Assembly: GCF_040183065.1 (NCBI RefSeq)
Contig: NC_091117.1
Location: forward strand, 121,416,226-121,480,225
DNA from: Periplaneta americana
Taxonomy: Eukaryota > Arthropoda > Insecta > Blattodea > Blattidae
Length of the DNA: 64,000 bases
Reading direction: 5' to 3'
Part shown: positions 1 to 64,000 of the stretch, piece by piece
Layout of the letters: each line of letters starts with the position of its first letter
Numbering within the stretch: the stretch's first letter is position 1
Made by a program: the position numbers and the translations under genes
The notes under the pieces: model-generated
The model's input: only the letters and a program-made list of their open reading frames with translations
Database searches by the model: none
What the model was told of the DNA's origin: nothing

Positions 1-792
1 TAGTCTAAATATTAATATTCCTACTAAGCCAATTATGTAAGATCAATTTTAGGGCATATTTAAGGGCATTTTGGTAGATTTTTAGTTCATAAATGCATTG
101 TTTTAGGACATTTTTTTCATGATTTATGGGTCATCAAAATCCTAGCCCTACTAATAACCATTACCGCAGAGCGAGAGAGAGAGAGAGAGAGAGAGAGCGG
201 GAAAGAGAAATACAATCACGGAAACAAACCAGGCAAGAAGACCCATTTAACGTTACTGATCTTAGTAAACGTAATACAATAGCAATTACTATTACCAATC
301 GCAAAGCTCCCTAGTAAATCACCAAATGTTAGAATGCGACGTTATCAAATTCGGATGTATAACCCATACCATCCGTCATTAATTAACTTCGAAACTCGCG
401 TATCCTCATACTCGCGAACGAGTAGCCTAACTTGTGAATACCTTTCGCAAAATCCCATATAAGCAACCTCAATATACTCTCATAAATTACGGCCACCTAC
501 AATTCGCCCCAAAAACACATTCCGGAAGTTCGACGGGTTGCAATTTAAACATTGACTGGTCTCGTTACTATATCCGGAAGTAAACTCGCTACGTCTAATA
601 CAAACGTATAATCAAACATTACTTAGTGATGGAAACGCTATCGCAAACCAAATCTAAATTGCTAAACTAAACCAGATAATAATAAGCAAATGTAAAGGAA
701 CAATCTTGCCTGAATATAAAACACCAGCAATATAGAACATTACTAAATCCAGTTTCCAAAATCTGGCGATGTTACTACGACGATAGAAGTTT
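1..792. other. Low-GC interval without a recognisable gene
   Basis: I see no coding region, RNA gene or transposon end here. The only structure is a short GA microsatellite at 173-197. Open frames are short and have no recognisable motif. Confidence 0.6.
173..197. repeat. (GA)n microsatellite
   Basis: An uninterrupted run of GA dinucleotides, apart from a C near each edge. The small open frame across it has an Arg-Glu run caused only by the repeat. Confidence 0.95.
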
Positions 793-3474
793 CCCAAATC
801 CATATTGATATTCAACCATAAAACAGGGCTCCTAAAATTCGATGTTGACGGCACGAAACAAGTTCCCCGAGTGAGTATTGATATTAAACTACAAAAGGAG
901 ACTCTTAAACTTCCATGTTGACGCAACGAAACAAGTTTCCCGAGTGAGTATTGATATTCAACTACAAAAGGAGACTCCTAAAACTTCGATGTTGACGCCA
1001 CGAAACAAATTCCCCGAGTGAGTATTGATATTCAACTACAAAAGGAGACTCCTAAAACTTCGATGTTGACGCCACGAAACAAGTTCCTCGAGTGAGTATT
1101 GATATTCAACTACAAAAGGAGGCTCCTAAAACTTCGATGTTGACGGCACGAAACAAGTTCCCCGAGAGAGTATTGATTACAACTACAAAAAGAGACTGCT
1201 AAAACTTCGATGTTGACGGCAAGAAACAAGTTCCCCGAGTGAGTATTGATATTCAACTACAAAAGGGAGCTCCTAAAACTTCCATGTTGACGGCAAGAAA
1301 CAAGTTCCCCGAGTGAGTATTGATATTCAACTACAAAAGGAGACCCCTAAAACTTCGATGTTGACGGCAAGAAACAAGTTCCCCGAGTGAGTATTGATAT
1401 TCAACTACAAAAGGAGGCTCCTAAAACTTCGATGTTGACGCCACGAAACAAGTACCCCGAGTGAGTATTGATATTTAACTACAAAAGGAGACTCCTAAAA
1501 GTTCGATGTTGATACCACGAAACAAGTTCCCCTTGTGAGTATTGATATTCAACTACAAAAGGAGACTCCTAAAACTTCGATGTTGACGGCAAGAAACAAG
1601 TTCCTCGAGTGAGTATTGATATTCAACTACAAAAGGAGGCTCCTAAAACTTCGATGTTGACGCCACGAAACAAGTTCCCCGAGAGAGTATTGATATTCAA
1701 CTACAAAAGGAGACTCCTAAACTTCGATGTTGACGGCAAGAAACAAGTTCCCCGAGTGAGTATTGATATTCAACTACAAAAGGAGACTCCTAAAACTTCC
1801 ATGTTGACGGCAAGAAATAAGTTCTCCGAGTGAGTATTGATATTCAACTTCAAAAGGAGACTCCTAAAACTTCGATCTTGACGCCACGGAACAAGTTCCC
1901 CGAGAGAGTATTAATATTCAACTACAAAAGGAGACTCCTAAAACTTCGATGTTGACGGCAAGAAACAAGTTCCCCGAGTGAGTATTGATATTCAACTACA
2001 AAAGGAGACTCCTAAACTTCGATGTTGACGCCACGAAACAAGTTCCCCGAGAGAGTACTCTTGGTTTCACAAGTAATGAACCTTCGTTGCAGGGTTGGGT
2101 TCAGGAAGCCATAAATCTGACTGACACGCTCCCCCAGTTAGTGAAACTGTGGACAAAGATACCGCCAGGAGACCGCCGAGAATGTTGTGTTGTGAATTTT
2201 CCATTTTTGAAAGAATCCAACCAGTTGCAAAAGAAAATACATTTAAAGAGTCCAGCCAAGAGCAAACGTGGCAACAGCTTCCCCTAACTGGCCTGTCAAT
2301 CACTGTCATCTGTGCAGAAGTGGTGTGAGGCTAGGCTTCTTTACTTTTGGAGCCGAGAGTATTGATATTCAACTAAAAAAGGAGACTCCTAAACTTCGAT
2401 GTTGACGGCAAGAAACAAGTTCCCCGAGTGAGTATTGATATTCAACTACAAAAGGAGACTCCTAAAACTTCGATGTTGACGGCAAGAAACAAGTTCCCCG
2501 AGTGAGTATTGATATTCAACTACAAAAGGAGACTCCTAAACTTCGATGTTGACGCCACGAAACAAGTTCCCCGAGAGAGTATTGATATTCAACTACAAAA
2601 GGAGACTCCTAAACTTCGATGTTGACGGCAAGAAACAAGTTCCCCGAGTGAGTATTGATATTCAACTACAAAAGGAGACTCCTAAAACTTCCATGTTGAC
2701 GGCAAGAAATAAGTTCTCCGAGTGAGTATTGATGTTCAACTACAAAAGGAGGCTCCTAAAACTTCGATCTTGACGCCACGAAACAAGTTCCCCGAGAGAG
2801 TATTAATATTCAACTACAAAAGGAGACTCCTAAAACTTCGATGTTGACGGCAAGAAACAAGTTCCCCGATTGAATATTGATATTCAACTACAAAAGGAGA
2901 CTCCTAAACTTCGATGTTGATGGCAAGAAACAAGTTCCCCGAGTGAGTATTGATATTCAACTACAAAAGGAGACTCCTAAAACTTCCATGTTGACGGCAA
3001 GAAATAAGTTCTCCGAGTGAGTATTGATATTCAACTACAAAAGGAGACTCCTAAAACTTCGATCTTGACGCCACGAAACAAGTTCCCCGAGAGAGTATTA
3101 ATATTCAACTACAAAAGGAGACTCCTAAAACTTCGATGTTGACGGCAAGAAACAAGTTCCCCGAGTGAGTATTGATATTCAACTACAAAAGAAGACTCCT
3201 AAAACTTCCATGTTGACGGCAAGAAACAAGTTCCCCGAGTGAGTATTGATATTCAACTATGAAAGGAGACTCCTAAAACTTCGATGTTGACGCCACGAAA
3301 CAAGTTCCCAGAGAGAGTATTGATATTCAACTACAAAAGGAGTCTCATAAAACTTCGATGTTGACGCCACGAAACAAGTTCCCGGAGTGAGTATTGATAT
3401 TCAACTACAAAAGGAGACTCCTAAAACTTCGATGTTCACGCCACGAAACAAGTTCCTCGAGTGCATTGGCGAAC
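793..3474. repeat. 74-bp tandem repeat array (about 32 copies, interrupted once)
   Basis: The unit contains the cores TTGATATTCAACTACAAAAG and TTGACGGCAAGAAACAAGTT and recurs every 73-74 bp. Subtypes differ by GAGTGAG or GAGAGAG at the junction, GACGGCAAG or GACGCCACG in the middle, and one or two A before CTTCGATG. A subtype series (AAATAAGTTCTCC, then TTCGATCTTGACG, then GAGAGAGTATTAATATT) recurs at about 1799, 2691 and 2987. The last two are 296 bp (four units) apart, so a four-unit higher-order repeat is present. Short open frames inside are by-products. A 297-bp unrelated segment splits the array at 2058-2354. Confidence 0.97.
2058..2354. mobile_element. 297-bp insertion of unknown origin inside the 74-bp array
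   Basis: Unrelated, less AT-rich sequence replaces the array between two copies of GAGAGTA (2051-2057 and 2355-2361). These look like a 7-bp target-site duplication. I see no terminal inverted repeat, poly-A tail or pol III box. On the plus strand, an open frame running in from the flanking repeat continues to about 2284 and encodes a hydrophilic peptide (contains GWVQEAINL, KLWTKIPPGDRR). The minus strand is also open for 80 codons. I do not recognise either product. It could be a retroposed exon or mRNA fragment, or a non-autonomous transposon. Confidence 0.6.
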
Positions 3475-3711
3475 TCAGAGCAGCTATTAAGAAAACTATC
3501 TTCTCCTCCCCCTCTCCAGCGCAACCTATGACGCGGCGAGACAGGAAATATGAAAAGAATATGCACGAAAAGAGGGCGCTGACTGCAAGATGGCGTCGAG
3601 GCGAAATGAAGAAGTGCTGAAGTAGGCAATTAGCACGGTAGAGATGTCATACACGGTTCAACCCGTATAGGCCTATTGACAAGGATTAATGTGGCAATAA
3701 AATTTTCGAAT
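3475..3711. other. Short unique interval
   Basis: Slightly GC-richer sequence between the 74-bp array and the mitochondrial fragment. A 77-codon open frame runs in from the array and has no recognisable domain. Confidence 0.4.
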
Positions 3712-3816
3712 ATAGTAGAAAGAGGTGCAGGAACAGGATGAACAGTGTACCCACCACTAGCAAGAGGTATTGCTCATGCTGGGGCATCAGTTGACTTAGC
3801 AATTTTTTCATTACAT
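3712..3816 (+). pseudogene. cox1: NUMT: nuclear fragment of mitochondrial cox1
   Basis: Thirty-five codons read as a conserved stretch of cytochrome c oxidase subunit I when the invertebrate mitochondrial code is used. The read-through GAGTGWTVYPP is followed by [17 protein letters not shown]. The Trp is encoded by TGA and two Ser by AGA, so in the nuclear code the frame is broken. Homology stops abruptly after the Leu-His at 3816, where mitochondrial cox1 would continue into the LAGISS region. This is therefore a short, dead nuclear copy and not a gene. The few substitutions suggest modest age. Confidence 0.93.
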
Positions 3817-4099
3817 CACCGTAATAGTATTAAACAGATTAATTACCAGTCAAATAATTTCTTTAGCCAAATAAAAATTTAAAATACTAATGAATAGAAG
3901 TGTGTGAAACTTGGGGTAATTCCAATTACAGCACAACGACGTCACGAGATGGTAATAGCAGAATCCAGTTAATTCTCGGTTAGCGAGAAACGGTGTTGGA
4001 TAACCATTAATTCGGACAGCGTGAAACTTCTGTAATACAATATGCCAAAGTATTTTATATTATCTGGAAGAAGAAAAATGAAATTATGATTTAACAAAA

Positions 4100-5129
4100 G
4101 GGTCATTCCATGCAAAAAAGTATGTTTTTGAACCATGCTGTCTCAAAAGTTAAAAATATTGTAGTGGGTTATTCTTAAGTTATAAATATGCATTTCAAGC
4201 AATACTATATTTATATCTTTCATAGTTTGGCAGCAATCATAATTTAAAATTTGGTTTAACAAAGAACACGGTTTCATTCATTGAAGTTTTCTTACTATGT
4301 AAAGGAAGATGGAAAAGTGATTTCAATGCAATTCGAAAAAGGAGAACCTTGTTTATAAGTGCCCTTAAAATGAAAAAAAATATATATATAATTTTTTTAA
4401 TAGTTACCCACCGTAAATTTTTTTTTAAGTATAGAACATAAAATGCAATTCATTTTCACAGACGAGAAAGCATGTGTCTAATTCTTTAGGGTATATTGAT
4501 TTCACTGTGAAAATTTCAGAATGGTCACTTAAATATCATGTCAGTTTTTAATAAAAATAACTCACCGGAACAAAGGAGCTCAGCAGGTAGGCTCTCCTGT
4601 CGTACAGAATGTTGCGCGATCAAGGTCAGGGAGACGGACGTTTGAGATTATTCATCGTTACGAAGTCTCGCGAACGCCACGACCGCCACACAAACCAAGC
4701 GGTTTTCAACCGTGTCGGAACAAAAATTAATAATTTCATTAATTTAATTATTCACAGATTTTTTAAGATAGTCATAAAACTTGAAATTTAATTTGTTGCA
4801 TTCGAATATATAACTATTTCTTTTTTCAGTTAGTGTTTTTATGAGCATGCCTTAATAATATTCGGATTAGTCTTTAAGGTTATTCAGGTTTACAATGGCG
4901 TCCGTTTAGTTTCAATGACACTTCATATAGGATGTCTAGAATATTTTAAATGATGGATAACATGTAACTGCCACCCATTTTTCAGTCATCCGTATGACTG
5001 AAATATTAATGATATGGCGGTCATAGTTGGCAGTTTAATTTATTTTTATAATGACATTATTATATTAAAAGCCCAAAAAAATTCATGACATCGCTGGCAT
5101 ATTCTTAAATTTTTGTATGGAATGACTCA
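4100..5129. mobile_element. ~1.03-kb DNA transposon with 19-bp terminal inverted repeats (non-autonomous)
   Basis: The left end GGGTCATTCCATGCAAAAA (4100) is matched by the right end TTTTTGTATGGAATGACTC (to 5129), which is its inverted repeat with two mismatches. Internal sequence is AT-rich except for a GC-richer patch at 4560-4720, and holds no transposase-like frame (longest about 60 codons). I cannot define a convincing target-site duplication, so the exact borders and superfamily are uncertain. Confidence 0.65.
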
Positions 5130-6329
5130 ATATTTAAACATTATACCAATTATTTTATAATGTAATATAACTTCTGAATTTAAGCTGTGATCAAAAAATA
5201 ATTCTCCATTGCAGCTATAGGTTTAGTTTTTCTTCCGTTTATCTTGCATGGAATTCATCTCTTCAAAATCATTTTAGACAGTATTATACACCCATGTAAT
5301 GAATATGAGTCGGAAACTACTTCGCGTTTCTGGGCAGCAGGCAACAATACAGTATATTCAACTGTTACAATGTTGATATGTCATTGTCTGCTATATAGTT
5401 AAGAAGTCTCTCATCTGCTCGTGCTATCTAATACGTTATTTATTTTATTCAGTAAGTGTTACGTGTGTAATAAAATGCAAATTACAACAAAATAAATACT
5501 TCATTGAACAAAGTAAATTTTTGTGCTAGTAAGATTATATGACAATCTAAGGCAATATTTATAAATATTAATACAACAATAATTTATATAATAAAAAACG
5601 TAAATAATTTGTTTTAACTGTGAACCTAGAGAGAATACCCGTTTGAACTTCCTCGCATATGACAGTGGTAGTTCGAAATTACATTTGAAAATATTAATCG
5701 CGCTTTTTTACCTAATGCCCATCTCCCGAACAAAAACTTTATCGCAAAGAGATTTATCAACTTCAATTACTTTAAATAAATGATAATCAATAACGTTCAA
5801 AGAAAACTCTGAAAGATGTTTTCTTCACATAATTATGTAAATAATATATTTTTAACTATAATTATTGTCTTTGTAAAAGGTACTAAAATGTGAAGGGAAA
5901 CAGAATTTGTATATAATGTTAAGTACTGTTGGTTACGATACGATCATTCGGCCCCCCCCCTCTATAGAGCCGTAATGGATAATTTTTGAACCATTGATCT
6001 GCCAATATTGTATTATATTTCGTAAATTTTAAAATACTACAGACCTCAAGTTGAATAAAAGTTTGTATGTTTCTGAAAGTAATTATGAAAGTAATGGGGA
6101 AGTGGAAAGATTTTCTCTTTTTATTCTTCGTAATTAATTTAATTTGTAAACATAAACTATAAATACTCTGATCGACGACTTTACTACACCAGTACAGTAA
6201 CCTAACTTTTATTTTGAAACCATTTTTATAGGGCCTATAGAGGAGCAGAAATGTACAACTAATTGTAACTTGTTCTTAAATACTGTACATCGATATAGAC
6301 AGCGAATCTTGGAAAAGAGCCTAACTTTT
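5130..6329. other. AT-rich interval, nothing recognised
   Basis: Strongly AT-rich, with a short poly-C run near 5950. I see no open frame with recognisable motifs and no repeat structure. Confidence 0.5.
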
Positions 6330-7031
6330 TGCTTTAAAATTACTGATGGCAGCTTCCATAGTACTTAGTGAATAGTACGAGTACATGTAATTTTTGTTCA
6401 GACGACCTACTGATAAAAACACAACTTATTTATCAAATTAATATGTTCAAAAATGTCGTTATATTTAGCGACTCAATTTCTGCAATCCAAGCCATAGCTT
6501 CAATCAATATCCCTACAAATTCCAAAATCGCAGAAATTAAGTTATCCATACACATACTGACAAAACAAAATAAGTCCTGTATCTCCATTGGATCCTTGCC
6601 CATTGTGGTATTACGGGCAATGAGTTTGCAGATTGTTTGTCAAAGAAAGAAAATAAAGTATCACAAGTACTCTTGAAAAAGATATCTAAACAGTGCCAAA
6701 TTATTCATACAAACACAATTTCAAATCAAAATTCTAAAGAAATTTCAAGAAAACAGTAATAATAAATCTTGGTCAGTATTGCTTACTGAAAAAGAACATA
6801 TGCCTGGGTCTCCTCGACATGATGCAGTAGCAAAATTTCGGATGCTAACTGGTCATGACTATTTAGCAGCACAACTGTTTAAAATTGGGATTTTTGGTTC
6901 ACCAAAATGCATCCAGTGTAACCTAGAAGACTCTTTGATGAATCAAGAACATCTACGAAAATGTCCAGCTTTGGCATAAAATCTTCTGAATTTGGACTCT
7001 AAATTATACTGAGAAGCTAGAAGGCGAATGT
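6330..7031 (+). pseudogene. LINE relic: RNase H domain and C-terminus
   Basis: The fragment keeps landmark motifs of the RNase H domain found at the end of jockey/I-type non-LTR retrotransposon ORF2. These are ITDGS (about 6336), then VVIFSDSISAIQAI (about 6450), then HCGITGNEFAD in another frame (about 6605). They are followed by a typical tail: SPRHDAVAKFRMLTGHDYLA, a Cys-rich C-x2-C...H motif (CIQCNLED...EHLRKCPAL), and LY*EARRRM. At least one frameshift separates the HCGITGNEFAD block, and stop codons follow. RNase H would help degrade the RNA strand during retrotransposition, but this copy is dead. The reverse transcriptase part is not visible upstream, which fits 5' truncation. Confidence 0.85.
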
Positions 7032-7702
7032 AGAACTTTCGCGTGCCTGGGCAATAGATACTAGTGTCCTGTAATGTTCGAACATGAGAGAGGCAACTAA
7101 GACATTAAAAACTTCGTCTTATTTCATATGAAAAACTAATCGCAAAATTTCTGCTAAAATTCTCAAGCGATTAAAACATGAGTGGAGGACAGCGAATATT
7201 TTTATAATAAGTTGGAACAAACACGACAGACCTCCTCCTGCAGAGCAAACATCTGCGAATATCGAACTTCACCATACTTGACAAACTTGAACCGAACGTA
7301 GCGCATGTAATGCACGACACTAATAGATACCACTACTACTACCTACTGATAATAAATAATAAATACTCTATACTCTTTTTTCACCAATTCATAGACAATT
7401 CACGACTGGTTTTTCAGTATTATCAATCACCAGTTTTCTTGCAGTATTTCTGCATTTTCCTTCAGGAAGGCATGAACCTGGCTTATAAAATTATTACAAT
7501 AGATTGAATATAATAGTATCTTACAATAATTCAAATCAAGATGCCAGGAATAGAATGAGTGCAGCCGCGATGTGACAACGTAGTCAAGAACAGGTGAGGA
7601 GATGCTCACAGGCGGGTAGCGGCGTACGGAGGCCCAAATGCAGAGAGGATGGGGATCTTGTAGCGAGAGAGAAGGAGAATTGATAAAAGATACCTGAAAC
7701 TC
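7032..7702. other. Interval between LINE relic and 113-bp array
   Basis: No recognisable gene. Sequence resembling part of the 113-bp unit begins near 7700. Confidence 0.4.
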
Positions 7703-9407
7703 AGATAACTCACGGCAGTATCCAGCAAACTCATGATATAAGCGGAAAGAGAGACAGTCAATTAATAGAAAACAGCGAGCAAATAGAAGGCGTATCCTCC
7801 ATGTTGACCTAATGCAGTAGATAACTCACGGCAGTATCCAGCAAACTCATGATATAAGCTGAAAGAGAGACAGTGAATTAATAGAAAACAGCGAGCAAAT
7901 AGGTGTATCCTCCATGTTGACTTAATACAGTAGATAACTCAGGCAGTATCCAGCAAACTCATGATATAAGCTGAAAGAGAGACAGTGAATTAATAGAAAA
8001 CAGCGAGCAAATAGGTGTATCCTCCATGTTGACTTAATGCAGTAGATAACTCACGGCAGTATCCAGCAAACTCATGATATAAGCTGAAAGAGAGACAGTG
8101 AATTAATAGAAAACAGCGAGCAAATAGGTGTATCCTCCATGTTGACTTAATGCAGTAGATAACTCACGCCAGTATCCAGCAAACTCATGATATAAGCTGA
8201 AAGAGAGACAGTGAATTAATAGAAAACAGCGAGCAAATAGGTGTATCCTCCATGTTGACTTAATGCAGTAGATAACTCACGGCAGTATCCAGCAAACGCA
8301 TGATATAAGCTGAAAGAGAGACAGTGAATTAATAGAAAACAGCGAGCAAATAGGTGTATCCTCCATGTTGACTTAATGCAGTAGATAACTCACGGCAGTA
8401 ACCAGCAAACTAATGATATAAGCTGAAAGAGAGACAGTGAATTAATAGAAAACAGCGAGCAAATAGGTGTATCCTCCATGTTGACTTAATGTAGTAGATA
8501 ACTCACGGCAGTATCCAGCAAACTCATGATATAAGCTGAAAGAGAGACAGTGAATTAATAGAAAACAGCGAGCAAATAGGTGTATCCACCATGTTGACTT
8601 AATGCAGTAGATAACTCACGGCAGTATCCAGCAAACTCATGATATAAGCTGAAAGAGAGACAGTGAATTAATAGAAAACAGCGAGCAAATAGGTGTATCG
8701 TCCATGTTGACTTAATGCAGTAGATAACTCACGGCAGTATCCAGCAAACGCATGATATAAGCTGAAAGAGAGACAGTGAGTTAATAGAAAACAGCGAGCA
8801 AATAGGTGTATCCTCCATGTTGACTTAATGCAGTATATAACTCACGGCAGTATCCAGCAAACTCATGATATAAGCGGAAAGAGAGACAGTGAATTAATAG
8901 AAAACAGCGAGCAAATAGAAGGTGTATCCTCCATGTTGACTTACTGCAGTAGATAACTCACGGCAGTATCCAGCAAACTCATGATATAAGCTGAAAGAGA
9001 GACAGTGAATTAATAGAAAACAGCGAGCAAATAGGTGTATCCTCCATGTTGACTTAATGCAGTAGATAACTCACGGCAGTATCCAGCAAACTCATGATAT
9101 AAGCTGAAAGAGAGACAGTGAATTAATAGAAAACAGCGAGCAAATAGGTGTATCCTCCATGTTGACTTAATGCAGTAGATAACTCACGGCAGTATCCAGC
9201 AAACTCATGATATAAGCTGAAAGAGAGACAGTGAATTAATAGAAAACAGCGAGCAAATACGTGTATCGTCCATGTTGACTTAATGCAGTAGATAACTCAC
9301 GGCAGTATCCAGCAAACTCATGATATAAGCTGAAAGAGAGACAGTGAATTAATAGAAAAAGCGAGCAAATAGGTGTATCCTCCATGTTGACTTAATGCAG
9401 TAGATAG
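7703..9407. repeat. 113-bp tandem satellite (about 15 copies)
   Basis: Units starting AGATAACTCACGGCAGTATC recur at 7703, 7819, 7932, 8044, 8157, 8270 and so on, spaced 112-116 bp. Each contains ATATAAGCTGAAAGAGAGAC, a segment AACAGCGAGCAAATAGG, and TCCTCCATGTTGACTTAATG. Copies differ by only one to a few bases, so the array is young or actively homogenised. The first unit and one near 8920 carry a small AGAAGG insertion and CGGAAAG for CTGAAAG. Every frame is stopped, so it is not coding. Confidence 0.97.
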
Positions 9408-9884
9408 GCCTATTCATTTACACGAGTTAGGGTCGGAAAATGGAGTTTCAAATGATAATATTTTATAGATAATATTTTAGTTCTCATCTCTACGTGGAAA
9501 TCAAAATTATGTAGGCCTATCACACGTTGCACTCCACCGTTTTCCTGCATAATTTTCATATGAAGTTCATAACTACTTACTGTCACTTTCATTATGAATA
9601 CACTGTGTCATAGAGTTTCACATCACGCACGATTTAACAGTACCTGGTGTTAATCACAAGGCTATGAAAGCTTTTCGAGACCTGTCATATGAAACTCCTA
9701 TAAACAACATTAAGGATGTTTATGACTTTCGCGAAGATTGTAACCTGTATATGCTTATGTTTTGCCAAGCCGAAGCCCGCAGCTTTCCTACAGACAGCCA
9801 TGGAATAACTATATATTTTTTTTCCTCGCTTTTATTTATACTCGCTTTAACATCTTTGGTCATATAGCGAGTTAATCTTAGGTT
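9408..9884. other. Unique interval
   Basis: No recognisable gene. A 67-codon plus-strand frame at 9664-9867 has no identifiable domain. Confidence 0.4.
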
Positions 9885-10156
9885 GAAATCCGGAGGCCTG
9901 TGTACTATTGTTGAGACTGTTTCTATTGTTGTGAACTAGATGGCGACTGTATATGTATGACTGATTTTTTATGAATATGATTTCGGTGATGAGCCGGTGA
10001 TTTTCAGGGATGTTGTGGCCCGAATTTACTGGCATTTGCCTTAGGGTTGAGGAAAAACCCTGAAAAACCTCAACCAGGAAATTCAACCCGACTGGGAATC
10101 GAACCCGGGCCCTCTGCGTAAGAGACCAGCAAGCTGACCCCTACACTACAGAGGTG
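9885..10156 (-). mobile_element. tRNA-derived SINE (minus strand)
   Basis: On the minus strand, from about 10156, there is a tRNA-like head. An A-box-like TGTAGTGTAGGGGTCAGC and a canonical B-box GGTTCGATTCC (plus-strand complement at about 10096) are followed by the body TGGTTGAGGTTTTTCAGGG and TCAACCCTAAGGCAAATG. The order of head, Leu-Thr-Gly-like core and AT-rich tail fits a tRNA-derived SINE transcribed by RNA polymerase III and mobilised by LINE enzymes. The 3' boundary near 9885 is approximate. It is not a functional tRNA gene, because the acceptor arm does not close. Confidence 0.8.
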
Positions 10157-10255
10157 GTCAAGGAATAACTATTGTTTTGTTGGTTAACCCATTTTTGCAT
10201 AACACCGTCCGAATAGAAAGTGTGATTACTCCGCTCACACAAATGGGACTCTATT

Positions 10256-11739
10256 ATGTTGCATTCGTGTACAAGTCACTGTTTTTGTTTGCTTTCTGCA
10301 CAGTTTCTTAGATAAATGTAGGAAAATATAAATTGCAATATCAGTACGATGTGCTGCATTGTTACCTATTGAGACACAAGGAGCTTTTACAGATGCAATT
10401 CTAGTTATAGATGAAGACCGGAGTGAAAATAGATTAGAAACATATAATTTAGTTACTCATATGTGTAATGAGATTTTTAGCCTGAGCCTGAACAAAGAGC
10501 AGATTGAAGGAGCCTTCAGAATTGGAAGAGGGAAAAATCGTCCCATACTAGTAAAATTTACAAGTATGAGGACTAAATTAGGCTATTTATCTTAGATTAC
10601 TGCTGAAAGGAACGAATAAAAAAATTGAGCAGGACTACAGTGTGGAAATAAGGAGTAAGAGAGAGATGTTGCTACCATTTATGAAAGAAGCAAGATCGAG
10701 AGGTCAGTTTGCGATATTAGTTAAGGATAAAATAAAAATAAATGGAAAACTATACGATTTAGAGCATTGTCAGAGGAACTTCAACTCACAGAAAAACAAG
10801 GTCTCCGCAAGTGGAAATTTACGGACGAGAGAAGTGAATACCGAGCAACCGGAAGGAATTATAGAGGAATTGGTTCGTGATGGCAAGGAACGAGCGAGTC
10901 AGCAATATGAAGTATGTACGGAATTAAAGTCCACATCGGAGACTGGTCATCCGATAGACGAGCTTATCGACCGAGAAAGAACCAGTCAGGGATCTGCTGA
11001 GCCTAGTGGAGTGAAAGAGTAGATCAACGCAATAACATATGACAACCTACATGAATCAGCAAGAAGAAGAAGAAGAAGAAGACAAGAAGCTGAAACAAGG
11101 AGACATTACGGGAGATCAAGAGAAGGTGGGGGTAGCGTTCAAAGAAGAAGTCAGGATGCGATAAGGATGATGAGTGAAGAGATGGTGCTTTCGTCACCAC
11201 AGGGCGGTAGGCCTATATTATCATCTTTGACGAGTAGATTTAAGGGCCAAAATAGTTACAATCTTAGAAATTAGGTGCATGAGTGATAAGAAATAAATAA
11301 AGTGTCTGAATAGAACTGCGATATGGTAGTTTTAAAATTTAATGTCGTAAATCGTGTTTAGTGTGATAATAGTGTGTTCAAGGGACCTCGGAAAGAGATC
11401 AGTTTGGAAGTTAAAAAAAAAAAAAAAGTGGCTAGTTAATAAATATAGTTACCGAATGAAATTTATTATAAAGAAGTAAATCTTGGAAAGTGATGTAGTG
11501 AAGTTTATGAAATATGATATTAGTGAGAGTAAATACAATTTTCTATAGTTTTTGCAGGGCGTTGTTTGAGGTTAATGAATGGATGATTTCAAACTATAGT
11601 GAGCGAGATATAATAATGATGTGTATTAGGTAAATGAGTAAAACCGTGTGAAGGTGTTAAGTGTTTTAAACAGGAATATTAGTATCGGGATTTTAATAAG
11701 AATAGCCAGTTAAAATTTAAGAACAATATTTTTGATAAA
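10256..11739 (+). pseudogene. LINE ORF1-like element, copy A
   Basis: This is a nearly identical partner of 43215-44704, starting at the same ATGTTGCATTCGTGTACAAG. It encodes an L1-ORF1-like (transposase-22/RRM-type) nucleic-acid-binding protein of the kind encoded upstream of LINE ORF2. Visible motifs are NLVTHMCNEIFSLSLNKEQI, EGAFRIGRGKNRPILVKF, and then a basic VEIRSKREMLLPFMKEARSR, LVKDKIKINGKLYDLEHC. A deletion/frameshift around 10580-10620 breaks the frame where copy B has DHLRMLKGT. The 3' part is non-coding, with a GAA microsatellite at about 11062-11082. Homology to copy B ends exactly where the palindromic element at 11740 begins. No endonuclease or reverse transcriptase follows. 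Confidence 0.75.
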
Positions 11740-12057
11740 GTAATGGTACGACTAGCAAAATATCATAGATATTAATGATAGACTATTGTTCTGGTGTATA
11801 TAAGTAGTTCAATCTTATAAAAATATGCATATTGAATGAACACTCAAAAAGAGCTTTTTTTCAGGGCTACATAATTTTCCAAATCAAGGAACATAAAATT
11901 GCCATTTTGACCTATCATGAAGTAAAATTAGGATATATAAATAGTAGGCTAAATTACTTAGTTATCTAAGATATTTAGTCAATATTTCATTATATGTAAG
12001 CTGAATCTGCAAGATAATGATTTTATATCTAAGTACAGTATTACTATTAGTAGTAGC

Positions 12058-12138
12058 TCCCGGCGTAGTTCAGTTAGCTGAGATGCTTGCATATCGAACC
12101 GGAATTACGACAAGGCGGGAGTTCGATTCCTGCCAAGC
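12058..12138 (+). other. tRNA-like (pol III promoter-like) segment in the foldback loop
   Basis: The A-box-like TAGTTCAGTTAGCTGAG (about 12067) is followed at tRNA-like spacing by a B-box-like GAGTTCGATTCC (about 12119), flanked by a possible T-arm (GGCGG...CTGCC). The 5' half (the A-box) lies inside the inverted arm and is therefore also present, reversed, at about 12190-12210. The acceptor stem does not close, so this is a SINE-head or tRNA relic and not a tRNA gene. Confidence 0.5.
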
Positions 12139-12184
12139 CAAGCCAAGCCAAGCCAAGCCAAGCCAAGCCAAGCCAAGCCAAGCC
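12135..12184. repeat. (AAGCC)10 microsatellite
   Basis: Ten perfect pentamers at the centre of the palindrome, directly after the tRNA-like segment. Such repeats can arise as the tail of a SINE. Confidence 0.97.
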
Positions 12185-12631
12185 TCTCAGCTAACTGAAC
12201 TAGCCGGGGGCTACTACTACTGTACTTAAATATAAACTCATTATCTTGTAGATTCAGCTTACATATAATGAAATATTGACTAAATATCTTATATATTAAG
12301 TAATTTAGCCCACTATTTATATATCCTAATTTTACTTCATGATAGGTCTAAATGGCAATTTTATGTTCCTTGATTTGGAAAATTATGTAGCCCTGAAAAA
12401 AGCTCTTTTTGAGTGTTCATTCAATATGAATATTTTTATAAAATTGAACCACTTATATATACCAGAACAATAGTCTATAATTAGTATGTATGATATTTTG
12501 CTAGTCTTACCATTACGTATTCCACTCCATAATGAATGAATGATGTAAATAAGGACAAAATATTTAAAACGTTAGAGTTAAGTAATATGTGTGTATGTGT
12601 GTATTTATTCACACTGCAAATGGGTATATAC

Positions 12632-12835
12632 CAGGGGCGTATTTTGCGGGCTACCGGGGCTACCGGCGGTAGCCCAAGGAAATTACAAAAGAAAAAGTTT
12701 ATAATATAACATAATGTAATAATTTTGTATTATTAGTTTTACCATAGTAATTAAAATTAAAGTAATTGTTAGATATATTTTGTGTAATAATAGGGTCAGC
12801 GGTAGCCCAAACCCTTTAACCAGTATACGCCACTG
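12632..12835. mobile_element. 204-bp hAT-type MITE with 8-bp target duplication
   Basis: Terminal inverted repeats begin CAGGGGCGTAT on the left and CAGTGGCGTAT on the right (read inward). Perfect 8-bp duplications GTATATAC flank it at 12624-12631 and 12836-12843. Eight-bp duplications and CAGNGGCG ends are hallmarks of hAT elements. The inner part repeats GGTAGCCCAA in the same orientation near both ends. No coding capacity. Confidence 0.93.
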
Positions 12836-12843
12836 GTATATAC

Positions 12844-13489
12844 CCGGTGGCAGTGGTAACTAAATACACTCAATAATGACAATTAATAATAAACACAACT
12901 AATAAAAAACAATAATAATAATAATAATATAATAACAACAACAACAACATCAAGGAACATCCTAAATTAAATGAAGCGTGATCACTTAAAATAACATTTA
13001 AATTAAATCTATTTTGTATCTTAACTCTAAGTTCGAACTAAGACCCACGACTGTGACAGGTTTATACCTGCACAAGTACCTTTCGGCACTACATATCGTC
13101 ATAGAGTTAGCCTAATTACAGTTTCCATAAATTTTTAACGTTCCTTTTCCTTTAAATAAAACTCATAGTCTACAGTATTTGGTATTTTTCACAACTGGAG
13201 TTATTGCATAACGTTAATATTATAAAAACGTTAATGACGGAATATTAAAAGAAAAATAAATTGTAAGGAAATGTGTATAAAAGGTTTAGTACGTAAATTT
13301 AATTACTGTCATTTTGAAATAATCTTTACAACTTTTTGAACGAAAGAGAAATTGTAATAGATAATTAACACGGGATTTTAACATCGAAAATTTACAAGGA
13401 AATAATCTCTACACTTGTTATCTTAGCTGATAAACCACGAGGTGCAGACAATCGTTTGATGAATGTAAGTTAAAGTAAAATTTTCATTT
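12844..13489. other. AT-rich interval with (AAT)n
   Basis: A short (AAT)n/(AAC)n tract lies at about 12910-12950. Nothing else recognised. Confidence 0.5.
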
Positions 13490-14815
13490 TTTCATTGCCA
13501 CTTCAAAATACCAGGAGAACAGGAGGCATATGAGAACGGATGGGATATGAGGGATACTAGAAGAGCACGGGGATTCTAGGAGAACAGGGGGACTACGAGG
13601 GAACAAGGCGGATATAATGACAGCAAGGAGAACAAATGAAAGAGAAGGAAAACAAGGATAATACAAGGAGAACAAGAGTAATACAAGCAGAAGGAGGGGA
13701 AGACGAGGAGAAAATGAGAAGGATGTGGAGAGAAAGGAAAATACGAGGAAAAAAACATGTAATGATAACAAGGAGATGTAAGGAGAATGAGATGAATGAA
13801 AGAAGAAAAATGGGAATAGAGGAAGAAAAAGGGCAATAGAGGGAGTAAAAGGAGTAGAGAAGGAGAATAGGAATGGAAGGAGAACAAAGAAAACCATGGG
13901 AGTACAAGGAGAAAAAGAGTAACACCAGAAACAGGAAAATCCGATGAGAACAAGGGGAATTCAAGTAAAGCAAACAAGGAGAACGAGATAAATACGAGGA
14001 AAATACTGGGAGAACAAGAGGCATAAAATGGATAACAAGGAGACAACCGGAATGCGAGGAGAGCAACCTGGATATATGGATAACATGGGAAATGCAAAAA
14101 GAACGAGCGGGATACATATATAACTATTGGAATACAAGTTGAACAGTGGCAATACAAGGAGAATAGGGAGCAATTCAAGAAGATTAAGTGGAGCACAAGG
14201 AGAACAAGTTGAAGTCTAAAGCGAAGAAGGGAATACTAGGAACAGAAGGTGAATGCAAACAGAAAAATGGGATACAAGAACATGAAAGATAATAGAAGGA
14301 AAACAAGCGGAGTACAGAGATAACTATGAGAATATAAGTCGAACAGAGGGAATATAAGAATAATAGGGACAATTCAAGGTGATTAAGTGGAGTACAAGGA
14401 CAACAAGTTGAAATCTAAGCGAAGACGGGAATACAAGGAGAAAAAGGTGAATGCAAACAGAAAAATGAAATAAATGGAGAAAACGGGGAATACAAGAACA
14501 TAGAGGAGAATGGAAGAGGAATACTAATACACGCAGGGTAAAAATTAGATGAAAATGAGTATACAAGTACAACAACGGGAATAATAGGCGAATTACAGGA
14601 TTACCAGGAAAAATTGGAAATAGAAAGGAAGACGATTACAAGAACAACAAGAGGCATACAGTGAAATCAAGAGGAATGCAAGGAGAATAATTCATTGAAA
14701 GGACATCAAAGGGAATGCTAGGAGTACAAGGGGAGGACAACGAAAACAACAACACAAAGAGAACAAGAGAAAGACAAGTGAAAGGAAAGAAGGTTAACAA
14801 GGCAAATATCGTGGA
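13490..14815. repeat. Diverged purine-rich tandem array, period about 20 bp
   Basis: Degenerate units around AATACAAGGAGAACAAGGGG repeat about every 20 bp, with heavy purine bias on the plus strand. A block near 14150-14290 recurs near 14360-14480 (for example AGAAGGTGAATGCAAACAGA and AAGGTGAATGCAAACAGAAA), so a ~200-bp higher-order period is present. Several overlapping minus-strand frames of up to 206 codons (Ser/Phe/Leu-rich) come from the absence of stops in the repeat and are not genes. The array cuts directly into the 3' end of the piggyBac relic. Confidence 0.85.
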
Positions 14816-16905
14816 AAGCAACGTCACATTTTAGACATGGTTTAGTTGTCTGAGATTTACAAACAGCACACCTTGTTCTCTTTTGCTGAGTGACTATAAT
14901 ATGGCACCTTTCATCAAATCGAACACTTGGTGCTATTCTGCTGCTGACAGACTAGGTCTTGACTTCGGTGTTCCATATTGTCTCTGATAGCCCATTGCGA
15001 TACTTCTACGAAATGACAGAAGATCCATGTCTTCCATATGACTGACTATAGAGAAGCGATGTGTTTTGCACACTGACACCTAACCCCCACAAAAAAAGAC
15101 CACCATCACATTTTGGGACGTATATTTTTTCGATAGGTACTCACATTTTGATCCATGCCATCAGTTCCACCCATATTTATATTGTAATTTGTGATGGCTG
15201 CTGGTTGAGAAATTGCCACATTCTTTTTCTGAGAGCTGGAATTTCTTTGTACGTTACTCACTGGCAGTACACTGTCACAGTTTGACACAAAGTCACAACA
15301 GAATTGTCATTCCAGCGACATATCAGTAATTCAGAACCTTCATCGTACTGCATATAAAAGGAACCGAACCTCTCTGTTTTCTTCATATCAGCCAGATTTG
15401 TTAGTGGACACTTCTGTCCCTGTAAGGCCCATGCCTATTTCTGTGAATCTATCTACAACGTTCAGTGCATTTCTCTAAATGAGGAAAATGAAAATTATGC
15501 ATAGAGTAGGCAACACTGTGAGAGAATAAATCCAGTATTGACGAGGCTATGATAATTTATTTTGGAAGACATGGACTAAAACAATTTATTCTAGGAAAGC
15601 CAATTAGGTTTGGCTACAAAGTTCAGTTTCTCACATAACTTCATCTAGAAAGGGCCTCAGCTTAGACAACCTATCGCTCTTGTCAAGTTGTGTTGCCATT
15701 TAGATGAAGGTTTCTCATCATTTCATCAAATCTATTGCGTCTCATAGCTCTGACTATTGACTAATTTCTTGCGTCACTCCTCTCTTAACTGTATATTCGA
15801 TGGCTTGCGACTTTAGTATATCCACTTACAAGAAGAATCCCAAGGAATGTTTTGAAATCATTTGTGGAAAAACTAAATTTATCCCTACCTTTCTGCACCG
15901 CATAACAAAACTTTGGTTTACAATATCAAGTACAAAATTTTCATGGAAAAATAGCCCAATTGAAAAATATCAATTGGCAATAAGTTCTTTTAATGTTGGG
16001 ATTCGACTCACAATTTTCAATTTCCTCATTTACTTTTCTTTTCAGTTAACAGTAACTTGGTAAATCACTCTTTTTCCATTTTCTTACAATAGTACCTTTA
16101 TCTCCTGACAGGCTCTGATATTTCACGTATTTCTGCACCTTCTGGCATCTATTCATTCTGTGCCTGATTTTATATTATTATATATTTTTCCATATACTGA
16201 GGACCACTATCCCTTCAGTCCCCAGTTGATGACAATTTAGATTATTTATGTTTCCATTGAAGTCCTCGTCATCACTGTCTTCATCGGTATCATTTCTAGC
16301 TTCCGGTGGAGATATGAAAATATCTATAAAATCTGCCTGAATTTTTCGTTCTCTTCCATGATTGTCGTTATTTCATGTACACTCCGACCCCTTGAATATA
16401 AAACATGAATAGAATAACTATTTCATGCTAAAATCGAATTCCATGTGTAAATATACACAATTATTTCACTAATCTCAGAAAGACAATTTTGATATTCCAT
16501 GTGCCCGGTGTTGCGAAAACGCAACACCAACATTCAGGCCCACATTACAGAAGTAACGTTTCATGCAATATCCAGCTACGTTTACAAGAAGTATGCTAAG
16601 AGTCTTTAGATTGTAATATATAAAAGAAAAGATATAATAATATTATAAAAATAAGCAAAAATTACATTCCTTTATGACAAACTGCAGATATTTCAACATT
16701 TGTAATAATCACTTCTTTCCTTCTCAAGTATTGCGCCATCAATGAATCAGTTACCAAATGTTTTCAATAAACCAGGTCTACCAACATCAGTATAATAGAT
16801 AATAAGTGCCATAAACTTAAAAAAATACTAAAAACCATATTTCACACACGTTTAATAGCAAAGAAGTAAAATGTTGCGAAAACGCATCACCGCGATAATA
16901 TGGGT
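14816..16905 (-). pseudogene. piggyBac-like transposase element, degenerate
   Basis: Read on the minus strand, the parts occur in piggyBac order. An acidic N-terminal segment DTDEDSDDEDFNGN (about 16300) comes first. Next is FSFSTNDFKTFLGILLVSGY (about 15880-15820), part of the DDE domain. Then come RWNDNSVVTL (about 15330), YNINMGGTDGMDQNVSTYRK (about 15180-15120) and a C-terminal Cys-rich RCAVC...CLKC (about 14890-14830). The family excises and inserts DNA at TTAA. The 5' end is probably at 16905, next to TTAA (16906-16909), with the expected CCC start. Many stops and frameshifts make it dead. The 3' end is lost in the purine-rich array. Confidence 0.85.
16507..16528. repeat. Perfect hairpin within the piggyBac 5' region
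   Basis: GGTGTTGCG-AAAA-CGCAACACC is a perfect inverted repeat with a 4-base loop. A diverged copy, TGTTGCGAAAACGCATCACC, lies at about 16874, close to the predicted element end. piggyBac ends often carry such internal inverted repeats as transposase-binding sites, so these may be the old binding sites. Confidence 0.6.
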
Positions 16906-16909
16906 TAAA

Positions 16910-18371
16910 CTCTAGTCAATCCTTCACATCACTTTTCATCTATCGGGCTAGGTCTTTCACCTATCTGTTGAAGTATCGCACCTGGCTGAACAAGCTTTCT
17001 GTGGGTATGACGGTGATCCACGTCTATGTGGAAAAAACTGGGAAAATACAACTAATATACGTGTTAAAAAATATCCGCAAATTTCATAACCTCAATAGAA
17101 ATATGAAATAATAAGCAGCTACAAATAAAGTAAAACCACAAATCAACATGCTCTTATATGTATAATTTAAAATCCTTGACTCTCGTCAGGAAGAAGGGGG
17201 TAGACTTCCGACACTTCGTCTGTGCACTGGCCGACATCAGAGTGGCGGAAGATTACCTCGCTACATCTGCAAACATATATATCATATTATCTTACCTGTC
17301 TAAGATGTAGTTCTACCTAGCCTTGCTTGTTGCAGCCCTATGCTCCACATAATACTATACTATCCGAAGATGCGTCTGCACACACAGAATCTAGGCTACT
17401 GTTACCGCACATTAAGTTAATTTAACATGTACAGTATTTCAGCACCACTTCGTAGCAATGCCGTATTGTGTTTTTGGTTCACGAAAAATATAATACGTTG
17501 TTCTAAGGCAGTGGCGGGAGTGAGTTTTCCCATAAAGACGAATATTTTTCGTAAACCAAAAATTCAGCAGGGTTTTTCTAAAAAAGTATGGGTGATGTAC
17601 TACGTATTTACCAATTTAACACTTTACTTTTCGAAACATCAACCAACCACCACTACCAAGAAGACTTGACCGACCGCTTTAACGTTTTATTGCACTACAA
17701 TGATTTCGTTCTGGGGTTTAGATTGAAATATAAGCGCAGCTTATATGATGCTGGCTACTACCGACCCAGCGGCCATAAAGCATTCAGTATTGTTAATACT
17801 CTTAATGAAAAAATAATTAATTGGATTGGAATAAAAAATTGTAAGAGAAATATTACAAATGGAAAACGAAGTACTTTATTAATGTGCTCAACAATCCATT
17901 TACTTTTTTTAATTATTTTTTTGAATAACTTACTACGTTTCATTATTGTGTATGCGGTATTATCACTGAAATGGGGAAGTATAGGGGTAAACCACAGCCA
18001 AAATAAGCGAAAGTGTGTTTCAAGGCTGCAGGCATAATATCATATTCCTGTCCTGACTGCCTACACACTTGAATAGGAAACAAGAATGTAATAATAATTC
18101 GTTTCGAGTTTATTTTATCGTTTATTTTAGCATTATGTTTATTGCCACATTAAAAAGCTAGAGAATTGTGTTTAAATTAATATTCTTCCTTTCTGTAAAG
18201 AACTTAATTCAAATATTTAACAGCAGGTTCTACGAACTGCGACAAATTAACAAGCGGTTTGGACTAACTGGCTGAATGGCTCTACTCCATAAATCTCCTC
18301 TTTGCTACCAGCAATCGAACTTGTGAGCAGCTGGAAGCGCCACCACTTCAGGATATAAACAATTACTTTAC
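16910..18371. other. Interval with an unrecognised 149-codon open frame
   Basis: No transposon ends or known domains seen. The plus-strand frame at 17588-18037 includes a hydrophobic stretch (LLFLIIFLNNLLRFIIV) that is probably chance in AT-rich DNA. I do not call it a gene. Confidence 0.4.
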
Positions 18372-18488
18372 CTTCTTCTTTGGGACGTCTGTCTAAGTGT
18401 GTCATTCTTTTCTGGTGCGGGTAGTACGGGTAGTGACCTGTCATTTTGAGTCTTTCCATCATACCTCTCTCTCTCGCTCTGCGTAAAT
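18372..18488 (-). CDS. Putative phase 1-1 cassette exon (family member 1)
   Basis: On the minus strand, an acceptor-like TTGCATTTTAG precedes this 117-bp segment and a donor-like GAAG|GTAAAG follows. The exon is 39 codons long, enters and leaves in phase 1, and reads ...RRARERGMMERLKMTGHYP and ...HLDRRPKEEG. Intronic sequence on both sides (GTAATTGTTTATATCCTGAAG downstream in sense, the AACAGGATAAATAGG complement upstream) closely matches that around 19192-19275, so the exons are duplicates. I do not recognise the protein. Expression is unproven. Alternative: conserved splice-like edges in a non-coding repeat. Confidence 0.45.
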
Positions 18489-18684
18489 CTAAAATGCAAC
18501 AAAATTCTGAATTTAAATAGTCGTAATAAAGTGTTTGTTAGCTAATGTAATGAACAGGATAAATAGGTAGCATATTAAGTAAGTAGACAATATAAGTAAA
18601 TTATTAAAGTGAATTTTGGAAAGGAATAAAAAGTTGAAGTGCGTAGTAAAGTTACTTCTAACGCTAACGCATGTATAGCCTTAA

Positions 18685-19034
18685 GGGGACACTCGGCTAT
18701 ATTTTGGAACTTTTTTCCTATTTGACCAATCTTTTTCAAATTTGGAGAAAAAATTTAATATACACATGGAAAATTAACATGCAAAATCTCAGCTCATTAG
18801 ATCCAATACTTTTCAAAATAAAAAAATGTTTCTATTTTTAATCAATCATTAATTGAAATATCACTTTTAATTATCATTTTTTATTTTTTGGCTTTGTGCA
18901 TTTGACTGTGACTTCTCAATGAATAGGGGAAGAATTTTGCGTATTGATTTAGTTCTGTCACGTAAATTAGTGCAGAAATTTAATTTTTCATTTCGATGAC
19001 ACTTTTTCTCCAATTTTTAAGTTGAGTGTTCCCA
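18685..19034. mobile_element. 350-bp PIF/Harbinger-type MITE with TAA target duplication
   Basis: The ends GGGGACACTC and GAGTGTTCCCA are imperfect inverted repeats. TAA flanks both sides (18682-18684 and 19035-19037). The paralogous sequence at about 19477-19490 reads GTATAGCCCTAAAGAAAAAT with a single TAA, so it is the empty site. A TAA duplication and GGG-type ends fit PIF/Harbinger. No transposase. Confidence 0.85.
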
Positions 19035-19191
19035 TAAAGAAAAATAAATTCAGTGTACTGAAATTAAAGCAATTTTTAAATTTTATTTCAAAAATGAAAT
19101 TAATTTATCCTTATTCTTTTATTTACAGTAAAAATAGAACTTGTGCGTAGCTGGAAGCGCCACCACTTCAGGCTGTAAACAATTACTGTAC

Positions 19192-19275
19192 CTTCACTGT
19201 TAACTCTGATACGTCTTATTCTTTCCAGGAAGCGTTCTCTCGACGTCATCACCTTCTCTGTCGCTTTGGGTACAT
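19192..19275 (-). CDS. Putative phase 1-1 cassette exon (family member 2)
   Basis: An 84-bp segment with acceptor TTGCATTTTAG| and donor GAAG|GTACAG on the minus strand. It is 28 codons long, phase 1 at both ends, and reads VPKATEKVMTSRERFLERIR then RIRVNSEG. It is homologous in position, phase and flanking intron to 18372-18488 and to the large repeat exon at 25026-26720 (PAEKMKTTAATQTSD at its start against PKATEKVMTSRE here). The function is unknown. The shared phase means inclusion or skipping would not disturb the frame. Confidence 0.5.
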
Positions 19276-19572
19276 CTAAAATGCAAGACAATTCTGAGTT
19301 TAAATCGTCGTAATGAAGTAATTGTTAGCTAATGTAATGAACAGGATAAATAGGTAGCATATCAAGTAAGTAGACAATATGTACGTCATCAAACTATTAA
19401 TAAATTATTAAAGTGAATTTTGGAAAGGAATAAAAAGTTGATGTGCGTAGTAAAGTTATTTCTAACGCATGTATAGCCCTAAAGAAAAATAAATTCAATG
19501 AACTAAAATTAAAGTAATTTTTTAATTCTATTTAAAAAATGAAATTAATTTATCCTTATACTTTTTTTACAG

Positions 19573-20300
19573 ATGGCTTCTAAATGTAGAGTGCCTGTGT
19601 GTCTGCGTGTACACTGGCGTTCAAAGGTATCTGGCCTACAATTTTCTGATCATAAGGGTGAGCGAACGTCCTAACCACGGATAGGTCAGAACCAAATATA
19701 TAACAAATTGAGAAACTCTGAACAAGTTCTGCTAGTTTTTCAATAGGTGAATCTATTACAGGAACGGGTAAAAATGTGTTTGGAAAAATATTGATATAGA
19801 TCAAGTACAAATTATTTTCATAATTGACGGTAATAGCGGTTCCGCTAAATGTAGTGTTTTTTTTTACAATCATTCAAGGGGGATGAAGTGTTGAATTTCA
19901 TAATACGGGTATATTTATGTACTATTGGCAACACTGACTTATCTTCGCCATCTATTCATAGGAATAATGACTAAAAAAGCCACACTTACACGAAAAAATT
20001 ATCGAACACTTTCTTCGAACGCCAGTGTACCAGCAATTAGGCCTACCAGAGTGCTCTACTTGAGAGCAGTTATACAGTTTTCAAATTTCCATCTGAAAAG
20101 GAGAAGCTTGTGACTAGAAAATATACCACGAAATGTCTTCACGCCAACAAAGCATTCAGTTGTGTGTATAAACACTTAGAAGTAAACGTTTGTACCTACT
20201 ACATGATTCTAGAGACAGAGAAAGAAATGTGCAGAAATACTCCGAAATAGCTGTTTCTTAAAACTTAGTGATATGCCAAGGATATTTCCAGGCTTACCGG
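19573..20300 (+). pseudogene. THAP-domain relic, split by a MITE
   Basis: Directly after an acceptor-like TTTTTTTACAG, the frame starts MASKCRVPVC, the start of a THAP zinc-binding DNA-binding domain (C-x3-4-C). After the MITE at 19612-20027, the domain continues in other frames with FKFPSEKEKLV (about 20080), the conserved FP element, and TPTKHSVVC (about 20145), which corresponds to the second Cys of the C2CH zinc site. The final His is lost. DMPRIFPGLP (about 20275) resembles the segment that often follows THAP domains in arthropods. Frameshifts, stops and the insertion make it non-functional. THAP proteins are often transposase-derived. A related copy lies at 30713-30850. Confidence 0.7.
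19612..20027. mobile_element. 416-bp Tc1/mariner-type MITE, TA target duplication, empty site available
   Basis: Inverted termini are CACTGGCGTTC (19612) and GAACGCCAGTG (to 20027), flanked by TA at 19610-19611 and 20028-20029. The paralogous THAP relic reads GATGTACCAGCAATTA at about 30750 with a single TA, which is an uninterrupted empty site. It has no recognisable transposase. The longest internal frame is 97 codons on the minus strand, without motifs. Confidence 0.92.
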
Positions 20301-21131
20301 AACGATTATGCAATCGTATTACTCAACAAGAATGAACCCTGCAATGAGAAGGCACAACGTTAAGAACTTTGAACAGTACCGTAACGAATTAAGTGGTTAC
20401 AATTAAACAAAATTAATTCGTTTGATGAACTATGTAACAAGTTAGATACTCAAAAAAGTAAGATCGATAGTGGAGGATGACTAATGTAAATGCTATGTTT
20501 ATGTGCTTTTTGTTGGTTCATTTTGAGGATGTGTAAGAAATTGATGTAGGCTATTAAAATATATCAAAATGTCGTTGTCATTGTCTTCGTTGTTTCTGAT
20601 GTTTATGATTTAACAATAAAGTTATTTTCATTTTTCACGAAATTATTATTTCATAGTGTTGTTACTTTTGTTTCAAACTGTACGCAGCGCGCAACGGGCA
20701 GGACACAGTTGTTTCCCTCGCAACCCCAGCAGTCAGACCACCCCACTATGATTTTGAAAGCGTGCTTCCAGTGACGAATACGCGAAGTATGTCGAAGCTA
20801 TAAGTGTTCTTTGTGTCGTTTTCAGTGTAAATTACAGTTTATGCTCTGTTAAAAACTCATATTTAGAACATACTGAATTATTACACTATTCTGGAAGTTG
20901 AATTTAATATTTATAAGTGGTTAAAGATAAATTCGAGTGGAGTAAGTTGGAAGATGTATAAAAACAGAGTATGACTATAGCTTGATTTTTTGAAAGATGG
21001 GACATGATCAACGAGCACAGAATGCCTGTATTTCATGCCTCTTCAGAAGCTAAAATTGTACCCAATTCTTCTTAAGTACTGCAGACTGCGGGTTTCTTCC
21101 TTCTGTGTTTTGTATTCCAGTGTTATTGCCA
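20301..21131. other. Interval downstream of the THAP relic
   Basis: An AATAAA-type signal lies at about 20614 and could be the relic's polyadenylation site. A GC-richer patch lies near 20680-20760. No domain recognised. Confidence 0.4.
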
Positions 21132-21546
21132 TTATTCTGTTTTGTACTGCTTTCTTGGCTGTGCTGTTACCTTCCTTTCCAATCTCAACTCTTGCATCGT
21201 GACCTCAGTGTCTGCTTGTTCTTTTTTAATTTCAGCTAAGGCCGTATAAAGGGATGATGATTGATGATGCTTGCTGATGAGCATTTGAAATCTATTATGC
21301 CGCGCTTCACTTACATTGTTGGTCCGGTGTTCAACTTGCAATGTTCATTGGTATTGATTCCAAATGCGATGTTATAGCGCGGTGGTACACGTCGTGTTTT
21401 GCCTTTACCTCTTCGGCCACTGATGTAGGCCTAATGGAAATCAAAGTATCGTATATAGGTAGTATGGTGTCAGGCGCATCTTCTCTGAGTTCTTCGAATA
21501 ATTGTTTTACATGATCTGGGGGAACAAATGCTAATGACAGCAACAT
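21132..21546 (-). pseudogene. MULE-type transposase C-terminal relic
   Basis: Two overlapping minus-strand frames join at a frameshift near 21335-21345. The first reads LAFVPPDHVKQLFEELREDA and LPIYDTL. The second reads HRTNNVSEARHNRFQMLISK, HHQSSSLYTALAEIKKEQAD and MQELRLERKV. This block, with its R-T-N-N-x-S-E...HxRF motif, is the C-terminal part of Mutator-like (MULE) transposases, commonly fused to FLYWCH zinc fingers in insects. The N-terminal catalytic region is absent. The W of the usual SEGWHNRF motif is replaced. Confidence 0.78.
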
Positions 21547-21890
21547 ATGTGTATATAATCTTACTTCATTGTTTTCGATATCGTTGTAAGCTTCCTATAG
21601 TTAGACCTTCAGCCTGGATGCGTCTATACAGGATCTGCCCCAAATGAAAAGAGCAACAATTTATGGCGCTTGTAGGTAACACAGAACGGGCACTATTTAT
21701 CCGAATAATGTATCGGATTATTAATTTCGGTAAACAGTGAACGCGTAAAAGAAATAGTCATTTGGAGAAATGCTCATTCGGAAAAGTGTCAGTCGTAAAG
21801 TTGATTTTAGAAAAAAGGATGCAAACGGTGTGTCTGCGCTATGAGACGTGAAATAATACATATTGCAACTATTAGGCCTAATAACAGCGT

Positions 21891-21906
21891 ACTGCTACTG
21901 CTACTG

Positions 21907-21982
<76 letters not shown>

Positions 21983-21990
21983 CACGACCA
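21891..21990. repeat. (CTA/CTG/CCA)n trinucleotide microsatellite
   Basis: CTG/CTA triplets, then a long pure CTA run, then CCA triplets. The poly-Leu/poly-Pro frame across it is a by-product. Confidence 0.97.
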
Positions 21991-22047
21991 CCACTACTAA
22001 TACTAATTAAATTTGTTCCGGTTAAGGAGGTTTCCTCAAGATCCTCA

Positions 22048-22287
22048 GGTCCACCGTTGTGAAGTAACAGTATGTCTGACCACGAAACGAGCGAGCCGGA
22101 GTTTAAATCCTGGTTGGGAAAGTTGCCTGGATAAGAATTTTTCCGGGGTTTTCCCTCAACCCATTAAGAACATATGTTAGATAACTTTCGGCGCTGGACC
22201 TGGACTCACTTCGCTGTCGTTATCATCTCACTCAAACGCTAGACAATTTTAGCAGTCGATAAAGCGTCGTAAAATAAACCAATTAAA
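22048..22287 (+). mobile_element. tRNA-derived SINE (plus strand)
   Basis: A degenerate tRNA-like head (A-box-like at about 22055, B-box-like GGAGTTTAAATCCTGG at about 22099) is followed by TTTTTCCGGGGTTTTCCCTC, AACCC and a tail CGTCGTAAAATAAACCAATT. The GGGGTTTTCCCTCAACCC core is shared in diverged form with the SINE at 9885-10156, so both belong to related families. Confidence 0.8.
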
Positions 22288-22500
22288 AGGAAAAGATCCT
22301 GAGTCATTTTTGTACGACCCTCTTCTACGACCAAATCATAGGTATTAGCATGTTTTTTTATAGTGGCGCTCCACATTATATTGGCCACGGAAGTACCACA
22401 TATCAGGCATCTCGATCGTTCATCTACTTGAAGAAAGAAATATTTTTCATCTTTAATCTTGCGTACACTACTTTTAACACTTAAATATAACTGACTGGTT

Positions 22501-22616
22501 GATTGGCAAACTTACTCGTGTTAAATTGTATAAGCTCTGAGGATGGCGTGCAGCACCGAAACAGCTGTAAGCCACACGAGCTTATACAATTCAACACGAG
22601 TAAGTTTGCCAATCAA
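22501..22616 (+). ncRNA. Candidate hammerhead-ribozyme-like hairpin
   Basis: A near-perfect 36-bp inverted repeat (GATTGGCAAACTTACTCGTG... with its complement ending GTTTGCCAATC) closes a loop. The loop contains CTGAGGA (22537-22543), a short imperfect stem, GAAA (22558-22561) and a two-base-pair stem with TA, in the order CUGANGA / stem II / GAAA / UH required by a hammerhead ribozyme. The very short stem III resembles hammerheads reported in Penelope-like elements and retrozymes. Stem I would be the long outer arm, with a small bulge. This rests on motif reading only. It may be a dead relic or a coincidental foldback. Confidence 0.5.
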
Positions 22617-22710
22617 GCAATCAGAAATATTTTTCTTTCCAATCTATATCCTGGGTAAAGGAATCTGCGCGTCTCCTCTCCAATCTGCATTGTTCGAATC
22701 CATATTATTA

Positions 22711-23081
22711 GAGCGATCAGAGTTTTGAAAATGCCATTGGGTATAGAGTAGAGTCGTTTTCTTAGCGATGTCCACCTCTTTCTACTATAATTTAAATAAG
22801 TTATTTACGTATTTTCTAACGTACATAAACAACACAAGTAAATCTATTCCATTTATTCGATTATTGAAAATACAAATAAAGTAACATACAGGCCAAGTCT
22901 ATTTATAAGTAATATAAAGCGTTTATATTTGAAGCAATGCTTACAATGTATTTAAATTTATTTATATGGTTTTATATACGTTAGAAAATACGTAACTAAT
23001 TTATTTTAATTATATTACAATGAGGGGGATTTCCGCTAAGGCGGCTATATCCCAATGGTATTTTCTAAACCCCGAACGCTC
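22711..23081. mobile_element. 371-bp foldback MITE, probably mariner-type
   Basis: Two arms of about 150 bp are inverted copies. Outer ends are GAGCGATCAGAGTTTTGAAA and the complement of GAGCGTTCGGGGTTTAGAAA. Both continue into TACCATTGGG-like sequence and, further in, ACGTATTTTCTAACGTA. TA flanks both sides (22709-22710, 23082-23083), as in Tc1/mariner. No coding capacity. Confidence 0.78.
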
Positions 23082-23589
23082 TATCCTACACGATGCAGAT
23101 TGTAATGTAGTTCTACATTCGCCACATCTCGACTCCGTATTCAGGAGGCAGCAATAGTATGACGCTCCGTGCACTGCCCCTTCTATCGCTGTATGGCCCC
23201 AGTGGGTAGGGCTGGTCTAAAGCACAATAAATTGTTAAAATAATCGCGAAATATTGAAACGCTTAATTGACATTGCGTGTTTCCTAACTTGGCTTTAGAG
23301 AACATAGTGAATCAAGTGAGTTCGTTAATAAGAAAGATTTGCTTTTTTTTTTAGAGCAAAATATGATTCAATTTTACCGCTTCATTTAGAAACATTTACA
23401 GTTTTCCAGAGTACCGGTACTTCTAATTTGATCCAAAATGGCCTAATTTCCTCGGTTGCCATAGTTGCTTTGAACAATATTAAGAAGTAAATTATTGATA
23501 GTTCATTCAAAACTATATTCTTGGATGAAATTACGGAAGTAAGGAATGCCAGTCAGTTATCTGTAGTCGTTATATATCCGACCAAGGAC

Positions 23590-24850
23590 GGCAACGTTCA
23601 GGAAAGGTTTTTGGAATGTTTAATCAGATAGAACTGCTGGGGGTTTGTATAGCATAATGTGTCAAATCGTAGAAGATCTGGAATGTGGTTGAAGTTAGTA
23701 GCTCAGGGTTATGATGGCGGAGCTGTAGTCTGATCACTTGAGTGGATTGCAGGCTAGAGTAAAACAATTTTTCCTGTGTTTTCTCCATGTTCATTGCTTT
23801 GCTCATCGTCTGAATTTAGTTCTATTTCAGTCGGCTGGGACAATATTTAGATCAAATATAAATATTCTTTCTGTTACTTAATGGCCTTGTTTTATTTTCC
23901 TCCCTGTTTTTTAAGCGAATGCATGCTTTGGATGAACTAGTGAAGAAAATACTTCCGAAGGTGTCTCGGACGAACAGAAATTATAATAGTAGACTGGTAT
24001 AGACTGTTTTAGAATATCGTGAACCATTCATTAGCTGTTCGAAAATATTGTTGAATAAACTGATAATTGGGATTCAGAAACTCTTAATTCTTCAAGAGGA
24101 TACCTTGCTTTGCTGAAGACAGATTTCAATTTTAATTTTGCTTTCGCATATATTTGGAGCAATATTTTCTTTCACAGATATTCTTTTTGGTGTTCTTCAA
24201 AGCAAAACAAATGACATTGTATATTGCATTCAGTAAATTGGTGAATCCAAGACAATTATTGAAGGCAAAAGGGACAGCTTTTCGAATATTTGGAATCGTA
24301 TAAAAATCATATTATGACATTTCAAACCATAGGCTAAGAGGGTCCATATTCATGACATCGGTAGCTTGGAAACATGAAGTCGCAAACTATTTTTTGTAGT
24401 TATTGACAACAACCTTGAACAATTAACTTAAATGTTCAGTAATGTTGACTATCTAAAATTACTGGAACTCACAAATTTCCAAAGCATTACAATGCTCATA
24501 TCCTAAGTGCTTTTGATATACTAACTATTGCTAATTATGTTGTTTCTTTCATGCAGTGACTCTGGGTTTCCAATTATCTGTACTGCTCAGTGTAAAAGAA
24601 AGCATTTGTGCGAGTAGTGTCAATAGCTTCAGTGAGTTGTTGAAATGTATTAAGGAATATAAACTACAGGCGGCCTACTCTGCAGTTGTCAAATTTCGTG
24701 AACTTACACTAACAATTCCTACCACTACTTCCTCTCTATTCTCAAGAGTGTAAAGGCATTTGTGAGAAATTCTATAGGCCAAAAGCGAATCTCACAGTTG
24801 GCAGTTTTGAAATTGAAAAATCATTTATTAAGAAACTGCCACAATAATCT
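23590..24850 (+). pseudogene. hAT-family transposase relic
   Basis: Degenerate plus-strand fragments follow hAT order. AQGYDGGAVVSDHLSGLQAR (about 23705) leads into VHCFAHRLNLVLFQSAG (about 23790), the RNase H-like core region (YDGA...HC.AH.LNL). Near the end, LLKCIKEYKLQAAYS and FRELTLTIPTTTSS (about 24630-24740) are followed by FSRVKAFVRNSIGQKRISQL in shifted frames, the C-terminal hATC dimerisation segment. Multiple stops and frameshifts make it dead. No 8-bp target duplication found. Confidence 0.8.
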
Positions 24851-25025
24851 CGGTTTTACGGTGACGTCATAGACGAGTTAGACAAACAAAACAGGAGAAT
24901 CGTTCTACAGCTTAAATGACAGGTGAGTAGGTAATTTTTTTTTTCTAAATATTAATTGTATTTAGTTACTGCTTCCCTCCTTTGAAATATTAATACTCTC
25001 CAATAATATAAACAATTTACTGTAC

Positions 25026-26720
25026 CTTCAACAGGGCTGGATACGCTCGTCTGTGCGGATGTTGCGTCCTCCTGGATGACTTCAGTCTGTAAGTAGTAGT
25101 CGCTCGTCTTTGTTCCTTCGTCCATCTGTATCACTTCAGTCTGTAAGTAGTGGTCGCTCGTCTGTGTGGATGTTGCGTCCGTCTGGATGATTTCAGTCTG
25201 TAAGTAATGGTCGCTCGTCTTTGTTCCTTCGTCCGTCTGTATCACTTCAGTCTGTAAGTAGTGGTCGCTCGTCTTTGTTCCTTCGTCCGTTTGTATCACT
25301 TCAGTCTGTAAGTAGTGGTCGCTCGTCTTTGTTCCTTCGTCCGTCTGTATCACTTAAGTCTGTAAGTAGTGGTCGCTCGTCTTTGTTCCTTCGTCCGTCT
25401 GTATCACTTCAGTCTGTAAGTAGTGGTCGCTCGTCTTTGTTCCTTTGTCCGTCTGTATCACTTCAGTCTGTAAGTAGTGGTCGCTCGTCTGTGCGGATGT
25501 TGCGTCCATCTGGATGACTTCAGTCTGTAAGTAGTGGTCGCTCGTCTTTGTTTCTTCGTCCGTCTGGATGACTTCAGTCTGTAAGTAGTGATCGTTCGTC
25601 TGTGTGACTACGTCCGTCTGAATGTCTTTGGTCTGCAAGTAATGGTCGCTCGTCTGTGTGCCTGCGTCCGTCTGTATCACTTCGGTCTGTAAGTAGTGGT
25701 CGCTCGTCTGTGTGCCTGCGTCCGTCTGTACCACTTCGGTCCGTAAGTAGTGGTCGCTCGTCTGTGTGCCTGCGTCCGTCTGTATCACTTCGGTCTGTAA
25801 GTAATGGTCGCTCGTCTGTGTGTCTGCGTCCGTCTGTATTACTTCGGTCTGTAAGTTGTGGTCGCTCGTCTGTGTGTCTGCGTCCGTCTGTATCAGTTCG
25901 GTCTGTAAGTAGTGGTCGCTCGTCTGTGTGCCTGCGTCTGTCTGTATCACTTCGGTCTGTAAGTAATGGTCGCTCGTCTGTGTGCCTGCGTCCGTCTGTA
26001 TCACTTCGGTCTGCAAGTAGTGGTCGCTCGTCTGTGTGCCTGCGTCTGTCTGTATCACTTCGGTCTGTAAGTAGTGGTCGCTCGTCTGTGTGCCTGCGTC
26101 TGTCTGTATCAATTCGGTCTGTAAGTAATGGTCGCTCGTCTGTGTGTCTGCGTCCGTCTGTATCACTTCGGTCTGTAAGTAGCGGTCGCTCGTCTGTGTG
26201 TCTGTGTCCGTCTGTATCACTTCGGTCTGTAAGTAGCGATCACTCGTCTGTGTGTCTGCGTCCGTCTGTATCACTTCGGTCTGTAAGTAGTGGTCGCTCG
26301 TCTGTGTGCCTGCGTCCATCTGTATCACTTCGGTCTGTAAGTAGTGGTCGCTCGTCTGTGTGTCTGCGTCCGTCTGTATCACTTCGGTCTGTAAGTAGCG
26401 ATCACTCGTCTGTGTGTCTGCGTCCGTCTGTATCACTTCGGTCTGTAAGTAGTGGTCGCTCGTCTGTGTGCCTGCGTCCGTCTGTATCACTTCGGTCTGT
26501 AAGTAGTGGTCGCTCGTCTGTGTGCCTGCGTCCGTCTGTATCACTTCGGTCTGTAAGTAATGGTCGCTCGTCTGTGTGTCTGCGTCCGCCTGTATCACTT
26601 CGGTTTGTAAGTAGTGGTCGCTCGTTTGAGTGGTTGCGTCCATCTGGATCACTTCGGACTGCAAGCATTGATCGCTCGTCTGCGTCGCTGCGGTCGTCTT
26701 CATCTTCTCTGCTGGTCCAG
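25026..26720 (-). CDS. Large exon of about 31 TQT-motif 18-residue repeats (one internal stop)
   Basis: On the minus strand, acceptor TTGCTTTCAG| and donor GAAG|GTACAG bound 1,695 bp (565 codons), phase 1 at both ends, matching the two small exons at 18372 and 19192. After GPAEKMKTTAA, the protein is about 31 copies of DAGTQTSDHYLQTEVIQT (54 bp; three are 57 bp), ending TSVSSPVEG. Variation between copies is often synonymous (CAC/CAT, ACC/ACT, GAC/GAT), which supports this frame. TQT occurs in about 22 copies and is TKT in most C-terminal ones. TQT is the anchor of dynein light chain LC8 ligands, so a multivalent LC8 ligand is an inference. The protein is low-complexity, acidic, without membrane segments. 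One TAA replaces GAA (about 25354). The protein family is not recognised. Confidence 0.55.
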
Positions 26721-27299
26721 CTGAAAGCAATATTATTCTTGGTTGAAATCGTCGTTATCACACTGATTTCTAGCTAATGACTAGGATGAATAGGGCATAT
26801 TAAGTAAAAATGACAACATATACAATTGGATTAAAATAGAATGGGCCGACACTTGGTAGTTCAAATAGTTTTTAAAGTCAGGTTCACACGAGTAAATTCA
26901 TTTCGTTCGAAGGCAATGCTCTGATGTTTGTTCCGGTTGATTCTTTGATAATGATCCGTCTACAATGTAGGGGTAATGTTTCTGATTTCGGAACCAGAGT
27001 TGTAAGTTCGCTTCCCGGTAGGGATGATTTTTATGTTGTATTATTTTATATGTTTAATGACAAGTGTTAGTGGAATTTGTTAATAAACTTGGTTATGCAA
27101 GTGTTGCAAACATATTATATCCTATTATTTGTGGGCTACTATTAGGCACAACCTGATCAGTATGCAAAATTAATAGTTTGTTTGCCTCCTCAAACATTAG
27201 AAGTACATCAAATATAAATTAACAAAAATTATACAAAAACATATATAAACAAAAAAAAAAGGTCTGTGGTAGGGACTAGTATTTCTCCATAATCCACTT
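26721..27299. other. Interval with intron-like paralogous sequence
   Basis: 26740-26830 matches the upstream intron sequence of the other two cassette exons (for example CATATTAAGTAA). The rest is AT-rich, with a degenerate tRNA-like stretch and a poly-A run near 27250. Confidence 0.5.
26957..27035 (+). other. Degenerate tRNA-like / SINE-head sequence
   Basis: The A-box-like AATGTAGGGGTAATG and a B-box-like GTAAGTTCGCTTCCCGG lie at tRNA-like spacing. No SINE body is evident downstream. Confidence 0.4.
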
Positions 27300-27319
27300 G
27301 CATCAACAACTGCCCTCAT

Positions 27320-28104
27320 TCAGCGCGACATGGAGTCCAAAAGATTACGTAATAGTCTACATCCGTGACCACCTCCTCCCACGCATCTAGTAGCTACTCT
27401 GTTCCATAATTTGTCTGCTGTTCGTAAGGGTGGTTCTGCCCAATTAGAGCGTAAGATCATTTTAAATCTATGCCACACATTTTCAATCGGATTCATATCA
27501 GGTGAAAAATCCAAGGACATTCGAGCATGTCGACATCAGACCTCTTCGTAAACCATCTTTAAATGCGATTGGCGGTGTGTATCTGATGGTTTTCCTGCTG
27601 GAACACAAGTGTTCCGTCTGGATACCATTCTCGGCCGGAAGGAATCATTATATTTGCCAAATTTATTCATTCACATCTGTCGTAAACCGACCATGCATGC
27701 GTTCTAGAGGCTCTGCTCCAATGTTTGACATCGCAACGCTCACGCGACCCGGCCTGTGAAGTCGTCCCACGAACGTTCATTATATCGGTGGTCATCCATA
27801 CGATACACACGGGCAGGACATAAGTGCTACTGAAGACATCTACCTCGTCGGACAAAATGACATTCTCCAGTCGAAGTCCTGCCAAATAGTAGCGTAAGCT
27901 AGAAGGTCCACGACATGATTCATTTTCAAATGTTCTTTCGTCGCAGTTCGACGAGACCTTATGCCATCCTCTCTAAAATGTCTCCTCACGGTTGAAAAGT
28001 TGGACGCCATCTTCAAATCAAAGGCATTTAGAAATATGTGGTTTTCAACTTCTCTGATTAAGATGGCGTCCTCTTACCTTGCAGAGATGCGCGGTCGACC
28101 AGGA
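27320..28104 (-). pseudogene. Tc1-type transposase relic
   Basis: Read on the minus strand from 28104: PGRPRISAR (linker after the HTH), then FSTVRRHFREDGIRSRR (about 27990-27940), LENVILSDEVDVF (about 27870, first catalytic Asp in SDE) and, near the end, LDFSPDMNPIENVWHRFKMI (about 27510-27450), the PDLNPIE-type motif with the last catalytic residue. This is the order of Tc1-family DDE transposases. Stops and frameshifts lie between the blocks. The N-terminal HTH part is missing because a MITE occupies 28105-28347. No TA-flanked ends are visible. Confidence 0.82.
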
Positions 28105-28347
28105 ATTGAAGGATTCAGAACCATAGTGGGCCAAGCGCCATTTATTAAAAACGGTGAAAGCGAGAGTTAAAGTTAAGTGAATACCATAGTTTAATGAATA
28201 TTGAGATATAATTTAATTTTATTATGCATACTTCATATTACTTGCTATATGTTTTCATTGAATTATTGTAATAACTTAGTTTTAACCCTTGTTGTCTACG
28301 TTTTTATTATATGGCTCTTGGCCCATTATGGTTCTGAACCCTTCAAT
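28105..28347. mobile_element. 243-bp MITE with ~75-bp inverted repeats
   Basis: Ends ATTGAAGGATTCAGAACCAT and ATGGTTCTGAACCCTTCAAT are inverted repeats. They continue inward through GGGCCAAG-type sequence to AAAAACG for about 75 bp. It abuts the Tc1 relic and probably interrupted it. A direct target duplication is not clear. Confidence 0.82.
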
Positions 28348-28409
28348 AAGGACGATACAGAAAGCTAAACTCCAATACGAACAAATTGAAGAATGCTAAA
28401 CAGTATCAC

Positions 28410-29854
28410 CAGGGGCGGTTATTCAGGTGAAGTAGGTGAAGTGCGACTTCACCTATTTACGCGTAAAACACAATTTTATCTCGTACTAATAATTAATTCT
28501 AGTTATTACCGGTACCATATTTCTAAAGTAAAAAAAAAAGTTTTATTTTCAGTCGTTATGAATAGAGTTTAGTTGTATAAATAGTATCTGTAACCGTCTG
28601 CTGAATAGAATGTCAACAGTTACGAGCGCCGATCGGTGTCTATTGGAACTTACAATACTGTAAAGGTGAAATTATTTGGGCTCCCATGCTCATACAGCCC
28701 TTGGTTTCCATGGTAACGTGACGTCACGTACTAAAGAAAGATTGTATGAGTGAAGTGCATTTCTGAGTCTTTCAGTTACGGAGAACTGTTAGATTTGTTG
28801 TATGTGGAGTAACCAGTTTGCAGATCTGACGATAGGGTAGGGTTGCAGCTGGTCTCCAAGGCCGGAGGCTATTGTTTAAGGGCTGCGAAATTTTAAAGTA
28901 TGTACTACCTGACTCGAGAATACTATCTTCATTCCTTGTGTAGAAGCAGCCACCCCTGCTGTGGTAAATTAGCTAGCTCTATGTTATTTTATCAGAAATA
29001 CACCCAACATACATTCGCAAAGTTTAAAAGTTGTTTTCCGCAGCGTGTATTATTTCTTACCATGAGCTTGCCAGTTTTGTTCAAGCTCTTGTATTTGAAA
29101 GTTTAACGCGCGCGTAAATGTAAACGTGTAGCTTAATACTGTGTACGTATATATTAACTTATTATTTAATGTATTTAGCGAATATTAGTGATAAGTCTAT
29201 ATAGTGTATTAATCCTACATCATAGCGCATATTATATGTTTAATCACTAGTGCTATTATACAAATACTTAGATACCAGTACATAGAAAATATTGATAAAT
29301 GAGTGTGAAATATGTATCCCAAAAATAACACGTTTTATTATTTATTAGAAATGCTGTTTTGTAGACTTATACATAAGGATAAGAAAGATGTTTTAAGTTC
29401 TGGACGACCTACAGTTCCATTTGTTCTTTGTTTTAAAAAGTGCTAAGAAAATAGAGAAGTTGTATAAAATAAGTTAAAAAAATCGATGCAAGAATATTTT
29501 CTGTTTGATGAGATTAAAAATTTCACTCGGAATGCTACATCACAGGAGAGATTTTCCTCATTAGCCCCATAGCTTTGCATAGAGATATACTGTCCACTCT
29601 CAGTTAGTCAGACATTTTATGAAGACATCATCGAACAGGTTTACTGCTTTAAAAGATAGGAGGATTGACTTGGTATGCAAGAAATTGAGTGAGTCCTGAA
29701 ATTAATTAATTTTCCTGTTTGCATGTGTTCTAGACCTATTAAAATTGTACGCAGTTTACGAATAGTAGGCCTACTCATTATATTGGTAAAACTGTTATGC
29801 ATTTGTGTATGTGAAAAGCACTTCACCTATTTTTTTTACGGCGAGCCGCTACTG
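28410..29854 (+). mobile_element. 1,445-bp deleted hAT element with 8-bp target duplication
   Basis: The left end CAGGGGCGG and the right end (inward) CAGTAGCGG, plus a shared inner GGTGAAGTG motif, are flanked by perfect AGTATCAC duplications (28402-28409, 29855-29862). Inside, at about 29490-29690, the plus strand keeps SQERFSSLA...LCIEI and FYEDIIEQ, typical of the C-terminal hATC region of hAT transposases, with stops. The rest of the transposase is gone, so this is an internally deleted derivative. Confidence 0.93.
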
Positions 29855-29862
29855 AGTATCAC

Positions 29863-30143
29863 TTCAATATTGCCATTATTAAAACAAATAAAACTAAATT
29901 CTATGTTTACAATGGTAACATGTTTTAATGTTGTAGTTAAACATATTTTTAAAAACTATAAATCAGATATAAATACAGACAGTTTTATTAACAGACAGGA
30001 GTGTTGCTCAGGGGAGAGGTTGTGCTATTTACTAAACATTCAATCGACTTCCAGGCGATGTCGCCTATTGGTACTTTTGAAAATGGTGTTTATGAAAAAC
30101 TTATTATGGTAAATTTATAATGTAAAAAAATTAAGACTAATGG
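29863..30143. other. Unrecognised interval
   Basis: A plus-strand frame continues to 30112 (through SDINTDSFINRQECC) without recognisable domains. AT-rich. Confidence 0.35.
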
Positions 30144-30215
30144 AGATTCGAACCTCTCTTAATCACTGCTATCAGATTTAGACCCATGCTTAAATCATCT
30201 ACGGTACAATGGCCC
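30144..30215 (-). other. tRNA-like pseudogene or SINE head
   Basis: The minus strand contains GAGAGGTTCGAATCTCC, a perfect B-box in a T-arm-like stem. It is preceded by GTAGATGATTTAAGC and TGGGTCTAAATC, reminiscent of class II (Ser/Leu) tRNAs, and followed by a T-run. The acceptor stem and a clean cloverleaf are not convincing. Confidence 0.4.
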
Positions 30216-30539
30216 ATGGTTTAATGCGGCGTATTATTTGCTTTCTCATTCATTTTCGATACTTTTGTACCTCGTTTCAATAGATTTAGTATTTATCAAT
30301 GTTATTGCTATTTCACTCTTCAGAGACTCTGATGCAGCTAGAATCAACCCTTTGTTTTATTTTATAAAATATTTTAGAACAAAATACAACACATTTATAT
30401 GGTTTAATTGTGTCATCTTGTGAACTGGAACTTCAAGGAGACGGGCATGCACACTGTTCTGTTTCTGGAACTTATTTACACATTTGTCACCGGCCCATTC
30501 TTTTTGAACCTTATTGTAGTTATCAAACTATCAACAATA

Positions 30540-30850
30540 AGTAAATCATGAAAGTGAAGTTTGAAAATGAATCAAAAGCTGAAGAACGTAGTAACGATTA
30601 CTTCTAAAGCATGTCGTATAAATCTCAAACAAAAATAAATTCAATGAACTGAAATAGAAGTAGTTTTTACTTTTATTAAAAAACCTAATTTATCCACATT
30701 CTTTTATTTACATACGGCTCATAAATATAGTGTGTCTATGTGCCTGGATGTACCAGCAATTACCAAAATGCTATAAGAGAGAGGGATTACGTTCCAGTTT
30801 TAAGATTTCCAAAACTATAAGCTTGTGACTAGAAGCTATATGCATACATG
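30540..30850 (+). pseudogene. Second THAP-unit relic (paralogue of 19.4-20.1 kb)
   Basis: 30540-30712 is a diverged copy of the intron-like sequence at 19400-19573 (shared AAATAAATTCAATGAACT, TTATCCACATTCTTTT). From 30713, a degraded version of the THAP start follows (GTGTCTATGTGCCTGGATGTACCAGC), then TTTAAGATTTCCAAAACTAT and AGCTTGTGACTAGAAG. It lacks the MITE found in the other copy and so shows the empty site. It cannot encode a THAP domain now. Confidence 0.7.
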
Positions 30851-31403
30851 CAATCATTTTCGCTCTGTTTTTCATTACAGGCAATTTTTAGTTAATGAAT
30901 GTTTATTTTTACATCTTTGCTTACGAAGACCATGCATAATTCTGTAGATAGTGCTAAAATAGCCACCAGGATTTAAAATAAAGACTTCTAAGCAACGCAT
31001 CATGTACCATCTTACTGGCTATTGTATCTGCTGACATTCTTCTTCAACACACTGGCGAAGAATTTCAATGTATTACTACTACTGTTACAAATAATAATAT
31101 ATTTTATTTTACCCGGCAGAGTTAGACCCTGAGGCCTTTTCTGCCACTCAGGCAGTCTACAATTAATACAATTACAAAAGTTATACGTCGTAATAATACT
31201 AGATTCGGGTCATTCCACAGTAACTCACGTTGCATTTAGACACATTTATGAACTTTTCAAGATACTAAAACAAAAAATAAAGTTTTTTTTCGGTTCATTT
31301 ATTGAATTTAGGAACATTCTTTATAGCAGTAAACAGCCATCGGGAATATAATTCGTGATTTGTGATTTATTGTTGAAATAGTTGTTGTAACTCATGCTAC
31401 ATT

Positions 31404-31905
31404 TTACTCACCACTATCTTCCCACCTCACTTCTGATATTCTCATCACATCCACTCTGTTTCTTTTCATTACTTCCTTCAAGCTTTCCAACTCACCTGAA
31501 ACGAGAGGCGTTCCAGTAGTCAGTCTTCTTTTCTTCTCTCCTGTAGGCTCCGTCATGAATCGTCCTTCCCCAGTATCCCCCTCCCGGACATCCGATTGGG
31601 GGGATAGTTTACGTCCGGAATTTTTTACCAGGGAATGACTCATCATGCAATCTTAATTCCAATATCTTCTTGGGATATATATAAATGCGGAAGCTTCCCA
31701 TTGCTTTCCGCATACCACTCTCTCTTTCGCATCTTACAAGATCCCAGGGGGCCCCAGCGTGGAGGTGAGGAGAGTGGATTTGACTAATTAGGCCCTCCGG
31801 ACTTCACCGAAATTCACCGCAATGGTTTAAATATCAGTTCCATCAGGGTTTTTGACCCAATCAGAGACTGGGAAATCCCAATTAGCCTTTGCCCCCCTTA
31901 TTGAG
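31404..31905 (-). pseudogene. 5'-end fragment of an RTE-type LINE (endonuclease start)
   Basis: On the minus strand a frame ends ELESLKEVMKRNRVDVMRIS then EVRWEDSGE. This is the beginning of an APE-type endonuclease domain, where the Glu of SEVRW is catalytic. Upstream sequence (to about 31905) is GC-richer and looks like the element's 5' leader. The rest of the endonuclease and the reverse transcriptase are absent here. Confidence 0.72.
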
Positions 31906-32689
31906 TCTAAAGCATTACAAAGGTCATCAACATGAAAAGAGAACTAAGATCTTTATCGAAAATGACACCAGGAAAATTAGTCTTCCAGGATGATTTAAGA
32001 TTAAAGTTACGTCATTGAAATACTGAATATGAAAAATTAACATTATTACTAAAAATAAACAAGTTCTGTCTACATTAACAATAAGATTATTAGAACGACA
32101 CCATTTTTAAATTCACAAATACTATTAATTAATTTTCAGTTTGCGCAATACCTAGATGCGAAATAGGAACAAGATGAAGTTAAACTATCAAGATTAATCA
32201 AACCGACACTTCAATATTATTAAATTATGCAGTGATAAGAGAAGTTGTGAAACAATACAAATGAAAAATCGTGAACTGAATATAATTTATTAAAGTAGTA
32301 ATTATAGAATTAATATAATTGTGACGAAAAAAGTTTTAACTTCAATTTTCATATTCGTATGGAGCGCGGGCATACAGGTAGACATGGAGTAATTTTGATT
32401 GTGCCACGAAAGCCCTTTGAGTCTTGGTAACCCTGAGTGAAAATATGTCTAGCAGAGCTCACATTTGACGTGGATAAAAAATTGCGTGTGAAGATTATTT
32501 TATGTGCTGTGCACTTGTCTTTGGGCTGACACTAAAGATGGGTAGGCCTACGCATTGTAAGTCCCCATGGTGGTCAGTACAACACATAACTACCGCTCAG
32601 ACAATATTTTCCAAAGGTTATGCTTTGCGGAATTGCCCAGTGATAGTATTAATTATCCATATTGTAAATGTTTGTACGTTACACTTTTT

Positions 32690-33393
32690 AATATGAATAC
32701 TGGAATAATCTTATTCTCGCCTTTCTGTATTTGTTGCGCACACCACAAAAACATACTTACGTCCTACGGAATAATATTTTGGAGAAATTCTGCAGATAGT
32801 AAAAATATATTACAAAAAAGAGCAATTAGAATAATAGTCGAGCAAAGCCTAGAAAATCGTGTAGAGTGTAGACCAGTGGTCATCAGCTTACAGCACCCTG
32901 GGACTAGCATCTCTTACCTGCAGAGAAACACACTGTACTATAGTGCAATCGTATCTGCTAGCGGGTATGCTCCCTACCTCTTCCTGCTGCACGACTGGGC
33001 ACAGGGGACAGCTCATTTACCATTTCAGCGAGTGCTGACGACCATTGGTGTAGACCATTTTTAAAAAATTAGAGATTATGACCTTAACAAATCAGTATAT
33101 TATATACTCTTTAATAAGTTTCCTCTATTGTAATAAAGAAAATTTTCTGACTAATTCAGCCATACATAGTATAAATACCCGCAGAAAGAATGATTTTCAT
33201 GTACCATCATCAAATTTATCAAAGGGAAATAGGGTTACGTTACATGGCAATAAAAATGTTCAATAGTCTTCCTGAAGACATTAAAAATCATAACCAAAAC
33301 TCTGCATTATTTAAGATAAAACTAAAAAATTACTTAATATCTCACACTTTCTGTTCTGTAGATGAATTCTTGACATTTCACGCTAATGTGTAA
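32690..33393 (+). pseudogene. LINE reverse transcriptase C-terminal relic, split by a MITE
   Basis: YGIIFWRNSADSKNILQKRA then IRIIV (about 32780-32840) leads, after the 174-bp insertion, to NYLISHTFCSVDEFL (about 33330-33375). Between them are a NSAIHSINTRRKNDFHVPSS segment and GIRYMAIKMFNSLPEDIK-like sequence in a shifted frame. This is the conserved C-terminal tail of jockey/CR1-like LINE ORF2. At least one frameshift, plus the MITE, inactivates it. Confidence 0.82.
32874..33047. mobile_element. 174-bp hAT-type MITE with perfect 8-bp target duplication
   Basis: Ends CAGTGGTCATCAGC and the complement of CAATGGTCGTCAGC, flanked by GTGTAGAC at 32866-32873 and 33048-33055. Removing it restores the continuity of the LINE frame, which confirms the borders. 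Confidence 0.94.
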
Positions 33394-33573
33394 ATATTTT
33401 AATAATATGAAATGGTAATCATATTCCATTGTATAATTTGTTATTAAGGTATTAATTCTGTATATAGGCCTATTTCATATTTGCATTTGCATATGTTAAA
33501 CGTAATAACTGGACATGTTCTTCATTCTTTGCTATAAAGCAACTATAAGAATATTATGAAACGAGTTTGTCTC

Positions 33574-33596
33574 TCTGTCTGTCTGTCTGTCTGTCT
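33574..33596. repeat. (TCTG)n microsatellite
   Basis: Short tetranucleotide run. Confidence 0.9.
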
Positions 33597-34143
33597 ATAC
33601 AGTTAAAACTACAGCACTTTTCATTTCCAGGACTGATCCATTAACGTTACAAGAAAATGTTAAGCAGTACAAAGAGCGAACGGCCTGTCTCAACAACATC
33701 GTAATCAAAAAGAAGTGCTGCGCATTCTCATAGACCTTCGCACTGAGTGCTTACGTATTCTTCTCGAAATTCTTTCATGGAGCGAGTCTTGATGGGGGTT
33801 CACCTGTATGTAAGCAACAATTTCGCACGACAAGTAGCATATATACAAGGGCTCTTGTTTACTGCACATGTAAGTGAAACAATAAGGGAGAGCCAATTTC
33901 TTTCCATCTCTGCACATACTCGTATATCTGTGGTTGATACTTTTGTACGCGGTTTGTAACAGCTGGTGTTTAAACCCCAAAAGACGGAAGAACATACTGT
34001 TTTTATCATCGTTAAAATCTACTTATTTCAACACATTCGAACATGCAAGCTATCAAAATATCTGTATAAACTAATTTCAAGAATTGAGGAGATTTGCCAG
34101 TTCAAGACGTTATGAAAGTGCAATAATTTAACATGAATATTTG

Positions 34144-34325
34144 AAGTGTGCATTTCCATAACGTTGTAAGTGCCGAAACCGGGAGAATCTATTTTTTCAC
34201 ATATATCAGTTGTAGGCGCCATGTTTGACAACATTACGAAAGGTTATGAATAAAGTTCTGCTCCGAGTAATAAAGTAGTGCACTTTAAGGTTGTGCAAGT
34301 CACAACGTTGTATGTACTGTACATG
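34144..34325. mobile_element. Truncated copy of the 250-bp MITE at 44981
   Basis: Starts AAGTGTGCATTTCCATAACG and runs parallel to the 44981 element through GTAATAAAGTAGTGCACTTT up to GTACTG. The right inverted terminus is missing. Confidence 0.85.
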
Positions 34326-34429
34326 TGCATATGCTATAAGCGCGACCTCTGTATCCTGTGTTTCATTGCGAGTTGATAATGGTTTGAATGTATTTGTTAC
34401 TGTGGTGTGACGATTACTACAACCATGAA

Positions 34430-34758
34430 TACAGATCCACAAAATTCCAGAAAAAGGAAAAGGAATTAAGACAATTGGAGAAAAAATCAAACAAAACGCT
34501 TAAAAGATGCTGGGAAAGAATAAATTTTCCCAAAAAGCAAAAAAGTTGTTCCAAAATGACAGGAACGAGTTTAGGTAAGAAACAATATACTTCTCACATT
34601 CATTTTCATAATCAAAAAGGCATGTCGAAAATATGAATCTAAAGTTACCAATGTTTTCATACCTTAATTTTACTTTATCCTGTACAGTATTTGAAGTTAT
34701 GTATTTACAGAGTTAACAATCAGTTTGGAATTCTAAACTAAACAGTGCTTTATTAAAG

Positions 34759-34853
<95 letters not shown>

Positions 34854-36285
34854 GAGCAATAAGTGGCACATTTATATGTGCTAAAATGTATATTCTATTT
34901 TACTGTATTGTAGGTGAACTGTAAATGTAAACTATCATGCAGCAGCCTTCGACTAGAATATCGAAAAGGACAGTTTAGGCAGTTCCAAGAAATGCGAGAA
35001 TACTCCAAGCAGCAGGCTTATTTGTTTCGACTCATGCATCCCCAGGCCATCAAATGGAGAAGACATGGTAAATATGAGCACCCAGGTGAAAGTAGAAGGC
35101 AGCACTCTTTTCACTACTATCTTCTTCTTCGTGGAGGAAGTGAGGTAAGAATCTGTCTTAAAACATTCTGCAATACATTTGGTATTACTGCAAGAAGAGT
35201 TCTACTAATATGGGAAAAAATTGTAAGAGGTGAAATGGACTGTAAAGATAATAGGCGTGGAGCTCACACAATTCTTAGAAATCAAGGATGGAGAGAGAAG
35301 ATCATGGAACATATAAAGTCTTTCACTACTCTCGAAGCAAGAATCCACAGAAGATGTTCTTATCCCCAGACTTGAATGTAAGCAGGATGTATCGCTCATT
35401 TTTGGAAAAGTATTGTCATGGCGACATGAAGCCTCCAGTTAGTCGTCAGTGGTACAATGAAATTTTCTTAGCGCAATTTAATCTTTCCTTTGCTCGACGA
35501 CGAATAGACGCATGCTCAACTTGTGATCGCCTTACTATGCAAATGAAAACAGGTGATAAGGAAGCTTCTGTTATGAGAGAGTTCCACCATAGACAAGCTG
35601 AAGCAGCCTCAAATGCCATGTCTGCTGATACAGAAAATGCGAATTCGTCTGGACATACCATTGTGATTTCATTTGATATGCAGCAGCAGATGTATCTTCC
35701 AAGTCTGATGCACTCAGAAATGTTACTATTCGTGGCAGATTGCTTGTTGCAACCTTGGTATACATGACGAAGGTACAGGCATGGGAACAATGTGCCTCTG
35801 GATAGAAACTGTAGGAGGTAGAGGATCCCTGGAAGTAGCCCATTGTCTCCACAAATATTTGAGTACACTTACAACAGATAAGAAAAAGCTGATTTTATTG
35901 TCTGATAACTGTGCAAGCCAGAACAAAAATCAGGTATTGATTGCAATGTATATGGCAAATGGTAAATTTAAGGACATTATTCATAAATTTCCGGTAAGAG
36001 GTCACACATCCCTTAGTTGTGACCGTGGCTTGGCCACATAGAGAAGCGAAAACGCAAATGTAAGGCAGATACACACATGAATCTCATGCGTATAATCACA
36101 CAAGCAAGAGTCAAACAACCATTTTCTGTAATGATTCAAGAGAGCTTTACTGATTTCAAAGAATTAGCTCATCAAACACTCGACACAAAAAAATTGAAAA
36201 TTTCAACATTTTCAAAGATAATGCTGAAAGCTGAAACTTTTGGTCAAGTTGCTGTTATCAAAGGTCATGGTGATTTGCAAATGTA
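34430..36285 (+). pseudogene. Broken DDE-like transposase gene of an uncharacterised eukaryotic family
   Basis: Exon 1 (34432-34573) carries MNTDPQNSRKRKR, then DNWRKNQTKRLKDAGKE. A good donor AG|GTAAGA (34574) and acceptor TATTGTAG| (34912) bound an intron that contains a TTA microsatellite. Exon 2 reads NCKCKLSC, an HTH-like CNTFGITARRVLLIWEKI, FPYYSRS-like, LARRRIDACSTCDRL, IVISFDMQQQMYLPSL, LILLSDNCASQNKN (SDNC, likely catalytic Asp) and finally VKQPFSVMIQESFTDFK. The order matches large insect proteins with a DUF7869-type DDE core, which I believe are mobile-element derived. Several frameshifts and stops (exon 1, about 35320, 35755, 36040) make it inactive. Superfamily uncertain. Confidence 0.7.
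34759..34852. repeat. (TTA)n microsatellite
   Basis: About 30 ATT/TTA triplets, inside the predicted intron of the transposase relic. Confidence 0.97.
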
Positions 36286-36726
36286 GGAAAAGACACTTTT
36301 AATACTGAAACCAGGAGTATTGTCCGCGCAACTTATCTAGGCACCTGGGTTCCCTAGTGCTGTCTCACTGCCCCGTAACTATCTGCTGGCTACCTGACGT
36401 TGCTGCAACAGTTGTACGTACAGTTACAAAAACATCATTCGGTACTGTATTTAATTTCAGTGCATTCCATTGGATATGGTAGGTGAAAGTATATGGTTTC
36501 ACAAAATATCAAACATAAATAAATTACATTTTTCTTCTTCTGTGTGCTATACAGTATGATCACAACTCCAATTATTACAATATTCGTATCTGGCCGTGAG
36601 CCGTAAGCGATACGTAAAGTCTTTCAAGTAGAAGCACAGGTCTGTAGTTGTTGGGTTTCCAAAAAGTTCACTTTCACATACAGTCATTATCAATATTCTT
36701 CTTCTTCCTCCTCCTCTTCCCTTCAT

Positions 36727-36727
36727 C

Positions 36728-36770
<43 letters not shown>

Positions 36771-36772
36771 CA
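36727..36772. repeat. (TCA)n microsatellite
   Basis: About 15 TCA triplets. The poly-Met minus-strand frame is a by-product. Confidence 0.95.
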
Positions 36773-36809
36773 GTTATCACTGCTGGTGTCGTCTAGACGT
36801 ATTATAAAA

Positions 36810-37565
36810 TCCATAAATTATTAGGGAAAAGACTTGAAGCAAGTAAAGAGATACGTTTCGAAATAAATCCCGAAAAGACAAAGTATATAATTATGTCTCG
36901 TGACTAGAACATAGTACGAAATGGAAATATAAAAATTGGTAATTTATCCGTTGAAGAGGTGGAAAAATTCAAATACAGCAACAGTAACAAATGTAAATGA
37001 CACTCGGAGGAAATTAAACGCAGAATAAATAGGGGAAATGTCTGCTATTATTAGGTTGAGAAGCTTTTGTCATCCAGTCAACTCTCAAAAAAGCTGAAGT
37101 CAGAATTTATAAAACAGTTAGTATCGGCTGTTCTGTATGGTTGTGAACTTGGACTCTCACTTTGAGAGAGAAACAGAGGTTAAGGGTGTTAGGGAATAAG
37201 GTGCTTAGGAAAATATTTGGGGTTAACAGGGATTAAGTTACAGGAGAGTAGAGAAAGTTACATAACGCAGAACCGGATGCATTTTGTTCTTCACCTGACA
37301 TAATTAGAAACATTAAATCCAGATGTTTGAGATGGGCAGAATATGTAGCACGTATGGGCGAATCCAGAAATGTATATAGACTGTTAGTTGGGATACTGGA
37401 GGGAAAAAGACCTTTGGGGAAGCTGAGACATAGATGGGAGAGTAATATTAAATTGGATTTGAAGAAGGTGGGATATGATTACTGTAGAGACTGGATTCAT
37501 CTTGCTCAGGATAGGGACTGATGGCGGGCTTATGTGAGAGCGGCAGTGAACCTCCGGGTTTATTA
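36810..37565 (+). pseudogene. LINE reverse transcriptase C-terminal fragment (RTE/jockey-like)
   Basis: Scattered frames give FEINPEKTKYIIMSR, GNIKIGNLSVEEVEKFKY, VEEVEK-type strand and EKQRLRVLGNKVLRKIFG. An intact tail follows (37327-37521): RWAEYVARMGESRNVYRLLV, EGKRPLGKLRHRWE and DWIHLAQDRD, ending WRAYVRAAVNLRV across one stop. This tail is common to many insect LINE polymerases. Frameshifts lie upstream near 36990 and 37230. It is 5'-truncated. Confidence 0.82.
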
Positions 37566-37654
37566 AAAGTCGTAAGTAAGACATTTCTCTTTTGCCTCTT
37601 GATCGCAACAACCACTGATCTTATTATCTCCCTCTCCTTACTGTCTATGCTAAA

Positions 37655-37895
37655 TTAAAATTAAATCATGGTTTATTTAACAACGCTCACAACTGCAGAG
37701 GTTATATCAGCGTCGCCAGTGTGCCGGAATTTTGTCCCGCAGGAGTTCTTTTACTTGCGAGTAAATCTACTGACGTGAGCTTATCGCATTTACACACACT
37801 TAAATGCCATCGATCTCGGCCGGGATCGAACCGGCAACCTCGAGTATAGAAGGCGCGTATAACCTTGTTGCATCTCGTATTACTACCGGCTCCAT
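37655..37895 (-). mobile_element. tRNA-derived SINE (minus strand)
   Basis: On the minus strand, from about 37895, an A-box-like region and a canonical B-box in GCCGGTTCGATCCCGGCC (plus complement about 37815-37835) are followed by the body GAGATCGATGGCATTTAAGT, AGAACTCCTGCGGGACAAAA and CGGCACACTGGCGACGCTGA. It ends with GTTGTTAAATAAACCATG. It is a separate family from the two other SINEs. Confidence 0.8.
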
Positions 37896-37899
37896 TCAC

Positions 37900-38516
37900 A
37901 CAATTTTTTTTAAATTTTATTTAATGAAATGAGCCCCAACCCCGCTCATTTCAGTCTCAGGCAGACCACAATTTTACCGAGTCCTTATTTTATTTAGTTT
38001 CTTTATTATCAATTTTTATTTGGTTAAACTATTAATTTACAACTTTATATGATTATTTATTCATTTAATTTATTTATATTTATGAATTTGTTTGTTTAGT
38101 TATGTATGTCCTAGTTTTGATTAAGTACTTGATTTATCTGCTTTTAAATTATTCATTTAACCATTTACTTATTTATTTATTTGATGATTAATCATTTTTT
38201 TAAATATAAAATAATATTGTTTTTTTTATAAGATTGTTTTCATAGTTTTTCTATCACAAAGATATGAGATATCACAGAATACAATTCATTAATTAACAAC
38301 ACAAAACAGAAAAATAAGGTCACTGAACAATTCTATCTTTTCTAAATTACTTACAGTATTGTATTAAAGGAAGAAGATTACGTTTCAGAAAGAGAAAACA
38401 GTAATAACATGGTCATTAATTAAATTAAACACTTCGTTTATAACATTTATGTAATAGAGGATTGTAAACATAAATAGATTAGCTGGGCATAGTGTGTTTG
38501 AATTATTTTACCTTAT
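37900..38516. other. AT-rich interval, probable 3' region of the minus-strand LINE
   Basis: TTTA/ATTT-rich sequence without frames. It may include the 3' untranslated tail of the LINE ending at 38517. Confidence 0.4.
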
Positions 38517-40965
38517 TCATATATAATTCAGTACATTGCCATAAAGTTTTTTCCCGTGTTTCTTATTATAGGCTTTGTACCTCGAACGTTTTAGAATTTC
38601 CATAAATTCTTCCATTTCCATTTCCCTGTTGTAGTCCATTATTAGGAATACTACATTGCTAATGATCCAAATCACAGCATTATGTTTTTGAGATGGTAAA
38701 TAATGAAAGTCAGGTTGCGTAATCATGCTAGGTTATATAGATGTATATGGTGTGTTAAGCCATATACTTATTATATGTTGAATTTTGTGCCAGATTTCCT
38801 TAACTTTGTTACATTCAGTTAAACGATGGGTAACAGTATCTATCTGGGCACATAGAGAGCATAGCATAGTTTGTGATCTTTTTATTTTATATAATCGGAG
38901 GTTCGTTGGATATATATCATGAACAGCTTTAAACCAAGATGTTTTTAGTTTTGCAGGAATCAATTTATTTCTAATATTGATCCACACTCTATTCCAATTA
39001 ACCTGGGGATAGTAAGACATTATTCTCATAGGTTTATCGAACGGGGAAGCGTTACAAATCGTTTCGAGATACAGTTGGTATATTAACCTTGTTGAAATTT
39101 GGTTACCATAGTTTGTGAGTTGTAAACTATTCATACTTTTTAGTATTTGACGTACATAATCAAAGTCTGTATCATTTTTGGTACCGGACTGAAGGGCGTT
39201 TTGGAAGAATGTAAACATTTTAGCTGCTATATTATCCGTCTGTTGTTGTTTTAGGTAACGGGATACTAATAAGGAAGCACATTTAGTTGGAATATGTATG
39301 AAATCTAATCCTCCTTCTTCTCTTCTCTTAATAGCTGTTGAAAGTGGCACCCTAAATATGGCTCATTTCCAGAGATACCATGTGATTGCTGCTTGTAATT
39401 GTCTGGAGTAGTTCATGGGAATTGGTATGACTTGAGCCACATACCATAGGAGAGACAATATATAAGTATTAAGGATTAAGATTCTGTTGTTTAGACAGTT
39501 TTCTCGCGGGTAAGATGTTTGAAGTTTTCCCTTGATCTTTGCTACTATGGGATTCCAATTCAGATCTTGAATTTTATTCCAGTTCGATGACTATATGACA
39601 CCAAGAATCTTTACCTCGTCTGTTGTGAGAAGTGGAGGACAATGGGGTGCATTTTCCCATTTCCCTAGTGGTAGAACACGTGATTTAGAAATATTTATAT
39701 TTAAACCCGAATCTTCTTCAAATTTTTGTAGTATTTGCCACATTCTAGGTATTTCTAAGTCTAGTATTTCTAGTAATATGTTTACATCATCAGCATATGA
39801 CAGTGTCGTTAGACGGGTATTTTGCAAATTTAATCCTGTTAGACTTTGGTGGAGATATTCCAGTAAAGGATTAAGTGCAATTACAAAGAGGGACATGGAT
39901 AAAGGGCAGCCTTGTCGAACTGAACGGTTTATAGCTATCGGCTTGGAATAATGTCCATTAATTTGTAAGATTGATGAGATATTGGTATAGAAGATTTTTA
40001 CCTTTTTTATAAAATTAGTATCAAATCCATATCGTTGAAGTGTATGAAATAGGAAATCATGTAGAATTTTGTCAAATGCTTTTGAGAAATCGACGGAGAT
40101 TAAGAGGCCCTTGTGTCCCAATTTAGTATGGTACGCTAACAGGTCTCTAATGGCATTTGCAGCACCAAAGATTGTTCTTGTTTTAACTCCAGCAAATTGA
40201 GTTTCATGTATGATATCTTGCAGTATTGATTTAAGACGATTATTAACAATTCGGGCTAAGATTTTATAGTCAGTATTTAGTAGGGTAATCGGCCTATAGT
40301 GTTCAGCTGTTTTGGGATGTGGAATCATTTTTATCAGTGCCATTATTCCTTGGCGTCGAGAAGGGCACAACTCTCCTTTCTGAACTATTTCATTTAAGAC
40401 ATGTGTAAATTCATTCCCAAGAATGTCCCAATATTGCTGATAAAATTCATTAGTGATGCCATCCGTTCCGGGTGACTTGTTTGCTTTTCCTTGAAAGACT
40501 GCTATTTGAACTTCCTCTTTTGTGATTGGTGCATTAAGCTGTTTATTTTGTTCAGGTGTGACATACCTTATTGGATTAGGATTAAAAGTTTGAGAAACAT
40601 GTGCAGATTTATCATCAAACATATCGGTAAAGTACCGATGAAAGATAGTAATTATATCCTTTTGTTTACTATATTCCGTTTTTTCATCTTCGATTTTAGT
40701 AACGAAGTGGGAATTGCAGCGTTTTCTTTCCTTTACCAAATGGAAAATGTTCATTTTGTCTTCTTCTTTTGCAGAAATAATTTTACTAGTCACTGTTGTT
40801 CTCTCCATCCTTCTTCTGTATATTGTTCGTATCTGGGCTTTAATATAACTTAACTTTGCTTGCATGGGAGCATACTGAAAATCTGGACTTTGCAAATCAC
40901 GGATACATTGCAATAGAAAATTTAATGTTGTATTCTAATTCCGTTTCCTTTCCAGTCCTCTATAT
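38517..40965 (-). pseudogene. Tx1/L1-like LINE: reverse transcriptase and C-terminus
   Basis: A nearly continuous minus-strand frame runs with only three in-frame stops (about 39591, 39360, 38731). Reverse transcriptase motifs are in order: KANKSPGTDGITNEFYQQYW, HYRPITLLNTDYKILARIV, ISVDFSKAFDKILHDFLFHT, VRQGCPLSMSLFVIALNPLL and the catalytic SYADDVNILL. The tail SWFKAVHDIYPTNLRLYKI, CSLCAQIDTVTHRLTEC and a final RSRYKAYNKKHGKK fit Tx1-clade elements, whose C-terminal Cys/His motif is C-x2-C...H-x4-C. It would copy RNA at a nicked target. A frameshift near 40970 separates it from the endonuclease. Confidence 0.88.
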
Positions 40966-40977
40966 TTGAAGAAAGTA

Positions 40978-41860
40978 CTAATCTGTTTTTTTTTTTACAT
41001 ATCCGTCCCACCAGTTAGTTTCCGTTACGTATTGGGCCTGTTTTCTTATCCATTTTTGCCATTCAATAGTGAAGTCTTCTTTTATTGTAATGTCTCGTAA
41101 CAATTGACTATTGAGTTTCCAAAGTGTTCGTCCACGCGTGATGAAGGAAATAGGAATTTTAATCAACACAATCAAAGCGTTATGATCTGTAAAAGGGGCG
41201 GGAACAATTTCGGAGCTACTGATACTATTTTTTAAATCTGTGGAGACATATATTCTGTCGATACGTGATGCCGACTTGGTAGTGTGATACGTAAATCCCG
41301 CAGTTTTATGCGTCACTCTCCAGACGTCGGTCATATGAAAGTTGTTGATAATGTATTTTAGGGCCGGTGATTTAGGTGTACTACCGGTGCATTCGAGTGA
41401 ATCAAGTACGCAATTGAAATCGCCTCACATAATATATTTATTTTGTAGTTTCGAGAGTAAGTACGTAATATCTATTGTGAAGAACTCTTCACGCAATTTT
41501 CTCTTGCGAGTACCAGAAGGAGCATAAATAGAAAGAAAACGAGTCCCTTGATACTCTCCTAGGATGGCTCTACCAGAAGGGAGTTTTCTATATTTGTCAT
41601 TTCTATACCCTCTTTTACCATTATTGCTGTGGCCTCGTTTGTTTATTCCAATATTGCTGTAGGTATTATATCCATTAATTTGGATTATATCTTCGTCAAC
41701 TACTTCTTGCATGAGGGCTATTTCTATGTCATGAGTATATGAGAAGTGACGGAACATGTCCTTGTTCACTGGTGAATATGATCCACATATGTTAATGGTA
41801 GCAATTTTTCGAACTAAAATGTTAGGGTAGGGGTAATTCATAAGTAGATTGGTACTGATA
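40978..41860 (-). pseudogene. Tx1/L1-like LINE: APE-type endonuclease domain
   Basis: Minus strand: RKIATINICGS (start of fold), IEIALMQEV (catalytic Glu), FLSIYAPSGTRKR, then a TGA replacing Gly just before GDFNCVLD (about 41425), SRIDRIYVS and TDHNALIV (His of the active site). The order and residues match LINE endonucleases that nick target DNA. Besides the stop, the frame is open and is followed by a linker to the polymerase in a shifted frame. The upstream junction is unusual (see 42180-42330). Confidence 0.88.
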
Positions 41861-42179
41861 ATGTTATTAATAGAAAAGTAATTGCAGAGGAAGGTGAGTG
41901 TTGTTATTGCAATGGTAATATGGCTACCAAGGTTAACAATTATATGGCTGAGGAAGAAATTTCCTATGAGTGCCATTATAGAACAGCTGGCAAAGAAAAA
42001 TAGCTTCCATTACACATATTATTTCCAAATAAAGCACTGACATTTGCAAGGGGATAGCTATAGTCATGCAATTGAAGAAAAAACATTGTTTTCTTTGCGT
42101 ATATTGTATGCCAGGTTTGGTTAAATTAGCTATTCCTGACGGTCGGTTCGATATTAACATAAACATAATTATAGATACA

Positions 42180-42332
42180 AGTGAAATTTGAATTATGTAT
42201 TTCCTGCATAAAGAGTATGGCGATATCGTGTGCTTTCAGAATCTTATTAAAACCATGGATTTTGTTGGCGAAGAACTGCCACCGGATTTTAAGGTTGTTA
42301 CAATCAAACGTGAGCGTCATAAAGAACATCTA
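42180..42332 (-). pseudogene. Second, partial endonuclease start upstream of the LINE endonuclease
   Basis: TFDCNNLKIRWQFFANKIHG leads to FNKILKAHDIAILFMQEIH. This again is the first ~45 residues of an APE endonuclease with the catalytic Glu, about 64 bp downstream of the ORF1-like frame's stop. It degrades near 42140. The full endonuclease start at about 41860 follows, so two starts exist in one element. Confidence 0.65.
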
Positions 42333-42395
42333 AATATCATAGCATACGATATGCGCCATGTACATATGTTAAAGAAATACTTATGCAGTGATAAA

Positions 42396-43100
42396 TTATG
42401 ATTTTTTTAAAGTAGGAAGAAAGGATTTGCCTTCTTCTGATTTATATGGATGCTTTCTATTACTAGTATATGTTTTTGTAGATTTGGCAGGAGCTTTGTC
42501 TACGTGTCCATGATCATTACTTCCGATTTCCCTGGTAAGGTTAAGATTCACAACTTCCATTTCGTCGCTCCACATGGTGTTATTGGTCGCTGTCGGTGTT
42601 TGTAGTCGAGGATCTTGAATGCAGTTCGATTGAGAAGAAGGGATCCTCCCCTCATCTTCACTTGGAGCAGCTCCTGTATCTTGAATCATTGGTTGTGGGT
42701 TGGGAATTTCACTTATCCCATGAGGTGAAATCACATTAAGTCTATCTCTAGTTTCTTGTGAACTGCTTTTGGTTTGCTTGGGAATTTGCTCCGAACGCTC
42801 TTTCTTACGACGTTTATTGTCGGGAATCTCATCCTCATTTTCAATTGAACTGTTGTCAGTAACTAATACGATATCGTTTTCGTCAGCCGAGTCGGTTTCA
42901 GATTCGTTCTGTATATTAGTAACTTCATCATGTATGCTTGGTTGAGTATTCCGATGTACGTCAATCTTGTCAGCTAACTCGGAACAATCAGCTGCTATAT
43001 CTCTATGGCTGTCGGATAGTCGTTCCTGTTGAGATACTGACATCTCGAGGTCATTGGTCTTGTTTACAGTGGATGTAGTAGGCAATGGGGCATTCTTCTG
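42396..43100 (-). pseudogene. LINE ORF1-like protein (fragment)
   Basis: A 230-codon minus-strand frame, rich in Ser/Asp/Glu/Asn, with a basic patch PDNKRRKKERSEQIPKQTKS in the middle and a basic end KHPYKSEEGKSFLPTLKKS. It has no AUG at the upstream edge (frame opens through CCATTGCC) and continues upstream, so the start is uncertain. Position and spacing before the endonuclease suggest the ORF1 C-terminal half. No RNA-binding fold or zinc knuckle is visible in what remains. Confidence 0.55.
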
Positions 43101-43214
43101 TTCGTGTGGTTCATTCTCGATATGATTACCAATTATCTCATCTGTTGACCTTCGCGATTGTAGTATATCACTAAAGGTAAGCTCACCCGAGCGCTGTCAG
43201 AGCGCGACTATATG

Positions 43215-44704
43215 GACCTCTACCATGTTGCATTCGTGTACAAGTCACTGTTTTTGTTTGCTTTCTGCACAGTTTCTTAGATAATTGTAGGAAAATATAA
43301 ATTGCAATATCAGTATGATGTGCTGCATTGTTACCTATTGAGACACAATGAGCTTTTACAGATGCATTTCTAAGTTATGGATGAAGACCGGAGTGAAAAT
43401 AGATTAGAAACATATAATTTAGTTATTCATATGTGTAATGAGATTTTTAGCCTGAGCCTGAACAAAGAGCAGATTGAAGAAGCCTTCAGAATTGGAAGAG
43501 GGAAAAATCGTCCCATACTAGTGAAATTTACAAGTATGAGGACTAAATTATTTATCTTAGATCACTTGAGAATGCTGAAAGGAACGGATTAAAAAATTGA
43601 GCAGGGCTACAGTGTGGAAATAAGAAGTAAGAGAGAGATGTTGGTACCATTTATGAAAGAAGCAAGATCGAGATGTCAGTTTGCGATATTAGTTAAGGAT
43701 AAAATAAAAATAAATGGAAAACTATACGATTTAGAGCATTGTCAGAGGAACTTCAACTCACAGAAAAACAAGGTCTCCGCAAGTGGAAATTTACGGACGA
43801 GAGAAGTGAATACCGAGCAACCGGAAGGAATTATAGAGGAATTGGTTCGTGATGGCAAGGAACGAGCGAGTCAGCAATATGAAGTATGTACGGAATTAAA
43901 GCCCACATCGGAGACTGGTCATCCGATAGACGAGGTTATCGTCCGAGAAAGAACCAGTCAGGGATCTGCTGAGCCTAGTGGAGTGAAAGAGTAGATCAAC
44001 GCAATAACATATGACCTAACCTACATGAAACAGCAACAAGAAGAAGAAGAAGAAGAAGACAAGAAGCTGAAACAAGGAGACATTACAGGAGATCAAGAGA
44101 AGGTGGGGGTAGCGTTCAAAGAAGAAGTCAGGATGCGATAAGGCTGATGAGTGAAGAGATAGTGCTTTCGTCACCACAGGGCGGTAGGCCTATATTATCA
44201 TCTTTGACGAGTAGATTTAAGGGCCAAAATAGTTACAATCTTAGAAATTAGGTGCATGAGTGATAAGAAATAAATAAAGTGTCTGAATAGAACTGCAATA
44301 TGGTAGTTTTATAATTTAATGTCGTAAATCGTGTTTAGTGTGATGAAAGTGTGTTCAAGGGACCTCGGAAAGAGATCAGTTTGGAAGTTAAAAAAAAGAG
44401 TCCAGTTAATAAATATAGTTACCGAATGAAATGTATTATAAAGAAGTAAATCTTGGAAAGTGATGTAGTGAAGTTTATGAAATATGATATTAGTGAGAGT
44501 AAATACAATTTTCTATAGTTTTTGCTGGGCGTTGATTGACGTTAATGAATAGATGATTTCAAACTATAGTGAGCAAGATATAATAATTATGTGTATCAGG
44601 TAAATGAGTAAAACCGTGTGAAGGTGTGAAGTGTTTTAAATAGGAATGTTAGTATCGGGATTTTAATAAGAATAGCCAGTTAAAATTTAAGAACAATATT
44701 TTTG
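43215..44704 (+). pseudogene. LINE ORF1-like element, copy B
   Basis: A near-identical copy of 10256-11739, oriented away from the minus-strand LINE. Frame from 43377: MDEDRSENRLETYNLVIHMC, EEAFRIGRGKNRPILVKFTS, LDHLRMLKGTD, then an in-frame TAA, then KIEQGYSVEIRSKREMLVPF and ending SQGSAEPSGVKE (43994). It is of L1-ORF1-like type (RRM plus C-terminal domain). Copy B retains the codons deleted in copy A but has its own stop. The 3' part is non-coding. Confidence 0.78.
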
Positions 44705-44980
44705 ATAAAGTAATAAAGATTAACAGAATAATAGCCTGTAGAGTAGAACGAACTAGATGCGATTTTAGCAAAATTAGAATGCTTGAAGGAATATAAATGA
44801 GGAACGAACAGATGGTGAATGTTTAAGATCAATAAGGAGAAATTGACTGTGTGGAGTTAAGTTAATGAGGATAGTAGAAAAGATATTAATTTAACAGGCT
44901 GTCGGGATTTCATAATAATTGTTAGTAGATGTAATAGAAAGTTATGGTGAAACCCGTATACATGAGTTGTGGTACACCAT
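44705..44980. other. Interval between LINE copy B and MITE
   Basis: AT-rich. It may be the 3' end of the copy B element, which has no counterpart at copy A because the palindrome starts there. No poly-A tail identified. Confidence 0.4.
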
Positions 44981-45230
44981 AAGCGTGCATTTCCATAACG
45001 TTGTAAGTGCCGAAATCAGAGGAATCTATTTTTTTCACACATATATCAGTTGTAGGTGCCCTGTTTGGCAATATTACGAAAGGTTATGAAAAAAGTGCTG
45101 CTCCAAGTAATAAAGTAGTGCACTTTCAGGTTGTGCAAGTTACTACGTTGTATGTACTGCGTAAAACTATTTTTGTTCCTACTGTAAACTTTACAAATTG
45201 GCACTTACAACGTTCTGGAAATGCACGCTT
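44981..45230. mobile_element. 250-bp MITE with 31-bp inverted repeats
   Basis: Left end AAGCGTGCATTTCCATAACG..., right end complementary (...TTCTGGAAATGCACGCTT), with AAGTGCC/GGCACTT at the inner limit. A truncated relative lies at 34144. The target duplication is unclear and there is no coding capacity. Confidence 0.88.
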
Positions 45231-45323
45231 CAGTTAATGATGACAATAAATCTCTATAAAGTTTCGCGTGTTAAAACTGTCTTTTTTAGTATTATATATT
45301 TGCAGTTGAACTTGCGCTACTCA

Positions 45324-45632
45324 GTATTTATTTATTTATTTATTTTTATTCATTTATTTATTTATACTTATGTATTTATTTTTATTTATTTAGTTATTTA
45401 TTTATTTATATTTATTTATTTATTTATATTTATTTACTTATTTATATTTATTTACTTATTTATGTTTATTTATTTATTTATATTTATTTGTTGATTTATA
45501 TTTATTTATTTAGTTATTTATTTATTTAATTTATTTATTTATTTATTTATTTTATTAATTTATTTATTTATCTATTTGTATATATTTATTTATTTACTTA
45601 TTTATTTATTTATTTATTTATTTACGTTATAT
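45324..45632. repeat. (TTTA)n microsatellite
   Basis: About 300 bp of TTTA/TTTAT units with minor variants. The Ile/Phe/Tyr/Leu-rich frames across it are by-products. Confidence 0.97.
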
Positions 45633-45985
45633 CCAACTATAGGCTGCCGAGTGTCATGGCGGACGAGCGCAAGGCTACTACGTCATTCAAAATTATTCAT
45701 GTATGCATTGCAGCCAACACTACACTATTTAGCGATGAGAGAAAGGCTGCAATCATGTATTTGAAAAGCCAATAAGTTGTAACTATGAAATCGTGGACGT
45801 AGTTTACAGACAGAACACCAGAGTCGCATTAATACGATGCCTCCAGTTCAGTAAACCAGTGCGGTACAGGAAGTGTTGATTTAACACATTAAAAACCGGG
45901 ATCGATTCCCGTATAGAAGAAATTCTTTGGATCATGTATGAGAGAATTGCAAATTATCGTAAAATTAGAAATTATAAAGATCCAA
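45633..45985. other. Unique interval before the large array
   Basis: No gene seen. A short palindromic CGGGATCGATTCCCG lies at about 45897. Confidence 0.45.
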
Positions 45986-48900
45986 TGACAGGACAGGGAA
46001 TGGACTGACAAGACGGAGAGTGGACTGAGAGCACATAGCGTGGACTAGTGGAACACAGAGTGTAGTGACAGTACAGTCATTTCACTGAAAGGACATAGAG
46101 TGGACTGAGACAACAGAGAGTGGACTGAAAGGACATAGTGTGTACTGAGAGAAAAGAGGGTGGACTCAGAGGACATAGAGTGGACTGAGAGGACAAAGAG
46201 TGTAATGAGAGATCAGAGGGTGGACTGAGACGACATAGAGTGAACTGAGATGACAGAGAGTGGACTGAGAGGAAACAGAGTGTACTGAGAGAACAGAGGG
46301 TGGACTGAGAGAACATGGAGTGGACTCAAAGGACATAGAGAGGACTGAGAGAACAGAGGGTAGACTGAGAGGACATAGAGTGGACTGAGAGGATATAGAG
46401 TAGACTGAGATGACATAGTGGACTGAGAGGACATATAGTGAACTGAGATGACATAGAGTGGACTCAGATGACGTATAGTGGAATGAGATTACTGGGAGTG
46501 GACTGAGAAAACACAGCGTGGGCTGAGATGACACATAGTGAACTGAGAAGACATAGAACGGACTGAGAAGATATAGAGTGGACTGAGAAGACAGAGGGTG
46601 GACTGAGAGGACATAGAGTGGACTGAGAGGACATAGAGTGGACTGAGATGACATAGAGAAGACTGAGAAGACATAGACTGTACTGAGAGCACATAGAGTG
46701 AACAGAGAAGACATAGAGTGCACTGAGAAGGCACAGAGTGTACTGAGAGGATATGGAGTGGACTGAGATGACATAGAGTGGAAAGAGAAGACAGGGAGTG
46801 GACTGAGAGGATATAGAGTGGACTGAGAACACATAGAGTGAACTGGGAAGTCATAGAGTGGACTGAGATGACATAGAGTGGACTGAGAAGACAGGGAGTG
46901 CACTGAGATGACATAGAGTAGACTGAGAAGAGAGTTGACTGAGAAGACATACGGTGGACTCACAAGAGAGGGAGTGAACTTAGAGGACATAGAGTGGTCT
47001 GAGAAGACATAGAGGGGACTCAGATATAAAGTGGACTGAGAAGACAGGGAGTGGACTGGGAGGACATATAGTGGACTCAGAAGACACAGAGTGGACTGAG
47101 AAGACATAGAGTGGACGGAGGTGATATATAGTGGACTGACAAGACATAGAGAGGACTGAGAGTACATAGAGTGGACTGAGAACACAGGGAGTGCACTGAG
47201 AGCACACAGAGTGGACTGAGATTACATAGAGTGAACTGAGAAGACATAGAGTGGACTGAGAGGACATAGAGTGGACTGAGATGACATAGAGTGGACTGAA
47301 AAGACAGAGTGGACTGAGATGACACATAGTGGACTGATAAGACATAGAGTAGATTGAGAAGATATAGAGTGGAATGAGAAGATATAGAGTGGACTGAGAT
47401 GGCATAGAGTGGATTGAGATGACATAGAGAAGACTAAGAAGACGTAGAGTGTACTGAGAAGAAATGGAGACGACTGATATGACGTAGAGCAGACTGAGTA
47501 GACACAGAGTGGACTGAGAGTACACAGAGAGGACTAAGATGACATAGAGTGGAATGAGAAGAGAGAGAGTGGACTGAGAGTACATAGAGGGGACTCAGAG
47601 GACTTAGATTGGATTGAGAAGACATAGAGTGCACTGAGAAGACATAGAGTGGACTGAGAGGACATAGAGTGGAGTGAGAGGTCATAGAGTGGACTGAGAA
47701 AGCATAGAGTGGAGTGAGAAGACATAGAGTGAACTCAGAACACATAGAGCGGACTGAGAAGACATAGAGTGGCCTGAGATGATATAGAGTGGACACAGAA
47801 GACAGGGAGAGGACTGAGAAGACATAGAGTGGACTGAGAAGACAGGGAATGCACTTAGAGGACACAGAGTTGTCTGAGAAGACACAGAGAGAACTGAGAG
47901 GACATAGAGTGGACTGAGATGACATAGAGAAGACTGAGAAGACATAGTGTGGACTAAGAGGACATAGAGTGGAGTGAGAGGACATAGAGTGGACTGAGAA
48001 GGCAGGGAGTGGACTGATAGCACACAGAGTGGACAGAAAATACATAGAGTGGACTGAGAAGATATAGAGTGGACTGAGAGGACATAGAGTGGACTGAGAG
48101 GACATATAGTGGAATGAGAAGACATAGAGTGGACTGATATGATACATAATGGACTCAGAACACGTAGAGTGGACTGAGACGACATAGTGTGGATTGGATG
48201 ACATAGTGTGGACTGCGATGACATAGATTGTACTGAGAGCACATAGAGTGGACTCAGATGACATAGAGTGGACTGAGAAGACATAGAGTGGACTGAGATG
48301 ACGTAGAGAGGTCTGAGAAGACATAGAGAGGACTGAGAAGACATAGAGTGGACTGAGAAGACATAGAGTGGACTGATATTACATAGAGCGGACTGAGAAG
48401 AAATAGAGTGGACTGAGAGTACACAGAGTGGACTGAGAAGACAGGGAGTGCACTGAGAGGACATAGTGTTGACTGAGAGGACTTAGATTGGATTGAGAAG
48501 ACATAGAGTGCACTGAGAACACATAGAGTGGACTGAGAGGACATAGAGTGGAGTGAGAGGTCATAGAGTGGACTGAGAAGGCATAGAGTGAACTGAGAAG
48601 ACATAGAGTGAACTGAGAAGACATAGGGTGGACTGAGTTGACACATAGTAAACTGAGAAGACAGGGAGTGGACTGAGATGACATAGAGTGACTGAGAAAA
48701 CATAGAATGGAATGAGATGACTCATAGTGAACTGAGAAGACAGGGAGTGGACAGAGATGACATAGAGTGGACTGAGATTACATATATTGGACTGAGAAGA
48801 CTGGGAGTGGACTGAGAGGATATATAGTGGAGTGAGAAAACAGGGATTGGACTGAGAGGACACAGGTTGGCCTGAGAAGACATAGAATGGACCGAGGGGA

Positions 48901-51900
48901 CATAGAGTGGACTGAGAGGACATAGAGAAGACTGAAAAGAAGTACAGTGGACTCAGAGGACATAGAGTGAACTGAGAGGACATAGGGTGGACTGAGAGGA
49001 CATAGAGTGAACTGAGATAACGTAGATTAAACACAGAAGGCAAACAGTGGACTGAGAAGACATAAATTGGACTGATATGACATAGAGCGAACTGAGAATA
49101 AATAGAGTGAACTGAGAGGACATGGAGTGGAGTGAGATGACATAGAGCGGACAGAGAAGACAGGGAGTGAACTGATAGAACATTGAGTGGCCTGAGAGGA
49201 CTTAGATTGGACTGAGAAAACATACAGTGCACTGAGAAGACATAGAGTAGACTGAGAGGACATAGATTGGAATGAGAGGACATAGAGTGGACCGAGAACA
49301 CATAGAGTGATCAGAGAAAACAGGGAGTGGACTAAGAGGACAAGGAGTGGACTGAGAAGACATAGAGGGGACTGAGAGTACATAGAGTGGACTGAGATGA
49401 CATAGAGAAGACTGAGAAGGCAAATAGTGGACTGAGAGGACATAGAGTGAACTGAGAGTACATAGAGTGGACTGAGTGAACTTAGAGTGGATCGAGATGA
49501 CATAGAGTGGACTGAGAAGACAGGGAGTGGACTGATAGGACAAAGAGCGGACTTAGATATCATGAAGTGGACTGAGAAGACATAGAGTTGACTGACGTGA
49601 CATAGTGTTGACTTAGATGATATAGAGTGGACTGAGAGGACAGGGTGTGGACTGAGAAGACATAGCGTGGACTGAGGAAACATAGAGTCGACTGAGATGA
49701 CATAGAGTGGACTGAGAAAGCAGGGAGTGGACTGAGATGACATACAGTGGACTGAGAAGATATAGAGAGTACTGAGAAAAGGTAGAGTGGAGTGAGAGAA
49801 CATAGATAAGTGTGACAAGACAAAGAGTGAACTGAGATGACATAGAGTGGACTGAGAATACTGGGAGTTGATTGAGAATACAGGGAGTGGAATGAGGTGA
49901 CATAGAATGGACTCAGAAGGCTGGGAGTGGACTGAGGTGACATAGAGTGGACTGAGAAGACGTAGAGAGGAATGAGAAGGCAGAGGTTGGACTGTGAGGA
50001 TATAGAGTGGACTGAGATGACATTGAGAAGACTGAGAAGACATAGAGTGGACCGAGAGGACATAGAGTGAACTGAGAGGACATAGAGTGGACTGAGAAGG
50101 CATAGAGTGAACTGAGAGGATACAGACTGGACTGAGATGACATACAGTGGAATGAAAAAACGGAGTGGACTGAGAGGACATAGAGTGAACTCAGAATACA
50201 TAGAGTGGACTGGGAAGTCATAGAGTGGACTGAGATGTAACAGAGTGGACTGAGAAGACAGGGAGTGGACTGAGATGACATAGAGTGGACTGAGAATACA
50301 GGGAGGTGACTGACAAGACATAGGGTGGACTCAGAAGACATGGAGTGGACTCAGAGTATATAGAGTGGTCTGAGAAGACATAGAGTGGACTCAGATGATT
50401 TAAAGTGGACTGAGAAGACAGGGAGTGGACTGGGAGGACATATAGTGAACTGACAACACATAGAGTGGAATTAGATGACATATAGTGCACTGACAAGACA
50501 TAGAGCGGACTGAGAGAACATAGAGTGGACTGAGAAGACAGGGAGTAGACAGAGAGGACATAGAGAGGACTCAGATGACATAGAGTTGTCTGATATGACA
50601 TACAGTGGACTGAGAAGACATAGAGTGGACTGAGATGACATAGAAAACACTGAGGAGACTTAGAGTGGACCGAGATGACATAGAGTGAACTGAGAGTACA
50701 TAGAGTGGACTGTGAGGATATACAGTGGACTGAGTTGACACAGTGGACTGAGAAGACAGGGAGTGGGTTGAGATGACATAGAGTGGACTGAGATATCATA
50801 TCTTGTACTGAGAAGACAGGGAGTGGACTGAGAGGACATATAGTGGACTGAGAAGACAGGGAGTGGACTGAGAGGACATGGACTGGACTGAGAAAAGTAT
50901 AGTATAGAATGAGATAACATATAGACTGGACTGAGAAGACAGGAAGTTGACTGAGATTACATAGAGAGGACTCAGAAGACAAAGAGTTGATTGAGAAGAC
51001 ATAGAGTGGACTGAGAAAACAGGGAGTGGCCTGATAGGACATAGATTGGTCTTTGAAAACATAGGGAGGACGGAGAAGAAAGAGAGTGAACGGAAAGGAC
51101 ATAGAATGGACTGAGAACAAATAGGGTGGACTGGGCAGTCATAGTGTGGACTGAGATGACAGAGTGGACTCAGAAGACATAGGGTGGACTCAGAACGCAT
51201 GGAGTAAACTTAGAGGACATAGAGTGGACTGAGAGGACATAGAGTGGACTGAGAAGGCGTAGAGTGGACTGAAAAGAAAGAGTGAACTGATTTGACACAT
51301 AGTGGACTGAGAATACAGGGAGTGGACTGGGATGACATAGAGTGGATTGAGAAGACATAGAGTGGAATGAGATGACAAATAGTGATCTGAGAAGACAGGG
51401 AGTGGACTGAGAAGACATAGAATGGACTGAGATGACATATGTTGGACTGAGAAGAAACGGACTGGACTGAGACGACATGTAGGTGACTGAGAAGGCAGGG
51501 AGTGTACTGAGAGCACCTAGAGAGGACTGAGAAGACATAGTGTGGTCTGATATGATATATAGTCTAGACTGAGAAGACAGGGAGCTGACTGAGATGACAT
51601 AGAGTGCACTGAGAAGACAGAGTGGACTGATATGACACAGTGGACTGAGAAGTCATAGAGTGGACATAGAAGACATAGAGTGGACTGAGAAGAAATATAT
51701 TGGACTGAGATAACATAGAGTGGATTGAGATGACAGAGTGGACTGAGAAGACAGGGAGTGGACTGAGAGGGCATATAGTGGACTGAGAATAAATAGAGTG
51801 GTCTGAGAAGACATAGAGTGGACAGAGAAGACATAGTGTACTGAGGTGATATAGATAAACTCAGAAGACATGGAGTGAACTGAAAGGAAATAGAGTGGAC

Positions 51901-54900
51901 TGAGAGGACACAGAATGGAAACATAGCGTGGAAATAGCGTGGACTGAGAGGACAGAGTGGACTGAGAATGCATAGAGTGTACTGCGAGAATGTAGTGTTA
52001 ACGGAGATAACATAGAGTGGTCTGAGAAGACATAGAGTGGCGTGAGAAGAAATAGTGGACTGAGGTGACATAGATAAGACTGAGAAGACATGGAGTCAAC
52101 TGAAAGGAAATAGAGTGGACTGAGTGGACACAGAATGGAAACATAGCGTGGAAATAGCGTGGACTGAGAGGACAGTGTGGACTGAGTATGCATAGAGTGT
52201 ACTGCGAGAATGTAGAGTTAACGGAGATGACATAGAGTGGAAAGAAAAGACAGGGAGTGAAGTGAGAGGACATAGAGTGGACTGAGAACAAATAGAGAGG
52301 ACTGGGAAAACATGGAGTGGACTTAAATGACATAGAGTGGACTGAGAATACAGGAAGTGGACTGAGACGACATAGAGTGGACTGAGAAGACAAAGTTGAC
52401 TGAGAAGACAGAGTGGACTGAGATGACACATACTGGACTGGGAAGACATAGAGTGGACTGAGATGACATATAGTTGACTGATAAGACATAGAGCTTACTG
52501 GGAGGACATAGAGTAGACTGAGAAGACGTAGAGTGGACTCAGATGATATATATAGTGGATTGAGAAAACAGGGAATGGACTGGGAGGACATACAGCGGAC
52601 AGAGAAGACATAGATTGGACAGAGAAGTCATAGAGTGGACTGAGAAGACATAGAGTGGACTAACATTTATTAGAGATTACTGAGAAGGCATAGAGTGGAC
52701 TGAGAGTACGTATAGAGGACTGAGAAGATATAGAGTGGACTGAGATGACATATAGTGGACTGAAAAGACATAGAGTTGACTGAGATGACATAGTGTTGAC
52801 TGAGATGACATAGAGTGGACTGAGAAGACAGGGAGTGGACTGACAAAACAGAGTTGACTGAGAAGACATAGAGTGGATTGAGATGACACATAGTGAACTG
52901 AGAAGTCAGGGAGTGGACTGATATGACACAGTGGACTGAGAAGAAATAGAGAGAGTTGAGAAAACATAGAGTGGAGTGAGATAACACAGAATGGTTTGAC
53001 AAGACACGGAGTGGACTGAGATGATATAGAGTGCACTGACAAGACTGGGAGTTGACTGAGAATACAGGGAGTGGACTGAGGTGACATGGATTGTACTGAG
53101 AAGGCAGAGGGTGGACTGAGAGGATATAGAGTGGAATGAGAAGACATAGAGTGGACTGAGAGTACATAGAGAGGATTGAGAAAGCAGGGAGTGGACAGAG
53201 AGGACATAGAGTGGACTAAGAACACAAAGAGTGGACTTTGAACACATAGAGTGGACTGGGAAGTCATAGTGGACTGAGATGACATGGAGTGGACTGAGAT
53301 GACAGGAAGTGGACTGAGATGACATATAATGGACTGAGAATACAGGGAGTTGACTGGGAAGACATAGGGTGGACTCAGAAGACAGGGAGTAGATTGAGAA
53401 GACATAGGGAGGACTCAGAAGAGAGGGAGTAGAGTTAGAGTGGTCAGAGAAGACGTAGAGTAGACTGAAAAGACATAAAGTTGACTGAGATGACATAGTG
53501 TTGACTGAGATGACATAGAGTGGACTGAGTAGACAGGGAGTGGACTGACAAAACAGAGTTGACTGAGAAGACATAGAGTGGATTGAGATGACACATAGTA
53601 AACTGAGAAGTCAGGGAGTGGACTGATATTGCACAGTGGACTGAGAAGAAATAGAGAGAGTTGAGAAAACATAGAGTGGAGTGAGATAACACAGAATGGT
53701 TTGACAAGACACGGAGTGGACTGAGATGATATAGAGTGCACTGACAAGACTGGGAGTTGACTGATAATACAGGGAGTGGACTGAGGTGACATGGATTGTA
53801 CTGAGAAGGCAGAGGGTAGACTGAGAGGATATAGAGTGGAATGAGAAGACATAGATTGGACTGGGAGGACATAGAGTGGACTGAGATGACATAGAGAGGA
53901 TTGAAAAAGCAGGGAGTGGACAGAGAGGACATAGAGTGGACTGAGAACACATAGAGTGGACTGGGAAGTCATAGTGGACTGAGATAACATGGAGTGGACT
54001 GAGATGACGGGAAGTGGACTGAGATGATATATAATGGACTGAGAATACAGGGAGTTGACTGGGAAGACATAGGGTGGACTCAGAAGACAGGGAGTAGATT
54101 GAGAAGACATAGGGAGGACTCAGAAGAGAGGGAGTAGAGTTAGAGTGGTCAGAGAAGACGTAGAGTGGACTGAAAAGACATAGAGTTGACTGAGATGACA
54201 TAGTGTTGACTGAGATGACATAGAGTGGACTGAGAAGACAGGGACTGGACTGACAAAACAGAGTTGACTGAGAAGACATAGAGTGGATTGAGAGACATAT
54301 AGTGAACTGAGAAGTCAGGGAGTGGACTGATATGACACAGTGGACTGAGAGGAAATAGAGAGAGTTGAGAAAACATAGAGTGGAGTGAGATAACACAGAA
54401 TGGTTTGACAAGACACGGAGTGGACTGAGATGATATAGAGTGCACTGACAAGACTGGGAGTTGACTGAGAATACAGGGAGTGGACTGAGGTGACATGGAT
54501 TGTACTGAGAAGGCAGAGGGTGGACTGAGAGGATATAGAGTGGAATGAGAAGACATAGAGTGGACTGAGAGGATATAGAGTGGACTGAGATGACATAGAG
54601 AGGATTGAGAAAGCAGAGAGTGGACAGAGAGGACATAGAGTGGACTGAGAACACATAGAGTGGACTGGGAAGTCATAGTGGACTGAGATGACATGGAGTG
54701 GACTGAGATGACAGGAAGTGGACTGAGATGATATATAATGGGCTGAGAATACAGGGAGTTGACTGGGAAGACATAGGGTGGACTCAGAAGACAGGGAGTA
54801 GATTGAGAAGACATAGGGAGGACTCAGAAGAGAGGGAGTAGAGTTAGAGTGGTCAGAGAAGACGTAGAGTGGACTCAGATGATATAAAGTATACTGAGAA

Positions 54901-57900
54901 GACAGGGATTGGACTGGGAGGACATATAGCAGACAGAGAAGACATAGAGTGGACTGAGAAGACATAGAGTGGACTGAGAAGACATAGTGGACTGATACTT
55001 AATAGAGAATACTGAGAAGGCATAGAGTGGACTGAGAGTACGTATAGTGGACTGAGAAGACATAGAGTTGACTGAGATGACATAGTGTTGACTGAGATGA
55101 CATAGAGTGGACTGAGATAACAGGGAGTGGACTGAGAAGACAGAGTGGACTGAGAAGACATAGAGTGGATTGAGATGACACATAGTGAACTGAGAATTCA
55201 GGGAGTGGACTGATATGACACAGTGGACTGAGAATATATAGAGAGGACTGAGAAAACATAGAGTGGAGTGAGATAACACAGAATGGTTTGACAAGACAGG
55301 AAGTGGACTGAGATGACATAGAGTGCACTGACAAGACTGGGAGTTGACTGAGTATACAGGGAGTGGACTGATGTGACATAGATTGGACTGAGAAGGCAGA
55401 GGGTGGACTGAGAGAATATAGAGTGGAATGAGAAGACATAGAGTAGACTGAGAGGACATAGAGTGGACTGAGATGACATAGAGTAGACTGAGAAGGATAG
55501 TGCACTGAGAGGATACACAGTGGTCTGAGATGACATAGCGTGGATTGAGAAAACAGGGAGTGGACTGAGAGGACACAGAGTGGACTGAGAACACATAGAG
55601 TGGACTGGGAAGTCATAGAGTGGACTGAGATTACATGTAGTGGACTGAGAATACAGGGAGAGTACTGAGATGACATATAGTGGACTGAGAATACAGGGAG
55701 TTGCCTGAGAAGACATAGGGTGAACTCAGAAGACAGGGAGTGGACTGAGATAATATAGAGTGCACTGACAAGACTGGGAGTTGAATGAGATTACAGGGAG
55801 TGGACTGAGGTGACATAGATTGGACTGAGAAGGCAGAGGGTGGACTGAGAGGATATAGAGTGGAATGAGAAGATATAGAGTGGTCTGAGAAGACATAGAG
55901 TGGACTCAGATGATATAAAGTGGACTGAGAAGACAGGGAGTGGACTGGGAGGACATATAGTAGACTGAGAATACATAGAGTGGACTGAGAAGATATAGAG
56001 TGGATTGATTAGATATATTGTGGACTGAGATGAGATATAATGGGCTGAGAATACATAGACTGGACTGAGATGCCATATAGTGACCTGACAAGACATAGAG
56101 CGGACTGAGAGGACATAGAGTGGACTGAGAAGACAGGGAGTAGACTGAGAGGACATAGAGTGGACTGAGATGACATAGAGTGGACTGAGAAGACATAGAG
56201 TGGACTGAGAGGACATAGAGTGGACTGAGATGATATAGAGAACACAGAGAAGACATAGAGTGGACTGAGATGACATAGAGTGAACTGAGAGTACATAGAG
56301 TGGACTGACAGGACATAGAGTGGACTGAGATGACATAGAGTGGACAGAGAAGAAAGATAGTGGACTGAGACGACATAGAGTGGACTGATGTAACATGGAG
56401 CGGACTGAGAAGACAAAGAGTGGACCGATAGGACATAGAGTGGCCTGAGAGGACATAGATTGGACTGAGAAGATATACAGTGCACTGAGAAGACAGAGTG
56501 CAATGAGAGGATAGAGTGGACTGAGAAGGCATAGAGTGGACTGAGAAGACATAGAATGGCCTGAGAAGACATAGAGTGGACTGAGAAAACAGGAAGTGGC
56601 TGAGATGACATAGAGTGGACTGAGAAGACATAGAGTGGATTAAAATGACACATAGTGAACTGAGAAGTCAGGGAGTGGACTGAGATGACATATCTTGGAC
56701 CGAGAAGGCAGTTAGTGGACTGAGACGACATATAGTGGACTGAAAAGAGAGGGAATGGACTGAGAGGACATAGAGTGGACTGAGAAGTCATAGTGTGGAC
56801 TGAGTAGACATAGAGTGGTTGAGATGACATATGGACTTGACTGAGAAGACAGGGAGTTGACTTAGATGACATAGAGTGGACTGAGAATACTGGGTGTTGA
56901 CTGAGAATACAGGGAGTGGAATGAGGTGACATAGAGTGGACTGAGAATACAGGGAGTGGACTGAGGTGACATAGAGTGGACTGAGAATACGTAGAGAGGA
57001 ATGAGAAGGCAGAGGCTGAACTGTGAGGATATAGAGAGGACTGAGATGACATTGAGAAGACTGAGAAGACATAGAGTGGACCGAGAGGACATAGAGTGAA
57101 CTGAGAGGACATAGAGTGGACTGAGAAGGCATAGAGTGAACTGAGAGGATAAAGACTGGACTGAGATGACATAGAGTGGAATGAGAAAGCAGGGAGTGGT
57201 CTGAGAGGACATAGAGTGAACTCAGAACACATAGAGTTGACTGGGAAGTCATAGAGTGGACTGAGATGTAACAGAGTGGACTGAGAAGACAGGGAGTGTA
57301 CTGAGATGACATAGAGTGGACTGAGAATACAAGGAGTTGACTGAGAAGACATAGGGTGGACTCAGAAAACATGGAGTGTACTTAGAGTATATAGAGTGGT
57401 CTGAGAAGACATAGAGTGGACTCAGATGATATAAAGTAAACTGAGAAAACAGGGAGTGGACTGGGAGGACATATAGTGGACTGAGAACACATAGAGTGGA
57501 CTTAGATGACATATAGTGTACTGACAAGACATAGAGCGGACTGAGAGAACATAGAGTGGACTGAGAAGACAGGGAGTAGACAGAGAGGACATAGAGAGGA
57601 CTGAGATGACATAGAGTAGTCTGATATGACATACAGTGGACTGAGAAGACATAGGGTGGACTGAGATGACATAGAAAACACTGAGGAGACTTAGAGTGGT
57701 CCGAGAGTACATAGAGTGGACTGTGAGGATATACAGTGGACTGAGTTGACACAGTGGACTGAGAAGACAGGGAGTGGGTTGAGATGACATAGAGTGGAGT
57801 GAGATATCATATCTTGTACTGAGAAGACAGGGAGTGGACTGAGAGGACATATAGTGGACTGAGAAGACAGGGAGTGGACTGAGAGGACATAGACTGGGCT

Positions 57901-60900
57901 GAAAAAACATAGTATGGACTGAGATAACATATAGACTGGACTGAGAAGACAGGAAGTTGACTGAGATTACATAGGGACGACTCAGAAGACAGAGAGTTGA
58001 TTGAGAAGACATAGAGTGGACTGAGAAAACAGGGAGTGGCCTGATAGGACATAAATTGGTCTTAGAACACATAGAGAGGACGGAGAAGAAAGAGAGTGAA
58101 CGGAAAGGACATAGAATGGACTGAGAACACATAGGGTGGACTGGGAAGTCATAGTGTGGACTGAGATGACAGAGTGGACTCAGAAGACATAGGGTGGACT
58201 CAGAACACAGGGAGTAGACTTAGAGGATATAGAGTGGACTGAGAGGACATAGAGTGGACTGAGAAGGCGTAGAGTGGACAGAAAAATGTCGAGTGGACTG
58301 AAAAGACATAGAGTGAACTGAGTTGACACATAGTGGACTGAGAAGACAGGGAGTGGACTGGGATGACATAGAGTGGATTGAGAACACATAGAGTGGAATG
58401 AGATAACAAATAGTGATCTCAGAAGACATGGAGTGGACTGAGAAGACCTAGAGTGGACTGAGATGACATATCTTGGACTGGGAAGAAACAGAATGGACTG
58501 AGAGAACATATAGGTGACTGAGAAGGCAGGGAGTGGACTGAGAGCATCTAGAGAGGATTGAGAAGACATAGTGTGGACTGAGTAGACATAGAGTGGTCTG
58601 ATATGTCATATAGTCTATACTGAGAAGACAGGGAGTTTACAGAGATGACATAGAGTGCACTGAGAAGACAGGGAGTGAACTGAGAGGACATAGAATGGAC
58701 TGAGAACAAATAGAGTGGACTGGGAAAACATAGAGTGGGCTCAAATGACATAGAATGGACTGAGAAGACAGGAAGTGGACTGAGACGACATAGAGTGGAC
58801 TGAGAAGACAGAGTGGACTGAGATGACACATAGTGGACTGGGAAGACATAGAGTGGACTGAGATGACATATAGTTGACTGATAAGACATAGAGCTTACTG
58901 GGAGGACATAGAGTGGACTGATAATACAGGTAGTGGACTGATATGACATAGAGTGGATTGAGATGACATAGAGTTGACTGAGAAAACATAGGGTGGACAG
59001 AGATGACACATAGTGGACTGAGAAGATAGGGAGTGGACTGAGATTGCATACAGTGGACTGAGATGTCATAGAGGGGACTGAGAAAACAGGGAGTGGACGG
59101 ATAGGACATAGAGTGGACTGAGAGGACATACATTGGACTTAGAAATCATAGAGTGGATTGAGAAGACATAGAGTTGAGTGAGAGGACATAGAGTGGACAG
59201 AAAAGGCATAGAGTATACTGAGAGTATATAGAGTGGACTGAGATGACATAGAGTGGATTGAGAAAGCAGGGAGTGGACAGAGAGGACAGAGAGTGGACTG
59301 AGAACACATAGAGTGGACTTGGATATCATAGAGTGGACTGAGATGACATGGAGTGGACTGAGATGACAAGAGGTGGACTGAGATGACATATAGTGAACTG
59401 AGAATACAAAGAGTTGACTGGGAAGACATAGGGTGGACTCAGAAGACAGGGAGTAGACTTAGAGGACATAGAGTGGTCTGAGAAGACGTAGAGTGGATTC
59501 AGATGATATATATAGTGGACTGAGAACATAGGGATTGGACTGGGAGGACATACAGCGGACAGAGAAGACATAGATTGGACAGAGAAGACATAGAGTGGAC
59601 TGAGAAGACACAGAGTGGACTGAGAAAACACAGAGTGGACTGAAATTTATTAGAGAATACTGAGAAGGCATAGAGTGGACTGAAAGTACGTATAGAGGAC
59701 TGAGAAGACATAGAGTGGACTGAGATGACATATAGTGGACTGACAAGACATAGAATTGACTGAGATGACATAGTGTTGACTGAGATGACATAGAGTGGAC
59801 TGAGAAGACAGGGAGTGGACTGACAAGACAGAGTGGACTGAGAAGACATAGAGTGGATTGAGATGACACATAGTGAACTGAGAAGTCAGGGAGTGGACTG
59901 ATATGACACAGTGGACTGAGAAGATATAGAGAGGGCTGAGAAAACATAGAGTGGAGTGAGATAACACAGAATGGTTTGACAAGACGCGGAGTGGACTGAG
60001 ATGTTATAGAGTGCACTGACAAGACTGGGAGTAGACTGAGAATACAGGGAGTGGACTGAGGTGACATAGATTGGACTGAGAAGGCAGAGGGTGGACTGAG
60101 AGGATATAGAGTGGACTGAGATGACATAGAGTGGATTGAGAAAGCAAGGAGAGGACAGAGAGGACATAGAGTGGACCGAGAACACATTGAGTGGACTGGG
60201 AAGTCATAGAGTGGACTGAGATGACATGGAGTGGACTGAGATGACAGGAAGTGGACTGAGATGACATATAGTGGACTGTGAATACAGGTAGTCGACTGAG
60301 AAGACATAGGGTGGACTCAGAAGACAGGGAGTAGACTGAGAACACATAGGGAGGACTCAGAAGAGAGGGAGTAGACTTAGAGTGGTCAGAGAAGACGTAG
60401 AGTGGACTCAGATGATATAAAGTGGACTGAGAAGACAGGGATTGGACTGGGAGGACATATAGCAGACAGAGAAGACATAGAGTGGACTGAGAAGACATAG
60501 AGTGGACTGAGAAGACATAGAGTGGACTGACATATATTAGAGAATACTGAGAAGGTATAGATTGGACTGAGTGTACGTATAGTGGACTGAGAAGACAGAG
60601 AGTGGACTGAGATGACATATAGTGGACTGACAAGACATAGAGTTGACTGAGATGCCATAGTGTTGACTGGGATGACATAGATTGGACTGAGATGACAGGG
60701 AGTGGACTGAGAAGACAGAGTGGACTGAGAAGACATAGAATGGATTGAGATGACGCATAGTGAACTGAGAAGTCAGGGAGTGGACTGATATGACACAGTG
60801 GAGTGAGAAGATATAGAGAGGACTGAGAAAACATAGAGTGGAGTGAGATAACACAGAATGTTTGGACAAGACAGGGAGTGGACTGAGATGACATAACGTG

Positions 60901-63900
60901 CACTGACAAGACTGGGAGTTGACTGAGAATACAGGGAGTGGACTGAGGTGACATAGATTGGACTGAGAAGGCCTAGTGTGGACTAAGAGAATATAGAGTG
61001 GAATGAGAAGACATAGAGTGGACTGAGAGGACATAGAGTGGACTGAGATGACATAGAGTAGACTGAGAAGGATAGTGCACTGAGAGGATACAGAGTGGAC
61101 TGAGATGACATAGCGTAGATTGAGAAAACAGGGAGTGGACAGAGAGGACATAGAGTGGGCTGAAAACACATAGAGTGGACTGGGAAGTCATAGGTTGGAC
61201 TGAGATCACATGTAGTGGACTGAGAATACAGGGAGAGGACTGAGATGACACATAGTGGACTGAGAATACAGGGAGGTGACTGAGATGATATAGAGTGCAC
61301 TGACAATACTGGGAGTTGAATGTGAATACAGGGAGTGGACTGAGGTGACATAGATTGGACTGAGAAAGCAGAGGGTGGACTGAGAGGATATAGAGTGGAA
61401 TGAGAAGACATAGAGTGGTCTGAGAAGACATAGAGTGGACTCAGATGATATAAAGTGGACTGAGAAGACAGGTAGTGGACTGGGAGGACATATAGTGGAC
61501 TGAGAATACATATAGTGGTCTGAGATAACATATAGACTGGACTGAGAAGACAGGAAGTTGACTGAGATTACATAGGGTGGACTCAGAAGACAGAGAGTAG
61601 ATTGAGAAGACATAAAGTGGACGGAGAAAACAGGGAGTGGCCTGATAGGACATAAATTGGTCTTAGAACGTATAGAGAGGTCGGAGAAGAAAGAGAGTGA
61701 ACGGAAAGGACATAGAATGGACTGAGAACACATAGGGTGGACTGGGAAGTCATAGTGTGGACTGAGAAGACAGAGTGGACTCAGAAGACATAGGGTGGAC
61801 TCAGAACACAGGGAGTAGACTTAGAGGACATAGAGTGGACTGAGAGGACATAGAGTGGACTGAGAAGGCGTAGAGTGGACAGAAAAATGTCGAGTGGACT
61901 GAAAAGACATAGAGTGAACTGAGTTGACACATAGTGGACTGAGAAGACAAGGAGTGGACTGGGATGACATAGAGTGGATTGAGAACACATACAGTGGAAT
62001 GAGATAACAAATAGTGATCTCAGAAGACAGGGAGTGGAGTGAGAAGACATAGAGTGGACTGAGATGACATATCTTGGACTGGGAAGAAACAGAATGGACT
62101 GAGTGAACATATAGGTGACTGAGAAGGCAGGGAGTGGACTGAAAGCATCTAGAGAGGATTGACAAGACATAGTGTGGACTGAGTAGACATAGAGTGGTCT
62201 GATATGTCATATAGTCTATACTGAGAAGACAGGGAGTTTACAGAGATGACATAGAGTGCACTGAGAAGACAGAGTGGACTGATATGACACAGTGGACTTA
62301 GAAGACATAGAGTGAACTTAGAAGACATTGAGTGGACTGAGAAGATATAGATTGGAATGAGATGAAATAGATTGGATTGAGATGACAGAGTGGACTGAGA
62401 ATACAGGGAGTGGACTGAGGTGACATAGATTGGACTGAGAAGGCAGAGGGTGGACTAAGAGAATATAGAGTGGACTGAGAGGACCTAGAGTGGACTGAGA
62501 GGACATAGAGTGGACTGATAGGACATAGAGTGGACTGAGATGACATAGAGTAGACTGAGAAGGATAGTGCACTGAGAGGATACAGAGTGGACTGAGATGA
62601 CATAGCGTGGATTGAGAATACAAGGAGTGGATTGAGAGGACATAGAGTGGGCTGAAAACACATAGAGTGGGCTGAAAACACATAGAGTGGACTGGGTAGT
62701 CTTAGGGTGGACTGAGATCACATGTAGTGGACTGAGAATACAGGGAGGTGACTGAGATGATATAGAGTGCACTGACAATACTGGGAGTTGAATGAGAATA
62801 CAGAGTGGACTGAGGTGACATAGATTGGACTGAGAAAGCAGAGAGTGGACTGAGAGGATATAGAGTGGAATGAGAAGACATAGAGTGGTCTGAGAAGACA
62901 TAGAGTGGACTCAGATGATATAAAGTGGACTGCGAAGACAGGGAGTGGACTGGGAGGACATATAGTGGACTGAGAATACATAGAGTGGACTGAGAAGATA
63001 TAGAGAACACAGAGAAGACATAGAGTTGACTGAGATGACATAGTGTGAACTGAGAATACTTAGAGTGGACTGACAGGACATAGAGTGGACTGAGATGACA
63101 TAGAGTGGACAGAGAAGAAATAGAGTACTGAGAGGACATAGAGTGGACAGATATAACATAGAGCGGACTGAGAAGACATAGAGTAGTCTGAGAATACATA
63201 GAGTGGACTGAGAAAACAGGAAGTGGCTGAGATGACATAGTGTGGACTGAGAAGACATAGAGTGGATTGAGATGACACATAGTGAACTGAGAATCAGGGA
63301 GTGGACTGAGATGACATATCTTGGACTGAGAAGGAAGTTAATGGACTGAGAGGACATATAGTGGACTGAAAAGAGAGGGAATGGACCGAGAGGACATAGA
63401 GTGGACTGAGAAGTCATAGTGTGGACTGAGTGGACATAGAGTTGTCTGAGATGACATATGGACTGGACTGAGAAGACAGGGAGTTGACTTAGATGACATA
63501 GAGTGGACTGAGAGGACAGAGAATTGAGTGAGAAGACATAGAGTGGACTGAGAAAAGAGGAGTCGACTAAGAGGACATAGAGTGGACTGAGAGTACATAG
63601 AGTGGACTGAGATGTCATACAGAAGAATGAGAAGACAAAGAGTGGACCGAGAGGACATAGAGAGAACTGAGAGGACAAAGAGTGGACTGAGAGAATAAAG
63701 AGTGGACTGAAATTATATAGAGTGGACTGAGTAAACAGGGAGTGGACTGATAGGACATAGAGTTGACTGAGAGGACATGGATTGGAGTTAGGAAACATAG
63801 AGTGGACTGAGAAGGCATAGAGTGGACTGAGAGGACATAGAGTGGACTGAGAGTGCTCAGAGTACTGAGAATGGACTGAGGGGACATAGAGTGAACTGAG

Positions 63901-64000
63901 AACACATAGAGTTGACTGGGAAGGCTTAGAGTTGACTGAGATGACATAGAGTGGACTGAGAAGACAAGGAGTACAGTGGGATGACATAGAGTGGACTGAG
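45986..64000. repeat. ~18-kb minisatellite, 20-bp unit, with higher-order repeats; runs off the window
   Basis: About 900 units of TGAGAAGACATAGAGTGGAC. Variable positions are mainly the bases after TGAGA and CAT/CAG (GACATAGAG versus GACAGGGAG). The plus strand is purine-rich. Higher-order structure: ATATGACACAGTGGACTGAG recurs at 52921, ~53636, 54330, 55213, 59901 and 60788, giving periods near 700 and 885 bp. The block with GATGTAACAGAG repeats at 50234 and 57265 (7,031 bp). The block with GAAAAATGTCGAG repeats at 58281 and 61882 (3,601 bp). The minus strand has long Ser/Leu/Val/Tyr frames (up to 447 codons), explained by a stop-free unit. I do not call them genes. Confidence 0.97.

Follow-up and report, generated by a model that had tools for sequence, protein, structure and literature searches.

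A tandemly expanded repeat exon in a heavily duplicated American cockroach gene family: a probable flexible multivalent tether and candidate LC8 ligand

Introduction

Proteins that present many short motifs to the dynein light chain LC8 are the closest described counterparts of the locus analyzed here. PMC6607443 gives LC8 ligands a TQT-like anchor and, at position -3, a residue that is large and frequently Lys or Arg, bulky aromatics being disfavored at -2 and Asp, Glu or Pro favored at +2; PMC3078936 writes the motif as [D/S]-K-X-[T/V/I]-Q-[T/V]-[D/E]. As described in PMC10046861 and PMC6607443, respectively, ASCIZ/ATMIN and Chica carry many TQT-type motifs at short spacing in a chain predicted to be disordered, and the repeat exon described below, exon B, resembles them in these three respects. 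In contrast with both proteins, the units of exon B are nearly identical and stand at a fixed pitch, Lys or Arg at -3 is almost absent, and the cockroach protein has no other known domain, comes so far from one genome and is a candidate binder.

With regard to gene architecture, two families invite comparison. PMC9168663 describes the bicycle genes of aphids, phylloxerids and coccids as a large, fast-evolving insect family in which nearly all internal exons start at codon position 2 and gene structure outlasts sequence, features shared by the cockroach family, in which exons B, C and D of the window and exons 4a and 4b of a related gene on C2 also start at codon position 2. Unlike the cockroach family, bicycle genes are described there as having many micro-exons, CYC motifs and salivary expression; one cockroach exon measures 1.7 kb, and among the four exons placed, in a gene that may be incomplete, and in the translations of exon B and its relatives, we saw neither a micro-exon arrangement nor, by eye, any CYC triplet. 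The micro-exon genes of schistosomes, according to PMC4350168, likewise have symmetrical exons, accelerated evolution and a lineage-restricted distribution; however, they belong to another phylum, are found in secretions and glands at the host interface and consist mostly of very small exons, whereas exon B (1695 nt) contributes most of the coding sequence placed here.

Results and discussion

A minus-strand exon built of 18-residue units

The window, by which we mean the whole 64,000-nucleotide stretch of Periplaneta americana DNA that was analyzed, contains a 54-nt tandem array at positions 25063-26682 whose minus-strand reading is TQTSDHYLQTEVIQTDAG. Segmentation of the surrounding exon B (Table 1) without TQTSD as a landmark yielded 30 units followed by a final truncated AQTSVSS, and the triplets numbered 22 TQT, 7 TKT, 2 AQT, 23 IQT and 28 LQT. 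These figures agree with the about 31 repeats and about 22 TQT sites announced in an earlier note on this DNA; the statement made there that TQT, LQT and IQT occur in nearly every copy suits LQT well, TQT and IQT less so. Across the 13 genomic copies of the exon described below, TQT units form an N-terminal block and TKT or AQT units a C-terminal block, with few exceptions, and the N-terminal block holds 12 to 25 TQT per copy.

Table 1. Positions of exon B, its parts and the neighboring predicted exons and intron segments in the window.
Feature	Position	Strand	Remarks
Exon B	25026..26720	-	1695 nt; both ends in phase 1; 30 units (18-19 aa) and one truncated unit
N-terminal block, 21 consecutive TQT units	25552..26685	-	From the unit string; coordinates counted by hand
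C-terminal block, TKT/AQT units with one TQT unit among them	25042..25551	-	From the unit string; coordinates counted by hand
In-frame stop TAA of the window copy	25354..25356	-	Other 12 copies open
Peptide type of the exon B repeat			TSDHYLQTEVIQTDAG
Predicted exon A	31496..31646	-	ATG to donor CAG/GTGAGT; 151 nt; ends in phase 1
Predicted exon C	19192..19275	-	84 nt; phase 1 at both ends; DVPKATEKVMTSRERFLERIRRIRVNSE
Predicted exon D	18372..18488	-	117 nt; phase 1 at both ends; DLRRARERGMMERLKMTGHYPYYPHQKRMTHLDRRPKEE
Intron end ahead of exon B	26721..26807	-	Resembles those preceding C, D and C2 exons 4a and 4b
Intron start after exon B	24631..25025	-	Stretch 24631-24996 recurrent in the genome
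Interspersed repeat in the predicted A-B intron	26818..28116	-	About 1.3 kb
A slash marks the splice position.

The existence of a minus-strand exon with an 18-residue repeat, as earlier proposed, is backed by the genomic copies, by a processed relative and by common splice flanks. Its frame does read as the repeat; however, in the window copy it is broken by an in-frame TAA that had been missed. This stop falls in the C-terminal block and is preceded by 21 of the 22 TQT sites. Since it spares nearly all of these sites yet removes everything after them, the window copy probably represents a group member that is truncated or in decay.

The donor at 25026 (GAAG/GTACAG) matches the intronless relative L040, and the acceptor at 26720 (AG/CTGGACCAG) resembles the intron ends ahead of other exons of the family. 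We also considered a single-exon gene running from an ATG at 26703 to a stop just past 25026, and rejected it: the relatives and the processed copy show a splice at this place, and the supposed stop is intronic.

Thirteen copies and a mildly constrained reading frame

Exon B recurs in 13 copies, five on C1 (the contig that holds the window), four on C9 and two each on C12 and C51, which sit in segmental duplications whose upstream flanks are 96-99% alike in the rows compared. Unit number varies from 20 to 37 per copy. The exon lengths of all 13 are multiples of three, without any frameshift, and 12 are open, the window copy being the one with a stop. Long open frames alone prove little here, because the period is a multiple of three, and openness is further weakened as an argument by the youth of the copies, whose flanks are mostly 96-99% alike. 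Indeed, three of the six frames of the consensus lack a stop. Over the 6,943 codons of the 13 arrays we counted one stop in the repeat frame versus 170 and 88 in the other two consensus-open frames, many of which represent a single change multiplied by repeat turnover; the three frames with a consensus stop held 325, 346 and 434.

We then considered distinct types of change, using the 382 units of 18 or 19 residues obtained from the 13 copies without TQTSD as a landmark (cutting at TQTSD had merged or omitted units, giving 362, with 317 of one length and 357 used). The 84 types comprised 24 synonymous changes, 59 non-synonymous changes and one stop. Synonymous changes exceeded the 19.8 expected, a value as high being reached in 189 of 4000 simulations with random placement, and the single stop compares with 4.4 expected (31 of 4000 simulations as low). 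Neither a synonymous excess nor a depletion of stops was found in the other two frames of the minus strand. The comparison among frames that the earlier note had set as a check thus came out in its favor, with the excess in the repeat frame only, but its description of the variation as mainly synonymous does not hold, since 59 of the 84 change types alter the protein. Constraint on the repeat frame is present but mild, as also indicated by an omega-like ratio across units of 0.76. Furthermore, the flanks show 57 extra alleles in 975 columns and about five indels, a divergence that by hand calculation predicts five to seven stops and five to nine indels in the exon, where one stop and no frameshift were seen. 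Taken together, the repeat exon is very probably coding.

These counts bear on the alternative that the array is a decaying minisatellite, carried along in segmental duplications and not translated into a useful protein. The premature stop of the window copy, the ease with which a period divisible by three yields open frames, and the last 80 nt of exon B, which vary more than the flanks (see below), all speak for this alternative, which we nevertheless regard as unlikely: the repeat frame holds one stop versus 170 and 88 in frames that are equally open in the consensus, no frameshift occurs among 13 copies, and homology bounded by splice sites ties the exon to a family with an intronless, open relative.

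Predicted exons around the repeat

Using the intronless relative as a guide, we placed three further exons, A, C and D, which together with exon B are predicted to be parts of the window gene; the splice from A to B is itself a prediction. Exons B, C and D have lengths divisible by three and start and end in phase 1, and exon A ends in phase 1. The start of exon A matches exon 1 of the relatives, but its 3' part does not; the whole exon was found in L013 (100%) and in the C9 unit (98.7%) among five sources searched. The window yielded no match to exon 3 or to the last (tail) exon of the C2 gene.

The intron end ahead of exon B is 73.7% identical to a piece of the C2 sequence (17941-18038). More generally, similar sequences close the introns that precede B, C, D and C2 exons 4a and 4b, and most intron starts are alike too; this likeness supports the acceptor at 26720. 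Exon B starts like exon 2 of the relatives (AGPAEKMKTTAATQTS) and ends like exon 1 (EVIQ..., SS..EG), and roughly the first 35 residues of exon 2 have no counterpart in it. In the C2 gene itself, exon 2 has an acceptor that looks different and is placed more 5', suggesting that the window exon lost, or never had, that part. The interspersed repeat in the predicted A-B intron matches many chromosomes at 77-84% identity (40 of 6658 candidates scored).

A large family with a processed copy

Stretch 24631-24996, just downstream of exon B, occurs at 85-89% identity in at least 27 further places (40 of 368 candidates scored). In four of the five recurrences examined (L032, L033, L034 and L036), short exons of the exon-1 type (...EERRWTDAATQAPEVIQKTHAATQTEESSISEG) lie beside it, and two of these four also show exon 2 (...SGPAEKIMTEAATQTSCQNLYVEPAVIVLTQASTQTME...); no intact exon was seen at the fifth recurrence, L035, nor at L031, a 75% match near the window. 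An exon-2 query gave 72 genomic matches, six of them with stops, and an exon-1 query at least 106 (150 of 288 candidates scored), roughly 17 of which are cross-matches to exon 2. These numbers suggest a family of the order of about 70-100 exon loci, with clusters on C2, C3, C4, C6 and elsewhere. A subfamily of exon 1 on C4, C6, C8 and C9 (L034, L049-L053 and L056) reads like KKKMDAATQVPEVIEKKDAWTQTE, with a Trp ahead of TQT, and the first Thr of TQT is Met in two of its rows.

The intronless relative L040, on C6, is open over 358 residues counted from the first Met. It matches, in this order, exon 1, exon 2, exon 3 (which starts AYNP) and two short exons of the C2 gene, whose last exon can be matched to it by eye, and it sets the donor position after ...SE/G, the place that corresponds to 25026. 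Its product ends in a Lys/Glu-rich stretch followed by a hydrophobic tail, CGIFFKLFCCCLYVYCFPVLLAFCFY, and gave no convincing match in Pfam or the Protein Data Bank. L040 looks like a processed copy, which would mean that an mRNA of this kind once existed in spliced form in the germ line and was copied back into the genome there.

The presence of dozens of identically scoring loci on many chromosomes could also indicate that the family travels as cargo of a mobile element and is no ordinary gene family. The multi-exon structure, large introns, tandem clusters and processed copy, found in the part of the loci that was read, argue against such cargo and make it very unlikely. We consider, with somewhat better than even confidence, that exon B is a coding exon enlarged by tandem repetition and that it belongs to a multi-exon gene family which is lineage-specific and heavily duplicated in the American cockroach. 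On sequence grounds, the short exons of the relatives share with it both their ends and their TQT motifs.

Introns more conserved than exons between distant members

Compared with the C2 gene, intron stretches of the window are 85-89% identical with 0-40 gapped columns, whereas exon C matches at 43 of 75 aligned bases (30 gapped columns) and exon D at 45 of 108 (nine gapped columns), identity falling from the splice borders onward. Introns are clearly far more conserved than exons relative to this distant member. Exon C and its C2 counterpart may also be different exons inside similar introns, so that either exchange or diversification could lie behind the difference.

Between young copies, the evidence for faster exon change is mixed. 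Relative to the C9 unit, exons A, C and D differ at 9 of 352 bases versus 18 of 2390 flanking bases (p 0.005), but the four changes in exon D fall in one short run and, when these are counted once, the difference shrinks to 6 of 352 (p 0.11). At the edges of exon B in the 13 copies we found 21 extra alleles in 170 bases against the 57 in 975 flanking columns (p 0.004), an excess that comes from the last 80 nt (14, p 0.0005) and not from the first 90 nt (7, p 0.48); all these p values are rough, because the copies share ancestry and the repeats convert one another. The edges of exon B, which are at least as variable as its flanks, do not suggest strong purifying selection.

A bolder reading, which we put forward only tentatively and think doubtful, is that near-constant phase-1 introns act as sockets, the exons seated in them being diversified or exchanged much faster than the introns themselves, with one such exon having swollen into a tunable array of 20 to 37 motif units, possibly for LC8. 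Even if LC8 proves to be the wrong partner, there would still be a large insect family without a known domain whose introns are more conserved than its exons between distant members, a pattern that elsewhere accompanies fast-evolving interface proteins.

A probable disordered, acidic and multivalent product

Read from its own ATG, exon B encodes proteins with a pI of about 4 and a net charge of -67 to -113 in the 13 copies, and charge-hydropathy predicts disorder in 13 of 13, so that on this method the motifs lie in a disordered stretch. The product would be a long, disordered, acidic chain showing the same short motifs many times, with unit number setting the valency. Exons of this kind lie at the N-terminal end of the intronless relative's protein, whose other end is a hydrophobic tail, and on this ground the chain would probably serve at a membrane, as a tether that is flexible and multivalent. 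Overall, a disordered, acidic and multivalent tether is the most likely product.

Eighteen residues make one turn of some beta-helices. A folded beta-solenoid, in which the three xQT stretches of each unit would form one coil, fits the 18-residue unit with its three xQT[E/D/S] stretches and is favored by the retention of Leu 8 in 380 and Ile 13 in 379 of the 382 units. We judge it quite unlikely in view of the disorder predicted for every copy and of the uneven spacing of the xQT triplets (7, 5 and 6).

TQ clusters are known as sites of ATM/ATR-type kinases. A phosphorylation platform of this kind, with 12 to 25 TQ per protein, seems extremely unlikely, as no SQ occurs in any of the 13 proteins and the Gln is replaced by Lys in 90 of the 382 units, mostly in the C-terminal block.

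LC8 as a candidate partner

The flexible tether preferred here could have LC8 as its partner, and the strongest version of this proposal is a true LC8 scaffold: TQT sites, VIQTD sites or both would hold LC8 dimers that zip two chains together, ladder-like, in the manner of ASCIZ, and the number of units would tune occupancy. The genome does contain LC8-type light-chain genes (PF01221, 103.5 bits at C14). Anchor triplets of the form [T/V/I]Q[T/V] are abundant in the 382 units, with 247 TQT and 276 IQT; one or the other is intact in 320 units and both are in 203. With a pitch of 18, neighboring 8-residue motifs are separated by about 10 residues, a constant spacing that would suit a ladder, in a chain that charge-hydropathy takes as disordered.

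The flanks of the TQT sites are less favorable. Nearly all have Ala at -3 and Ser at +2 and fail the published preferences, and Lys or Arg at -3 is found at 0 to 2 sites per protein, as anticipated by the earlier remark that the canonical Lys is missing. The LQTE sites have Tyr at -2 and Leu at -1. In contrast, VIQTD, which had been overlooked, has Glu at -3, Val at -2 and Asp at +2 and fails only Lys/Arg at -3 among the rules applied, its Glu passing since the size limit was set just below Val. VIQTD fits the published rules better than the TQT sites do, and in our reading it is as good a candidate anchor. Its Gln is kept in 376 of 382 units, with Thr at +1 in 283, whereas the Gln of TQT is kept in 289 and is Lys in 90, a loss of the anchor that weighs against a scaffold based on TQT.

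Among peptides typed from Table 1 of PMC6607443, our soft rules passed 7 of 11 binders and 1 of 15 non-binders, an in-sample result, as the rules come from the same data. A small residue at -3 occurs in 3 of the 11 typed binders versus 10 of the 15 typed non-binders, and many TQT peptides of that table do not bind LC8, a point that the paper emphasizes; on the other hand, it lists as a binder the CAPRIN2 peptide TTASTQTP, with Ala at -3 and Ser at -2. The corresponding ASTQT is kept in 17 of 20 fetched exon-2 relatives (the rest being one ASTQI, one cut short and one lost), and the second TQT in 11 of 20 exon-1 relatives.

Chance and common descent also enter the balance. Shuffling the residues of one unit produced TQT in 12.8% of cases and two [T/V/I]QT anchors in only 1.2%. 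At the DNA level, one 11-nt sub-repeat underlies all three xQT of a unit (0 of 300 mononucleotide shuffles as high); a common origin can explain how many there are, without any special selection. A special constraint on TQTSD (p 0.003) proved to be an artefact of cutting at TQTSD-like strings, as unbiased cutting gives p 0.06.

On balance, LC8 binding by the repeat is possible and would probably be weak at each site. The full scaffold with its zipped chains remains a minority reading, if the leading one among the rivals to the tether, and LC8, weakly held through TQT or VIQTD sites, is tentatively the most plausible single partner that can be named. If this step is true, the 13 natural variants, alike in sequence and pitch but with 20 to 37 units, would form a ladder for relating valency to hub assembly, a test that ASCIZ, with its unequal motifs and linkers, cannot offer cleanly.

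Database searches and the rest of the window

Searches for a known family or structure gave no convincing match for the repeat or its relatives. In Pfam and NCBIfam only the VQ motif scored above its cut-off; it was dismissed as low-complexity noise, no stretch passing alone. Matches to the repeat in the Protein Data Bank were weak (best E 0.022) and mostly to fluorescent proteins. No relatives of the repeat appeared among phages, viral contigs or prokaryote genomes at the thresholds used. In the open-licence literature the string TSDHYLQTE occurs in no paper, and no description of the cockroach family was found among the matches listed.

Weak matches in the genome at L021-L024, L027 and L028 were set aside as simple or unrelated tandem repeats, as far as examined. 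Three further weak matches to the repeat (22-31% identity), C1:17541017-17544153, C17:114964897-114969939 and C17:130622377-130623705, lie in open frames of 895 to 1820 codons and may represent other long repeat proteins or minisatellites.

Within 15000-46000 no Rfam family reached its gathering score, and on the minus strand at 13.0-25.1 and 26.7-38.7 kb the only other domain was a remnant of a piggyBac-type transposase (DDE_Tnp_1_7, E 8.7e-8) at 15680-15901, with coordinates set by hand. A broken LINE occupies 38733-41424 on the minus strand, with zf-RVT, reverse transcriptase and endonuclease matches in separate frames, and a plus-strand open frame at 35709-36041 has a DUF7869 match just under the cut-off. 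A minisatellite lies on the minus strand at 13551-14700; the C2 gene has a similar array after its last exon, and a stretch resembling it by eye follows the processed copy L040. The window further contains a 74-bp tandem repeat of 36 copies at 803-3463 and a 113-bp tandem repeat of 15 copies at 97% at 7703-9406, part of which recurs in the C9 tandem unit, next to sequence that matches window positions 34783-38824. Finally, a 20-bp satellite of about 905 copies (TGGACTGAGAAGACATAGAG) fills 46001-64000 and runs to the end of the window.
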